Shown here piece by piece: positions 1 to 64,000 of a stretch of 64,000 bases of DNA. Source of the DNA: Peribolospora baueri (Eukaryota > Basidiomycota > Peribolosporomycetes > Peribolosporales > Peribolosporaceae); NCBI GenBank assembly GCA_029717555.1, contig JAMDHS010000062.1, positions 62,001-126,000 on the forward strand. Reading direction: 5' to 3'. The notes beneath the pieces are model-generated. The model saw nothing but the letters and a program-made list of their open reading frames with translations. It searched no databases and was not told the origin of the DNA. Both the position numbers and the translations under genes were made by a program. Position 1 is the first letter of the stretch. Every line of letters begins with the position of its first letter.

Positions 1-841
1 CCGACATCGCTCACCACCGCATCCAGATCTACCACGCCCCAGTCTACGATAATGAGGATGAGGAGACGATTGCGGAGAACGAGGAAATTGTCGTGAGTGT
101 CCGTCGCATCGGCGGATCAATTGAGCGGCGGAGCCGTTCGTAACGGTCCGTTGAATGCCCTCTTTCTGCCCGTCTCCCCTTCCCGCAGCGTAAGATTCCC
201 TTCGCCATCGTCGGCTCGGACCGCGAGGTGGACACTCCTGACGGCAGGCGAGTGCGTGGCCGTAGCTACCCGTGGGGCGTGATCGAGGTGGACGACGAGG
301 ACCACTGCGACTTTGTCAAGCTGCGTCAGATGCTCATTCGCACGCACATGGAGGAGCTCAAGGAGTATACCAATGACGTGCTCTACGAGAACTACCGCTC
401 CGAGAAGCTCCTCGCCATGGGTGTCACCCAGGACCACTCCGTTTTCAAGGAGGTCAACCCGGCTGCCAAGATGGCCGAGGAGCGCGCGCTCCACGAGGCC
501 AAGCTGGCCAAGATGGAGTCGGAGATGAAGCTCGTCTTCCAGCAGAAGGTCATGGAGAAGGAGGCCAAGCTGAAACAGTCCGAGGAGGAGCTCTACGCGC
601 GCCACCGCGAGATGAAGGACGCGCTCGAGAAGCAGAGGCTCGAGCTCGAAGACCGCAAGAGGCGCCTCGAGTCGGGCAGGCCTTTGACCCCGGAGAAGGT
701 GAGAGCTGACCAGGCGGCGCAGTCTTGGTGGCCTGTTGTTCGTCGGGCGTAGGGCGGCCAACTGACACCGTCATTCATCTTCGTGTCCCCTTCGTCTCAC
801 AGTCCGGCAAGAAGAAGGGCGGCTTCTCTCTCCGTGGATGA
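1..841 (+). CDS. CDC3: Septin, Cdc3-type likely (3' part only)
   Basis: C-terminal part of a septin, a filament-forming GTPase of the bud neck, septum and cortex. Exons are 1..92, 189..698 and 803..841; all junctions are in phase and give 212 residues. Exon 2 starts with KIPFAIVGS, then [13 protein letters not shown] and the septin-unique stretch [17 protein letters not shown]; the TGC of the last part precedes a long charged coiled coil ([18 protein letters not shown]) typical of septin C-termini. The GTP-binding P-loop lies upstream of the window. The protein ends in a short basic tail [12 protein letters not shown] encoded by a 39-nt last exon. The coiled-coil spacing and the LYENYR motif look closest to the Cdc3/SEPT7 group, but Cdc11-type is not excluded, so the symbol is provisional while the septin call is firm. 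Confidence 0.9.
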
Positions 842-1862
842 GCGATGTCTTGACGCCGTTAAAACGTCTCTACCGACTGTCCACGCTTTCAGCATCTATT
901 TACCTCGACGCTTCTCTCGTTTTCCATCGGTTGATACCATGTCGCGCCGCGTTGCCTTGCGTCGCGTGTGCGACACCCCCACCCACCCTGACTTCCCCGT
1001 TTCTCGGGTGCGGACGTTCGCCATTCCTCTCTTTCACCTTCTTGATTTCCGTCTGTCCTTCGACGTTTCCTTTCCTAATTTCTGGTCTCCCCGTCGGAAG
1101 ATCGCATGGCGCTTTTTCCACCTCTCGCTCGTTTACCCTCTCTTCGTTTCACTTTCCTTTTCCCCTTTGGGACCGGAAGGCTCTCGGTTCGTTCATCAAT
1201 CATGGACGGCTTCTCCTTCATCGTCTCTGTCCGGGCCGGATTGGCCACGTACTCCATATCATGTCTCCTACCATTCCTCCATCCTATCTGGTCGAGCTCC
1301 GTCGCGGCGTGGACCGTGGCTCGTGACCGGTGACCGGCCGTGGTTGGTAGAACGGACGGAAGGATGGATGTACCGTCCACGCTTTCCTCGTCCTCTCCCC
1401 TTCTCTCCTAGTTCCCCTCCTTGACGTGCACCCCACGCCGCCGTTCCTTCTTTCGTCAGTCCTCGTCTGGAACCTCGCGCCTGTCTCTTCCCTCCCTCCC
1501 GTTCTCTTCGTTTCCCCCTCCCTCCTCCAGTCTCTTTCTCTTTCTCGTCTCCCCAGCGTCTGTCATGTCTTGTCCTGTTTCCTCCGCCCTCTCTCATCCC
1601 AGTCTTCTTCGTGTCTGTCATGGAAAGGAAAAATCCTCCGTTTCTCTACACCTCCCACTGCAGATGCTGTTGAGCACCTCGGGCGACTGAGACGGGGTTT
1701 GCTGCGGCAATCACTTTCTTCTCGGCTACAGCGACTTCGACCACCGACGTCGTTGCTCATCCGCTTTCCATCTCTTTCCTCCTTTTCCTCCATTCTCTCC
1801 TCCACCATTTCCGCTTCCCACTGGCGTCGGTCGCTCGACGCCACGCCCTACCAACGACCGCG
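842..1862. other. Intergenic, pyrimidine-rich upstream region
   Basis: About 1 kb between the septin stop and the uL6m start. The + strand is strongly C/T-rich, as in promoters of this genome, most clearly at 1440-1560 and 1760-1830. Open frames here have no recognisable protein content and I see no gene. Confidence 0.5.
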
Positions 1863-2890
1863 ATGGCCACCCTGCGCACCATCGGTTCATGGGCGCTCCG
1901 AGCGTCTCCAACGGCCTGCTCCCTGACCTCCTCCGCCACGTCTTGCCCCCTCTCCTACCGAACTCAAATACGCTCCTCCCACATCGGCTCCATGCCCATC
2001 CAATTCACCCCTTCCGTTGTATCCCTTCGCCTCTCCTCCGACCCCCCCCCGCGGCCCAATCCTTCCCGCCCGTTGCCCCCGGCGATGCGCGAGGCGACAA
2101 GCCTCATCGTCGAGGGACCCAAGGGCACGCAGACCGTCCCGATCCAGCCTTTTGTGCGGATCGAGTTTGAAGGGCAGGGGAATGGATCAGAGACGGGGAC
2201 GGGGACGGGGACGGGGACGGACGGTGCGCCGTCCAAGTTGACCTTGAGCGTCGTCGACCCGAGCGAGCGCATCCAACGGTCCGTCTGGGGCCTCACGCGT
2301 GCGCTCATCGCCAACGCCGTCGAGGGCGTCCAGAACAAACATTCCAAAGTGCTTCGGCTCGTCGGCGTTGGGTACAGGGCGGGCGTTGAGGAGGATTTGT
2401 CGGCCGTCGTGCCCGGCAGCGCCGAGGCAGCAGCGCTGGCGGAAGGAGCAAATGGAGCGAAGCGCAAGAGGGAACGCCTGAACCTCAAGCTCGGCTACGC
2501 TCACCCCGTGCTCATTCCCATCCCCGCCGACATCTCCGTCACCACGCCCCAGCCGACGCGAATCATACTCAAGGGCGTTGACAAGCAAAGATTGGGCGAG
2601 TTTGCGGCGAGGATCAGGGCTTGGAGGCCGCCTGAGCCTTACAAGGTGCGTCTGCGGGACAAGGTGGAGAAGGCCCTGACTGACCGACTGATTGACCTTG
2701 ACCTGACGTGTACTGTTCTGTCCCGTCTTTTCCTCCCCATTCCGGACTGGCTTGCTCCGACCTACCCTCCCCGGCCGCTCCCCTCCGTCTCTTTCGACCG
2801 CCCTCGACCCGGCTCGTGAACGGCGGACAGGGCAAAGGCATCTTCATCGATGATGAGACGATCAAGCTGCGCGCTACGAGGAAAAAGTGA
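1863..2890 (+). CDS. MRPL6: Mitochondrial large-subunit ribosomal protein uL6m
   Basis: Component of the mitochondrial 54S subunit, positioned near the GTPase-associated and sarcin-ricin region in uL6 proteins generally. Exons 1863..2645 and 2831..2890 join in phase 0 and give 280 residues. The N-terminus (MATLRTIGSWALRASP) is basic and Ser/Ala-rich, fitting a mitochondrial presequence. The uL6 core is seen in the ANAVEGVQ segment, the hallmark GVGYRAG, and the C-terminal PPEPYKGKGI that the splice rebuilds exactly. It is longer than bacterial L6 because of the presequence and two insertions: a Gly-Thr run around residues 112-120 encoded by a GGGGAC microsatellite (2190-2220), and an Ala/Lys-rich loop near residue 185. 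It ends convergently with the kinase gene at 3687. Confidence 0.9.
2190..2220 (+). repeat. (ACGGGG)n microsatellite inside the uL6m gene
   Basis: Perfect hexamer repeat, about five units, encoding alternating Gly-Thr. It stays in frame, so length change by whole units would be tolerated. Confidence 0.8.
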
Positions 2891-3686
2891 ACGAACGGGA
2901 CATCCCAGCCCGGCGGCTACAGTCAGGATTGCGTCGCTAGGAGGGGGATGGGGGTGGTGTTCTTTATTTTCTTTTGTCAACTTAGAGACAGGCGAGCCCG
3001 CCGATCACTTCGTTGGCGGGGTCGGCGACGTTAAAGACGTTCGACATGCGGCGAATAGACGTCTTCTTCGCCCGGTCAGACGGCGTGTGTGTGTGTGTGT
3101 GCTGGAAACAGACGTCGGTCGACTCGGAACGAAGAAACAAAAGAGGCGGACCGGGCCGAAAACAAAGTCCCCATTGGTCAGGTCACAGAGAGAGAAGGAG
3201 CGAGCAAGTTAGACGTACATGCGGGACGGACGGATTGGGAAACAAGGACGGACTGGACTGGACTGGGAGGAGGGGGGGCACAGCGTAGCGTAGCGTAACG
3301 TAACAGGGCGTCTACCGCACAACGTGATCGAACCGGTCGAAAGGGAAGCGATGGGGGATGACGGTCGGAGTGTTGGAGTGTGTGAGGGCAAGAGGGGTAA
3401 AGACGGGGGGTGAGGCGATCGAAACGAGGGCGAGGGAGAAATGGAAAAAGGAGAGGATCAGAAGCTGGCCGGGGGGAGGACCGTCTGAGACGAGGTTCGA
3501 AGGGCTCGGAGACGACGAGAAAGCTACGGCGAGCCAGTGGAATCTTCGCCAGACGAGATGACCCGCGGCCCCCTCGAGACTCCTTCGTCTCGTCTCATAT
3601 CGTCCCACCTTCTGACCCAGCTCAGACAAAAACCGGTCAACATGCCATCCTTCTGTGCACCCGTCTCTCCCCTATGCCCCGTCCTG
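2891..3686. other. Convergent intergenic region with simple repeats
   Basis: Shared 3' flank of uL6m (+) and the CDK gene (-). It contains a (GT)n tract at about 3085-3101 and short GCGTA/ACGTA repeats at about 3282-3305. No gene recognised. Confidence 0.5.
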
Positions 3687-5266
3687 CTAATGCATGTACC
3701 CTCCCAACGGCTGCTGCTTTGCGGCAGCGGCGGCGGCAGCTGCCGCGTGCGCCTGAGCCTGCTGGTGAGCGGCAACGGCCTGGGCGTGCGCGGCAGCGGC
3801 TTGTTGCTGCTGTTGCTGTTGCTGCTGCTGCTGCTGAGCTGCAGCTGCCGCCACTGCTGTCGGGTTGAGCTGAGCCTGCCCGTGGTGCTGATGCTGGGGA
3901 TGAGGGTGGGCGTGAGGCTGAGCAGGTTGGACCGCTGCGGGGGTGGTGAAATACGGGTGGCGAAGTGCCTCTTCAGCCGTGATTCGTTGGGTGGGGTCGA
4001 ATTTCAAGAGCTTCTCTAGAAGGTCGATGGCTGCCGGTTAGGGGGAGTCGGTGCGACGGTGGAACGGTGAGATGGGGTTAAGGAGGCGAATTCGACAAAG
4101 AGCGTTTCGAGTTCAGAGCAGAGAGGAAATGAGATGAGCAAGACGTTATCAACAAGAACACAGAGCAAGCATGTTGACTGCTTGCTCAGAGCCCCTTTCG
4201 CAAACTCACCGAGGGGGTGCGCTTTCGGGAAGATTTGCTGGAAAGGAATCTTTGGCATTCGCGCGAATGGCCGGAGCTGAATTTCGGGCTGTCATGGCGG
4301 ATTTCGGAAATGCAGGTTGTGTCAGAGGCCGGCTAACGTCCCAATCGACCGCGGCGGCGACCACTTCGCGTCGGTGGCGTTCCTCCTCGTCCCTGCACAC
4401 TCACCGAGTCATTCGTCAGTTTTCGCAACGTTGCCTCATCCGGGGTGCCAAGGATGCGCAAGATCTGGTTGAGCTGGTCGTTGTTGTCCCGACCACGGAA
4501 GAGAGGCACGCCGCTGATCATCTCGGCCATGATGCACCCAGCGCTCCATACGTCAATGCTGGTGCTGTATGTCCTGCTTCCGAGCAAAACATCAGGGGCG
4601 CGGTACCAGAGCGTGACGACCTCGTTGCTGAACGTGTTGACGGGGATGCCGAAGGCGCGAGCGAGGCCAAAGTCGGCGAGCTTGAGCTCCCCTCGCTTGT
4701 TGATGAGCAAGTTCTGGGGCTTGAGGTCGCGGTGGAGGATGCGGTTCTCGTGGCAAAAGGCGGTGCCCTTGAGAAGCTGGTACATGAAGGATCTGACGGT
4801 GATAGGGTCGAGTGCGCCGCGGTCTCCGTGGATGTCCATGTACTTCTTGAGGTCCTGCTCCATGTACTCGAAGACGAGCATGAGCTTGGACTCTGTGTGA
4901 ATGACGTCGTGAAGCCGCACGATGTTCTGATGTCGGAGCTCCTTCATGAGCGAGATCTCGCGGATGGCCGTCGATGGGGTGCCCTCCTCCGAGTCGAGGT
5001 GGATCTCTTTGAGCGCGACGATCTCATTCGTGATGCGGCTTCGACCCTGGAGACGAAGGGAGACGGTTCGTGATGAGTCAAGACGCCCCCGGCGGTTCTT
5101 CCCCAGGCATTGCTTTGCCTGCTCCTCTCCCTGACATCTCCCTCCGGCTCCTTCGTCGCCCCTGCCCTCTCCTCTCCGTGTTTCCGACCCGTCGGGCAGT
5201 CGCTCTCACCTTGAAGACCGTCGCGTAGGTGCCCTCGCCGAGCTTCTCGAGTTGGGTATAATTCAT
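3687..5266 (-). CDS. PHO85: PHO85-type cyclin-dependent kinase with Q/A/H-rich tail
   Basis: Ser/Thr kinase that in yeasts partners Pcl/Pho80 cyclins to control phosphate response, polarity and metabolism. Exons on the - strand: 5266..5210, 5046..4405, 4288..4210, 4030..3687; phases agree and give 373 residues. Visible: Gly-loop [10 protein letters not shown] (10-19), the cyclin-binding helix PSTAIRE (43-49), catalytic [11 protein letters not shown], and T-loop [30 protein letters not shown] is a Pho85/Cdk5 signature not found in Cdc28. The kinase ends near [18 protein letters not shown]. About 90 further residues are a Q-, A- and H-rich low-complexity tail including a run of 12 glutamines, far longer than the yeast protein's end. 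Divergent from UTP5, 394 bp apart. Confidence 0.95.
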
Positions 5267-5660
5267 GGCGAGCTGACCGTCCGTCTCAGTCCTCCTTGAG
5301 GGGCTCGAGAAGAAAAGAGGGGGGGAGGGAGGAAGAAAGGATGAGACGAAGAGGACGAGCGACGAGGATGGGTGTGATTTCCGCCGACTTCTCTCCACCA
5401 CAACGTTCCACCCCGTCCGTGCATTCCAGACGCAGCTGCTCCGACTGCGGCTCAACACCACGTGGACGACCTCGCACAACAAAGCCCATCCACGTGGCCG
5501 TGGGAAACAGAGACCGGCCGCAGCTTTTGCGTGAGGCTCTTCTTGAGCGAGCAGCGCGAAGAACGGTCGGGATGGAGAGAGGAAAGCTGAGCAGAGCAGA
5601 GCAAACGGTCGACGTCGACTTGTCTTCGCCCGTCCTCACCATCTCTACTCGCCGCCCACC
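5267..5660. promoter_or_regulatory. Shared promoter of PHO85 (-) and UTP5 (+)
   Basis: 394 bp between two divergent start codons, so both promoters and 5' UTRs must lie here. C/T-rich on the side reading into UTP5. I see no clear TATA box. Confidence 0.55.
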
Positions 5661-8600
5661 ATGGCCCCCAAGCGAGGTCATTCTCAGAAGCACAACACCC
5701 GCCCGGCGGCCACGTCCTCCTTCTCTGCCGCCTCCAATCCCGCCGCATCTGCGTCCACCTCCAACATCCTCTCCGCCTACTCGCCCTCGGCCGCCCTCTT
5801 CGCCCTCGTCACTCTCGCCGTGGATAAGCACCGCGTACGTATATATGACTCTTCTGCTCTATCTGGAGCGTCATCGGCGGCCGGAAGCGGTACGCTTGGT
5901 CAGGCCGTCGCCGACTATGTGATTCCGGACGCGAGATGCGCCTCCCTCGCTTGGGGCTCGTACCCGTCCGCCACGAGCACCCCGACCGAGACGCCTAATT
6001 CGAAGAAACGCAAGAAGGACGGAAAGGAAGCAGCTGCTCCCAAGGCTTCTTCCAGCGCTTCCTCCCCCGCTGTGCCTGTTCTCGCCCTCGGCTTGTCCAA
6101 TGGCTCAGTTCACCTCTTCTCGCCTTCCCACGGCCGCGTGCTCCGAGTGCTGGGTCATCCCAGTGCGACGACTCCCGTCACCGGCGTCGCTTTCTCCGAC
6201 GAGCATGTACCGGGAGCCGCCAAGGTGTGGACAAGCAGCGAGGACGGCGTCGTGCGGTCGTGGTCGCTTGGAACGCACAGGAGCGACGAGCCGGAGGTGG
6301 TACACCGGCATAAGCCGGATGACCGAACGTCCGTGCGGACGCTCTCTTTAAGGCCATGCGCCGACCCTTCGACGACGACGACGACGACCCAGTTGCTTGC
6401 GGCACATCACTCTATCAAGCTGCTCTCCTTTTCCTCCGCATCGGCAGCACCGCGTACGCTAGCTACTTTCACGGGACACGCTTCTCCTCTCACTCGAATG
6501 GTGTGGCTTCCTCCCGCACCCGGCTCTACCAAGCCCACACGATTCGTCTCAGCAGCAGAAGGGGATCGAGTGGCCTATCTTTGGGAAATTCCTTCAGTCT
6601 CGGACGAGGACAAGGACGAATCCGGCGTCAAATCGGTGGTTCGAGAAGGCAGGACGATCGCCAACATCCCGGCCGACGCCGAGATCCGTCACTTGGCAGT
6701 CGCTCCTTCTCCATCGGCAGGCGGGGCAGAGACTTTGCTCGTGCTCACGCAAGAAGGCGACGTCTCCCTCTTTGCTCTACCTTTGTACAGCGACATGACT
6801 GCGTCGTCGACTAAGACCTCGAGTCCGAAGAAGAAGTCAGCCATTCCGACGCTCAAGGCTGCCTCTTCTCTCAAACTCTCCCTCGTCTCTTCCTCCTCTT
6901 CTCCCTCCAAGCAGAAGAAAGGGTCGGACGTCGTCACCTCGACAGCGAATGATGTTGCCGACACAATCGTCTTGGACGCGACGTTTACATCCCAGTCTGG
7001 CACCGGAGACTCAAATCAGCTGCAGCGTCTCGCTTTTGTGCGGCTCGTTCGAGGTGCAAAGCCCGTGTTCGAAAGTGTTGCCTTCCGGGACGCTGAGACC
7101 GGCGCCTATGTGCCTTCTATCGATGTGACGAGGAGGAAGATGGGGGGAGGTGTGTTGGTTGATACGGGTGATGAGGACTCGTTGGGAGACGTGAGTGGTT
7201 TTGGCTTGCCCTATTCCTCGTTCGGTCTTCCCTCTATCCTGAAACACGAACTCGCCTTTTTTCACTGATTGTTCTCACAACAGGCCGCGAAACTCCAGCG
7301 GTACAGCGAGCCGGCCAAGTCTTCCGTACGAACCGGCCTCGATGTCTCTTCGGCAGCGGCGTTCAAAGGCGACGGCGCAGTGTTTGACGACGCTGACCTC
7401 GCCGCTGCGATGGGCGGTGCGGAGGAGCAGGCGGAGCTGGATCCGAACGACCTGGACTCGACGGAGCCTACGCTCGCGCAGAGGCTCAGAGGCCTCGCTG
7501 TCCAGCATGGCGAGGGTAAAAAAGGGGCGAGCGAAGACAGTGGAGAGGGAGAAGAGGATGATGAAAGGGAAGGAGACGAGGATACGTCAGGTAGACGGAG
7601 AAGACGTCACTCATCCTCAGCCATCGCCCCCGCCCCCACGGCTTCATTGGCCCACACGCTCACCCAAGCCCTCCACTCTGGCGACTCTACGCTCCTCTCT
7701 AGCTGCCTCGTCCATTCGGAGCCCTCGCTAGTTCGCAACACCGTCAAGCGCCTCCCTGGTCCGCTGGTCGTGAGGCTCTTGGAGGCTTGCGTGGAGAGGA
7801 TGTCGCACGGGGGCGTGAAGAGCAAAGGTGCTTTGGGCACGGGCAGGGCGAGGGGCTTGATAGAGTGGGTGAGACAGTGCTTGGTATGTCATACTGGCTA
7901 TCTTATGACTGTGAGTAGCGGGAATTTGCTCGAGCTTTCGCGGCCTCGTCGCAACCGGATGAACTCCGAAGTTTTGACCGTCTTTCCCTACGACCTTGCA
8001 GCTGCCCAGCCTTGTCACCCGCCTCTCCCACCTCCACACGGCCCTCTCATCGCGCCTATCGACTCACGACCGCCTTCTTTCTCTCAATGGCCGACTCGAG
8101 CTCGTTCTCTCCCAGATCGACCTCCGATCTCACTACGCTCCCAGCCTCGGTGGTGCGCAGGTCAGCGCATCGCTGCGGTCTGGTGGTGGCAGGGCCGCCA
8201 GGCGGAGGAAGGGTAAGGCTGCCGCCGGTGGTGGTGGTAATGAAGGATTGGAGGGGCCAGGGCCGGCAAAATACGTAGAGGGGGAGAGCTCAAGCAGTGA
8301 GAGCGAAGGGGACATGGAGGTGGATGGCGAAGGGGAGGGTATGGATGTTGAGGATGCGAGCGAGACGGGTAGCATTGAGGATGTGGCTTTGGGCGGGGAT
8401 GAAGAGGAGGACGAGGAGGATGTAGATTTGGATTTGGAGGATGAGGAGGACGATGAAGGTGAGCTGAATGGAGTCTGGTCGGCCGTGTTCTTTTTTTTCT
8501 CTTTGGTCCTCTTTCCTCCTCTCTTCTGGATAATAACTGATCATCGGACGGCCATCGTCTCTCTCTGTCTCTCTGACTCTCCCGCCCATGTCGCATCGCC

Positions 8601-8756
8601 CTTGACGTGCACGCCTTGGCAGACGATGATGACGAAGATGAAGACGAGGACGAGGACGAGGAGGAAGACGACGAGGGCCGTCCTAACGGCTTCCTCGAAC
8701 TCGAGGCTTCAGAGGAGGACGAAGGCGATTCAGACGAGGAGGAGGAGGAGGAATAG
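5661..8756 (+). CDS. UTP5: t-UTP/UTP-A nucleolar protein UTP5 (WDR43)
   Basis: Subunit of the UTP-A subcomplex of the small-subunit processome, which binds the 5' external spacer and supports rDNA transcription. Exons 5661..7190, 7284..7883, 8002..8458, 8623..8756; phases agree, 906 residues. The N-terminal 450 residues read as WD40 blades (VLALGLSNGSVHLFS, WTSSEDGVVRSWSL, TFTGHASPLTRMVWL). A linker with TEPTLAQRLRGL leads into the Utp12 domain (about 630-760: TLTQALHSGDSTLLSSCL, RLPGPLVVRLLEACVERM, then HLHTALSSRLSTHDRLLSLN). The tail is very acidic with a Lys/Arg patch before it, ending LELEASEEDEGDSDE plus a Glu run, as usual for this family. The Utp12 domain is split by intron 2. Confidence 0.92.
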
Positions 8757-10374
8757 AATTGAAGTGCTCCTTTCTTCCGTCTGTCGGCGCACCGAACCGA
8801 CCCGCATTGTCTGTCTGTCCCGTCATCCTGGCATTCATGTCGTCATGCTGCAATTTTCACATGTTGTCATCCATTAAGAAGAAGGGCGAGCTCGTCCGAG
8901 TTGCTCCGCTATCGGGTTGCGCGGGATCCATCAGCCCTTGGCGAGAAACGAGCTCAAGGAAGCAAACACAGTGAGAGTTGATGGTCTGCAGCACTCACTG
9001 TGAGAAAAGAGGCCTTGCGCAAGAAAAAGGGGGACGCTGTTCATCAGGTTGGCCGGCTAGACTACATGCGCATGGGAAAGTGATCCCTCCCACCGACGAC
9101 ATCTGCTGGCGCCCGCGCCGCTCGTTGGTCTGAGCAATTAAAGACGATGTCACGGCATTCCTACTGGGCCGGAACGTAGGTCTTGATAAGCTTTAAAGGA
9201 TGGGACTGACAGGAAGGAGGAAGAGATGGTTGGGAGAGACAGGCAGTCCCCGAGGCCTTGTGCGCCGTCCTTCGGCATACGGATTGCTCCAAGCCACCGC
9301 TGGCGCAAAGGACAGGTTCAGGGGGGGAGGGGCGCGCTGGGGCTTGTACTGTGAGCGAGTCTCCGGTACTTGACGACATACGGCCTTCGGAGGGAGACCT
9401 TCAGCCCAAGCACGGCTGGTGGGACTACATCCACACGAGAGGCGATCCTCCTCCATAGAAGCACAAGAGGAGGGCCGAATGAGCACGAGTCGCTCGGGAG
9501 ATCGACCGAGGCAGTTCTCCGCATGGCCAGAACTACGAAGCAATGCGCTAACCGTCGTCGCCCCGGCGAGGATGGTGTCCAGTCCAGCGCCCAGAGGAAT
9601 GGGAACAGAGATAAAACATAATCGATTACGGTTCGACCTTCTAAATCTATTCTAGATGCACACCAAGCGCGATAAGAGTCACCTCTAAGTGAGGACGATA
9701 AGCTGAGCCCATCGAGAGGGGCGAGTAGCGAACGAGAGGCGTTTGAGGGATGGAAATAAAGACAATTGTCGAGGCCACGACGGCCCAGGAGTCGACGGAG
9801 GTTTGTAAACCGAGGCAGGGGAAGACTCGAGTCGAGCCAGGATGATCGGTTGTCCGTTCAAGCTGATATCGGGGTCGCATAGACGGCGACTCAGAGCTAG
9901 AGAAAGTCGACGAATTCCAGTATGCGAACGGGCGGGCAAGGAAGGGGCGAGATAGGTCTGGTGGAAGAGAGGGGTGACCCGCGAGAGGGGGAGGGGGGCG
10001 TGGAAGGCGAGAGCTCGGCTGGAAGTCGAGGCGGCGTTCGCTGATGACCATGGCAAACCACGGGAGTGGGGAGAGAGCGGGAAGAGCCGGCGCTGAGGGA
10101 GGATGGGGAGCGTTGGGAGAGGACTTAAAGAGACATGGCGGGTCTCGCAACGAACCAAAAGATGAGCAATCCTTGAAGGGAACCGGTCCATCATTCTAGA
10201 CGACCATGCTGGACCCTGCATCGTCCTCTTCGACTCTTTGGAAGGCACCGCATTGCTGCGAGCGTTCCAGGCCGACAGCGCGGATTTGTTGAGCAGGGTG
10301 GGTGAAAGTGCAGAGTCTCATAATCAGAGGCCGTAAGAGGGAACGACATGGCCAGAGAGAAGGCAAGGGTAAGG
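8757..10374. other. Long region without a secure gene
   Basis: 1.6 kb between UTP5 and the - strand gene at 10375. The - strand frame 10316..9685 stays open for about 210 codons (Ser/Pro/Leu-rich) and might be a terminal exon of that gene if an alternative splice is used; I could not recognise it. From 8757 to 9680 I see nothing supportable beyond UTP5 3' UTR. Confidence 0.35.
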
Positions 10375-11158
10375 CTATTCGAGGACTCGGCTCACCTGGC
10401 ATGTGACCCATGTCTCCGTCTTGGAGTAGAAAGGCGGCGCGGCGGTGCAGGACAGGCGAGGGATGGAGGTACATTGTGGTCTATTGAGTGTTTTCGCGGG
10501 GGGAACATGGGTAAGCAATCCGTTCGACAACCGCGGGACCTCCTCCCTCCTCCTTCGTCTCGCACTCACCCGTGCACGACCATCCGAGCGTTCCTGGACC
10601 TCCTCATGCTCGGTGCAGGGTCGACCTCGATGACCGTCCCCTCCTCCACCGACATTGGCGTGTCGCCAAACCCCGCCGCCCTCGGACCGTTCTGCAGTGC
10701 GACGTCGACGTCCACGGTGTCAATAACGCCCGAGTGCATTGAGCCGGGGTCCGTAAAAGCGCTGTGTCCGTGAAGATGCTGAGACTGAGGCTCGATGGTG
10801 GGCGGGAAGACGTGAAACGGCCTGTGGGCCTGATGGAAGCCGTCGGGCCCGACCGTCGAAGGGTCGCAATCGACCGTCGTGCTCAACGACGGATCACCCG
10901 CGGACTGAGGAGGGGCGGAAGGAGTGAAGAAGGGCTGGGAGGAAGAGGGAGATGGGGCGGACAAGTTAGGGATGGTTCGTACAGGAGTGTGCGGTTGGGT
11001 GGAGCCCGCTCGCTGACATCCGCCGTTTGTTTCGCTTGACCTCTTCCTTCCTCCGTTCTCGCCCTGCTCACCTTGCGCTTGTTCTCAGCACGCTTGTCGA
11101 GTTCCTCCTCGACGTGCTTCCGCTTGACTCCAACGGCCATCACCATATCGTAGGTCAT
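10375..11158 (-). CDS. Unrecognised spliced gene, low-complexity protein
   Basis: Not recognised. Exons on the - strand 11158..11072, 11012..10570, 10480..10375 join in phase and give 211 residues. The first exon encodes VGVKRKHVEEELDKRAENKRK, a basic charged helix that could act as a nuclear signal or short coiled coil. Exon 2 is Ser/Pro-rich and disordered with an acidic stretch (SVEEGTVIEVDPAPS) and ends RRSRNARMVVHG. The last exon is doubtful: its alternative frame (YLHPSPVLHRRAAFLLQDG, starting at an ATG at 10474) looks more protein-like and would splice at 10396 to 10316, continuing to a stop at 9685. Divergent from a small ORF at 11382. Exons 1-2 are better supported than the 3' end. 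Confidence 0.4.
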
Positions 11159-11381
11159 GGAGGTAGGAGGGCAAGTCGGCACAGCAGCAGCCGGAGGGCA
11201 TTTTTGGCAATCGGACGACGGAAGGGCAGATGACGAGGCGCCGAGCTTGCGGAATGCAGGAGCGGGTTCTGATCAGTTTTCGTCGCACAAGCAAGACATG
11301 TTTTTCTTGCCCGATATGAAAAGCCAGAATTAAAAAAAGGGGGCGGGCGACAGCTTAGAGTCTCGGTCACCGTCCGGGACG

Positions 11382-11690
11382 ATGAGCACGACGGTCCCCG
11401 GGTTGCTCCGCTACAGCGAGGCCCACGCGCTACGCCACGAGCTCAGAGAGGCCGGGATGGGAGACGAGCGGCAGGGGCGCGATACGACCACGCTCAGGGT
11501 CTACGATCAAGGACTCGGAGATGTCGTCGAGATCGGCAATGTTATCTATCTATCACTCCCCGGGACTCTCCGAGACGACGACGCCGCGCTCGACGACATT
11601 GACGCCGTACCCCCGACCTTGCATTCGATCCTCGCCTCGCCTCGCCTCGACTTGCAAACGTATGATGGCCTCCCTGCCGGGGGCGTCTGA
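11382..11690 (+). CDS. Small orphan ORF, 102 aa
   Basis: Single-exon frame with ATG 223 bp from the divergent start at 11158. The sequence (MSTTVPGLLRYSEAHALRHE, later GLGDVVEIGNVIYLSLPG) has no repeats and looks like a folded acidic protein rather than a GC-rich chance frame. No domain, signal peptide or membrane segment is seen. It may be a short real gene or the first exon of a longer one, since a possible donor GTAAGC lies just after the stop. Confidence 0.4.
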   Translation: MSTTVPGLLRYSEAHALRHELREAGMGDERQGRDTTTLRVYDQGLGDVVEIGNVIYLSLPGTLRDDDAALDDIDAVPPTLHSILASPRLDLQTYDGLPAGGV

Positions 11691-11929
11691 GCGATTGCCG
11701 TGTAATCTTTATAGGTAAGCTCAGCTCACGGAGGCTCGAGACGATCTGTCCGGCTTGTCTTCCTTGTGTCCTCCGTCACCTCGTCCCTTGCTACGAGCGC
11801 GCCGCACGTGATCGCTCGTCGTCGGCTGCTTCGGCAAGCAGGCTCTCCGGACGGCCAACGTGACTGGCTAAACTGTGAGCTGAGGTTTATTGACAGGTAG
11901 CGGGAGCGTCGGGGTTCATACAGATTCCT
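11691..11929. other. Spacer before the element fossil
   Basis: No gene seen. Contains a CACGTG box at 11805-11810. Confidence 0.3.
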
Positions 11930-12104
11930 GTGATGTCCTATCAGGGTCAGTATCCGGCTCGGCTGGCTGTACGAGCTGATCTAATGACATGCATGATAGG
12001 GTTAGGGACAAGGCTGGATGTATATAGACACGCTGCCTCCAGACAATGACGAGGAATCCCATCTCTTTTGCTACCATTCAGCTCGTTGGCACCATTACAT
12101 GGCG
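11930..12104. mobile_element. Possible LTR remnant
   Basis: A 175-bp segment that begins TGTGATGTCC, contains TATATA near 12020, ends ATTACA and is followed by TGG, the usual layout of an LTR next to a primer-binding site. It sits beside a retroelement coding fossil. No second copy was found in the window, so this is suggestive only. Confidence 0.25.
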
Positions 12105-12216
12105 GTGCCAGCAGGGTATCGGAACTCCCTTGCTGTTGTTTAATCGTAAAGGCACCACTTTCTCACCCGCCATAGCGACAGAGACGGAGCTCCGCGGAGT
12201 CGGCCACCCTCACCGT

Positions 12217-12960
12217 TCACCGGAGCACAAAAGCAAAAGAGGTCACCAAGCCCCACCCATCCCCCATCCAACCGCGGAGAACATGGAAGTCGGCGGAAAG
12301 TTCAACTTTGACAGGGCGGCCGTCCGAGACGCGGGTGCCGTCCACGAAGAGTGAAAGGGTGACAAAGCCAGGCGATTTTTGACGGCCGATCCCCTGAACT
12401 GTCATCGCGAAGGGAGTAGGTCTGCCGCCCAACCAGTCGAAGAAGCCCGCGTCAATGTAGCTGATGTTGGCGCAGGAATCGAAGAGGGCATTACAGATGG
12501 GGCCCCTGGAATCCATGATGCGAGCGGCGATGAACGTGGGGACGGTCTTGCGATATTCCGTGCCGCGTCCTAGCGGAGAGCGGGCGTGTGGCGGATCGGT
12601 GCGCAGGCGAGAGGAGGAGGTCTCCCCGTGGCCGTCGCGTACACCCGGGGAGTGCCTAGTTTTGGGTCATCGCGGACTGTGCTTTTCCCGAACCAGCCGG
12701 GGAAGAAGGATCCCCCACCTGCATTATCACATGACGCCATCTGTCGCTTTCTCGGTCGGCGATGATGCAGACGTTACGCCCACTGGACTCGGCAGGGATC
12801 CTCCTTCCCCGGCTGGTTCGGGAAAAGCACAGTCTGCGATGACCCAAAAGCTCGGTCGTCCTCGGCCACTCCAACAGTTCTCACGGCCAGGTGACCCTCC
12901 ATCCCACAGCCGAGTCGGCGGCCAAGCCGTTCATTTCGCTCGCCGCGCACTCTTAGCCTG
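12217..12960 (-). mobile_element. LTR-retroelement fossil (Ty3/Gypsy-like gag-pol remnant)
   Basis: Fragment of an old retroelement on the - strand. The 5' part (about 12850-12930) retains a zinc-knuckle-like patch, and the part at about 12217-12520 retains a retropepsin-like protease region (a hydrophobic strand ending in a D-S-C-A type active-site-like motif, followed by beta-strands). No reverse transcriptase, RNase H or integrase remains are seen within the window, so the copy is short and clearly broken. A 190-bp hairpin element (12660-12849) is inserted in it. Family assignment rests on the protease and knuckle only. Confidence 0.5.
12660..12849. mobile_element. Hairpin (foldback/MITE-like) element with 55-bp inverted repeats
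   Basis: Arms 12660-12714 and 12795-12849 are reverse complements over 55 bp with two differences (53/55), both G/A transitions. Each arm starts TTTTGGGTCATCGC at its outer end. The 80-bp centre has no coding content. The element could form a long perfect hairpin. I see no clear target-site duplication in the flanks. It lies within the retroelement fossil, so it arrived later. Confidence 0.75.
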
Positions 12961-13283
12961 AATGGAATGGTGGTGCAAGATTGCCTATCCCAGCGGTCGA
13001 CAATGGAGGTTATCTTCTAGGAGAGTCAAAGTCAAAGGAGTGGAGCCTCCGAGAGCGAAAATAAAAGTGATCCGGGGAGACGGACTGAATGTTTAGTGAT
13101 GATGAGATGAAGTTGTCAAGCCTCTTGACGGCACTCAAACATCAAGCCACTGGCCCGTACGGGAACAGGACGCAACGACCGCTTTCGGCACGCATCTTTC
13201 AGAATAAAAGGACAGGCCTGTGGGATGAACAGCGGGGAGGAGCGCTCCTTCAATGCAGTAGATATGTCCGTCGGTACATGTTT

Positions 13284-14354
13284 CTACAGTAGCTTGAGCT
13301 TTCCAGTCACCTGGTTGATGAGAGACACGGGACCTGCGAGGACGAAGGAAGACGAAGACGTAAGCTATATGCAAACCTTGCCGAATGGAATGCGAACCAC
13401 CCTTCACCTGGTCCGACGCCGAGAACTGTTCGACTTCCAGCTGCAATCTGCGTTCGACCCCTGGAACAGCACAGATAGACGACGACATGTCAACAATCCT
13501 TGGAGCGAATGAGTGGGCGGGATTCATGAACAAGCCACAAATGGCACCCACGCATCCTGGATGCTGCGAGCGCAAAGATTGAGACGCCTCGCTTGAGATT
13601 GCAGCGCCAACATCTCTTCCTCCGAACTGCACTTGAGCGCCACCTTCGCCTGACTGGAGTGGAAGACAAAGGGAATGTGTACTGGTGAAAAAGGGCATCG
13701 AGAAGGACAGAGAACGATCGAGACCGTGCTTGAAGACGCGCCGTCAGAAGGACAACGGACTCACCCCGATCGTTCCCAGTGTCGAAGTAGCTAAAGCAGC
13801 GTCAAGATGTCCGAGAAAAACAAGCGCAATCTCATTGAGCTACAGACAAGCCGGAATCCTGGCGCAACCGTTCGTGCTCGGTGACTGCTCACGCTAGGGT
13901 TATCCTTTTGCAATGCCTTGTAGCACGCCAATGTCGCATGACCGCACTGCGCCGCAATCTTTCCCTTGGTCATGTTCAAATCAGTACGGACAACGAGCAC
14001 CTGCACAAAGAAGAGAAGGGAGAGTCGGATGACAGAAGATAAAGTTTGCGAGAGGGCTCGGTCTGCAAGTATTACTAGCCTGAGGCGCACCAATTTGAGT
14101 TCTTCTTCCACTTTCGCCTTGACCTCGGCCAGGTCCGTTTTATCGGTAAGATCAACATCCCCGCTTGCGATGGACTCGTTGTCTGACGCGTCGCTCCAAT
14201 CCTCCTCCTTGGCGCCGCCTCGGGAAAAATTGAGCGACCTGCCGACGCCAATCCAGTAGCCGACGACGAGGGAGGAGACGATCAAGGCGGCGTAGGTGGC
14301 CGCTGAGTGCACGGAAGAGGGAGGGTTCATGTCAGAAGTCCAGCTGGCTGACAT
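13284..14354 (-). CDS. PTH2: Peptidyl-tRNA hydrolase 2 (Bit1/PTH2)
   Basis: Releases tRNA from peptidyl-tRNA that dropped off ribosomes; membrane-anchored, often at mitochondria. Six exons on the - strand: 14354..14091, 14000..13893, 13790..13765, 13653..13552, 13460..13408, 13333..13284; every phase agrees, 200 residues, usual size. A membrane segment AATYAALIVSSLVVGYWIGV (about 19-38) is followed by an acidic linker and the PTH2 domain: VLVVRTDLNMTKGKIAAQCG, GHATLACYKAL, HWERSGQAKVALKC, then IQDAGRTQIAAGSRTVLG and the end VTGKLKLL. One exon is only 26 nt. A longer upstream open frame has another ATG at 14585, but the start at 14354 gives the normal PTH2 layout with the anchor near the N-terminus. 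Confidence 0.93.
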
Positions 14355-14805
14355 GCCCCGGGACAGTCCCTCGTCTTTGATGGAGTGAAAGAAAGAGCGC
14401 ACCTGGGGAAGCGGACGAGGCCATTGTGGATTGACGACCTTACACAATGAAATGCTGAATCTATGAGAAATAGGCCGAGGCAGAAGCGATCGAGTAGCAC
14501 GTGACCGTGAGAACGAGGGCCCGCTGACCAATGGCTGTGGACGGGAGATGTGGAGCGGTGCACTGATCTTGACTCCCACAACCATTGTATCAGTCCATCA
14601 CCCTGGCATATTTCTATCTCCTCCCTCCATTCTTCTCTCTTCTCCAACTTGTCTCGCCTCTCTGTAACAACCATAACCGTGAGTGCGATATTGCTCGGTC
14701 CTCGATGGCGCTCAGCTTGGCCGATCGTTGGGCGCGGTGCATGCGCGGCTGCTTACAGACGCCACCTGATCCATCGTCTATGCGCTCATAAATCCCTACT
14801 CACAG
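14355..14805. promoter_or_regulatory. Divergent promoter PTH2 / polyubiquitin with 5'-UTR intron
   Basis: Contains a CACGTG box at 14498-14503 and a C/T-rich core at about 14600-14660. A GTGAGT donor at 14679 and an acceptor CACAG ending at 14805, directly before the ubiquitin ATG, suggest a 127-nt intron in the 5' UTR, common in polyubiquitin genes. Confidence 0.5.
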
Positions 14806-16759
<1,954 letters not shown>

Positions 16760-18789
16760 ATGTTCCGCCCCCTCCTCTCTACGGGTTCGGCTTTCTCGCG
16801 GGCGAGGGCCGCGCCGGCGGCGCGCGGTGTGAGTAGAGACGACTCGAAGAGCGCTTCTTCGATCTGATGTCGATGGGTTTTTCGATCGGGAAGCTGCGTC
16901 CTGTCCTTCCTGAGGAGGAGCGCTCGAGACGTCAAGCATCGCACGCATCCATGCATGTGCTGATCGCTTGTCTTTCGTTTGTCCTTGGAAACCCGCACAT
17001 CCAGGTCGTCCAGAAGCGATTCCTGTCCATTCATGAGTACCTTTCCATGAACCTCCTCAACGAGGTAAGATGTGCAGACATTACGTTTCTTCGATCTTCC
17101 GCTTGCCGAGACCTGCGCTTGATCCAAGCGTAGCTCATCCCTGAGTTGATCTCTCACGAAACTCCCTCTTCCCCCTCTTCCCGCCGCTACAGGCTGGCAT
17201 TAAGACGCCCAGGTCCATCGCCGCCAAGTCTGCTGAAGAGGCTTACAACGTTGCCAAGAACTTTGGTAAGCTTTCCATTCTTTTGTTTGAGCATCGCATA
17301 TGGATGTGTATGCTTGTGTACCGACCGATCGCTGTCTGGGATCTGAACTCGTCGTGCTTTCCTGCTTCGTCGTATCCAGGCGCTCCGAACGGCCTCGTTA
17401 TTAAGGCGCAGGTGCTTGCCGGTGGACGTGGAAAGGGTCACTTTGAGGGTGGCCTTCAAGGCGGTGTGCAGATGGTCGACAGGTGGGCAGGCTTTCGTAC
17501 TCCTTCATCGCTCCTCCCTCTGCCGGAGAACTGACTCAGATCGATCTGCTAGTGCCGAACAGGCGAAGGACTATGCTTCTAAGATGATCGGCCACAAGCT
17601 CATCACGAAGCAGACTGGAGCAGCGGGCCGCATCTGCAATGCGGTGAGCAGCAGCGCGATTCTACCCCCCCCGTCGTGGTTGCCTTTGGTGATTCTCTCT
17701 GATCATTGCCTCCGTCGCTGCGCTCTAGGTCATGCTCGCCGAGCGTCGCACGCCGAAGCACGAGTACTACACGGCCGTGTTGAACGACCGGTCGTCCCAA
17801 GGCCCGGTGCTGATCACCTCGAACCAAGGCGGCATGTCGATCGAAGACGTGGCGAAAGAGAACCCTGAGGCGATCATCACCACGCCTATTGACTTTGCGA
17901 AAGGCCTGAGCAAGGAAGAGGCGCTCCAAGTCGCCAAGAAGCTCGGCTTCTCCGGCCCGAAGCAGGAGGAGGAGGCGGCGGACACGTTTGTGAAGCTGTA
18001 CAAGCTTTTCAAAGAGAAGGATGCGACGCAGATCGAGATCAACCCTTTGGCGGAGACGAAGGACGGAGAGGTGCTTTGGTGAGTGCAGCGAGAGCGGGAC
18101 GTAGGTGGCGGTATTGTAGAGCCATCGTTCAACTCGCCCGCTTTCCTCCCTCTTTTGCCCGCCATGCCGTTGTCAGCATGGACGCCAAGTTTGGCTTTGA
18201 TGAGAACGCCGAGTTCCGCCAGCGGGACGTGTTCGGCCTACGCGACACGACTCAGGAGGACGCGCAAGAGGTTGAGGCGGCCAAGTACGGTCTCAACTTT
18301 ATCAAACTGGACGGCAACATCGGGTGCCTGGTCAACGGCGCGGGTCTTGCTATGGCTACGATGGACGTGCTCAAGCTGAACGGAGGTGAGCGGCTGGGGA
18401 ACGCGTAGGTGGTGGGGAGGTGAATCGATGCACTGACGCGTGTCGATCGATTGGCAGGCAACCCGGCCAACTTCTTGGACGTTGGCGGAGGAGCGACGGC
18501 GGACGCGGTGAAGAAGGCATTCGAGCTGCTGTTGTCGGAGAAGAACGTCAAGGCGATTTTGGTGAACATCTTTGGGGGGATCATGCGTTGCGACGTGATC
18601 GCCGAGGGCATCATCCGGGCGACGCATGACCTCAAGTTGGATATCCCGTTGGTGGTGCGCCTGCAGGGTACGAAGGAGCACGAGGCGAAGAAGCTGATCG
18701 CCGAGTCCAAGTTGAAGATCTTTGCGTTTGATGGCTTGGACGAGGCTGCGGCCAAGGCTGTTGAGGCTGCCGACAAGGGCAGCCTGTGA
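16760..18789 (+). CDS. LSC2: Succinyl-CoA ligase beta subunit, mitochondrial
   Basis: TCA-cycle enzyme converting succinyl-CoA plus NDP to succinate, CoA and NTP in the matrix. Eight exons: 16760..16828, 17005..17064, 17193..17265, 17380..17482, 17553..17643, 17729..18078, 18177..18385, 18458..18789; all phases close, 428 residues, family length. The first exon is a short Arg/Ser/Ala-rich presequence ([18 protein letters not shown]). Then the beta-subunit start [23 protein letters not shown]-grasp motifs [14 protein letters not shown] and [29 protein letters not shown], and the CoA-ligase half with [30 protein letters not shown] and [15 protein letters not shown]. Introns crowd the 5' third. 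Confidence 0.97.
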
Positions 18790-20546
18790 GCGGGGGGGAT
18801 GTATGTCCATCGCTTTGCTCCGAGCCGTCGTTTTCCTTTTTTCTCCAATTGTGACCTCGTCGTATGCACTGGCGAGGCGACCGTATCTAATGGAGCATAG
18901 ATTAGAGCTGGTCGCGATCGGCGCTGTACCCGTGTGTTGCGTGTTTATGACCGTGTCCGACGGTCTCCCTCTCTCTCTCTCTCTCTCTGTGTCGTTCGTT
19001 CGTTCGTTCGTTCACTCGCTCGCGACTCGGCTAGGCTTGCCTTGCCTTGGCTAGCCGAGCCGAGCCGAGCCGAGCCGAGGTTGCTGGGGGATCGGTTTGG
19101 GTTGCCCCAGCAGGCGGACGAGGTATCCCCGTCGGAAAGCCAAAACAGGACATGAGACATGAGACATGAGGCACAAGTGGGGATCGGATCTTGCGTCGTC
19201 GTTCGATCGAGCAAGGGACGGGGAATGGCATGTCAGAAGACACGAGACACGAGACACGAGACGCGAGATGGGAAGGCATGGGATGGGTTAAGATGGGTTG
19301 GATGGGTTAGGACGACGTGCCCGGTTCGTTTAGCGGAGGGGGCGGCAGCGTGGGTAGTCAGTCAGTGTCAGTGTCAGTCAGTCGTCGTCGGCCGAGGGAG
19401 GGATCAGATTAGACAGATAGCTGGAGGATGGAGGTGGCTGATATGATCGCAAGTCGTTCCGAAGCCGTTCATACTTCCATCCTGACTGGACGTCGGAGTG
19501 CGGGTGTGAAGACATGTACGAGGACGTGTACGACGAGGACAAGGATGTGTACAAGGACAAGGACGTGTACAAGAACGAGAACAAGACAAGAACAAGAACA
19601 AGAACTACTTCCTGCCCTCCATTCCACGCCCTCGCCTCGGCTCGTCCTTCCCTTGCCCTCCCCTTGCCCGCGCTCTGCATTGCGCCACGTACGTACACCG
19701 ATATCGACCTCGCTCGACCTTGCTTTGATGCCGGCTGCCGAACGAACGCCCCGGCCGGCAAAGGCAAAGGGACCGGCGAGGTATTAGATCAGGTATATCT
19801 GAGGACGACGTCGAGCGAGAGAGAGAGAGAAGGGAGCCCGCTCGCCGTCGCAGCGATGCGGCCGAGGTGGCAGGCAGCGCAAGGCCGGCATCCATCCTTG
19901 CGTACCTTCCTTCCTTCCTTCCAGCCCGAGCTCCCAAGATAGCACTGTCCCGAGGAGCGGGCGATTGATCGTCCCATCTTGGATACGACGAGACTGACGG
20001 ACAGTCGACCGACGACGGACGGCTTGGTCGTACAGCGCAAGTGAAGTGTCGTACGACGTCATCCGTCCTCGTCCTCCTACTTCAAGTCGGCCGCCTCTCT
20101 CTTTTTTTCCCCTTCTCCTCCGTCTTTCGCCCTTCAAGGCCCCGCCCGTTCGTCGTCGTTGTTCGTCGTCGTCGTCCGCTTGCTCACCCTCCCTCCTCGT
20201 ATCTCCTCACCTCCATGCCGCCCCGTCTTCCCCGACGCCGCTGACGGCCCCTCGTCCCCTCGCCATCGCTCACACGGTCTCCTCTCCTCTCGTCTTCCCC
20301 TCCGACCGCAGACTCACCCCCCCGCCATGCTCCATCTCTCCACCACACAGCCCCAGCCCCGAGCTCCCGCGCGGCGGCTCCGCAAACGGCGTCAGGGGGA
20401 CGCTGCCGATCGGGTGGAAGAGCGCGCGGAGCACCCTGGCAAAGCGGTGGGAAAGAAAAAGGAAGAGGAGGAGCTCGGCGACGGCGGCGAGGAGGCCGAA
20501 GCCGACGGCGGTCCCGCTCAAGCTCCCCCGCGACGGGACCGGAGCC
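18790..20546. repeat. Intergenic mosaic of microsatellites
   Basis: 1.75 kb after LSC2. In order: (CT)n about 18970-18987, (GTTC)n about 18993-19012, GCCGA repeats about 19048-19078, GAGACAT and ACACGAG repeats about 19153-19265, GATGGGTTA-type repeats about 19276-19312, GTCAGT repeats about 19357-19382, GTACAAGGAC repeats about 19515-19600, (GA)n about 19810-19822, (CCTT)n about 19905-19920. Reading frames through these are artefacts of repetition. The last 400 bp are pyrimidine-rich and probably the promoter of the next gene. Confidence 0.6.
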
Positions 20547-21275
20547 ATGACCGCCAGCATTCTCCTCCCCGCCGGCACCGACTACGCTCCCTCCTCCGCC
20601 CTCTCCTCCTCCTCCCGCTCCAAGCCGTCCGGACGTCCCATCCAACGCAGAGCCGCCGCCGCCGCAGCCGCCGCAGCCGCCGCTCCTCTTCCACCTCGTC
20701 CGCGCGTCATCCCGCAGACTACTGCGATGGCGGAGGCGAGCGAGATTGTCGAAAAGCCGGGAGACACTACGATGGGTGCGGGCACGAGCGCGTGCACAAA
20801 CTCAAGCACAAACTCAAGCTCGGGCTCGGGCTCGAGTTCGGACTCGGGTTCGGACGGCGGGGGGACGGACGGTTGTATGAAGAACCCCGTTCTGGACGGC
20901 TTCGGAGCGCGGCGTCGCGACTTGTGGCCGCTTTTTGGTGCGAACGCGGACGGGGAGGAGGAGGGGAGGGAGGCGGGGAGAGAGGAGCGGCTGCGATTGC
21001 TGAGGAGTGGCGACGGCGTACGAAGAGCGAAGACGAGGTGGCCGAGTTCACGGAGCGTGTGCACGCGCTCTGGAGGAAAATCCACAGCTCTGCCCGCTCA
21101 TTTTCCCGTGGACGCGCGGCAAAGGAGGCGAGGGCGGAGGTGGAGGTGTGGGAGACGGCTTTGGCTGAAGAGAGGAGGGTCAAGGAGGAGAGGGTGAGGG
21201 AGTGGGCTAGACAGGTCGGATTGGCCCTCGAGCGAGAGATGGCCGATGGCCGCTTTGACCGTCCCAGTCCCTTGT

Positions 21276-21312
<37 letters not shown>

Positions 21313-22960
21313 GGTCCAATGCGATGGCGACGCCGACGGCGACGGCAACGAGGAGAGAGAGGACGAGTCCATGTCCACCGACGACTCGTCTGTCGCAAAT
21401 CCCACCGCCGTCCCGGCTACGGCCAGCTCCTTCACCCGCCGCCGTCCCCGCCGCCGCCGCCGGCCATGGACGGCAGACGATGCCGTTTCTCCGCCCTTCT
21501 CACCAGCCCAGCACGGGAATAGCGAGCCTGGTCCGGGTGGCCTGGTCAAAATCGTCGGGAGGAGGCGACGCGACGGCCTCGTCTCCCTCCTTCGCATCCG
21601 TCCTGGTACGAGTCCCGCCATCATCGTGCCGCCTCCTGGTCGTGGAAGGACGGCCGCCGGCGCAGATTTCGATATGACTCCGCCTCCTCCAGATCGTCCC
21701 CGTCCCCGTCCCCGCCCGCGTCCGAGCCCTTGGCCGTCCGCCATCTCCACCTCAACGTCAGGCTCTGTGCGATCAGGATCAGAGTCAGTCTCGCAGGAGG
21801 AGGACGGTCAGAGCAGAGTCATTGCTTTGTCTCCGTCGTCATCGTCCGCCTCTCGGCCCCCTAATCCTGACCCTCCTTCTTTGACGAGCACGCCGTCCTC
21901 GTCGCGAGTCAGGACAAGTCATCGCGTGTCGCCCTTGGAGATGAGGACACAGGGTCAGAAGGAGGATCGCGGCCGTCGTCACCTCGCTCCCGAAGAAGGA
22001 CTGCAGCGACCTGCCCGGCAGCGTTCCGTCGGCGGTCAGGGTCAGGCAAGCCCACAAGGCCTCCAAGGTCGGCACCAGCACCCCAATCTCCGTCACGCTG
22101 TCAGCGTGCCCGCCTGGTCCGCCTCTCATCCCCCCGTCTTCCTCTGCCGTTTTTATCCTCCGAACACTTGTTGTTCATTCGCACTCTCCACGACACCTTC
22201 CGACGTCGTCCTTCACCCGCACATCGGCCCAGTCGCCATCTGCCCCTGCGCCAGCCTTTGTCCCGCCGGCGTTGACGCCATCGTCAGTCACAGAAGCGGC
22301 TCTTTGGGCCGTAAGAAAAGTCCTTCGCGTCCAATCGCCGCCGCCGTCGTCGCTGCCCAAGCGCCGGGCAGATCCGTCGCTGAAGGATCGGGGACAGAGG
22401 AGGCAGACGGCGGGGACGACGTGAGGACAAACGTTTCTGCTCATCAAGACGACGATCACGACGACCGTCGCGTCCCCCCGGTGTTGTCAAACAACACCTT
22501 TCTTCCCTCGCCATGTCCGCCGCCGCCGCGTCCACATGCAAAGTCCCTCCCCAGCCTCTATCCGCTCACCACGACCAGCTCACTACCCTCCGGAACCCCC
22601 GGAGCCCTCCTCACGCGGCCCCTCGCTTCCGCAGCCAGTGGCGACACGCTTTCTCCAACGACGCCCAAAACGCCCAACACGATCTTAATGACTCGCTCCG
22701 CTAGCACGGCCGCCGGTGGGGCGACGACGACGAGGGCGGGAGCGGCGGCCCCGTCCTGGACGATCCGGCCGAGAAAAGGGATGAAAAAGTACAATTCTAC
22801 GCTCGATTTGCGCCAGGGCGGCCGGGTATGGGAGGAAGACGTCGTCATCGACGTGGACGCGGACGCGAGCGGATCGGACGAGCGCGAGCGTCCTTGCGCT
22901 TGTCATGTGCTCCTAGGCACCTCCGGTTCTCTCTTGCGTCCGCAAAGTGACGGCGGATGA
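20547..22960 (+). CDS. Large low-complexity protein, unrecognised
   Basis: Not recognised. Best model: exon 1 20547..20937 and exon 2 20985..22960, phase-consistent, 788 residues. Exon 1 begins MTASILLPAGTDYAPSSAL, then a poly-Ala run and a Ser/Gly-rich stretch, ending DLWPLFG. Exon 2 opens AAAIAEEWRRRTKSEDEVAEF and continues as a charged helix (to about residue 225: ARAEVEVWETALAEERRVKE, LALEREMADGRF), then a run of 11 Asp, Pro/Ser/Arg-rich disordered sequence, and a distinctive end (IRPRKGMKKYNSTLDLRQGG, VIDVDADASGSDER). The helical block is the part most likely to be conserved. The middle (about 21850-22450) is open in more than one frame and may hide further introns. Confidence 0.4.
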
Positions 22961-23380
22961 TCAGGCAAGCCCACATGCGCGCCACGGACGTCCCGGACGT
23001 CAGCCTTCGTTTCTTCTCTGCTGAGCGGCCCGGCCAAAGTGCTTTTTTTTTTTTTCTTTCTTCTTTCTTGTTTTCGTCATCCACGTTTGTCCGTTACGCT
23101 CATCACCATCACATCAACATCACGACTGGCATTGACTGTACGACACATATGCATCGAATCGATCTAATCACACCTGCCGTCGACAGGCTTCATGTAGGGT
23201 TTCCATCGTCCGACGTCCTGGCGGGCCAAACGACACACTCGTCGCGAACTGAAAGAAAGCTTAGATACATGAACATGAACAGGGGCAGTCCAGAACGTGT
23301 GAAGGCACGACGACGACGAACGGCGCGACGCGACGCGACGTGAGAGACACGCTTGCTTGCCGGCCTTCACACCTTCACCT
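22961..23380. other. Convergent intergenic region
   Basis: 420 bp between two converging genes; contains a T13 run at about 23043 and GACGC repeats at about 23320-23340. Nothing else seen. Confidence 0.45.
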
Positions 23381-25037
23381 TCACCCGAGCCCCCTCCTAC
23401 CGAGCCCTTCCACCAAGTAGGAGAGCACGCTACCCAGCCTTGCCTCCCACGTCTCGTCCTGCTGCCCGTCCTTGTTGGCCGAACCCCGTCGCTTCGGACC
23501 GATGAACTTGAGACGTGCTCCGCCAGCGGTCGACGTGGCGGAAGAGGAGCCGAGGTAGACTCCTGCGACGCCTAGACGGACGAGCGTGAGTCGCGACAAG
23601 GGCAGAGAGGCGTGTTGGGAGAGGTAGAACGTCAGCGCGGGTAGGAGGGGCATGTCTACGTGAATGGCCCGGGAATGCAGACAGATATGGAGGCCAGAGG
23701 CGTGTGCGTGTGTGAGAGGAACGAAGGGTCAGGAGAGCTCGTCTAAAACGTTCGCCGACGAAAATTCATCCGAGTGACGTCTCGGCGCCCCACTCACCCT
23801 GGGTGACCCCCCTTGGCTCCAACAGCTTCGCCACCATCTCCCACGGTACGCTGAAGGTGAGCGCCTGCAAATCAGGCGCCACCGTCCGCTCGGGCTCCTC
23901 CGGGTCGTCCGTACCACCCCTCTTGCCCGGAAAGGCGTACGCGAGTTCCACCGGCGGCCTCACATTCGCACTCGTCGATGCCGCTCCCGTCTCTTCTGGC
24001 CTCAATGATCCGTCAGGGCCTCTCATACCGTCAACGGTGCGCTCCAGAAGCCCCTCGAGGAATCGGCCGCTTATGCGCGTGCCCAAAGCTGCCGCCGAGC
24101 CGACTCTGCAGTCGAACCGGCTCTGCACCCAGTCGAGGGCGTGTGCAAGAGCCGAGGGGCCCATGGGCGACGAGGAGGCTGCCTTGGTGATGAGGAGAGG
24201 GTAGGAAAGCGAGGAATTGTTGGAGCGGGTGTGACGCGAGTCAAAAGGAGCCTCGTCGCTGCGGTCGAGAGAGGGTAGAAAAATGAGATGACACATGTCG
24301 TCTTGTGATCTCGGCGGGGGCGACGAGGCAGAGGTAGGCTCTGCCGGGGAGCCCATCTCGAGCTCGATGGCCCATGGGGGAGGCCGCCGCGGCGATGGCG
24401 TTTGTCCGCGCCTGGTGGAAGAAGCGCCACCTTGGGGACTGCGCCCCGGTGAGACAGAAGCGTCGTCATCGTTGCCGTCGAGCTGGAGGTCCAACATGCG
24501 CATCTCCACCCTCCCAACCCTATCCATCGCCACTCTGCGTCTCTTCCTGCTCCGACCGCTGCCCGACTCCGCCTCGACGCCGTTCCCGTTCGCGTGCGCA
24601 TTGTCCTCTGGACCAGCATAGCTCAGCCCGTCTGAAAGTCGCAGGTTTACAAACGAGTGTAGTTCTGGAGCAAGGGACCGGAGGAGTGAGGTGGTGACGT
24701 TCGTCACGGCCGGCGCTTTGGACGACGAGGAGGAGGAGGCGGCGGCGGCGGCTGCGGGGGGGATGTGCAGGTGGATGGGAGAGAGCGTTTGGAGGTGCAA
24801 CGTGCGATTGAGAAGAAGGTCTGTAATGTTGTTCCGAATCACCAAGTCAGTTCACCTGCACGTCTCCTCGCTCCTCGTCTGCTGAGACCTTCACGCACCG
24901 GTCGCTTTCCAAGCTACCTCCTCTTCCTCGTCCTCTTCTTCCCGCCGCTGGCCTTCCTGGTCTACTAGCTTCGCTTTTCCTTTGTCCCTGCTCCGTGGAG
25001 GGGGGTTCCGAGGCTGTTTTGACGTTTTCGCCGGCAT
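23381..25037 (-). CDS. Candidate CENP-L/Fta1 (Iml3) kinetochore protein
   Basis: Exons on the - strand 25037..24899, 24820..23798, 23655..23381; phases agree, 478 residues. The first exon is basic then acidic. Exon 2 starts DLLLNRTLHLQTLSPIHLH, which resembles the 'NTTWTLHRLSPLHHF' opening of Fta1/CENP-L; later LDWVQSRFDCRVGSAAA resembles that family's 'L..FD.R(V/I)' block; then LTFSVPWEMVAKLLEPRG and a last exon LTFYLSQHASLPLSRLTLV followed by RLKFIGPKR. Between them is a Ser/Pro-rich insert with RSRKRRR. CENP-L pairs with CENP-N in the inner kinetochore (CCAN). The match is by motif memory and spacing, not alignment, so the gene is solid but the name tentative. Confidence 0.5.
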
Positions 25038-26513
25038 CGTGCCTCTTCTCGGACGTTCAAGTGCGAGCTCGCCGAGGAGTTGGATGGACGATGAAGCGAA
25101 CGGAAGGCGGCGCGTCGATGTAAGACAGCTTCGACATCCACAAATGCAGATGGGCACAAGCGTCCCATCATCGATCGCATCACGTGCCCGCGGTTCGACG
25201 CGACGCGCGTGCCGCAGTTCGCCGACGGCCGTCGACCGGTGCGTGACGCCAACGCGGCCACACTTCGGTATCTTCACCTCTCTTGTTCTTTTTCCAAACG
25301 GCTCAGTCCGCCACTTGCCGTGCAAGCTCCTCGTTCGCGGTCTCCAGGAAAGGCTTGGTGGACGGCTTTGCTTTGATTTGCGCGGCGCTTGACGCCCAGG
25401 GCATGGGCGTGCGCTGTGTCGCCGTGAAACGGTTTGTCTCCATGCCGACCCGGAACGGCCACGCTAGGGTTGCCGTGCGCATCGGGCATTCTTTCATTTT
25501 CTCCCTAGCCACTCGTCGTATCCCAGACTGATACTGTTTCCACCTACGGACAGGGCTTGAATAGTAACTTGCATCCGTTCTGCATCATACGCAGCCCTCG
25601 TCATTCACCATCCTCAATAACTATGTCACTTTCAGCCCTGATTTATTGGGCGCAAGTCCGTGTGGTCTCTACGACTGAAGAGGACTACAGCAGGGCGGAG
25701 GTTTCGTTCATTTCGGCCGCTTCTCGCCTGGCAGCGACTTTGCTCTGGAACGACAACGTATTCGGCTGACTGACAAAGTGCCGAACATCGATAAGTTATG
25801 GGAAGCTGCCTTCTCATTCTCTCCTCCACTGCAGCAAACCGTACACGCCGTTTTCCGTGACTTGGCTACACCTCCTTTGTCGTCGCTCGGGTCGTCCCCA
25901 CACAATCGCTCTTTCCCCTTCCCTGGGCTCTTCGTCCATCCAGGTACCCTCCTTCTTCCCGCTCACATCTTCTCTTGACCTTGTTTTCTTTGCCGTGTCC
26001 TTTTCTTCTCGCCGACGCCAGTCTTCTTTGCCCCATCTCCCCCTTACCTCCCTTTCTTTCCACACGCCCCTCCTTCGTCGACGGCGTCGGCCACAATGAG
26101 GGTCATTGTGAGAACAGGGCACTCTCGACTCTGACCGTCCAACTTTTGTGTCCATCCTTCACTCTCCACGAGCTGTCTTTCATCTCGTCTCCGACGTTCT
26201 TTCACCACATACCTTCTTTCCCCCACCCGTGCAGCACAACACAGGAGCGTCGCAGGCTGGCCTGGAATCGCTACTTCTCTCAGCGACTCGGCTTTTATCG
26301 AGCGCAAGAACTTGTTGCTTCACGTTTTTATCACATCCACTTCCGTTCTACTTGGCTTTCCGATTCACTGGGCACCTTCTACCGCTTCTGCGTCGCCAGT
26401 CTCGGCCACGTCTCGACGCTTCTGCAGAAACAGGAGGGCGAGAGAGTTAGCACCGCTGTCACTATCGAGCGGCGGGAGAGCGGTAGGCTGGCCGCTTAGC
26501 TGAGACAGCACGG
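25038..26513. other. Divergent intergenic region
   Basis: 1.48 kb. A CACGTG box lies at 25181-25186, close to the CENP-L-like gene. From about 25860 to 26300 the + strand is very C/T-rich, as in promoters here. A - strand frame of 64 codons (25497..25303) is noted but not accepted. Confidence 0.4.
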
Positions 26514-29500
26514 ATGGCGCCCCTTTGTCTGTCACTGGTTACCGAGTTGTGAGGAAAGGGCTTGTTTTTTGAATGTAGAGGGGGAAGATTCTCTCAAATA
26601 TACTGATCACCTTCATTTTGCCTCCTTCCTGTTCATCCTGTGACTCACAGGCGCTGCGCCGGCCTCCTTCCAAGTCAATCGGTTACTCTCCTCGCAATTG
26701 ATTGCATTTTCATTTTCCCCGCCTTCTTCCTTGGGTTTGTTCTTATTCGGAACTATGGGAGGGGAAGGTTGTGAGTGTTTATTCCTGAACTTGACGGGCG
26801 TACGGGACGACCGTCCCGCAGACGCAGCGTGCAGCGTGCTTATTCTACAACCCGCTCTGACTACTCCTTTCCCCGCGAATAGGTACCAATTCCTCCTCTT
26901 CGGGCAGGGACTCTTCGTCGTCCTCCTCGGAGTGCTCGACGTTGCCAGCAAGTTCGCCACCGGCAGACTGTCCTTGAATGGCTACGCTGCTTTTGATCGC
27001 GTCATAGGTGTGTGCTCTCCCATACCATAGTCGGAAACATTTTGTCAGTCTCTGACATATTTTTGCTTCACACTCCTCGTGCAGGCGTCTTATCCGTTTT
27101 ACCCCTCTTGTTCTCCTTGCTCTACCTTTGGGTGCTCACCAAGCTCTCACTGCGCACCTTCATACAAGCCTCAATCGTCTGGCACACCCTCTTTGGTCTC
27201 GTTCCCCTCATCGGCGGCCTCAACCTGCTCGCCTCCCTCCTCGGCCTCGTGTACGGCTTTTTCGCCTCCACCGGTGCTTCAGACGAGTCCGGTCGACCCG
27301 CGCCCGGTCCTCCGAGGAGGGCCGTCCGATTTACCGACAATTGCGCCGAGATTATCTCCCGCCAGCTCGCCCAGGCCGAGCTGGCGTTCTTGCTTATCTT
27401 CCAGACTGTCGTCATTCTCGCTTTACTCCGACGAGTCAGCGTTAGGAACCGTGCCTATTCCCCTTCATCTCTTCGGAGAGGGTCGCCGGTCAGCGACGAC
27501 CCTGCGTCACCCGGCGGCTATCGAATGGGTCGTGCGCCCAGCCCGCGCTCGTCACCCTCGCAGAGCACCGTTGATGCGCCGCCTCTGGCGCTACCCTTGG
27601 TCTGCTTGGGGCTGTTCTTCGGTATCGTCGAAACCGGTTTAGGATTCGCTCAGCCTCAGCTCTTTTCCCTCGTCCTGGCTCGAAAGATTCTCGCCTTGGT
27701 CTTCTATGTCTGTTTGGTTCTCGCAGCAACGGCTGGGTCAGTGCAAGCTTCGCTCATGCGCGAGACCTCTCATCGTCTCCTGACGCGATCCTGTCGTCAT
27801 CCACGTTTTACGCTCCCAGGCTGCGAACGATGGCGGTGCTACAGGCTCGTCAAGATCCCGTCGGCGTCAAGTTCCGCATCGGCAACCCTCGCGGTTTCCA
27901 GCACCTCGGTACGGGCGATCCCTCTGGCGTGTCCGTCGGCGACACCATCAACATGTTGCAGAACCCGCTCAGGGCGGCGGCCATGAGCCTTACGCCGAAG
28001 CCTTGGCAGAGCCGGCTCGTTGACACTGACAGGGCACGGTTCGGCGACAGAACAGAACGTCTCCACGAGGTTAAGGCTAAGTCATTCGCATCTTCGTTCG
28101 ACGCCGGGCCGAGGGTGGTTGTGCGCAAGAGCATTTACGGCGTACCCAGTCTACACATGCGTGAATTCTCCGACCTCGACTTCGGGGCTGTGACCATACC
28201 TCAAAGCTGGCGGTTGTCTAGGTCGTCGAGCGGCAGCAGGTTGAGCGGCGACGAAAGGCTTGTAGACCCGATCGGCGGGCGCTACCGAGCGATGCGGAAA
28301 GCGTCCATCCTGGAGAAATCAGCCCCGGCTTTCGGTCTCGCCTACGTCGGAGAGAAATCCACCTTCGTCGTCACGGACGGGTACTCGCGGTACTTGACCG
28401 TTCACCCACGCAGTCCGGAGTCGTCCCGCACAGGAAACGGGATATCGATTCGTACGAGGCCAGACAGTGAGACGGACGTCACCCTTCTGAGCACCTCCAC
28501 TGATCGTTCCCCGAAGGTCTGGCACGACTCGAGCCAGACGAGCCAGCGCCTCATCGCCCAGGATCCCAACAACATTTCGAGACGCGATGAGCCACTCCCA
28601 AATCTCCCGTCCCAGGGCTTGGGCTCAAGGAACAGCGCGATCAGCGGCTCATTGTCCAGATCCTTCGTTTTCCCCAAACCCGTCCGTAGCAACGAGCCCG
28701 ACACTACTTCCGCCCCTGCCGATAGCATGAATACCGGCAGCAAACTGTCGCGAAAACCTTCGTCGCGACGCAAGCAACCCCCGGCCATCGAAGAAAAAGC
28801 AGAGCGGACGATCTCTGCCGCCGACAATGTTAATACCGGCTTGAGGGATAGCGGAGCGAGCAACTCCGAGAGCGCTGCCATTTTATTTCTGCCCGTCGGA
28901 GACTCGACGTTGGCTAGGAAGCGCCGTTCGACCATCCGGCACCGGTCAGACAGCGACAGGGAATGCTGGCCGCCATCGCAGTCGGCTCAGCTTCAGCATC
29001 CAGGTTCCGCCACCGGTGGCCCAGAGCGATCAGATCAGTGGCGAGCGCGGTCGCACTTCCGGTCGGACGAGCTTCTTCTGGATGACATCGAGTCCCGTTC
29101 CGCCGGATCTGGATGAATACGGTCACTCGCGCGGTCGTCCACAGATCGCTGAACGTGTGGCCCGACTCGAGGCGGCGCACGAGAGGGAGCAGCTTCGTCG
29201 TCTAGGCGTAAACTCTTCCAATTCTTCCCTCGAAAAGCATTCCGTTCCCGAAGCTGAGGTCGGCGTCGCTCATGGTGGAGACACGCCACCCGGAGCGTTC
29301 GTGGCCCATGTTGACCCCGGTTCTCTGCCACGCATCGACAAGGACGCCGGGGTGCTGCTCGAAGCTCGGGGGAGGTTCTACAACTCGACCGACGCGCATT
29401 CGTCCTTGTTCGATAGCTTCAGGGCGTCCAGTGCGTCGTCCATCTGGCTTGCCGGGCCGGATCACCACGAAGAACAGCAGCAAATTCATCAACGCGAAGC

Positions 29501-30119
29501 TTCTGGCTCGTCACTAGGCTCGTCATACCGTTCCCGAGACGACTCGTCCTACAACTCGTCCGCTATCCTGCGATCCTCCTTGTTCAGCTCGTCGCGGCCT
29601 CGTCGCCGCAGAGAGTCGGATCGCAACGAGGGAGGGTACTGGCATAACTACGGTGACAGCGTGGGGAGCGGCACGTTGAGCAGGGACACAAGCCAAAGCA
29701 GTCAATCTCCCCGGATGGTGCTGAAGCGCATTAATGCTGAGAGGAAGGGCACTCTCGAGTCCTCCCCGGCCGGTTCTCAGCCGCCATACACGCCCGTCTC
29801 TTCGTCCGCCGGCGGTCGAAGTGGGCAAGGACGAGGGTGGTCATCGAGCGGCGCCGAGCAGACGCACCGAAGGAGCGTAGTACCGTCTCTGTTGGAGATG
29901 GACATGTCCGCTCCTGGAAGTGGTGGCGGGGAAGGTGGAAAGATGATTGCTGGCGGCCATCGACGTGGTGGGAGTAGTGCGAGCAGAGGTGGTTCGGGAG
30001 CCAGTCTTACGTCGTTGGGCGGCATTCGACAAAGCGTGAGGGCGAGCGGAGGATGGCGCGAGGACGGGTCGCTTCCACCGCAGGGGATGAGGGAGATGTC
30101 GGTTGCTTATGCGATTTGA
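26514..30119 (+). CDS. Polytopic membrane protein with long disordered tail
   Basis: Family not recognised. Exons 26514..26548, 26651..26770, 26883..27007, 27085..27736 and 27820 onward, all phase-consistent. The first ~310 residues contain about seven hydrophobic segments (FIFPAFFLGFVLIRNYG, QFLLFGQGLFVVLLGVLDVA, VLPLLFSLLYLWVL, HTLFGLVPLIGGLNLLASLL, LAFLLIFQTVVILALL, LALPLVCLGLFFGIVET, ILALVFYVCLVLAATAG). A soluble tail of >700 residues follows, Ser/Arg-rich, with conserved-looking FRIGNPRGFQHLGTGDPSGV. Near 29095 the frame that carried the tail ends at a stop (29116) while a second frame continues to 30119 with the same style (RVARLEAAHEREQLRRLG). No plausible intron bridges them, so a one-base frame change or a base-call error is likely. 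Confidence 0.65.
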
Positions 30120-30302
30120 GGATGCCATTGCTCGATTTCCCCTCCCCACTTTCTTTCTTTCATTTCTTCTTTATTTGCGCTCTCTCTCGCTCCAGTCCGG
30201 AAAGTTGACTGCTTGGAGGAAAGTGAAGAGTCGTATGGATGGAACCACCTTCTCCGTGATGTGATCGTACAGAATGCCGTACATCGGATGACCTCCCACC
30301 AA

Positions 30303-31745
30303 TTAAGCTGTGATGCCCGCAGGGAGCATCATATCGTCCCCGATGGCGTCTCCTACCGCCGCCTCGTCGTCTGCATCCTCCTCCATCCCCTCGACGTCCG
30401 GGCCGCCAGCCAAAAGTTCCTCATCGGCCTCGTCCACCTCCAGCTCGACTACTCTGCCCTCGCCTCCGTCCAAATCATCATCGTCATCGCCCTCGTTGTC
30501 ATCCTCGTCCTCATTTTCCTGAGTCCAGTACGCCCTCGGAATGACACGGAACCTGGCTTGTCGCACGTTAAGCAACTTCAGGATCTGTGCCGGCTGAGAT
30601 TTGAGCGTCTCGCCGCGTTTGCAGACTGTGTAGGGTGCTTTTAAGGAGGGAACCCCGCGCACTAGAGTCGCGGGAATGCCGAGAGAGCGGAGTTGTGGAT
30701 CGAGGGAGTGTGCCAGGGGCTCGGAAGTCAGGACGTCAAGGATGGGACCTGGACAGGGGGATGAATGATAGTCGATGAATAAGGGCAGAACTTATTAGGC
30801 GATTGGGACCGCCGATAAACCGACGCTGCGAAGCAAGCTAACTCCGTCAACTAAAAAAATTTCATTGGCCTTACCTTCTGGAAGAACGATGTCCTCGGAC
30901 GCCTTGTTCCCTGCACGAGCGAAATCTTGTCGCTCGTAATCCTTGCACCAGTCGACGACCACCTCAGGCTTCTCGTTTGTGAAGAGAAGACCTACGTTTC
31001 CTTCCAGACGCTATAGAGACAAAAACAAGAGGGGGGGGCACGTGAAAAGGTAAAAGACGCATCAGGCTCTGCATCTTCTCACCTTGTAGAAGCCATACCA
31101 ATGATGATCGGTAAAGAAATACGGCGGAAATAAAGAACGCTGAAGCCCCGGCTTGCTCACCTTCGTCAGCTGGCTAAGGCCCGGTCGACACTCGTCCTCT
31201 GGAGTAGTGCCGAGCGCCTTTGCAATGACTTTGTTTCGACCATAGAGCAGTCGTGAGCCTTTCCAAAGGGCGCGTACCTCTTTGAGGTAGGAATTCCTGT
31301 GAGAATGAGGGAAGGAACGAAGGAGGAAAGGTGAGCACTTGTCGCGTAGCGCTTCCCAGTGTGGATGAATAAAAGGAATAGCAAGCTCACCGCATGTTGC
31401 CCACGGAGCTTATAAAGAACGGAGGAAATGAATGGGAGAGGGTTTAAAGTGAGCGGGGACTTCCGCTTTGCCTGGTCCTAAAGTCTAGCATCAACAACGT
31501 ACAAGAGATAGGCATAATTGAACTTGAGAGCGCACTCCTTCACCTACAATCAGCAAAGGCCGATTACAAAAAGCAAGATCTTCTTCTTCAGCCCAATATC
31601 GCATGAATTCTTGGTAGAGAATATATCAGGGGAACGAACAAGGAAACAGATCACGCACCTCCTCCATGAACTCTGCCTTGTCTTCCTTCGTCTTCTTAGC
31701 CGTCTTGGTGAGAGTAACGACCTTGTTGCGCTTGGCTCTTGGCAT
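30303..31745 (-). CDS. MRT4: Ribosome assembly factor MRT4
   Basis: P0-like factor that occupies the P-stalk site on pre-60S particles and is later swapped for uL10. Six exons on the - strand: 31745..31659, 31543..31503, 31408..31391, 31296..31161, 31010..30875, 30748..30303; phases close, 287 residues. N-terminus MPRAKRNKVVTLTKTAKK is the family hallmark; then NYAYLFSVGNMRNSYLKEVR, GRNKVIAKALGTTPEDE, GNVGLLFTNEKPEVV and PYTVCKRGETL. After the conserved domain there is an acidic tail of about 60 residues, longer than in yeast. The third exon is only 18 nt and supplies part of the VGNMR segment. Donor GTACGT after exon 2 is required to keep frame. Confidence 0.93.
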
Positions 31746-32011
31746 CTTGGGCAGATACTACGGCAGAGCCTGTGGGTAGGTGTGTAGGCAAAGGCAGCAG
31801 CGTGTGAGATGAGAAGGAAAGAGGAAGGAAGGAGGTTGTGCGACGGTGGGAACGACGATGGATCGTGGCCGTCCCAAGAAGGAAGAATCAACCTCGAAAT
31901 GCTGCGGCACCGAAATCTTCGACTGCGGCTATGACCTTCTTGACAGACGCCCTCTCCATCGCTCCATCTCTCGCCGTCGAGCCTCCGTCTATAGGGTCCA
32001 GTATTATCAAC
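31746..32011. promoter_or_regulatory. Divergent promoter MRT4 / DOHH
   Basis: 266 bp between the two likely start codons, so promoter elements of both genes overlap. An in-frame upstream ATG at 31931 could shorten this. Confidence 0.4.
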
Positions 32012-33628
32012 ATGGCAGCCCCGGACATGGTGCAGCTAGAGACACTGCTCCTCAACGTGTCTGGGAAAGTGCCTTTGCATGAGCGTTTCAAGGCGCTCTT
32101 CACCCTCAAAAACCTCGCTACGCCTCAGGCGATTCAGATCATCTCGAAAGGTGAGGAATGAGGTAGAGTCCAGCGCAAGCGAAACGGCTGTTGCGGTATT
32201 GTAGTCAGGCCTATTGAGGTTATCTGTGTAGCTCCTCGTGTATACCCCAACCGGAGCAAGCTCCTAGATGATTAACGTGCAATTGTCACTCTTTCCTCTT
32301 TTACGATGGGTAGGCTTCACCGACGACTCGGCCCTTTTGAAGCACGAACTCGCCTTCTGCCTCGGCCAAACGCATGATCCCACTGCCTTGCCTACGCTCG
32401 AGTCCGTGCTGTCTGACAAGTCCCAAGACCCCATGGTTAGACACGAAGCTGCTGAGGCGATTGGTGCCATCTCCCAGCCTTCTTCCCTCGCGCTCCTCAA
32501 GCAGTACCTCAACGACAACGACATCAACGTCAGGGAGACTTGCGAGATTGCGGTTGCAAAGATTGAATGGGATAATAGTGAAGAGGGAAAGAGGGAGAAG
32601 GAGAGAAAGAAGGCTGGAGAAGTGTGAGTGCTGCGCAGCCGGTTCGCCTCCGTATGATATGTTCTGTGCCGTTATTGCCGCTCAACCTTCGCGCCTCCAT
32701 CCACTACGTTCTGCTCTTACCGGACCCAGCAGAGACCCCTTCGGAAACACCATTGACCCCGCACCAGCCCTGTCGACTCGCTCGCCCATCGCTTCTGCGG
32801 CCTCGGCATCACCCGCCAGTGCCTCAGTCCCCCAACTCCGAGCGCAGCTGCTGGACACTTCCCAACCTCTCTTCGAGCGCTACAGGGCCATGTTTGGCCT
32901 TAGGAACGTGGGCACAGACGAGGCTGTTGAGGCGCTTGCGGAAGGTTTTGGTGACAAGAGCGCCTTGTTCCGGTGAGTTTTCAAGCGTCTGCATTTCTCT
33001 TTTGTCCCTCCTTTCTTTCGTCCAAGATTGTGCGCTCTTTCCTTGCTGAAATTGGACTTCTTGTTCCTCTTCACTTCTATTACAGCCATGAAATTGCCTT
33101 TGTCTTTGGTCAGCTAAGTTCACCACACTCCGTTCCACCTCTTATAAGAGTACTGAACGACGAAAAGGAGCACGAGATGGTCCGGCACGAGGCCGCGGAG
33201 GCGCTCGGAGGTATCGCCACTCCGGAGATGCCCGAGGTGGTGGAGAATCTGAGGAAGTGGTGCGGCCAAGGGCCGAGGGTTGTGAGGGAGAGTTGTATTG
33301 TCGCTATGGCGGAGGTGCGTGTGGCGTCTCGGCGTGTCCCTGCGCGATACGTATGTGTCCTATGGGGAATGTTGTTTATTGACCAGCGACGTCGTTTGGT
33401 TTTTTCTCTCTTCCCCCTCTTCCCTCTATCCCCTTGCTTCCGCTGGTGTAGTACGATTATATGAACGACCCCAACGCCTTCCAGCCCCTAGACGGCGTGT
33501 CGCTCGCGACTGCTTCGGAGGTGGGTACTGCAAGGCCTCCCAAGAGCATAGGATGGGGCTCTGGTCGCATCAGTCAAGGCAGTGTAGACGGAAGGAGTGA
33601 TCCCTTGCCCACCAGCGACTTTCGCTAA
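32012..33628 (+). CDS. LIA1: Deoxyhypusine hydroxylase
   Basis: Di-iron HEAT-repeat enzyme that completes hypusine on eIF5A. Exons 32012..32150, 32314..32623, 32733..32972, 33086..33314, 33452..33628; phases agree, 364 residues. The four His-Glu metal motifs are present in two pairs: LLKHELAFC and [10 protein letters not shown] in the first half, [10 protein letters not shown] and [10 protein letters not shown] in the second. Also [36 protein letters not shown] and VRESCIVAM, all standard. The linker between halves is longer than in humans and Ser/Ala-rich. I chose [13 protein letters not shown] at 32012 because the family starts there; an in-frame ATG at 31931 would add 27 residues. The last exon (59 codons) is variable and may be mis-ended. 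Confidence 0.93.
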
Positions 33629-34397
33629 TGAACCTTTGCCCTTCCGTTCCTCTCTTTTTCGTTCGTAACCATCTGCTCTACTTTCACCTCATACGTCGCA
33701 GGTCGCCGCTGCTTGAGCTGCTCATGTCCGTTGTACGATATATTCGGAGCCGATACCTCCAAAATTTGCGCAATTGCGCAAGACTTCAAGTGCTCGTCGC
33801 TTCCTTTTTCTCCCTTCTTCACGGTACGCTCTGTAGGATTACTTGCCCGACCGACATCCTTCGTCTTTCTCTGGGAAACCCCGTAGCATAGCAGGACGGC
33901 CGACCGACTCTATGTCGCAACGAAGAACGACATACCTCCGGCTTCCGAAGCCGAGACGACACTACTTCTACCCGATCCGGCTTTCGTTAACTTCCCGACC
34001 GCACCCTGACAGAATTCACCTTGTCGCTTCGAACTCGCTGCACAACTCCATACCAGCTACCTCACCTATAGTGTACATACACTAACACTCTTTGTTATCA
34101 GCGGATATTACAAGGAGATCGGACTAGGTGCGCTATAAAGTAAAACAGTGATGAGATGGGCGACCTCTTCCACTGTCACAACAGAACGTCGCCCAAAACT
34201 TCGTCACTTCAAGAGACAAACCTGTGATGTACTACCGCCTAGCTGAGTCAACGAACAAAGCTCTTCTTCTCCTTCGTCCCGCGCATTGCCAAGACCATAC
34301 ATTCGCGCCACCTTCTTCACCTTCCAGGTCAGTCTCCCCTCCCCTCCTATCCAGCTGCCCAACAAAAGATCCGCCAAAAAGTCACCCCATAGCTCGT
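33629..34397. other. Convergent intergenic region
   Basis: 770 bp between DOHH (+) and VTC1 (-). Lower GC than the genes. No gene or repeat recognised. Confidence 0.4.
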
Positions 34398-35211
34398 CTA
34401 CTTTTCTTCCTTGAAACGAAGATAAAAGTTGACGAGCACGGCGATGAGGAGGAGAATGGACAGAATCGTAGGGCCTATGCGAGGAAGAGTAGAGCGTAAA
34501 CAGTAGCGCATCAGTCAGCATTTGGACGTCGCAAACGAAGAAAATGATGGACAGGCGGGGCATGTGTTTAACCAAAAAAGCATAGACAATACTCACCGAG
34601 TCTGTCGTCATACGGTCCAGAGCCACGCTTACGTATGGCGTTAGCGCGCCAATGGAAAGTAATAAGGGCGTATACCATGACGGCCATCGCTGCATCACCG
34701 GGTGAAAGAGGCCAGTCAATTAGCACCGCGTGAGATCAAGCAAAGACACGGGGCCATGGGCAGTGGGTACGAGCCTTGTCATAAAGGATGCAACAAATAA
34801 AGAGACGAACGAAGGAAAGCAAACTCTACTCACCAACAAAGGAAAACATCGCAGCGCTGATACGGCCAATCTTATCACCAAAGTTGAGAAGCCCAGCGGC
34901 GAGGCTGGAAAGGATGACAGTGAAGTTGAGCCATGAGAGGACTGCCGACGGTCGGGTACGAATCCGTGTACGTATGTGTTCAATCCCGAACAAAAAGTGA
35001 AGAAAGCAAACCAGCCAAGCAAATCAGCCCGTCAGCACCAACCAGATCAACACAAGGTAATAAGAAGAACAAAAACGAGGGCCTGGGAGGGGCGTCCGAG
35101 ATGGATGTACGCACAAGTACGCTCGTTGGCAAAGAAGACCTTCGGCTCAACGCGAACGGGCAGGGCAATGCGTTTGCCCGCCGTGCGCTGAAGGAGTGGC
35201 TGGGTGGACAT
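34398..35211 (-). CDS. VTC1: Vacuolar transporter chaperone VTC1
   Basis: Small membrane subunit of the VTC complex that makes polyphosphate and moves it into vacuole/acidocalcisomes. Exons on the - strand 35211..35115, 34941..34834, 34689..34597, 34474..34398; phases close, 124 residues, family length. Sequence [20 protein letters not shown] then [19 protein letters not shown] is the diagnostic VTC1 opening; three membrane helices follow ([54 protein letters not shown]) with [20 protein letters not shown] between 2 and 3. Shares a 348-bp promoter with NAA10. In yeast VTC genes answer to the PHO system, and a PHO85 homologue is in this window. Confidence 0.96.
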
Positions 35212-35559
35212 GATTGAGGAAACAGACGGGAACAAGAACGAGAAAATGTGAAGAAAGGTAAGGCAACAAGGCCAAAAGAGAGACGCGCGGGCAAGCAAGG
35301 TGCTGATAGGAATGGAGGCGGAGACGAGAAAGGCAAGCGAATGGCTTGACTGTCGTCTGTCTCACTTAAGCACACCTTGGCACGTGCGCAACGGGCGGGA
35401 CCGCACGTGACGCCGGTCGCCGCCCAACGCCGCGTCCCGCCGAGAGCGCTTCGCCCTCTTGCGATGATCCGTCAAGGGCCGTTCCTCGTTTTGGAAGAAT
35501 CAGATAGATAATACATCGTCGGCGCCGTGCGAGGGAGAAAGAAAGCAAAGTTAGACAAG
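35212..35559. promoter_or_regulatory. VTC1/NAA10 divergent promoter with two CACGTG boxes
   Basis: CACGTG at 35381-35386 and 35404-35409, 23 bp apart. CACGTG is the core of bHLH sites such as Pho4, which drives VTC genes in yeasts, but also of Cbf1. Their role here is inferred. Confidence 0.5.
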
Positions 35560-36490
35560 ATGAACATCCGACAAGCGACAGTGAGTGGATGAGCTCCAGG
35601 GAGTCCCGAGCTCTTCAATTGAACCTCATCCCTCACGCGTCGGGCACACCGCTCGGACAGGTGAATGACCTGCTGGGCATGCAGAACTGCAACATGCACA
35701 ACCTTCCCGAGAACTACACTATGCGGTATTGTGAGTTGTGCGTCGGTGATGTGGTCTGCATGACCCGGCCGGAACAGATACAATGAAGCAATGTGGCTTA
35801 ATCCACCTCGCCTTCTTGTCCCCATGTTCCTGCAGACCTCTATCACGTCCTCACCTGGCCTCAGCTCTCGTACGTCGCTGAGGACGAGAAGGGCCGGATA
35901 GTGGGTTACATTCTAGGAAAAATGTGAGTGGTATTGTGTGTGTAGAGGGGCGAGTAACTGAAAGGCCGGCGTGGACCAATTTCCTTGCTTCCTTGTCCCA
36001 TGATGTGTACACAGGGACGAAGAGCCTTCGGACGAGCCCCACGGTCACGTCACCTCCATTTCTGTTCTGCGCACTTATCGACGACTCGGCCTCGCCAACA
36101 AGCTCATGAAGCAGAGTCGTGAGCCGTCTTTTCTCTTCTCGCCGCTTCTGAGTGGGCAGCCTACCGATCTACCGCTCCCTTCTTCTTATCGTTTTCAGAG
36201 ACTCAAATGAAGGATGTCTTTAAGGCAGCCTATGTCTCCCTGCACGTGCGAAAGACGAACCGGGCGGCGCTGCAGCTATACCGCGACACGCTCGGGTTCG
36301 AGGTGAACGAGGTTGAGAAGGGATACTGTGAGTCGAGGTGATCGGCCCTTTTGTCATTCTGCGCATACGTGGCTTCTATAGATGCTCTATGAGCGAACTC
36401 ATCCCATTCGGTTATGCGAATCTCTACTTTCTTTCCGTCGTCCCAGATGCCGACGGCGAAGACGCGTACGCCATGCGCTTACGACTTTGA
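35560..36490 (+). CDS. ARD1: N-alpha-acetyltransferase catalytic subunit (NatA)
   Basis: Catalytic GNAT subunit of NatA, acetylating N-termini of nascent chains together with Nat1. Six exons: 35560..35580, 35661..35730, 35836..35923, 36015..36118, 36199..36327, 36447..36490; phases close, 151 residues, compact like other small NAA10 proteins. It reads [64 protein letters not shown] (the acetyl-CoA loop R-R-x-G-x-A), [19 protein letters not shown] and [15 protein letters not shown]. The C-terminal extension seen in yeast and humans is absent. First exon is 21 nt. Divergent from VTC1. Confidence 0.97.
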
Positions 36491-36668
36491 TCCCGACGGT
36501 ACCGCCCAGTCTGTATCATAGACTTTGTCTCTGAGGCGATTATGCAACCGGATTGTTAAAGGTTTGCTTTTTCTGCTTCAGCCACCTTTACCGTGCGTCG
36601 TCAATGTGAAGGGGGGGTGGGCGTCTCGCCTGTCGCGCTCTTCGGTCAATTTTGACTTTTGCGGAACA

Positions 36669-37796
36669 TCAACCATTTGCACTGTCATTCGCATCGCTGC
36701 CATCCGTCCACAATTTGACCGCGCCATCAGCCCCGGCAGTGGCGACCTCTCCCTTCTTGGTCGTGCTTTGCTCGACCCAAAGAACCGTCTTGTCGTGTGC
36801 TTTCCCACGGCCCTCTACTTCCCTTGAGAACGCTCTCCCTTCCATCCCCGGGCCCGAGCCAATGGCCTTCCCACTGAGCACATCCCAAGCCCACACCGAC
36901 CCGTCCTCGGCGCCGGCTAGGACGGTCTGCTCCCCCCAACCGAAGCACGAGTGGATGCGATAGGACGAATTTGAGTGGTCGGTGAAGGTCTGTAGAAGCG
37001 TCCCATTGGAGAGATCGAGTAGCCGGAGGACACCGAGTGGGCTTGAAAGCGTAGAGACGAGGAGTGTGTCGTGAGCGGCAGATAGGGAGATGGAGGTGAC
37101 GGGGTCTACGAAGGGAAGAATTAGGCGAGAGCGAAGGAGAAGAGCGAGGACTGAGTAATCCCCGTTCCTGACGGAGCGTTATACGCAATGACAGTTCCCT
37201 CGCTTACACTCACCCTTGACGAAGTCTGTTCGAAGTTGGCCCATGCGCATATCGTACGTCCTGACGTTCCCATCCACGCAGCCAGCGACAATCAAGTCTC
37301 CGCCGATCACCAGACTCGTCACGCTGTCCTTTGCCTCGTCAAGCGTCTGAATGGGTCCCTTGACCTGAGAGCGTAGGTCCCACGCCCTCACCGTGCCGTC
37401 GTACCCCGCAGAGCACAGAAGCTCAGCGCGGGAGGGCTCGAACTCGACCGCATTCACCCTGCCCGAGTGCCCGGAGAACCTCCTCAGCACGCCTCCAGAC
37501 ATGACGTCCCAGAGAAACACGCTGCGATCTCCCCCACAGCTTGCAAAACGGTCATTGCCAGGCGCGACAGCTAGACCGAGCACCTCATAAGCGTGCCCGC
37601 CGCCGGAGTAGGACTTGATAAACGTACCCGAAGATGGGTTCCACAGCCGGATGGTTCGGTCCGACCCGCCGGAGATAAGGTAGCGCGAACCGGTGTTGTA
37701 GCGCACAACGTGCACGGGGCCTACATGTCCCTTGAGCGTGTGTTGCAGGTGGGAGGGTGAGGATGCCGGCGCGGACGTGCCCGCAGATGGAGCCAT
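36669..37796 (-). CDS. WD40 scaffold, WDR83/MORG1 type
   Basis: WD40 propeller related to human WDR83 (MORG1), known as a MAPK scaffold and a spliceosome-associated protein. Exons on the - strand 37796..37214 and 37105..36669; phase agrees, 339 residues, family length. Blades are visible: LKGHVGPVHVVRYN / SGGSDRTIRLWNPSSGT, YEVLGLAVAP / SCGGDRSVFLWDVMSGG, GHSGRVNAVEFEP / SAGYDGTVRAWDLRS, QTLDEAKDSVTSL / AGCVDGNVRTYDMRMGQL, then DPVTSISLSAAHDTLLVSTL and AGAEDGSVWAWDVLSGK. The YDMRMGQL blade and TLDEAKDSV are specific to this family. Blade 7 ends GADGAVKLWTDG near the C-terminus. Confidence 0.9.
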
Positions 37797-38185
37797 GGCG
37801 AGCAAGACCGTTCGGTCATCGCCGATCTCACGACGGATGGAAGACGGCGATCGGGCGCTACGCGGCGGTAGGCGGCGTTAACCCGGATAAACCTTTAGGC
37901 CGGGCGGTGATCGGGATGGCCGTGCGTTCGTTCATAAGGCATCATCTAACCTCTTCCTGTCTTCATCTCCACCTCTTCTGGTCAACGACGCGAAATGGTT
38001 TCTGCACAACAGACTTGCGTGTGTTTTCTCTGATGCGGAATATAGTTTTTTTTGAAGCGGGTTGCCGCTGACTATAGTTATATCGTCTCCTCCTTGCTCC
38101 CGTACCCCGCCAGTCGGCTGCCAGCGCCCTGCTCAAGCAAGGCGTGGCGACTTGCCCTGCCAAGAGTACGATTCGCTACATCGCC
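37797..38185. promoter_or_regulatory. Divergent region WDR83-like / lactonase
   Basis: 389 bp. The frame of the lactonase stays open upstream of its modelled ATG to about 38082, so part of this may be an earlier exon; a possible acceptor TATAG ends at about 38081. Confidence 0.35.
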
Positions 38186-40075
38186 ATGGGTGCGTAGCGC
38201 AGACCATCTTTCTTTTCTCATATGGGCGCGGCGGGGCAGATCGGCCTTCAGTTCGCTGAACGAGGAAGCTTAGACTTGTCGACTTACTTTGTCCGCCTTC
38301 ATGCTCGCTCATCTCCCGTCTCCTTCTCTCTACCCGCGAAGCAGGCACATTCAACACGTTCCATCTCTATCTCCTCTCCTTCAACACGCTCACTCGTACA
38401 CTCTCTATTGCTTCTCGTATTGATGCTCAAGGTCCGCACCAGTACCTGGCCGCCAATGAGGCCAAAGACGTCGTGTATGCTACTACTTGGGCCTGGCCAC
38501 CTAGTCTGAGCGCTTGGAGGGTTGAAGAGACAGAGGCTACAGCAAGGGAGGGCCAAGGTGGTCGGACCCTCAAATTGATTGGAAGGACACCTATCAGTGA
38601 GCTTTGGTTGCTGCTTTCTTATGGCACAAGTGCAAGGGCCGGGAAGCTACATGTCCGGACTCCGCTCCTCTGACTATCTATCACTTCCTCCATGTTATCT
38701 ATCCTTGCGTCCTTTTAGCCGCGACATCCTCCTACGTCTCCGTAACTCCATCCAAATTCACCTCCCAATCCTACCTTCTCTCTGCGGGCGGCCCTTCCGG
38801 TGAGATTCATGCCCTAGACTCGTCGGGTACTTTCAGAGAGAAGATACAGGAGCTCGTCTTTGTAGAGGATTTGGAGGCAGCGGACAAGACCAGGAAGGCT
38901 CTGGTGAGTGAGCTAGCTAGCGGCTCTAGCGGCTCAGACTTGCAAGTTTGTAATGCGAGCTGTGGTGATGGGCGCTCCTTTAGTGTCGGTTTGTGGAGAT
39001 ATTCGTTTTGTTCATATTGCCTGCCTCGCTTTGTTTACACTTGTTCTTACAGCGATACGGCTCGCACGGGGCAGATTTGTCCTCGCGCAACCACGTCTTT
39101 GTGCCTGATCTGTGAGTCATTTTGGCCAGATTGGGCGGAATCGGCAGCTTGATGTTTGACTAGTGAAGCATCGCTGATACGTCTCCTGGTCTATCTGCGG
39201 CGACTTCAGCGGCCGAAACACCATCTGGATGTATCGCATGTCTCCGCAGACTGGCAAGGCCGAGCTCCTCGGCGAGGTACAGAGCCCAAGGGAGAAGGAC
39301 GCGCCGCGACACGTCGTACCCTCCAAAGACGGTCGGTGGCTTTACAGCGTGACTGAGCACAGTGAGTTCGTTATGTCAAAGCACGCGGACTTCTGTCGTC
39401 GTCTATCCCTCTGATCGTGAGGCAATGGGAACGGATGCGTCGATTCGATTCCAACCCACAGGTTCGTATATTGATGTCTTCGAGGTGGGAGAGAAGACTT
39501 TGACCTACCGACAGTCAGGAAGCATTATCCCGGAGGGTGAGTAGATCCCAATGCATCCTCACACTCGGCTCCTGAGGTTCTTGGTTCTCTCTCCTGAACT
39601 CATTCCTGTTCCTGGTTCTGCCTACGCAGATAAAGACCGCCACACCTACCGAGGGGACACGCTGCGCCTCTCTCGCGACGGACGCTTCCTTTTCGCTTCC
39701 ACACGCGGAGGGTCTGCCTCCACAAAAGGATATGTGGCTGCGTGGGCGCTAAAGGATGGCAACGGCGGCGGATTGCTTGCATCAGAGGAGCCGGTGACGA
39801 GGTTCGAGACCCCTACGTCAGGAGGGAAAGCCAACGCTATCGAGCCTGCTTGGTTCGAGGGCGACGGCTTGGATGAGGCGGACGCTCAGGCGGGAGGAGA
39901 AGCGCCCTCGCGGGACGAAGGCGCGAAGAAGGAGGACTATGTGCTCTTGACAGATGACGAAGTCGGCTTTGTCTTCATCCTTGGCTGGGATGCGGAGGAG
40001 GCGAGATTTACAGAGCGCAGTAGACTCAAGCTCGATGAGGGCGCGTTGGCTAGTCACGCTGTTTGGCTTTCCTGA
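38186..40075 (+). CDS. Seven-bladed lactonase family protein (carboxy-cis,cis-muconate cyclase-like)
   Basis: Fungal beta-propeller of the 6-phosphogluconolactonase/carboxymuconate cyclase superfamily; in ascomycetes one member lactonises 3-carboxymuconate in protocatechuate catabolism. Exons 38186..38189, 38345..38596, 38719..38903, 39053..39111, 39210..39361, 39462..39536, 39630..40075; phases close, 390 residues. Visible: GTFNTFHLYLLSFN, HQYLAANEAKDVVYATTW, SYLLSAGGPSGEIHALD, RYGSHGADLSSRNHVFVPDL, IWMYRMSPQTGK, PRHVVPSKDGRWLYSVTEH, DTLRLSRDGRFLFASTRGG, and a close SHAVWLS. The 5' end is uncertain: a 4-nt first coding exon (ATG G) is the simplest model, but the frame STIRYIA continues upstream of the ATG and suits the first propeller strand. 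Substrate cannot be read from sequence. Confidence 0.82.
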
Positions 40076-40506
40076 TCGACTTGATGGCGGACGGGCGGAT
40101 GGACGACGTCCCAAGAAAATATGAGAATGAAAGTGGGACAGGATTGGACAAGCGCCTTCCTCTGCCTTGCAAGCAGCGTTGGCTGCAACATTTGACTGCA
40201 ATCAAGCTCGAAAAACTGGCTAGCACGGAAGGCCGTCCATGCCGATCATCATAGGATCATCGTCGGTGCCTAAGATCGAGCGGCAATCTGTGCGAGGGCG
40301 ACGATTGCCGCAGTCATTGACTTGCCTCGGCCGAGGACGACGGAGACTCTTCCGGACCTTCTCAGCAACCGTGCCACCTCCGGTCGTTCAACGCCCGCTT
40401 CCATCTTCATCGCTCCTCCGTCGTCGCTGGTGGACAGAAACGCATCTATCTGCTCGCCCGCTCTCACCTTCGCTTTAGCCACGTCTACCCGTCAGAACCG
40501 GAAAAG
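40076..40506. other. Intergenic region
   Basis: 431 bp between the lactonase stop and the threonine aldolase start. No feature beyond likely UTR and promoter. Confidence 0.4.
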
Positions 40507-42988
40507 ATGAATGTCTCTTCCTGTTCTCGCCTTGGCCGGCGGACCCTCCCCCAAATTTCCCTTCGGCTCTGCCGGGCTGGAGTCGCCGCCGGCCCCTCCC
40601 CTCTCGCCACTTTCCGCTTGCTCTCCACCTTTACTGTCTCTCGAACAAGTCCTATCTCTCAACAGCGAAAGCTGAACAAGCAGCCCAGGATGCTTCGCCC
40701 CTTCTACACCTCTCCCGAGTCCACCACGGTCTCTTCGGATCTCCTCTACGGCACCCTCGCCCAGCCGATGCCCAAGCCAGACAACAAGGAAAAGCTGAGG
40801 CAGGTCTCCAGGGATTTCAGAAGTAAGTGCTCGTGCGATGATTTGAGCAATGGTGGAGACAGTTTTGAAACACAACGACCCCGAGATGTCGAAAGAGCGC
40901 CGTCCGGAAAGACACTGTATTGGGACATCATTGAGTCTCGGTCTCTGGGCGAGCTGCTGACACCGCACTTTGCCTGTGCGCCAGGCGACACTCTTACCAT
41001 TCCCACCGAGGAGATGTTCGATCTTATGAAGAACGCTAGTCGTGGCGATGACGTGTATCTGGTGAGCACCGCGTCATTTCCTTATGACCGCTCAAGCCCT
41101 GATTTCTGATTGCTTCTGTGCGTTGCATGCATATGGTCAACGATCTCTGTAGGAGGATGAAACGACCATTGCGTTGCAGGATCGCATCGCTGCGCTTGCT
41201 GGCAAGGAGGCCGGTTTGTTCTGCCCCACCGGTACCATGACGAACCAGGTGAGAGCTCTGATCGCATTCCGTCTGCACTTTCGACCGTCTATTCATATGT
41301 GCCGACGCCTTGCCGTCTATTTTCTCCCACTATCTGCACGTGTTGCAGCTTGCCCTCCGCACCCACCTTCAGCAGCCCCCTCATTCGGTCCTCTGTGACT
41401 ACCGCTCTCATATTCATCGCTACGAGGCCGGAGGCATCGCCTTCCACTCTCAGGCGGCGACCAACATCGTCGTTCCTGCTAACAAGCACCATCTCACTCT
41501 CGAGGAGGACATTCTTCCCAATCTCGTTCTCGGCTCGGACATCCACACTGCGCCGACCAAGGTCATCAGTCTGGAGAACACCCTCAACGGCATGGTCTTT
41601 CCGCAGGATGAGATCGTCAAGATTGGCCAGGCCGCCAGAAAGCACAACATCATCATGCACTGTGACGGCGGTGAGCGAGACGCTCTGTTCATCTGCGCGG
41701 AGTAAACGGCATTTTTCCCGCTCTCGATCCAGGGCTCATTATTTTTCAATGCGTTCGCGCGTTCTTCCTCTCTCTAGCTCGCATGTGGAACGTCGTTGTC
41801 AAGACGGGCAAATCTCTCAAAGAGCTTTGCGAGCCTTTCGACACCGTCAGGTGGGTATTTAAAATCTCGCGCATCCACTCAACTTCGAAGAAGCCCTGCT
41901 TTGACGGCTCCTCCGTGGCTCCTTGCATTTCTTTTGCTACATCCAGCTTGTGCATGTCCAAAGGTCTTGGAGCTCCTATCGGCAGGTCAGTACACGATCA
42001 CTAGACTCCATATCGTCCTCGTTGTCCCTCTCCGCTGATCTCGAGCGTCCCTCTTGTCCCCTAATCTCGTTCCCCCACCATACTGGCAGCGTGATCGTCG
42101 GTCCCCGTGCCCATATCGAAAAGGCGCGTTGGTTCCGCAAGATGTTTGGTGGCGGTGTGAGGCAGTCCGGAGGTCTCGCGGCAGCAGCGATGCACGCTTT
42201 GGAAGTCAACCTGCCGAAGCTGGAGAGGACGCACCAGTTGGCTACCAAGCTTCACCAGGCGCTGGAGAAGCTCGGTGTGGAGATCATAACCCCTGCTGAG
42301 ACTAGCATGGTGAGCTAGCGTGATAAGGCCAGTCTTTCACCCTGGTCGGCGGGCTGAGCTTTTTGCCTCTTTGTCCTGGCCCTCTCTCATCCGGATGTTG
42401 TTACCCGCCCTCCATAGCTCTTTATCGAGTAGGTGGCATTTCATTTTCTGAGAGGATCTCCATCCCTCCTCTTCTTTCGGCCAAACAGCTCACACACCTG
42501 TTTCACTCCTTCCCCAACATCTAGTCCCGCGCCCATCGGCATTGACATCTGGACTCTCGTTGCACGTGCCGCCGCTCTGCCTAACCCGATCCGTCTGGGC
42601 GGGCCGCGATTGGTGATGCACTACCAAGTGGACGAGACGGCAGTGGACGAGCTGGTCGACCTGGTGCGGACCATCAAAAAGGAGAAGGAGGCCGACGGAT
42701 GGGTATTCAATGCCGACGCGAACAAAGGCAAAAAGAGGACGCTTGAGAAGCTTTATGAGGGCATGAGGGGAGTGAACGTCACGGTGAGTCGGCTGTCTTC
42801 CTTCCCTCTTTCGCCATCCTCGGCGGTATCGAGTCCATAAAGAACAAGGGGGTTGTGGTCTTAACTGACAGGCGCCTAATTTCTCTCTCTCTCCCCCTCT
42901 CTCTCTCTCGCGTCTTCTGCTCGCTATGCTGCAGGAGGAGGAAGCCAAGCCTGACGAGGAACCTAAGCAGGCTTCCGCCGCCAACTAA
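40507..42988 (+). CDS. GLY1: L-threonine aldolase (PLP enzyme)
   Basis: Cleaves threonine/allo-threonine to glycine and acetaldehyde. Ten exons: 40507..40822, 40985..41061, 41153..41248, 41349..41670, 41778..41850, 41947..41985, 42090..42309, 42418..42428, 42525..42783, 42935..42988; all phases close, 488 residues. Fold-type I motifs: [78 protein letters not shown], the PLP lysine in [12 protein letters not shown], and [15 protein letters not shown]. An 11-nt exon supplies LFI and most of an Asp codon. About 60 residues before MLRPFYTSP are Arg/Ser-rich and acid-free ([14 protein letters not shown]), fitting a mitochondrial presequence; a second in-frame ATG there could give a cytosolic form. 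An insertion near residues 425-445 and a Glu/Lys tail are extra. Confidence 0.95.
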
Positions 42989-43910
42989 ACGAAGATACGG
43001 GCCCCTTCGGTCGGCATACGTACGCGGATTCAATCAACGTGATGCGGCTTTCCGTTTTCCTTGGACGCGCTTTCTTGACTATAGAGCGAGAGTTGGACCC
43101 GATGGGCACCAGCGTCACGGTTATGTTCCAATTCCACGCTCACAGGGCGGGCAGATCCACTGTTCTTCCTCTGCATAGATGATCGACACGCTGAGGAAAT
43201 TGACATTCGTATCTACCGAGTATGAAGCGGTTCTGCGGTCCTTTGGATCCTCATGTAAAACTTCGAAAAAAAAAAAGAGAGAGACCTGGCGTAGTGCTTT
43301 GGGCAGATGCGGCCTGAAGTGTGACGCTCTTCATGGGAGCTTTGAGAATGAGAGCTCTTGAATGACGGATGTACATTGCCCATCGGAGAGCCCACTCTCT
43401 CCTCTACCCCACCAGCAGGCGCGCCGAAAGGCGATGACGACATGATGGATCCATGATGAAAAAAGTCCCTATGTTCGTCAGTGTACGTTTCGATTAGGAT
43501 GATTCTCGCGGCGTGCCGGCCTCTTTTGTCCGCGCATTTAACGCCTATAGCGCCCTAAGCAGATCCGCCCATCGCTCGTGGACGCCTCCAGCAAGTCTTG
43601 CGGTCGGTAGGAAGCCCAACAGGCGCAGCGAAAGCGACTGCTTGACAGTCTGCCATATTTCGTCCGAGCCATTGTGGTCGATTTTGGCAAACTACTGTTG
43701 ATACTCTGTAAGTACAGTACACTAAGATACTCGAAATCGACGGGATGCGAGAAATGACTGACTGGGACGCCAGAAACACAGACGAGCAGATGCGACAATG
43801 TATGACCGATCCTTGACGGAGAGAAGTGGTGTCATCCTTCCTGCCTTCCACCGAACGAAAGCACACCGTCTCCCTGATTCTCCGTCTTCTAACGTCACGA
43901 CCATCCCTCC
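42989..43910. other. Convergent intergenic region
   Basis: 920 bp between threonine aldolase (+) and MPE1 (-). AT content is higher than in the genes, with an A-rich run at about 43262-43275. No gene or RNA recognised. Confidence 0.4.
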
Positions 43911-46077
43911 CTATCCCTGCCTCGCTTGCTTTTGTGACCCAGGGCCGCCGTCCCCACCTGCTATGCTCGTAAAGTCGGTCGGCCTAGCGCGCTTCAAGTT
44001 GCCTCGCTTTCGAGGGTTGACGGGCAAGCGCACGTATGGGGAGTCCTCCCCCACGGGGACCTGCGGAGGCGTCCAGTTCGTCCTCCGGTACTCCGGCATC
44101 GGAGGAGGCGCCCCGTTCATCGCGTTCACCGCGTTCATCGCGTTCATCCCCATAGGCATCCCCATGCCCATACCCATCTGCGGCATCGGCATCGGCATCG
44201 GCATCGGCATCGACATCGGCATCGGCATGCCCATCTGCGGCATTTGCATTCCCATCCCCCGGCCCACCTGCTGCATCTGCATCCACAAAGCCTGCACTTG
44301 CATCTGGATCTGCATCTTCATCGGAGGCGGCACGGTAGGGTTCTGAAGAGCCATCATCATCTGCGACATCTGCATCTGCATTTGAGCGACCTGAGGATTG
44401 AAGTTTCCGCCGCCACTGCTGCCTGGTGGTTGAGGTTGTTGCTGCTGCTGCAAGGGCGGTGGCAGTTGCTATAAAATGAATCAGATAGGACCGAGGGTGC
44501 AATTCGGGCGACAGATAAGTCTCTCGATACGCTTGTTACGTCGAAGGTTTACGTGAAGGCATCCATGTGGGCACGTGTACCCACCTCATCAGTCTCATTA
44601 TCCCTCGCTTCTGCTTCGACCTTCTCAGTCTTCTCCTCCGAGCCTTCCTCAATCTCCTTCTCCTTCCCGCTCTCCTTCTCTTTCTCTTTCTCTTTTCCCT
44701 TCTCCTCCTCCTCTTCTGACTCTGCCTCCTCGACTTCCTTGCTCTTCTCAATCTCCCGCTCGATGTATTCCTCGATCCGCTCCCTCTTCTCCTCATCCGG
44801 TATCAGCCTATCTAGCTCCTCAACGCGCTTCTCGCACTCCGGACAGACGAAGTCGTGTTCGAGGAGGTACGTCTGAATGCATTCCTCACAGTACGTCGTA
44901 CCGCAGCATGGCGTCTTGGTCGCTTCGCGCGCTAGCTTTCCGCACAGCGGGCAGGCAAGGTCCGATTCGCTCGGCGCGAGTTGATACACCTCAGCTCGCG
45001 TTAGAGCCTTGGCGGCCGCTGCAGCGCGCGACCTGTTCCTCTCCCACGACGCCGAGTCTGGCTGAGCGATCACATAACTGCCGTCAGGGGTGACCATGAC
45101 GCCAGAGGGAGGTTTCGCTGCATCCGAAGAACCAGAAGAAGGCTGCTCGACCTGCTTGAGGAAACTCCGTGGGATGCCAGTCGTGCGCTTGATCCTCGGC
45201 CGATTATCGAACTCCTCGTTATCGTTGGTCGGGCATTGCTGGATCCAATGGCCCTTTTGGCCACAACGGTAGCAGATGTACCCTGGAGGTGGCGGCCGAT
45301 CGGGCACTGGCGGCCCAGACGGCCCAGGTCTTCGACCCATGTTTCGGGGAGCACCGCCACGAAAGACGGGAGTAACGCTGCAATTCCGGGGGACGTGCAT
45401 TAGCAAAACTAGACGTATCGAATTCCTCCGCATTCACAACTCACTGTGCCATTCTCTCCTGTGTCTGGTTCCACTGATCCGTCGTCGCTTGGAACATGGC
45501 CGCTATCCGAGAAGCCTCGTCGCCACCTGATGCTGTGGAACGCAAAGTCTCTTCGACCGGTGCTTTGGTCGACGCAACCGCTGACGGGGTAGCCACGTAG
45601 CTTTGAGCCATCGGCCTCGAATTGGAGGATGACGCGCTGCCCGTTGCCGGGCTGGCCACCGCTTCTGCCCCGGCCAGTGCAGCAGCAACATAGTTCTGCG
45701 CGGTACCCCGTCCAAAGCCTCTCGCTGGCGGTAATCGACGCACGAGCACCGAGGTGGAGCGGGGTACGACGAAGTTGTCGTCTTTGTACTCTGAAAGGCG
45801 GAAGGAGGGCGGCGGAACTACTCGTAAAACTAGTTTACAGGCATGGCTGATCTGACGTGCAACGTTGACGAACAAACGGAGCGCCAAAGGCATTTCGCTC
45901 ACCTTCTTCGCTGCTGGCATCGTAAATCTTGATGTCAAAGTCAGTTCCCTTCCCCATCTTGTTAGAAAGGATGATCTCTTTCTTGAGATCCCACACAGAG
46001 ATACCGGTGCCATCGAACCTGATGCGCGTGGGCTCCTTCTGTGAGCTGAAGCGATAATAAACTGATGATTGAGCCAT
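43911..46077 (-). CDS. MPE1: Cleavage/polyadenylation factor subunit MPE1 (RBBP6 type)
   Basis: RING-type subunit of the cleavage and polyadenylation factor, acting in mRNA 3'-end formation. Exons on the - strand 46077..45903, 45790..45445, 45377..44585, 44468..43911; phases close, 623 residues. The N-terminal DWNN ubiquitin-like domain (1-75) shows YYRFSSQKEP, ISVWDLKKEII and the end VVPRSTSVLVRRLP. A CCHC knuckle CYRCGQKGHWIQQCP starts at C209. The RING-like domain (about 320-370) has CPLCGKLAREATKTPCCG, YCEECIQ and CPECEKR. Then a highly charged Glu/Lys region and a Gln/Met/Pro-rich tail (MQMQMSQMMMALQNP, repeated MPMP) close to 180 residues long, ending with basic GNLKRARP. Starts 161 bp from RAD14 on the other strand. 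Confidence 0.95.
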
Positions 46078-46238
46078 GATGTGAAGAGAGCGACTAGACC
46101 GACCGTGCGACGGGATGGTATTGTGAGTGGCACGACGGGATGGTGGTCGACATCCAAGCGGGTCAGAGCAGAGGAGGACAGGTGAGACGGCGATTGTGCT
46201 GCGGCAGCCGCAGGAGTTCCACCTCCTGGCGCTCGACC

Positions 46239-47950
46239 ATGGATCACTTTCCGGGACGAATGCTTCTACCGCCACTCGCCGCTGACGATGATGGAAAACG
46301 ATGGCCAACGAGGAACGCCTGCGACGTCACCACGGCTGAGCACGCCGCCGCCGCAACGGTGAGACAAGTCGAGTGGTGGCGAAGAGACGTTGGCGAAGCA
46401 AGCTCATGTTGGTACGCTTCCGGACACCGCCCCGCCTCGCTACGTATTAGCCATCCTCGCGAATTGCCGCTCACTCCAGAGCAGGTTAGGGTCATGGAGG
46501 AGAATCGGTTAAAGGGTAGGTATTCAGCGTGAAGTCTGGTCACCGGGCAGGGGCTTAGGGACTGCCTGTCTACCGTTTGTCTTCCGTCGCTGCAAAGCCA
46601 AAGCTCGCATTCAACATCGAGCGGCCGCGAGCTCGGCCTTCTTTTCGACGAACGTCTTGAACGGCCAAGGCAAGCGACCACTACGAGTAGAGAGCGCGGA
46701 GACCCCATCACCGACAGCTCCCAATGAGCGTCATGTCTCTCACCCTTCCACGGTCCGCGACGCCACCTCGCCTCCGAACCCCCGCATGAGCGCTTCCGTC
46801 GGCGGCGGGCGCTTAGTGAAAACGATAGAAGACCCGAACGCTCCATTGCCTCGTGCTAAAGGTCTAGGTAACTACATCGAGTTTGACCTGAGCAAGTTGC
46901 ACAACTCCAAGGGCGGCTTCCTGATTGATGAGAACGAAGGGAGGGGGAAGGACGTGGACGAGATCAGAAAGGAGAGGGAAAGGGAGCAGCAGAGGATCAG
47001 GGAGTCGCATGAACCTTGTGAGTGGTCGAGGTCGGAAGTGACACTATAACTATAACGAGACGATGTCCCGTCTCACGCTTTCCGCTCACCTCTTCCGCCA
47101 CACAGCCATCACCCTAGACCGGGATCGAAACCCTTTGTGTGAGCACTGCAAGTCTCCGGAGATCGACTTCCAGTTCCACAAGGTGTTCGGCGTGCGCGTG
47201 TGTGCCAAGTGCAGGCATCAGTTCCCCGAGGAATATAGTTTGCTTACCAAGACGGAGTGTAAGGAGGTGAGCGTTTTTGATGAAGTCAAAAAGCAATTTC
47301 CATCGGTTGTGATGAGCCGATGCTGAAGAAACACGACTTGTCCGCTTCTGTCCACCTTTCTGCCAGGACTACTTGTTGACTGATGGTATGTCAAGAACGA
47401 AACCACTGTCATCCATCGGCTCCGGCTTTCCTCTGACCTGTGGGAACTGAAATTGAAATGTTCCCTCCTCCAGCCGAGCTGCGAGACGAAGAGCTCCTCC
47501 CGCACCTTTTGAAGGCGAACCCACACAAGGCGACATGGAACAACATGATGCTTTTCCTTCGCAAACAGGTCGAAGCGTATGCCTTCTCCTCCGCGAAGTG
47601 GGGTTCGGAGGAAGGCTTGGATGCAGAGTTTGCGCGTCGGCAAGAGGAGCAGAAGCGTAAGAGAGGGAAGAAGTTCCAGGATGGCCTGAGGGAGCTGAGG
47701 AGGAGGACGAGGGACAGTGCTTGGCAGCAGAGGAAGGACGCGGAGCATCATCACACGTTCGGGGATGCCGTGTATGTGGGAGAGGACGGCGTTAGCAGAC
47801 AGAAGTGTTTGGGTGAGGGGTGCGAGTTTGAGGTTGAGGTGGTGAGTTATTGCTGTCCCTCTTAGTACATTCTCCACGTATGATGACGCAGCGCAACTGA
47901 CGCTCGCTGCCTTTCGCATCCCGGCCTCCGTCGATCAGGAAACGTTTTGA
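46239..47950 (+). CDS. RAD14: DNA damage-recognition protein RAD14 (XPA)
   Basis: Nucleotide-excision repair factor binding damaged DNA with TFIIH and RPA. Exons 46239..46515, 46598..47017, 47106..47266, 47367..47385, 47474..47841, 47939..47950; phases close, 418 residues. [20 protein letters not shown] is the usual XPA start block. The zinc finger is CEHC...CAKC (from C244; spacing C-x2-C-x17-C-x2-C), followed by [63 protein letters not shown] and the end CEFEVEVETF. Exon 4 is just 19 nt and the last exon 12 nt. An in-frame ATG at 46140 would extend the N-terminus by 33 residues, leaving only 62 bp to MPE1. Confidence 0.95.
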
Positions 47951-48567
47951 GACCTTCTTGCTTGTTCTCCGCAAACAAACCTGTATTTTATTTGTATTCC
48001 TAGCGAGGTGTTTTCAACCCCTTCTGACCGTGCAAATGATATGCTTCTACTTTGTCCTTTAGGACCTGCCTCGAATCTTAAGACGGTCAGTGCGACGTAA
48101 CTGGCAATCCTGCTGGGATGGAAGCTGAACCCACGAGTAACAACACTCCCTGCTGTAGACTCGATGGTGGCTCGACGCTCGCCTCAGTTTTGGAAAGGGT
48201 TGATCTGTTCAGCCGTGCTTACCGCCATCCTGCGATACCGCAACAGTAGTTGAAACTGTTGGAAGAAACAGCCGGTCAGAAATACACCTGCGCACAGCAA
48301 ACCCTAGGTGATCTCCTTTATTCTTGACACCGTCGGCCAGACTTCCGATGCGACACTTGTATAAAGCAACACTCATCCTTTGTTCGCCATCTGTCCCATC
48401 TAGACCATATATTACGGTGCGTGCATACACATCCAGGCCGCATCCGGACATGTGCGGAGCATAAATTAAGTGCAATGCGAGCCTACCATGTCGCCTTCCC
48501 ATCCATCCGTCCGATCATTCGTCGACGCGGGATATACCAAGGTGGACAAGTCTCTTTCTCCGCCTGC
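47951..48567. other. Convergent intergenic region
   Basis: 617 bp, lower GC, between RAD14 (+) and the UPS-type gene (-). No feature recognised. Confidence 0.4.
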
Positions 48568-48909
48568 TTATGCTGACCCATCCTGCTCAGCCTCCCCACC
48601 CGTCCGCCTCTCCCATCCCTTCTTCTCAGGAGTGCCCCAAAGTTTCTCTAAAACGCTCTGAAACCCGGCTCTGCCGATCCTGGCGTTGTCTCCAAACCGC
48701 GTCAGGCTCCACTCTTCCAACTTTCGCCCTGCTCCTTTGAGGATACCACCCACGGAGGACGCAATCTCTGCCGTTTGGTGGAACGTCGTCGTCATTGATG
48801 GCGGTAGCGTGTGTATTGATGATGTGGTGGAGGTGGAGGCTTTGACGGACGGGGTGGAAGAGAACGGAGATGCTGCTGATGAGGATGCTGCTGACGAGGA
48901 TGATGATAT

Positions 48910-49002
<93 letters not shown>

Positions 49003-49802
49003 CGACAAGGTGGAGGAGGAAGACGAAGGGGTCCGAGCGAGCGGCGGGAAGGCCGCGGTGGCGCCAGCACCAGTTGTTGCGTCCGACCAATGAAGAGGGG
49101 CGGAGTCGGGAACAGAGGACGGCTTGTAGATGATATGTTCTTTGACGAGAAGGTATTGGGACAGGGAAAGGTTTGTCGACGCCATCTCGATCATTGGCCT
49201 GTGTGGGTCTACGAGAGAGACTTCGCGGACGTAGGTCTCGTTCTGTTGGCCCAAGAGCTGCATTGGGGGGACAGAAGAAAAGTGGTAACAGGAGGCGAGC
49301 CAAAAAGAGGAGGCATTGAGAAGGGGCATTCTCGTCTTTCCAACACTACCCCGCCGTCTTTGTCATCCAAACTAGATCAGAATTTTCCCTTCAGGCCGCG
49401 CTCACCTTAACAGCCCATCTCGGCGCGCTTTGCCTGACGCCTAACAACCTCTCCGTCCTAATTAGTCCCGTCTTGGGGTCCAAGGAACGGTCGAGAACGT
49501 CAACGGAGACGACGTGCTTAGAGTGATCATTCGGGTATTTGTGCCAGACGGCTGTTTGGAAAATGCGTTGTGGGCGAGGGACAAGAAGCCAGGACGAGAG
49601 TGAGCCAATCAATGCAGCGCATTCCGTATAGAAACAGCGCATGCAAGAGCTAGAGCTAGCATACTGGCAGAACTCTCAGCGGGGCCGTTCCTAGCACGGG
49701 CACACTCTGCTCTGTGTCTCCAGGTCGACCTTTGCACCACTTACCGATGGCGGCCTGTTCGAAGGGGAAGTTAAAGGTGGTTTTGGAGGTGAAGATGAGC
49801 AT
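48568..49802 (-). CDS. PRELI/MSF1-domain lipid transfer protein (UPS2/3-like)
   Basis: Intermembrane-space carrier of phospholipids (Ups1 moves phosphatidate, Ups2 phosphatidylserine, with Mdm35). Exons on the - strand 49802..49745, 49551..49406, 49257..48568; phases close, 297 residues. PRELI motifs: MLIFTSKTTFNFPFEQAA, AVWHKYPNDHSKHVVSVDVL, TGLIRTERLLGVRQSAPRW, YVREVSLVDPHRPMIEMAS, NLSLSQYLLVKEHIIYKP, and near the C-terminus LEEWSLTRFGDNARIGRAGF. The last two blocks are contiguous in yeast; here they are separated by about 90 residues of Ser-rich linker that includes a run of about 30 Ser encoded by a (GAT)30 microsatellite on the + strand. The domain ends close to the C-terminus. UPS2/3 fits better than UPS1, but I cannot separate them safely. 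Confidence 0.9.
48911..49000. repeat. (GAT)30 microsatellite coding poly-Ser
   Basis: Uninterrupted GAT on the + strand for 90 bp, flanked by imperfect units back to about 48896. Read from the - strand as TCA codons in the UPS-type gene. Confidence 0.95.
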
Positions 49803-50354
49803 CTTCCTTATATGCCCTTCACAATGAGCTGCACGAAGAGGCACGGAGAACTATGAGCGTGAGGGAGTGGCGAGGGCGAGGAGGAAACGATTGTGGCGAG
49901 GACGCACAGCCGGAGGGGTGAGCAGCCGAAATGAATAGGGGCGGGCGTCGATGGCGGAGGCGCCCTGAGGTAGCTGAACCGCACGCGCGACAGTTGGACG
50001 GTCAGCGAAGGATATCGGATAGGAAGTGTGTAGGTTAAAGAGGTGCGCTCGAGCGGTTCGTCGCCGTCGCCGTCGTCGCCGCCGTCGCCGTTGGAGCCTT
50101 TTTAGCAACCTTTTTCCTCAACGCCTGGCCCAAGCGAGGATTCAGGAACGGAGATGGGCGGACCTGCCCGGATCTGGGCGAAGGCGCCGGCCCGAGTCCG
50201 ATCACGCTCTTAACCAACATTGTCCGCTCCGTTCACCACCACCCCACATCACAGCAGGCACTCGCTCCGCCTCGGCTCGGGAAAATCCTCCGTCCGCCTC
50301 ATCCACTCATCCACTCATCCTGCCGTGCCGTGCCGGGCACGAGGAAACAGCGCC
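49803..50354. promoter_or_regulatory. Divergent region UPS-like / SDR
   Basis: 552 bp with GTCGCC repeats at 50056-50095. The SDR frame is open for 45 codons upstream of its ATG. No other feature. Confidence 0.4.
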
Positions 50355-51860
50355 ATGGAAGACAGGAAGGTCGTCCTCATCACAGGTTGCAGCGAAGGCG
50401 GCATAGGCTATCATCTGGCCAAATGCTTTGCAGAGGACTCGGTTCCCCACCGCGTCTTTGCTTCCGCCCGCTCCCTCGACAAGATGCGCACTCTGCCCCC
50501 GAACGTTGAGCGAGTGCGCCTTGACGTGACTGACGAGGAAAGCGTGCAGGAGGCCGTCAAGGAGGTGATCAGGGATGCGGGAAAAATCGGTGAGTCTGGG
50601 AGTACGGAGCGGAAAAGTTATGAGGTAGGAGAGACGTGACTCCCTCTGCTGGGTTCGAGCCCGCTGACAGCGTCTGTTGCTCTTCTTGGTGACCTCTCCC
50701 AAAGACATCGTGAGCACTCCTGATAATCTTTCCACTATTCTGGCTGCGTTCCATATGTACTTTGCTCATGTATTGTTCCATGGCTTTGCTTTAGCTGATC
50801 AACAATGCCGGCGCCAACACAGCGCTCGGACCTACCGTAGAGGTGCCGCTACACCAAATCAAGCGCACTTTTGAGGTCAACGTGCGTACGAAGCCTGACA
50901 TTGCGAGTCTTCTTCTGAGTAGTAATAGGTTCTAAAGCTTATCAACGTTCCTTTATCCATCTCCCTCAGGTCTTCGGCCTCATCCGCGTGACCCAAGCCG
51001 TCGCTGCGCACATGATCCCTCGCCGAGCGGGGACGATCGTGAACGTAGGCTCCACTGCAGGATTACACGGCCTTCCATTTTCCGGGCCCTACTCAGCGTC
51101 CAAATCGGCTGTTCACGTCTTCAGTGACTCTCTGAGGCTCGAGCTTTCCGGATTCGGTATCAACGTTGTCGTTGTAGCGCCTGGAAGAATCAGGAGCAAT
51201 ATTGGCGATACGGGGGAGGCTAACATTGTGTTCCCAGAGAGTGCGTGTGGATGAAGGGAAAGCGTTTGTTTCCTGGACCGAGGCAGTTCTTGATATACCT
51301 GTTGTTCTGAACCGGCGACGCCTTCTATTACTTTGTTTCCGCACACCTACTTCAGAGTCGTTCTACTCAGACGTCCAAGACCTCGTCCTCCGACGCGCTC
51401 AATTCAGTCAAGGCCCAGGATCCCAACCGACCAATGAGTTTGCAGCCTTAGTCAAAGCGGCTGTCGTCAAGAGTCAGCCTCGTGCCTATGTCATTGCGGG
51501 TCCCTCTGCCCTTCTCTCGCTTGTCGGTTATCACATCCCGGTGAGTCTTCGTGAATATAATCGCGTTTCTGTCTCAGAAACGAGAAGAGAAGTGGATCGG
51601 GTCGTAATATGATGCAGAGGAGAGTCTATTCGTCGTCATGTGTGGCCGACAAGTCATACATGCGCGTAGTCGTCGCCTCTTCAAGTCTATATACCTGCCG
51701 TAGAGTTAACGATCACGTATTGACGGACGCGACCCGGTTTTTTCTCCCGCCCTGCGCTCTTTTTTTACGCACGTACGTCCCACTACAGTCTTGGATTAGG
51801 GACATCTTCGTCGGAAGGATGTTCAGCACCTGGCGCATTGGCAGGACACAGGGGCAGTAA
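50355..51860 (+). CDS. Short-chain dehydrogenase, AYR1-like
   Basis: Classical SDR resembling Ayr1, the NADPH-dependent 1-acyl-DHAP reductase of ER and lipid droplets. Exons 50355..50589, 50705..50709, 50795..50881, 50970..51240, 51356..51540, 51789..51860; phases close, 284 residues. Motifs: VVLITGCSEGGIGYHLA (cofactor loop T-G-x3-G-I-G), RLDVTDEESV, KIDILINNAGANTALGP, TIVNVGSTAGLHGLPFSGPYSASKSA (quoted in parts: catalytic Ser in VGSTAG, Tyr-x3-Lys in YSASK). Exon 2 is only five bases (ACATC); it provides the Asp-Ile that precedes LINNAG in this family. The last intron (248 nt) is long for this genome, and the C-terminus SWIRDIFVGRMFSTWRIG fits the Ayr1-type end. Exact substrate is unproven. 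Confidence 0.88.
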
Positions 51861-52267
51861 TGGTCTACCTACAATCTGAGGGGCTCTTCCGGATTAACGT
51901 GTAGATCGCTGGATCCGAAGTTCTCACTCCTTTCGTCCTATGGATAGGTTCGCCTCGTTTTTTTTTTTATTATTTTTTTCCTTCGTCTTTCTTTGGACGT
52001 TTTGATGGTCTGTCCACTATCGGTCTTTTCACCTTCTTTGGCCTCGGACTTAAGCCCCCTCCGAACCTGTTTGTACGTCAGGTGTGCCGATCCCTGCGAA
52101 CGTCTCCGTTGCGTGACCCACGGGCATGATGGACGAGACGCACTGGCTGGCTGAAGGTGGCTCGAGCGGCGCCAGAACGGCCCACGTGATTCAGCTTCGA
52201 AAAATTGCTACCCACGGCCACTTGATCGAAATCCATTCCCAACACCATAAACAGCGAATACTCGACT
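51861..52267. promoter_or_regulatory. Intergenic region upstream of AFG2
   Basis: 407 bp with a T-rich run at about 51959-51980 and a CACGTG box at 52183-52188. Confidence 0.4.
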
Positions 52268-55200
52268 ATGTCCCCATCCGACCTTTCTTCCCGCACGTTT
52301 TCCGTTCTCCCCACCCCTTCCCATTCCGGCACGAACGCGGCGGTGGGAAGGACGAACCGTGTCCTCGTTCCTGTGGAAGTGCTCAAGGCTGCGAGGATAG
52401 CTGCTGGGGATTGTATCGTTTTGAGACCTGTGGGGGACGCTGGTGGAGAGAAGGTGAGTATACGCATGGAGGGTCGGCCTGACTGGGAGGTGACGATGTA
52501 AGAAGGAGCACATGTGAGAAGAGCAAGCGAGTAGGCGCGGCCCAGTTGCCGCCGTCGCTGTGCTGTGGGCGGACTATGTGTGCCTGGAAGGGACGAGGTT
52601 GAACGAAAGAAAGTCTTAGTTCCGGAGCGCCCTTTCATCCTTTGCACCGTCCGTCTCTCAATGTCCAGGCGAATGAAGAGACGGCTTTGGATCTTGTTGC
52701 AGGTGTTGCCTGGCCATCGTTCGTAGCGGACCCTGAGAGTGAGTGTCCGCGTCTTTGTCGTTTCAACACTTCAAGGACCGAAAATGTTCATCCCGTTCTA
52801 CTTTACTCCTTCAACCGCTTAGGCATTCTCATTCCCAATATACTTCTCCATTCATCCACACTGTCGTACGGCGACCTCGTTCGCATCGAGCCCAAACCTG
52901 TGTTCCATGGTGTCTCAGATGAAATCGTTGTGGCAGTGTCCCCAGCGAGGCCTGGATCTTCTCAGGGGAAGCGGGAGCCCAAGGAGATTGAGACCGAGGA
53001 GAGAGAGTTGCTCGGGATCTACGTTAAGGAGGTGCTGCGTGAGTCGTTTGCCATTTGGACCACAGGTGGTTCGCTTCGATAAGAAATAGGTTGACGTTGC
53101 CGGTTTGATTGCGTGCAGTCGATCTCTGCTATGTGAGGGAGGGACAGTGTTTGCAGCTAAAGTTCCGCGGAGCGACGCTGCAATTACGACTCTCCGCCGT
53201 GTCGGCATCTTCGTCGAAGTCCAGTGCCCCAGATCCTGTACCTTCACAACAACACTGTTTCTTCTCCGTAGTCCGGTCCACGCGGATATCGCTGGCGAAA
53301 TCTCCGAATCACGACATCTCCTCTTCTTTGTCAGATGCAACGACTAATTCACAACAAGGCGCGACAACCGAGGAAAAGAGCAGGCGGGCAGTTGAGGCGT
53401 ATGGGCAAGTTGGCGGCCTGGACAAGCAGATAGAGGACCTTCGGAGCCTGGTTGAGATGCCTCTGATGCAGCCAGGAATCTTTACCCATCTCGGTGTGTG
53501 CGCATTTTCTTCCTCGAAAAGAAAACCAACAGCTGAAAAGCTCTACGATTTATATTTCAGGCCTCAAGCCCCCTAAAGGCGTACTCCTTTACGGCCCTCC
53601 GGGAACGGGGAAAACTCTTCTAGCCCGCGCTGTAGCTGCCTCGACTGGCTCCTCAGTTCTCGTGATCAACGGACCCGAGCTCTCATCCGCCTACCACGGA
53701 GAGACGGAATCCAAGCTCCGACAAGCGTTCGCCGAAGCCAAACGCCGTAGTCCTTGCGTCATCGTCATGGATGAAATCGACGCTCTGGCTCCTAAGCGAG
53801 ACGGAGGTGATGGTGGAGCGGGAGAGGTGGAGAGGAGAGTGGTAGCGACACTGTTGACTTGTATGGACGGAATGGAGAGTCAGGAAACGGAAGACGACGA
53901 GGATGCGGAGGGGTCAGACACGGGTCGCACGCCACCACGGGTAGTCATCGTGGCGGCTACAAACCGGCCTAACGCTATCGATCCGGCCCTTCGACGACCT
54001 GGCAGGCTGGATAGGGAGATCGAGATTGGCATTCCCGACGTCTCTGCTCGTTTATCCATACTCAATGTTCTGCTTGCCAAGATGCCTCACACGCTCTCAG
54101 AGGATGACCTCGCTGCCGTCGCTAACAAGACACATGGGTACGTGGGGGCGGACCTGTCTGCGCTCGTACGGGAAGCAGGAATGCTCGCCATCCGCCGTTC
54201 GCTCGAACAAGGGCCAGGAGGACTGGAAGCAAGTTTGGCTGCTTTATCTTTGGACGGCGAACCGTCCTCGATACCAGGCGGTGCGGTCGGAGCGAAAGCC
54301 ATGCGCCTTCGGCCGGACGATCTCCTGAACGCCCTGCCCACCGTACGCCCCTCGGCAATGCGAGAGGTGTTCATCGAGTCACCCCAAGTCTACTGGAAGG
54401 ACATTGGAGGCCAGGGTGAGGTACATCAGCGCATCAAGGAAAGCATCGAGTGGCCCTTGCGACACCCCGAGACGTTTGCCAGGTTGGGCATCACTCCGCC
54501 TCGCGGCGTACTGCTCTATGGCCCTCCTGGGTGTAGCAAGACGTTGACGGCGAAAGCGCTGGCTACAGAGAGTAGCCTGAATTTCATCGCCATCAAGGGC
54601 CCGGAGGTGAGCTCACTCTGGGCCAGTCCAAAAGTGTGGGGGAACTGGTGGCGACGTATCTGGCTGACTCTTCGTTCTGTGTGGCTTTACACTTCGCAGC
54701 TGTTCAATAAATACGTTGGCGAGTCGGAACGTGCCGTTAGGGAGGTGTTCCGAAAAGCCCGCGCCGCTGCGCCTTCCATCGTCTTTTTCGTAAGTGCGGC
54801 TGGCCTTACGAGCTTTAATTTCCCTGAAGCCTTTCGCCCTCATATCGGCTTTTAATCTCACCTACCTCGAGTGTTCGTATACTCGCCTCTCTTGCCCATC
54901 AGGACGAGATCGACGCTCTGACCATTGCTCGCGGTGGCGCCAACGGCGAAAGCGGAGGCTCTTCCGGCGACCGCGTCATCGCGAGCTTGCTCAACGAGAT
55001 GGACGGCATAGAAGCTTTGAACAATGTCATCATCGTTGCAGCGACGAATCGTCCGGACGTGATTGTGAGTGGTGCGAGAGTGCTTGTGCCCATCGTAGAT
55101 GTCAATGGCTGACGATACATGCGATTTGCATGTCTATGACGGAACAGGACCCTGCTCTCCTCCGCCCAGGGCGGCTCGATCGGCTTCTATACGTGGGCCC

Positions 55201-55602
55201 GCCGGACCTGGCGGCGCGCACAGAGATCCTCCGCATCCGCATGTCGAAGATGTCAGTTGCGGACGACGTGGATGTGGACGCTTTGGCGCAGATGACCGAG
55301 GGATGCTCTGGTGCGGAGGTCGTGGGCATCTGCCAGGACGCGGGACTGCTGGCTATGAATGAAGATTTAGACGCACCGAACGTGAGTACGCGGGAGAGCG
55401 GACAGGCAAATGGTTGCTTGTGAAACTACATGATCCCCTGTGATGACGGTTCCTAATGCTGACGATACACCTGTCACGGCTCTTCTGTCGGAAACAGGTA
55501 CGACAAGAGCACTTCGTCCAAGCGGCGCGGGCCATTCGGAGAAGGATCACTCCGGAGATGCTTCGCTCGTATGAGCGATGGAGAGACCAGACGTCGGTGT
55601 AA
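52268..55602 (+). CDS. AFG2: AAA ATPase AFG2/DRG1
   Basis: Tandem-AAA hexamer that strips Rlp24 from cytoplasmic pre-60S particles. Nine exons: 52268..52453, 52669..52738, 52823..53038, 53119..53493, 53561..54606, 54700..54789, 54903..55064, 55148..55381, 55498..55602; phases close, 827 residues. N-domain to about 250; [20 protein letters not shown] starts D1. D1: Walker A GPPGTGKT (about 294-301), Walker [35 protein letters not shown]2: GPPGCSKT (about 603-610), the pore-loop [56 protein letters not shown] in D2 distinguishes Afg2 from Cdc48. D1 carries an acidic insertion before the sensor strand and a Ser/Gly insertion after it. The end is [20 protein letters not shown]. Confidence 0.96.
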
Positions 55603-56313
55603 ATTGTAGCATTGCGGGATGGGTGACTACTTAGAATGGATGCGGCGCTCGAGCTTGCGCAGGTGACGGACGAAATTGGTGCCGGTCTAGCGGCGTAGGA
55701 ACGGAGGAGCCGGGTCATGGCAAAAATGATGGGTGTTCCAGAACACCCTTCCGGTTACGAGTTGAGAAACGGTGAGGCAGCGAGCGGGACCAGGCTCTCA
55801 TTGAGTCAGCTTGGTTACCTTGGGCTGGGCCATGGGCTTCCCCAATGGGCTCACGTACGGAAGTCGTGTTTGGCGCTACGTAGATCTCCACCGCGAATTA
55901 TCAGATCAGATATGGCTGATCCTTCCGACGCCATGCAGCTCGGACGCCATCGGAGCGCGGGCGAAGGCGGCGCAGCACGGGAACAGTAGGTGCATCCGTT
56001 ATCAGATTTCTTTCCTGTGCCCGCCAACCGCGAGTCGTGCCTCCCGCCTCGCTCCCCTCTCGTGCCTGAAGAGATCATCTGCTCTGGCCTCCCTCGACCA
56101 CTTAATGTGCCCTACTCTCGTATCCTCTTCACCTCCCTCCCTCCTTCCGCCACCTTCCTTCCCCTCCCTTTGCTGTCCGTCGGAGTCGGGCTCACCTTCG
56201 TCGCGCACCTCGCCATCTACGCGGGCGTCCACGACGATAAGCTCACTCTATCCACTTCACGCACCTGACCTCCTCTCTCCCTCGCCGCGTATTACTTTTA
56301 TGCCCAGCAGAGC
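55603..56313. other. Intergenic region AFG2 to MFS transporter
   Basis: 711 bp, C/T-rich from about 56070 to 56280 on the + strand, consistent with a promoter. No gene accepted. Confidence 0.4.
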
Positions 56314-58883
56314 ATGTATTACAGCAACGACCGCAAATCCGCCAGCGGGCTCGACCCCATCGAGCCCGACAACCTCCGCGCCCAACATGGCGCCCAATCT
56401 GACCAGCGCCACGTTTCCGTGCCCGCGCCAGGGGAGGACGCCCAGGCAGGCGTCAAAGCCGTCGAGGCGACACAGCAGCTCTGGGGCACGAAGAGGAGCG
56501 CACACTGGTGGACCTTGTACCTTAGGTGAGCGCTGGAAATCCTGCATCCACGCTCACTAGTCTAGCCCCTTGCTCACCGCCTCTTTTTGACCGCTCCTAC
56601 TGCTCGTAATGCGTTCAGCATCGCCCTCGTCGCCTATGTCGCCTCACTGGACGGCAATACCTCCTACGTATACCTCAATTCGGCAGCCTCGGCCTATTCC
56701 AAGCTTGGACTATACAGCACCATTTCCATTGTCCAGCAGATGATCATCGCCGTCGCGAAGCCGTGAGTGTCGCATGGCACGTGTTTTCTTGCCCTTAATG
56801 GTTACTCTACGGCCCGCAGACCGGTCAATTTAATCTCTATGGCTCTCTATTTTGCTTATCCGATGCCCCTCTTCAACAGACCCATTGCCAAAATTTCCGA
56901 CGTCTTTGGCCGGCCAGCAGCCTATCTCACCTCGGTGCTCTTCTACGTCCTCGGCTACATCATCATGGCGGCCTCTCACAACCTCAACACCCTCGCCGGT
57001 GGTGTTGTCCTATACGCAATCGGAAACACGGGCGTCCAGATCCTTCAGCAGATCCTTGTCGCTGACACGACTACTGCCAAGTGGAGGGGGCTCACTATCG
57101 GTCTGATCAATACGCCGTATATCATCAATTTTGGCGTCGCGCCCAAGGTAGCATCTGGAATTCTGGCGAGTGGTGGATGGAGATGGGGATATGGAATGTG
57201 AGCTTCCTGCGTCTAATTGTGGCGATGGAGCACGATCTGTGGCTCAACATCAATGAAAGAGCTTACCGTGGTCGTATTTCGCCCGCTGCGCAGGATGTGC
57301 ATCCTCATTCCAGCCACGACTGGTCCGCTGATCATCGTCCTCTTCCTAGCCGAACGTCGCGCAAAGAGAGCCAACCTGCTCCCCGCCTCTCCTTATGTTG
57401 GCAATAAACCTTTTCAAATGGTTGTAGATCTGGCGAGGGAACTCGACCTCTTCGGCGTGCTCCTCCTCACGGCCGGATGGCTGCTTCTTCTCCTGCCGCT
57501 CACTTTGGTGAAAGATACGCCTAACGCGTGGAAGGCTGGTGAATTCATGGTTCAGTTACTGTAATTTTCTGTAGATTGGCCAACTCGTTTTCGCTGACCC
57601 GTCTTTACCTTACCCGTTCCACTCACGCTTCCGACCAGGACACATCATCGCCATGATCGTCGTTGGCGGCGTGTGCCTGATCGCCTTTGGTATCTGGGAG
57701 CTCTTCCCCTCCCGACCAATCATGCCGTATCAGTGCTTCAAGAATCGGGCTGTCATGGCAGCTTGCGTAAGCGGATTTTTCCAACCTCCATGCCCTCTTG
57801 ATGACCTGTATGTCGAAGACGGATGGACGCTGACATTCCTTCAATGGTCCAACTGTTTTCTTTTTCTCCCTTGTCGTGACAGGTCATCGGATTTTTCGAT
57901 TTCGCGTCTTTCTATATCTCTTGGAACTATCTCTATTCATTCGTCACCGTCTCTCGAGGATGGAGCGTCAGTGACGCCACGTACTTCTCGTTGAGTCTCT
58001 CTTCCACTTTCTACTGACATTTTTGTCTTTCTAGCCAGGATCCTTACGCTGTTCCTCTTGCGCCGCGCCTCGACGGGGTGCCGACTTGTCGATGGGGCTT
58101 CGATGTCGTAGGTCCACTCAGAGCGTCACGTCCACAGTCTTCGGCACACTCGTCGGTGGACTGATGGCATGGACACGCCACTACAAGTACTTCCTTGTCG
58201 GTGGCGTGGTCGTTCGTCTCCTCGGTGTTGGTTTGAGTGCGTAGTCACCTTCTTGCCTAGGTCTACGGAATCCTTATTGTTGGCTTCGCGCGTCGGTCGC
58301 TTATCTCGTCCCTATCTTTCTACCCGTGTCCCTTTTTTCAGTGATCCGCTTCCGCACGCCGACCGACCCGACGGTAGCCTTGGTCTGGTGTCAGCTTCTC
58401 CAAGGCATCGGAGGCGGCCTCATCTCCATCACCATCCAGACGTCAGCACAAGTGTGCGTTCGACACGGCGATGTGGCCGTCGTCACCGCGCTCGTCCTCC
58501 TTCTCACCGAGATCGGCGGCGCGGTCGGATCGGCCATCGCAGGCGCCATGTACACCCAGATCCTGCCCAACAAGCTGGAGCAATATCTCCCCCAACTCAC
58601 CCCGGCTCAACGCGGTCAGATCTATGCCGGTCTGGACAACGTGGCCAACTACCCGATCGGAGACCCTGTCCGCGAGGGTATAGCGGCAGCTTGGGGAGAC
58701 ACGATGCGCAGGTTGACCATCGCCGCCACTGCCATCCTCACTCCCGCTTTGATCGTTGCCTTCTTCACCTACGATCGCCGTCTGTCGGACGCCCAGAACG
58801 TGGTGGAGGAGGACGACGACTCGTCGACAGGCGCCGAAAAGGAGGAGGCCGTAGTCGCGCACGACGGCTTTCGCGCTGCGTAA
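56314..58883 (+). CDS. MFS transporter, siderophore-iron (ARN/SIT) type
   Basis: Plasma-membrane or vesicle H+ symporter family that takes up ferri-siderophores in fungi. Eight exons: 56314..56525, 56619..56762, 56880..57197, 57294..57538, 57639..57766, 57883..57989, 58112..58236, 58342..58883; phases close, 606 residues. A hydrophilic N-terminus is followed by about 14 helices: IALVAYVASLDGNTSYVYLN, PIAKISDVFGRPAAYL (the MFS loop 2-3 motif), TSVLFYVLGYIIMAAS, KWRGLTIGLINTPYIINFG, GWRWGYGMMCILIPATTG. VSRGWSVSDATYFSSTQSV and QLLQGIGGGLISITIQTSAQ are characteristic of SIT transporters. The large loop before the last helix (NKLEQYLPQLTPAQRGQIYA) is also typical. Intron 6 uses a weak GTTGAG donor but restores YFSSTQSVTSTVFG exactly. 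Substrate is inferred from family only. Confidence 0.88.
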
Positions 58884-60048
58884 GTGGCATGGCATGGCAT
58901 GTCCTCTCTGGACCCGAATCGTTACAAATGTGCACACGCCCGGCCGCGGACTGTTCGAAAACTTGGCGCCGAAGCTCGTCTCCGTCTGCGTTTCTTCTTT
59001 CGCCGTCGTTAGTCCCATTGCGAACACAAACGAATGGTGGGCCTGCCACGAACCCTAGATTTACACTGCCTACGGCTGGAAGGAGTGCTCTTACGTCATA
59101 ACCTCCCAAGAGAGGCGAAAGGTACATCCATGGCAAGCGTGCGGCGAAGGGTTTACGGGGCATCTTGGCCAGCGATGATGATGAGCCTCGACACATGTTT
59201 TATCACACCGGGTAGAATTGCGAATGCGGTTTTATGCGGGCGCCCAAGCCATACGCGCACAGACATGAACGGCAAGCGAACTACGGACGCAGCCACTCCT
59301 CTCGATCGTCTGTCTGTCTTCCTCGGCAGGACGAGGGCCATCGACTGATCGTCGGCAGGGCGACGCGCACAAGTGCCGAGTGCGACCGCGAAAGACAACG
59401 GCGAGAGAGGGCGAGGGAAGAGCGAGGCGGACGTCAAGAAATGGGCGCCGCCGCTCCACCGTCCTTTCCTCTCGTCCATGAGCGCCTGTGCACGGGCCAC
59501 CCTCGCGTCGCCGTCGCCGCAGTCGATCCCGGGCGGCATCTCCGACGCCGTTGCCATTGCCGTCACCGTCGCTCGCCATCGCCATCGCCATCGCCGCCGG
59601 TGCCGCAGTCGATCTTGAGCGAGCCTCGCACAAGCCGGTCGTGACACGGAGTGTCGTCGATGGTCGCCGACGATCGATGGATGGTCATCTCTCTTCTCCT
59701 TCACCTCGGCTTGATCGACCGTCCGCCTCCGCCTGCGGTGGTGTCCCTCTTTTCTTCCCCCTTTCTGCCCTGCTTCTCTCACTTCCGCGCGCCCTCTTGA
59801 CCCTTCAAACCACCACTCGACCGCGCGCTCGCCATCGATCTCGGCCGACATCACCTTCACCCGCCCTATATCGCCGCACCGCACTTTCCATGTTCCCACC
59901 ACCCTCGCCGACGACGCTCACCGGCACTCCCACTTCTCCTTCCTAGGCACGACCTCCCACCCACCGTCCGCCCACTCTGGCCCCCGCCACCGGCCGCCCG
60001 CCGCTCGCCAGTCCCCCTCCTCCCGCACCTTGCGTCCCTCGGCCTGTC
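58884..60048. promoter_or_regulatory. Long upstream region of the FRQ-like gene with GATCGA hexamers
   Basis: 1.17 kb without an accepted gene. GATCGA or its complement TCGATC occurs at 59302, 59523, 59609, 59672, 59713 and 59835. GATCGA-type cores are what White Collar complexes bind in Neurospora light-response elements. There are also GCCATC repeats at about 59575-59600 and a C-rich stretch near 59940-60030. Confidence 0.45.
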
Positions 60049-63000
60049 ATGGAGCCGTTGTCTGGACCTGTCCGTCCACGGGCTGGGGGCCAGCACCGTC
60101 AACAACAGCTATGTGGCACCCCCGGACCGACAGAGGAACAACGGGCTCCTGATCACTCTTCTCCTCCTTCTCGTACCCGCCGCTTATCTCCCTCCGGCAC
60201 CTCCGGCAGCAGCTCCTCAGCAGCGCATAAAAAGCAGAAGCATCCGTTTCCGACGCCTCGTCTTCCCCCGCATCCCGACCGCGCCATTCTCTCCCCCCCG
60301 GATTTCACTCCACGCCAGCGCGCTGACCGGTTCCCCGTCCCCCCACCGCCCGTTTACCCGCTCGACCCTTTTCGCAACGACAGCGGTGGTGCCGGCGGTG
60401 ACGATGGAGAGGCGCCCATCGCCTGGCGCGCACAGCCCTTCCCCCTGCTCCGACCCGGGCGTCCCAGTTGGCCAGGCGTCCATCCCGAATCCCATCGCGC
60501 CCTCTACCACCTCTCCACCTTTTTCTCCTCTCATCAGCAGCACCAGCGCAGCCAGAGCTCGAACGCCGACGTCGATGTCGACTTCTCCTCCAACGGCGAT
60601 AACCCCCGCAACGCACAGCTTCGCTCCCGCTCCCCCACAAGGAGCAACGGTCTCAGCAGCGCCTCCCTCGCACCCAGTCAGAGCGCCAGCCAGTTCGCCC
60701 AAAAGGTGGCTGACCGAGACGGGGATCGAGATCAAGGTCGAGAGTCCGTCGACGAGCGGAACGCCGATCGTGGGCCTTCCGTCCCGTACACGGGCCGGGC
60801 GCCTTTCAGACGCCTATTGCCTAGCGGATCTTCTTCTCAACTGTCGTCTTTCCGGACCTCTCCTTTGGGAAGGGGAGCGGAAGGGGCAGAAGCGGAAGCG
60901 GGAGGAGAGGGGGGAGCGGGAGTAGGAGCAGGAGACTCTTACTCCCATGGAGAGCGTGGCCGAGTGGCGACGACGGTGGACTCGCGCGACGACGACGACG
61001 ATGACGACGACGACAAGGACTCGAGGCTGAACGACTTCATCGACCTCGTCGACGAGCTGACCGTCAAGAACCGCCAGCTCAAGAACCGCATCCGCGCGCT
61101 CAACGTCCCCGCCGATGCCCGGCCTGATCCGAGTCCATACCCGCTCTCCTCTCCGTCTCACTCCCCAGCGCTCTCCTGCAAGGCCGTCTCCGTTAGCAGC
61201 GGCGGGTCCGCCGGCGCGGGCCCTCATCGGCGCGCCTTCCCGGTGAACACGTCGCGCGACGAGGTGCGCATGTCAGATGCCTGTCCCGCACTCTTCGAGC
61301 TTCGCTACCATCCTTCCATGCAGCCGGACGACCGGAGGGAGCTTGAGGATGTTCTCACCGGCTGGATCAAGACGCGCGCGGATAAGCGCAATGGTCGCGT
61401 CCAGGAGTCTTTCGGCGCCCTTGCTGAGGTACCCCAGCGGAACCTCGTTTGCCAGAGGGAGCCTTTCGTCCATGCGGCGGAGAAGGAGCAGCGGCAGCGA
61501 CCGCAGCAGCAACGGCAGTACCTCCAAGGCCAGGGTCGTCTGCATCAGAGCCAGACGACCGACAACCGCCAGGTGGACGTCCCGTATAGCGCCGACCGTG
61601 GTCTCGATGTTCAGCGCATCTTCGCTCCCGCCGACTCCAACGTCAGCTCGGCCCAAGGTCTCTCATTCGGACTCTTCTCCGGCCTCGGCCTCGACGGACA
61701 AGTGTGCTTGGGCTCGGGCTCATCAGTACTGGAAAGCAACGCCAACTCCAACTTTAATGCCAACACCACGTCCACCGGCGCTGCCACCACCGCCACCGCG
61801 AGCTCCGGCATGGTATCCACTTCCGCCGCGGTGAGCCTTCTCTTCGAGTCCCCGCCGCCACCGCCCAACTACCGTCACGTGCCCCCCTCCTCAGCGGCGA
61901 CGCGCATGGACGCTCGCCGGCCCCTCTCCGCCGCGTTCGACTCGGATCCCGACGTGGTGACTACCGTCACGCCACTTGCAACCGTCGTGACGCCCAACGA
62001 CGGCTCGTCCGGTTCCGGCAACTCGGCTAAGCGTCAGGGCGCCGATGGGGTCAGCTTGGGGCGGGAGAAAGGGACGATTGCCAAGGCGTTGGAGATGGAG
62101 AGGGAGAAGAAGGCGGAGAAGGGCAAGGTGGCAAACGTCGACGAGGCCGTTCAGCTTGAGGTCAAGCGGCGGGAGGGAGACGACGACATCGCCGTCGAGC
62201 GCGGGTTCACCTCTTTCCATACCGACGGTCCCTCCGTCGCCGTCAAAGATCCTCCTGCTCATCCCTTCTTTAAGCCCTACCAGTGCTCCATCTTCATCCC
62301 CCCTCCCACCTTTCCCCCCTCCCTCAATGCGTCCGACTCGCTTTCGTCCTCCGAGTCCTCGCCCAAGTCGTCCGAACTCAGCAGCTGCTCAGTGGAGAGG
62401 AGCGGCGGATCGATTGGGAAGGAGCGGGGGACAACGTCCACCTCGAAGAAGGCGTCGTTGTCCGGCAGGTGGAGGAGGGGGAGGAAGGGGAAGAGGAGGA
62501 GGAGGGCCAGCGTCCATGCGTCCAACGCCGAAGCTCCCGTCGTCTTCTACGAGGGCGGGCGCTTCTGCACCGACCTTAGCAAAGACATCCTCTGCCCCGT
62601 CGTCGAGTCCCTTCCCGCCGAGGGCATGGCCGCCACCGCCGCCGCCTTCGATCCGCCGCAGAGCGCCGAGGAGCTCGATCACCACATCCTCGGCGCCGCC
62701 GCCGCTCCCGCCACGCTCCGCAACGGACGGAAGGAGTCTGGCTTCTTCGTGAGGCTCCACGACCGTAGGCTCGCGTTCGAGACTGGGGGAGATGGCGAAG
62801 CTGTCGGCATGCCTCTGGACGCGGGGGAGGAAGAGCGATTTCCATCGACCGACGTCGAGGACGCTTCTCACGCGATCCTCGCCACGCCGCCGCCGCCGCC
62901 GGAGATGGCAGAAACGGACTCGGCCAAGAGCAGCTCGTCGAAGCGGTTCAATACGAGGAAGGAGATGGGCAAGAGTAAGTCCCGCTCGTCGGCGGACATG

Positions 63001-64000
63001 CCTGTCAGCAAGAATGCAAAATCATCCGTCGGGAGGTCCCCTTTGACCGGTGGTAGGCTGGCCACGAACACGGAGGCGGACGGGAGGATGCCGTCGGTGT
63101 TTAGCGACGCACTCGGAGGGACGCTCGCCGAGCGCATCGACACGGCCAACAGGCTGTTGGAGGATCAGGTAAAACGGCGAGAGGAGGAGAAGGAGAGGGA
63201 GCGCATCCGCGCCTGCCTCTTCGCCGAGGCCAGTGAGGCAGTCCCGCCGGACGGCTTCGACCAGCTGCCCCTCACGCCCGCGACCGCCGGGCCCGTATTT
63301 GCCCACTTCTTCAACCAGCCCCGCATGGAACGGACCGACACCACCCAGGTCTGCCCGCCCTCCGTCGCCGCGGTCAAGTCCGTGTCCCTCGGGGACGATG
63401 TGGAGAGCGAAAGAGACGCCGCCACAGACGAGCCACTCGTCGTGCGCGGCTCGGACGTGACGCGGGCGAGGATAGCGCCGCCGCCGGTGAACCCGATCAC
63501 CGCGTTTATCAACGCGCCCGTTGCCGGCCGCCGCTGCCGGCCCTTCCCGACGCCCAAGACGCCGCGTGCTCGGGAGTCGTTCAATCTCACCCACGACGTC
63601 CGGCAGGGCGACGCGTTCGCGATCGACGTCAGGATCGAGCATGAGGACGACGAGGCGCACTTCAAAGGTGCCGATTTTGTAAACTTTGACGTGGCCGGCT
63701 CGGATTTTGACGCCGACGAGGACGACGAGGCTCCGCCTATCGGCATCAAGCGACCCGCTCGGAGCAGCTCCGGCTCGGCCGGACCATCGAAACGGTGCCG
63801 GACCGGTAGCAGTCTCGCTTGGCCCTCCGCTTCGAGTCGCGTCCCGTCCTCTCAGCTTTGCATCTCGGCCGGTCGGATCGGGACCACGGGTGTGTCGCCT
63901 CTTCCGGGGTCGAAAGAGAGGGGCCCGCGTCAGAAGGCGGGGGCGAAGAAGTACAATATTGTCTCCGAGCGCGTCGTCAAGTTGCCCCTCGTCCAACCGT
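60049..64000 (+). CDS. FRQ: FREQUENCY-like circadian clock protein (3' end outside window)
   Basis: Intronless frame open from ATG 60049 to the window end, at least 1,317 codons. Disordered Ser/Pro/Arg N-terminus (RRLSPSGTSGSSSSAA), a nine-residue Asp run (about 315-323), then DFIDLVDELTVKNRQLKNRI (332-351), matching FRQ's coiled coil 'VIDDLTVENKRLK'. At 415 LFELRYHP...RRELEDVL matches 'LFEVKVHG...KRELE.TL', at the usual distance. At about 833 VVFYEGGRFCTDLSKD matches FRQ 'IVYYTGAPFCTDLSGD'. Between them REGDDDIAVERGF may correspond to the region before the FRH-binding part. Several Lys/Arg-rich patches (GRKGKRRRR) could be nuclear signals. FRQ is the negative element of the fungal clock, binding FRH and CK1. 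It is longer than Neurospora FRQ (989 aa). Evidence is ordered short motifs in a disordered protein, so an alignment is needed. Confidence 0.65.
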   Translation, partial: MEPLSGPVRPRAGGQHRQQQLCGTPGPTEEQRAPDHSSPPSRTRRLSPSGTSGSSSSAAHKKQKHPFPTPRLPPHPDRAILSPPDFTPRQRADRFPVPPPPVYPLDPFRNDSGGAGGDDGEAPIAWRAQPFPLLRPGRPSWPGVHPESHRALYHLSTFFSSHQQHQRSQSSNADVDVDFSSNGDNPRNAQLRSRSPTRSNGLSSASLAPSQSASQFAQKVADRDGDRDQGRESVDERNADRGPSVPYTGRAPFRRLLPSGSSSQLSSFRTSPLGRGAEGAEAEAGGEGGAGVGAGDSYSHGERGRVATTVDSRDDDDDDDDDKDSRLNDFIDLVDELTVKNRQLKNRIRALNVPADARPDPSPYPLSSPSHSPALSCKAVSVSSGGSAGAGPHRRAFPVNTSRDEVRMSDACPALFELRYHPSMQPDDRRELEDVLTGWIKTRADKRNGRVQESFGALAEVPQRNLVCQREPFVHAAEKEQRQRPQQQRQYLQGQGRLHQSQTTDNRQVDVPYSADRGLDVQRIFAPADSNVSSAQGLSFGLFSGLGLDGQVCLGSGSSVLESNANSNFNANTTSTGAATTATASSGMVSTSAAVSLLFESPPPPPNYRHVPPSSAATRMDARRPLSAAFDSDPDVVTTVTPLATVVTPNDGSSGSGNSAKRQGADGVSLGREKGTIAKALEMEREKKAEKGKVANVDEAVQLEVKRREGDDDIAVERGFTSFHTDGPSVAVKDPPAHPFFKPYQCSIFIPPPTFPPSLNASDSLSSSESSPKSSELSSCSVERSGGSIGKERGTTSTSKKASLSGRWRRGRKGKRRRRASVHASNAEAPVVFYEGGRFCTDLSKDILCPVVESLPAEGMAATAAAFDPPQSAEELDHHILGAAAAPATLRNGRKESGFFVRLHDRRLAFETGGDGEAVGMPLDAGEEERFPSTDVEDASHAILATPPPPPEMAETDSAKSSSSKRFNTRKEMGKSKSRSSADMPVSKNAKSSVGRSPLTGGRLATNTEADGRMPSVFSDALGGTLAERIDTANRLLEDQVKRREEEKERERIRACLFAEASEAVPPDGFDQLPLTPATAGPVFAHFFNQPRMERTDTTQVCPPSVAAVKSVSLGDDVESERDAATDEPLVVRGSDVTRARIAPPPVNPITAFINAPVAGRRCRPFPTPKTPRARESFNLTHDVRQGDAFAIDVRIEHEDDEAHFKGADFVNFDVAGSDFDADEDDEAPPIGIKRPARSSSGSAGPSKRCRTGSSLAWPSASSRVPSSQLCISAGRIGTTGVSPLPGSKERGPRQKAGAKKYNIVSERVVKLPLVQP

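Follow-up and report, generated by a model that had tools for sequence, protein, structure and literature searches.

An open reading frame (ORF) in the analysed stretch of basidiomycete DNA, the 64,000-nucleotide window C137:62001-126000, and the only copy detected in its genome, probably encodes a strongly diverged homologue of FREQUENCY (FRQ), the central protein of the Neurospora body clock. We estimate a probability of roughly 0.7 that it is such a homologue, under the control of WCC and acting by the mechanism used in Neurospora. Three short collinear islands and their statistics argue for homology to FRQ, which is supported because the joint score of these islands is significant, a cluster of GATCGA motifs lies upstream of the gene, and genes for the partner proteins are present in the same genome. 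As a candidate clock gene it is a good one, though others have been described in the phylum earlier. The literature disagrees on FRQ in Basidiomycota: according to PMC11105155, FRQ has been observed in Ascomycota alone, whereas PMC9508176 states that it occurs in Basidiomycota too, and Brody 2019, as cited in PMC7013081, had already reported it there. Basidiomycete clock components are little known, and the FRQ question becomes testable in one species, which offers a single-copy candidate, a promoter bearing WCC motifs and all the partner genes.

Islands collinear with Neurospora FRQ

The ORF, 60049-63999(+), remains open for 1317 codons up to the window edge, and its first in-frame stop, a TGA (L001:5090-5092), lies 92 bases past 64000 (Table 1). 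The initial annotation had described one ORF of at least 1,317 residues, carrying three FRQ motifs in order within disordered surroundings, and the frame, its length and the motif positions all held. VDELTVKNRQLKN starts at 61048, LFEL at 61291, RRELEDVL at 61333 and FCTDLS at 62563, while disorder-promoting residues make up 71% of the protein and Ser and Thr together 16.7%. The Neurospora FRQ sequence used as reference scored 1337 bits against the Pfam FRQ profile. All three islands are collinear with this sequence, the heptad a/d residues of island 1 read L F V L N L I L, and D842 in island 3 aligns with D660 of Neurospora FRQ, a residue described in PMC10320511 as essential and needed for WCC recruitment, with D660E failing. 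NLS3 of Neurospora FRQ (RRKRR) is named in PMC12796302.

Table 1. Positions of the FRQ-like ORF, its islands and the upstream motif sites, numbered within the window.
Feature	Position	Strand	Remarks
FRQ-like ORF	60049..64000, continuing to contig position 126092	+	first in-frame stop after 1347 aa
Six GATCGA sites, putative WCC-bound light-response elements	59302, 59523, 59609, 59672, 59713, 59835 (59302..59840)	both	
Island 1, leucine zipper/coiled coil	61021..61095, aa 325-349	+	counterpart of the dimerisation segment, Neurospora FRQ 146-170
Island 2, LFELRYH...RRELEDVL	61291..61383, aa 415-445	+	matches FRQ 185-214; weak alone
Basic patch shortly before island 3	62479..62511, aa 811-821	+	in the alignment, at the same relative place as Neurospora NLS3 (RRKRR)
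Island 3, EAPVVFYEGGRFCTDLSKD	62530..62586, aa 828-846	+	matches FRQ 646-664

The islands were scored by BLOSUM62 local scores against those of Neurospora FRQ, with 20,000 shuffles as the null. Neither the score of the zipper island (57) nor that of the FCTDLS island (59) was reached by any shuffle; the score of the LFE/RRELE island (36), reached by 731 of the 20,000, is weak alone, its order being correct. The summed score of 152 compares with a shuffle maximum of 115. A set of 1009 stop-to-stop ORFs of at least 80 aa, to which the candidate's frame belongs, was taken from 146 kb of the genome; the candidate ranked first in it and the runner-up scored 92, and none of 3000 stretches of 1347 aa made by joining real ORFs reached 152 (maximum 103). 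In pairwise BLASTP against Neurospora FRQ the top piece was a non-collinear, Pro-rich match, so composition alone yields scores that large.

These figures bear on a competing explanation, in which convergence or chance made an unrelated nuclear protein, disordered, rich in Ser/Arg/Asp and equipped with a leucine zipper, resemble FRQ. Leucine zippers look alike, and IFP_35_N is touched weakly by the zipper pieces of both proteins, FRQ and the FRQ-like one; taken by itself, the degenerate FCTDLS pattern is no rarity, with two genome matches against three for the reversed control; and both the Pfam FRQ profile and a genome search with whole FRQ pass over the ORF. However, two islands each outscore every shuffle, their order is retained with the third island in between, the next best ORF lies far below the candidate (92 vs 152), and the GATCGA cluster sits upstream, and we consider this explanation improbable.

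Profile searches and docking segments

A match to the Pfam FRQ profile (PF09421, gathering cut-off 26.6 bits), which the initial annotation had named as a check, was not obtained: the 1317-aa protein gave none at E 10. Two of ten protein fragments touched the profile, both bearing FCTDLS, both at the correct place and both below cut-off, the best at 11 bits (E 0.11, profile 640-656) and the second at 5.5 bits (E 5.1, profile 596-656), and longer fragments containing the FCTDLS island had no PF09421 match. Whole Neurospora FRQ searched against the genome returned a single match at C147 (E 0.044), the FRQ-like ORF not being listed. A PF09421 family search produced 0 candidates in the candidate's own genome and likewise 0 in 14 control genomes, and is thus uninformative. 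The PDB search with the 1317-aa part returned nothing at E 1, and no relatives of the FRQ-like protein were confirmed in viral_contigs and genome_contigs. The candidate also suggests that surveys based on the Pfam FRQ score, such as PMC11105155, can miss diverged FRQs.

The CK1-binding helices FCD1 and FCD2 had no significant match by sequence (windows z <=2.4), and the FCD2 region found no match in the genome in a search run without a positive control. The FRH-binding FFD had no significant match by sequence in the two C-terminal frames examined, and its search of the genome gave one match, elsewhere than the FRQ-like ORF (E 0.306). The sequence past 64000, where the C-terminus had been expected, supplied the stop, and C-terminal FRQ segments gave no significant match. 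Two resemblances were rejected: the ORF end KYNIVSERVVKLPL looked by eye like the FRH-binding segment, but the best alignment of that segment fell elsewhere and was equalled by 215 of 2000 shuffles, and a downstream stretch resembling FRQ's QFRRLNPAPLPPP was equalled by 80 of 2000.

In this protein as in Neurospora crassa FRQ (PF09421), a coiled coil is followed by the LFE/RRELE helix, then by a basic patch and the FCTDLS island. The protein is also like it in high disorder and high Ser/Thr, in its D660 equivalent and in the GATCGA sites upstream, and unlike it in length (1347 vs 989 residues, with longer spacers), in its sub-threshold Pfam score and in that FCD1, FCD2 and FFD are not recognisable. 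The initial call of an FRQ homologue is favoured by the collinear islands, the WCC-motif cluster and the partner genes, and disfavoured by the PF09421 result and the unrecognisable CK1 and FRH docking segments. The FRQ reported outside Ascomycota in PMC9508176 is a further close parallel and may come from the same group. A rather doubtful variant is a reduced FRQ that would have kept dimerisation and WCC contact and lost its CK1 and FRH docking, or had it replaced beyond recognition, forming with a zinc-finger-less WC-1 a differently wired complex in basidiomycete light or clock feedback.

Upstream GATCGA cluster and clock partner genes

All six GATCGA sites lie within the 750 bases preceding the ATG. 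Six per 600 bp is the top of 1508 overlapping bins (161,902 bases), the next separate place holding four; in the 1-kb region, one of 2000 dinucleotide shuffles reached six, and among 180 permuted hexamers the next count after GATCGA was three. Counting against the cluster, GATCGA (7.0-fold) is not alone in being enriched upstream, ATCGAC standing at 7.1-fold and CCATCG at 5.8-fold, and the paired motif GATNC-CGATN was absent from the 1.5 kb upstream of the ORF. PMC3210137 and PMC7493669 report GATCGA as the consensus from ChIP-seq of WCC. For another basidiomycete, C. neoformans, PMC3764193 describes a gel-shift of recombinant Bwc2 with a piece of the UVE1 promoter that contains TCGATC, and the heading of that experiment states Bwc2 binding. 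TCGATC is the reverse complement of GATCGA.

The genome holds WC-1, WC-2, CK1 and, as the counterpart of FRH, an Mtr4/FRH orthologue, the full set of partners that had been proposed for inspection. The WC-1 LOV domain shares 53% identity with a Neurospora LOV, retains its Cys (GKGCRFLQ) and is followed by PAS_3 and PAS_11; a zinc finger was not detected in WC-1. The WC-2 gene (C130) carries PAS_3 and GATA within a single 862-aa frame, and a zinc finger at C159 was set aside as WC-2, the gene with both domains in one frame being the better candidate. CK1 shows 80-88% identity across three exons. The closest PDB chain to the thymidylate synthase is, by a wide margin, 2aaz, which we take to be the Cryptococcus neoformans enzyme; this and the WC-1 without a detected zinc finger support the basidiomycete host assumed at the outset.

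If the gene is a diverged FRQ under WCC control, WCC, comprising WC-2 and a LOV/PAS WC-1 without a detected zinc finger, would bind the GATCGA cluster, with WC-2 making the DNA contact, and switch the gene on in response to light or to the clock. The protein, largely disordered, would dimerise via the leucine zipper and enter the nucleus via the basic patch, and its FCTDLS island would touch WCC, delivering kinases and so silencing it. Expression, dimerisation, WCC binding, repression and rhythm are proposed here by analogy with Neurospora.

Coding signal and clock function

GC3 peaks in the ORF's own frame along most of its length; counting against the frame, codon bias is low in the first ~100 codons and in codons 241-300. 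Coding bias persists beyond the TGA with shifting frames, so a C-terminus at 1347 aa and the lack of a 3' intron are only provisional. A possible intron of ~36 or 53 bases, seen by eye, spans the TGA, with one CTRAY branch site, a CAG acceptor and poor donors.

The gene might also be a true FRQ descendant without clock function, its 3' end decaying or its product serving as a light-response or developmental regulator. This shares homology and WCC control with the preferred reading, and the odds of the two are not exclusive. The unrecognisable docking segments and the coding bias running past the stop would fit such a loss, as would the precedent of V. dahliae, in which frq is present and not rhythmic according to PMC7493669, but 1347 codons without a stop, the GC3 maximum in frame across most of the ORF and the promoter cluster count against it, and we regard loss of clock function as unlikely.

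The lack of introns, which had been called striking, holds for the frame shown and is not unusual, because other long stop-to-stop frames exist: GATA matches fall within frames of 862, 934, 969 and 1728 aa. The CK1 stretch of the same genome contains two short introns.

Likeness of the candidate to Neurospora FRQ

The candidate frame, claimed in the initial annotation as a FREQUENCY (FRQ) homologue of at least 1,317 residues, runs without a stop to the window edge and closes at a TGA further along its own contig, giving 1347 codons and ending 1.7 kb before the contig end; all its claimed motifs were found in place. Candidate-FRQ likeness exceeds chance. The three islands named in that annotation (zipper or coiled coil; middle, LFE/RRELE; FCTDLS) scored 57, 36 and 59 against Neurospora FRQ, values reached by 0, 731 and 0 of 20,000 shuffles, and their sum of 152 exceeded the best of 20,000 shuffles (115). 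When real sequence served as background, with 1009 stop-to-stop ORFs no shorter than 80 aa (16 sources, 145,861 bases), the candidate frame ranked first by island sum and the runner-up had 92; none of 3000 stretches of 1347 aa, taken from joined ORFs that lack FCTDLS, reached 152 (maximum 103). By extrapolated Gumbel fits, per 1347 aa, the zipper came out at about 4e-6 to 8e-6, FCTDLS at 6e-7 to 6e-6 and the middle island at 0.03 to 0.06.

In a 45-aa window scan over FRQ, a zipper window and an FCTDLS window were the top two (z 7.0 and 6.9). Third came an N-terminal, Pro-rich match that is not collinear (z 5.6), so scores of that size are attainable by composition; the same match is the top BLASTP piece between candidate and FRQ, which counts against homology. 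Two further points count against it: the degenerate FCTDLS hexapeptide pattern by itself is not rare (2 matches versus 3 for a reversed control), and a search of the host assembly (G000; 178 contigs, 22.1 Mb) with whole FRQ did not list the candidate and gave one match elsewhere (E 0.044). The candidate protein matched only itself in that assembly at E 1 (8 candidates scored).

The proposed check against PF09421, the Pfam FRQ model (cut-off 26.6 bits), returned nothing for the 1317-aa protein at E 10. Among the first five fragments, one (L001:3257-3640) touched profile positions 596-656 (5.5 bits, E 5.1); two longer fragments also containing FCTDLS had no PF09421 match, and one of five shorter ones gave the best score, 11 bits (E 0.11), at profile 640-656, the place of FCTDLS. 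For Neurospora FRQ itself the model gave 1337 bits with the whole protein and 21 to 69 bits with five control pieces. It therefore works, and the candidate lies below its threshold. Other weak Pfam names in these scans were TMEM171, IFP_35_N and BrkDBD.

The candidate resembles FRQ in GRAVY (-0.74 vs -0.91), Ser+Thr content (16.7% vs 19.1%) and disorder-promoting residues (71% vs 69%). It retains the zipper, in which an a position is occupied by Asn, and a basic patch upstream of FCTDLS, where Neurospora FRQ reportedly carries NLS3 RRKRR (PMC12796302). Alignment makes Asp842 the counterpart of D660, described as essential for recruitment of the WC-1/WC-2 complex (WCC), with Glu substitution failing too; deletions of 149-193 and 647-690 are reported to abolish rhythm (PMC10320511). 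CK1 binding is reported to require FCD1 (319-326) and FCD2 (488-495) (PMC6761100), and the FRH-binding FFD is placed at about 774-776 (PMC12796302). The FRQ window scan recognised neither FCD1 nor FCD2 in the candidate, the FCD2 region had no match in the assembly (a search without positive control), and sequence comparison, including a genome search, did not recognise FFD. Short docking helices in disordered protein may persist unseen, and we therefore read these absences as failures of detection.

The homology claim is thus supported by the island statistics but not by the family model or docking segments; because of these two negative outcomes the candidate should not be assigned to PF09421, outside which it may still function as FRQ does. 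A diverged FRQ homologue with the proposed mode of action is the best reading, at roughly a seven in ten chance, and homology by itself is likelier. The candidate is a known kind in an unusual form.

Past the stop, over L001:5051-5875, coding bias persists, in another frame and then in the ORF frame, with an acidic stretch at the end. Codon statistics trained on the candidate ORF itself preferred its frame to about L001:5050, apart from a dip at 4751-4900. Over 5051-5275 the +2 frame led, and the ORF frame returned over 5201-5875, weakly at 5351-5575, where reverse frames equal or nearly equal it. The frame followed beyond 64000 for the C-terminus thus closes at a TGA, yet coding bias runs on, a pattern that may stem from a 3' intron, from misassembly or from decay. 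FRQ-like stretches in this region did not reach significance. A perfect 47-nt inverted repeat (138 nt between arms) lies near the contig end.

The upstream GATCGA cluster and neighbouring genes

GATCGA, described as the WCC consensus (PMC7493669; PMC3210137), occurs six times upstream of the candidate. It was tested only after the candidate had been judged FRQ-like, as the one single motif tried beside one paired motif. Across the window it has 55 matches at 51 distinct places, with no overall enrichment (62 expected). Among 1508 overlapping 600-bp bins (161,902 bases, the window plus 20 loci) the cluster has the highest density; the next separate place, in locus L030 (near 8601-9400, contig C134), has 4 sites in 600 bp. 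Within the 1-kb upstream region, 1 of 2000 dinucleotide shuffles reached six, and the next count among 180 permuted hexamers was 3; ATCGAC, CCATCG and other words are likewise enriched. Paired GATNC-CGATN (same N, gap at most 60) is absent from the 1.5 kb upstream. A gel-shift assay of C. neoformans Bwc2 is reported to have employed a UVE1 promoter piece with TCGATC (PMC3764193). Elsewhere in the window, GATNC/CGATN pairs run mainly in 6-nt steps, probably a simple repeat. Nine other window frames were scanned against Pfam (see table).

Positions of features (C, contig of the host assembly; L, excised locus; L001 extends past the window end)
Feature	Sequence	Position	Remark
Candidate ORF	window	60049-63999 (+)	
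Candidate TGA	L001	5090-5092	beyond window
Inverted repeat arms	L001	6352-6398, 6537-6583	beyond window
GATCGA cluster	window	59302 to 59840	
GATNC/CGATN run	window	44136-44214	
Ribosomal protein L6	window	1674-2819	Pfam match
CENP-L	window	23766-24851	Pfam match
AAA ATPase	window	53467-54855	Pfam match
MFS_1	window	58326-58883	Pfam match below cut-off
WC-1 blocks	L033 (C93)	3861-4733	
WC-1 block copies	L034 (C89)	2900-3508	
Third LOV-type PAS protein	L035 (C130)	3916-4530	C130:118952-119230
Second TPEWRRGP-type zinc finger	L028 (C159)	4595-4681	[29 protein letters not shown]

Clock partners, host and reported distribution of FRQ

Two thymidylate synthase pieces searched against PDB chains both matched 2aaz best (293.9 vs 250.4 and 229.2 vs 156.7 bits), which we take to be a Cryptococcus neoformans chain. 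Judged from sequence, these matches and the form of WC-1 support a basidiomycete host.

All the partners that the annotation had proposed looking for, FRH, WC-1/WC-2 and CK1, are present in the assembly. WC-1 (C93) carries PAS_9, then PAS_3 and PAS_11, with a LOV domain that shares 53% identity with Neurospora LOV and retains its cysteine (GKGCRFLQ). None of 14 genome GATA matches falls on C93, and a simple Cys4 pattern was absent from 8 kb of the WC-1 strand, where an intron-split finger could escape detection; the GATA domain is reported missing from several basidiomycete WC-1 proteins (PMC12262267). For WC-2 (C130), a single 862-aa frame holds both PAS_3 and a GATA finger ([26 protein letters not shown]). 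One piece of Mtr4/FRH (C65) matched yeast DOB1 at 417 bits and Neurospora FRH at 369, a second DSHCT gene (C134) is Ski2-like, and CK1 (C95) has three exons, 80 to 88% identical.

Reports on distribution differ. Brody 2019, as cited in PMC7013081, reported FRQ from Basidiomycota, Zoopagomycota and Mucoromycotina, and statements in PMC9508176 and PMC10381341 concur; according to a contrary statement, FRQ has been seen in Ascomycota only (PMC11105155), and an older account is narrower (PMC4592989). The accessible portions of PMC8175908 and PMC5414199 make no mention of basidiomycete frq, and none of the literature matches listed, whose coverage mostly excludes subscription journals, was a study of how a basidiomycete FRQ functions.

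Two WC-1 gene blocks (318 and 298 nt) recur on C89 at 98% identity; that copy lacks the intervening stretch and is a partial duplicate whose LOV match ends early (query 1-81 of 126). Around the second zinc finger on C159, three adjacent frames had no Pfam match, and a genome PAS_3 search listed nothing on that contig. Frames upstream of the third LOV-type protein look RGS-like by eye, the one scanned having no Pfam match; the protein itself (GRSCRLLQ, 205-aa frame) is 47% identical to the WC-1 LOV.
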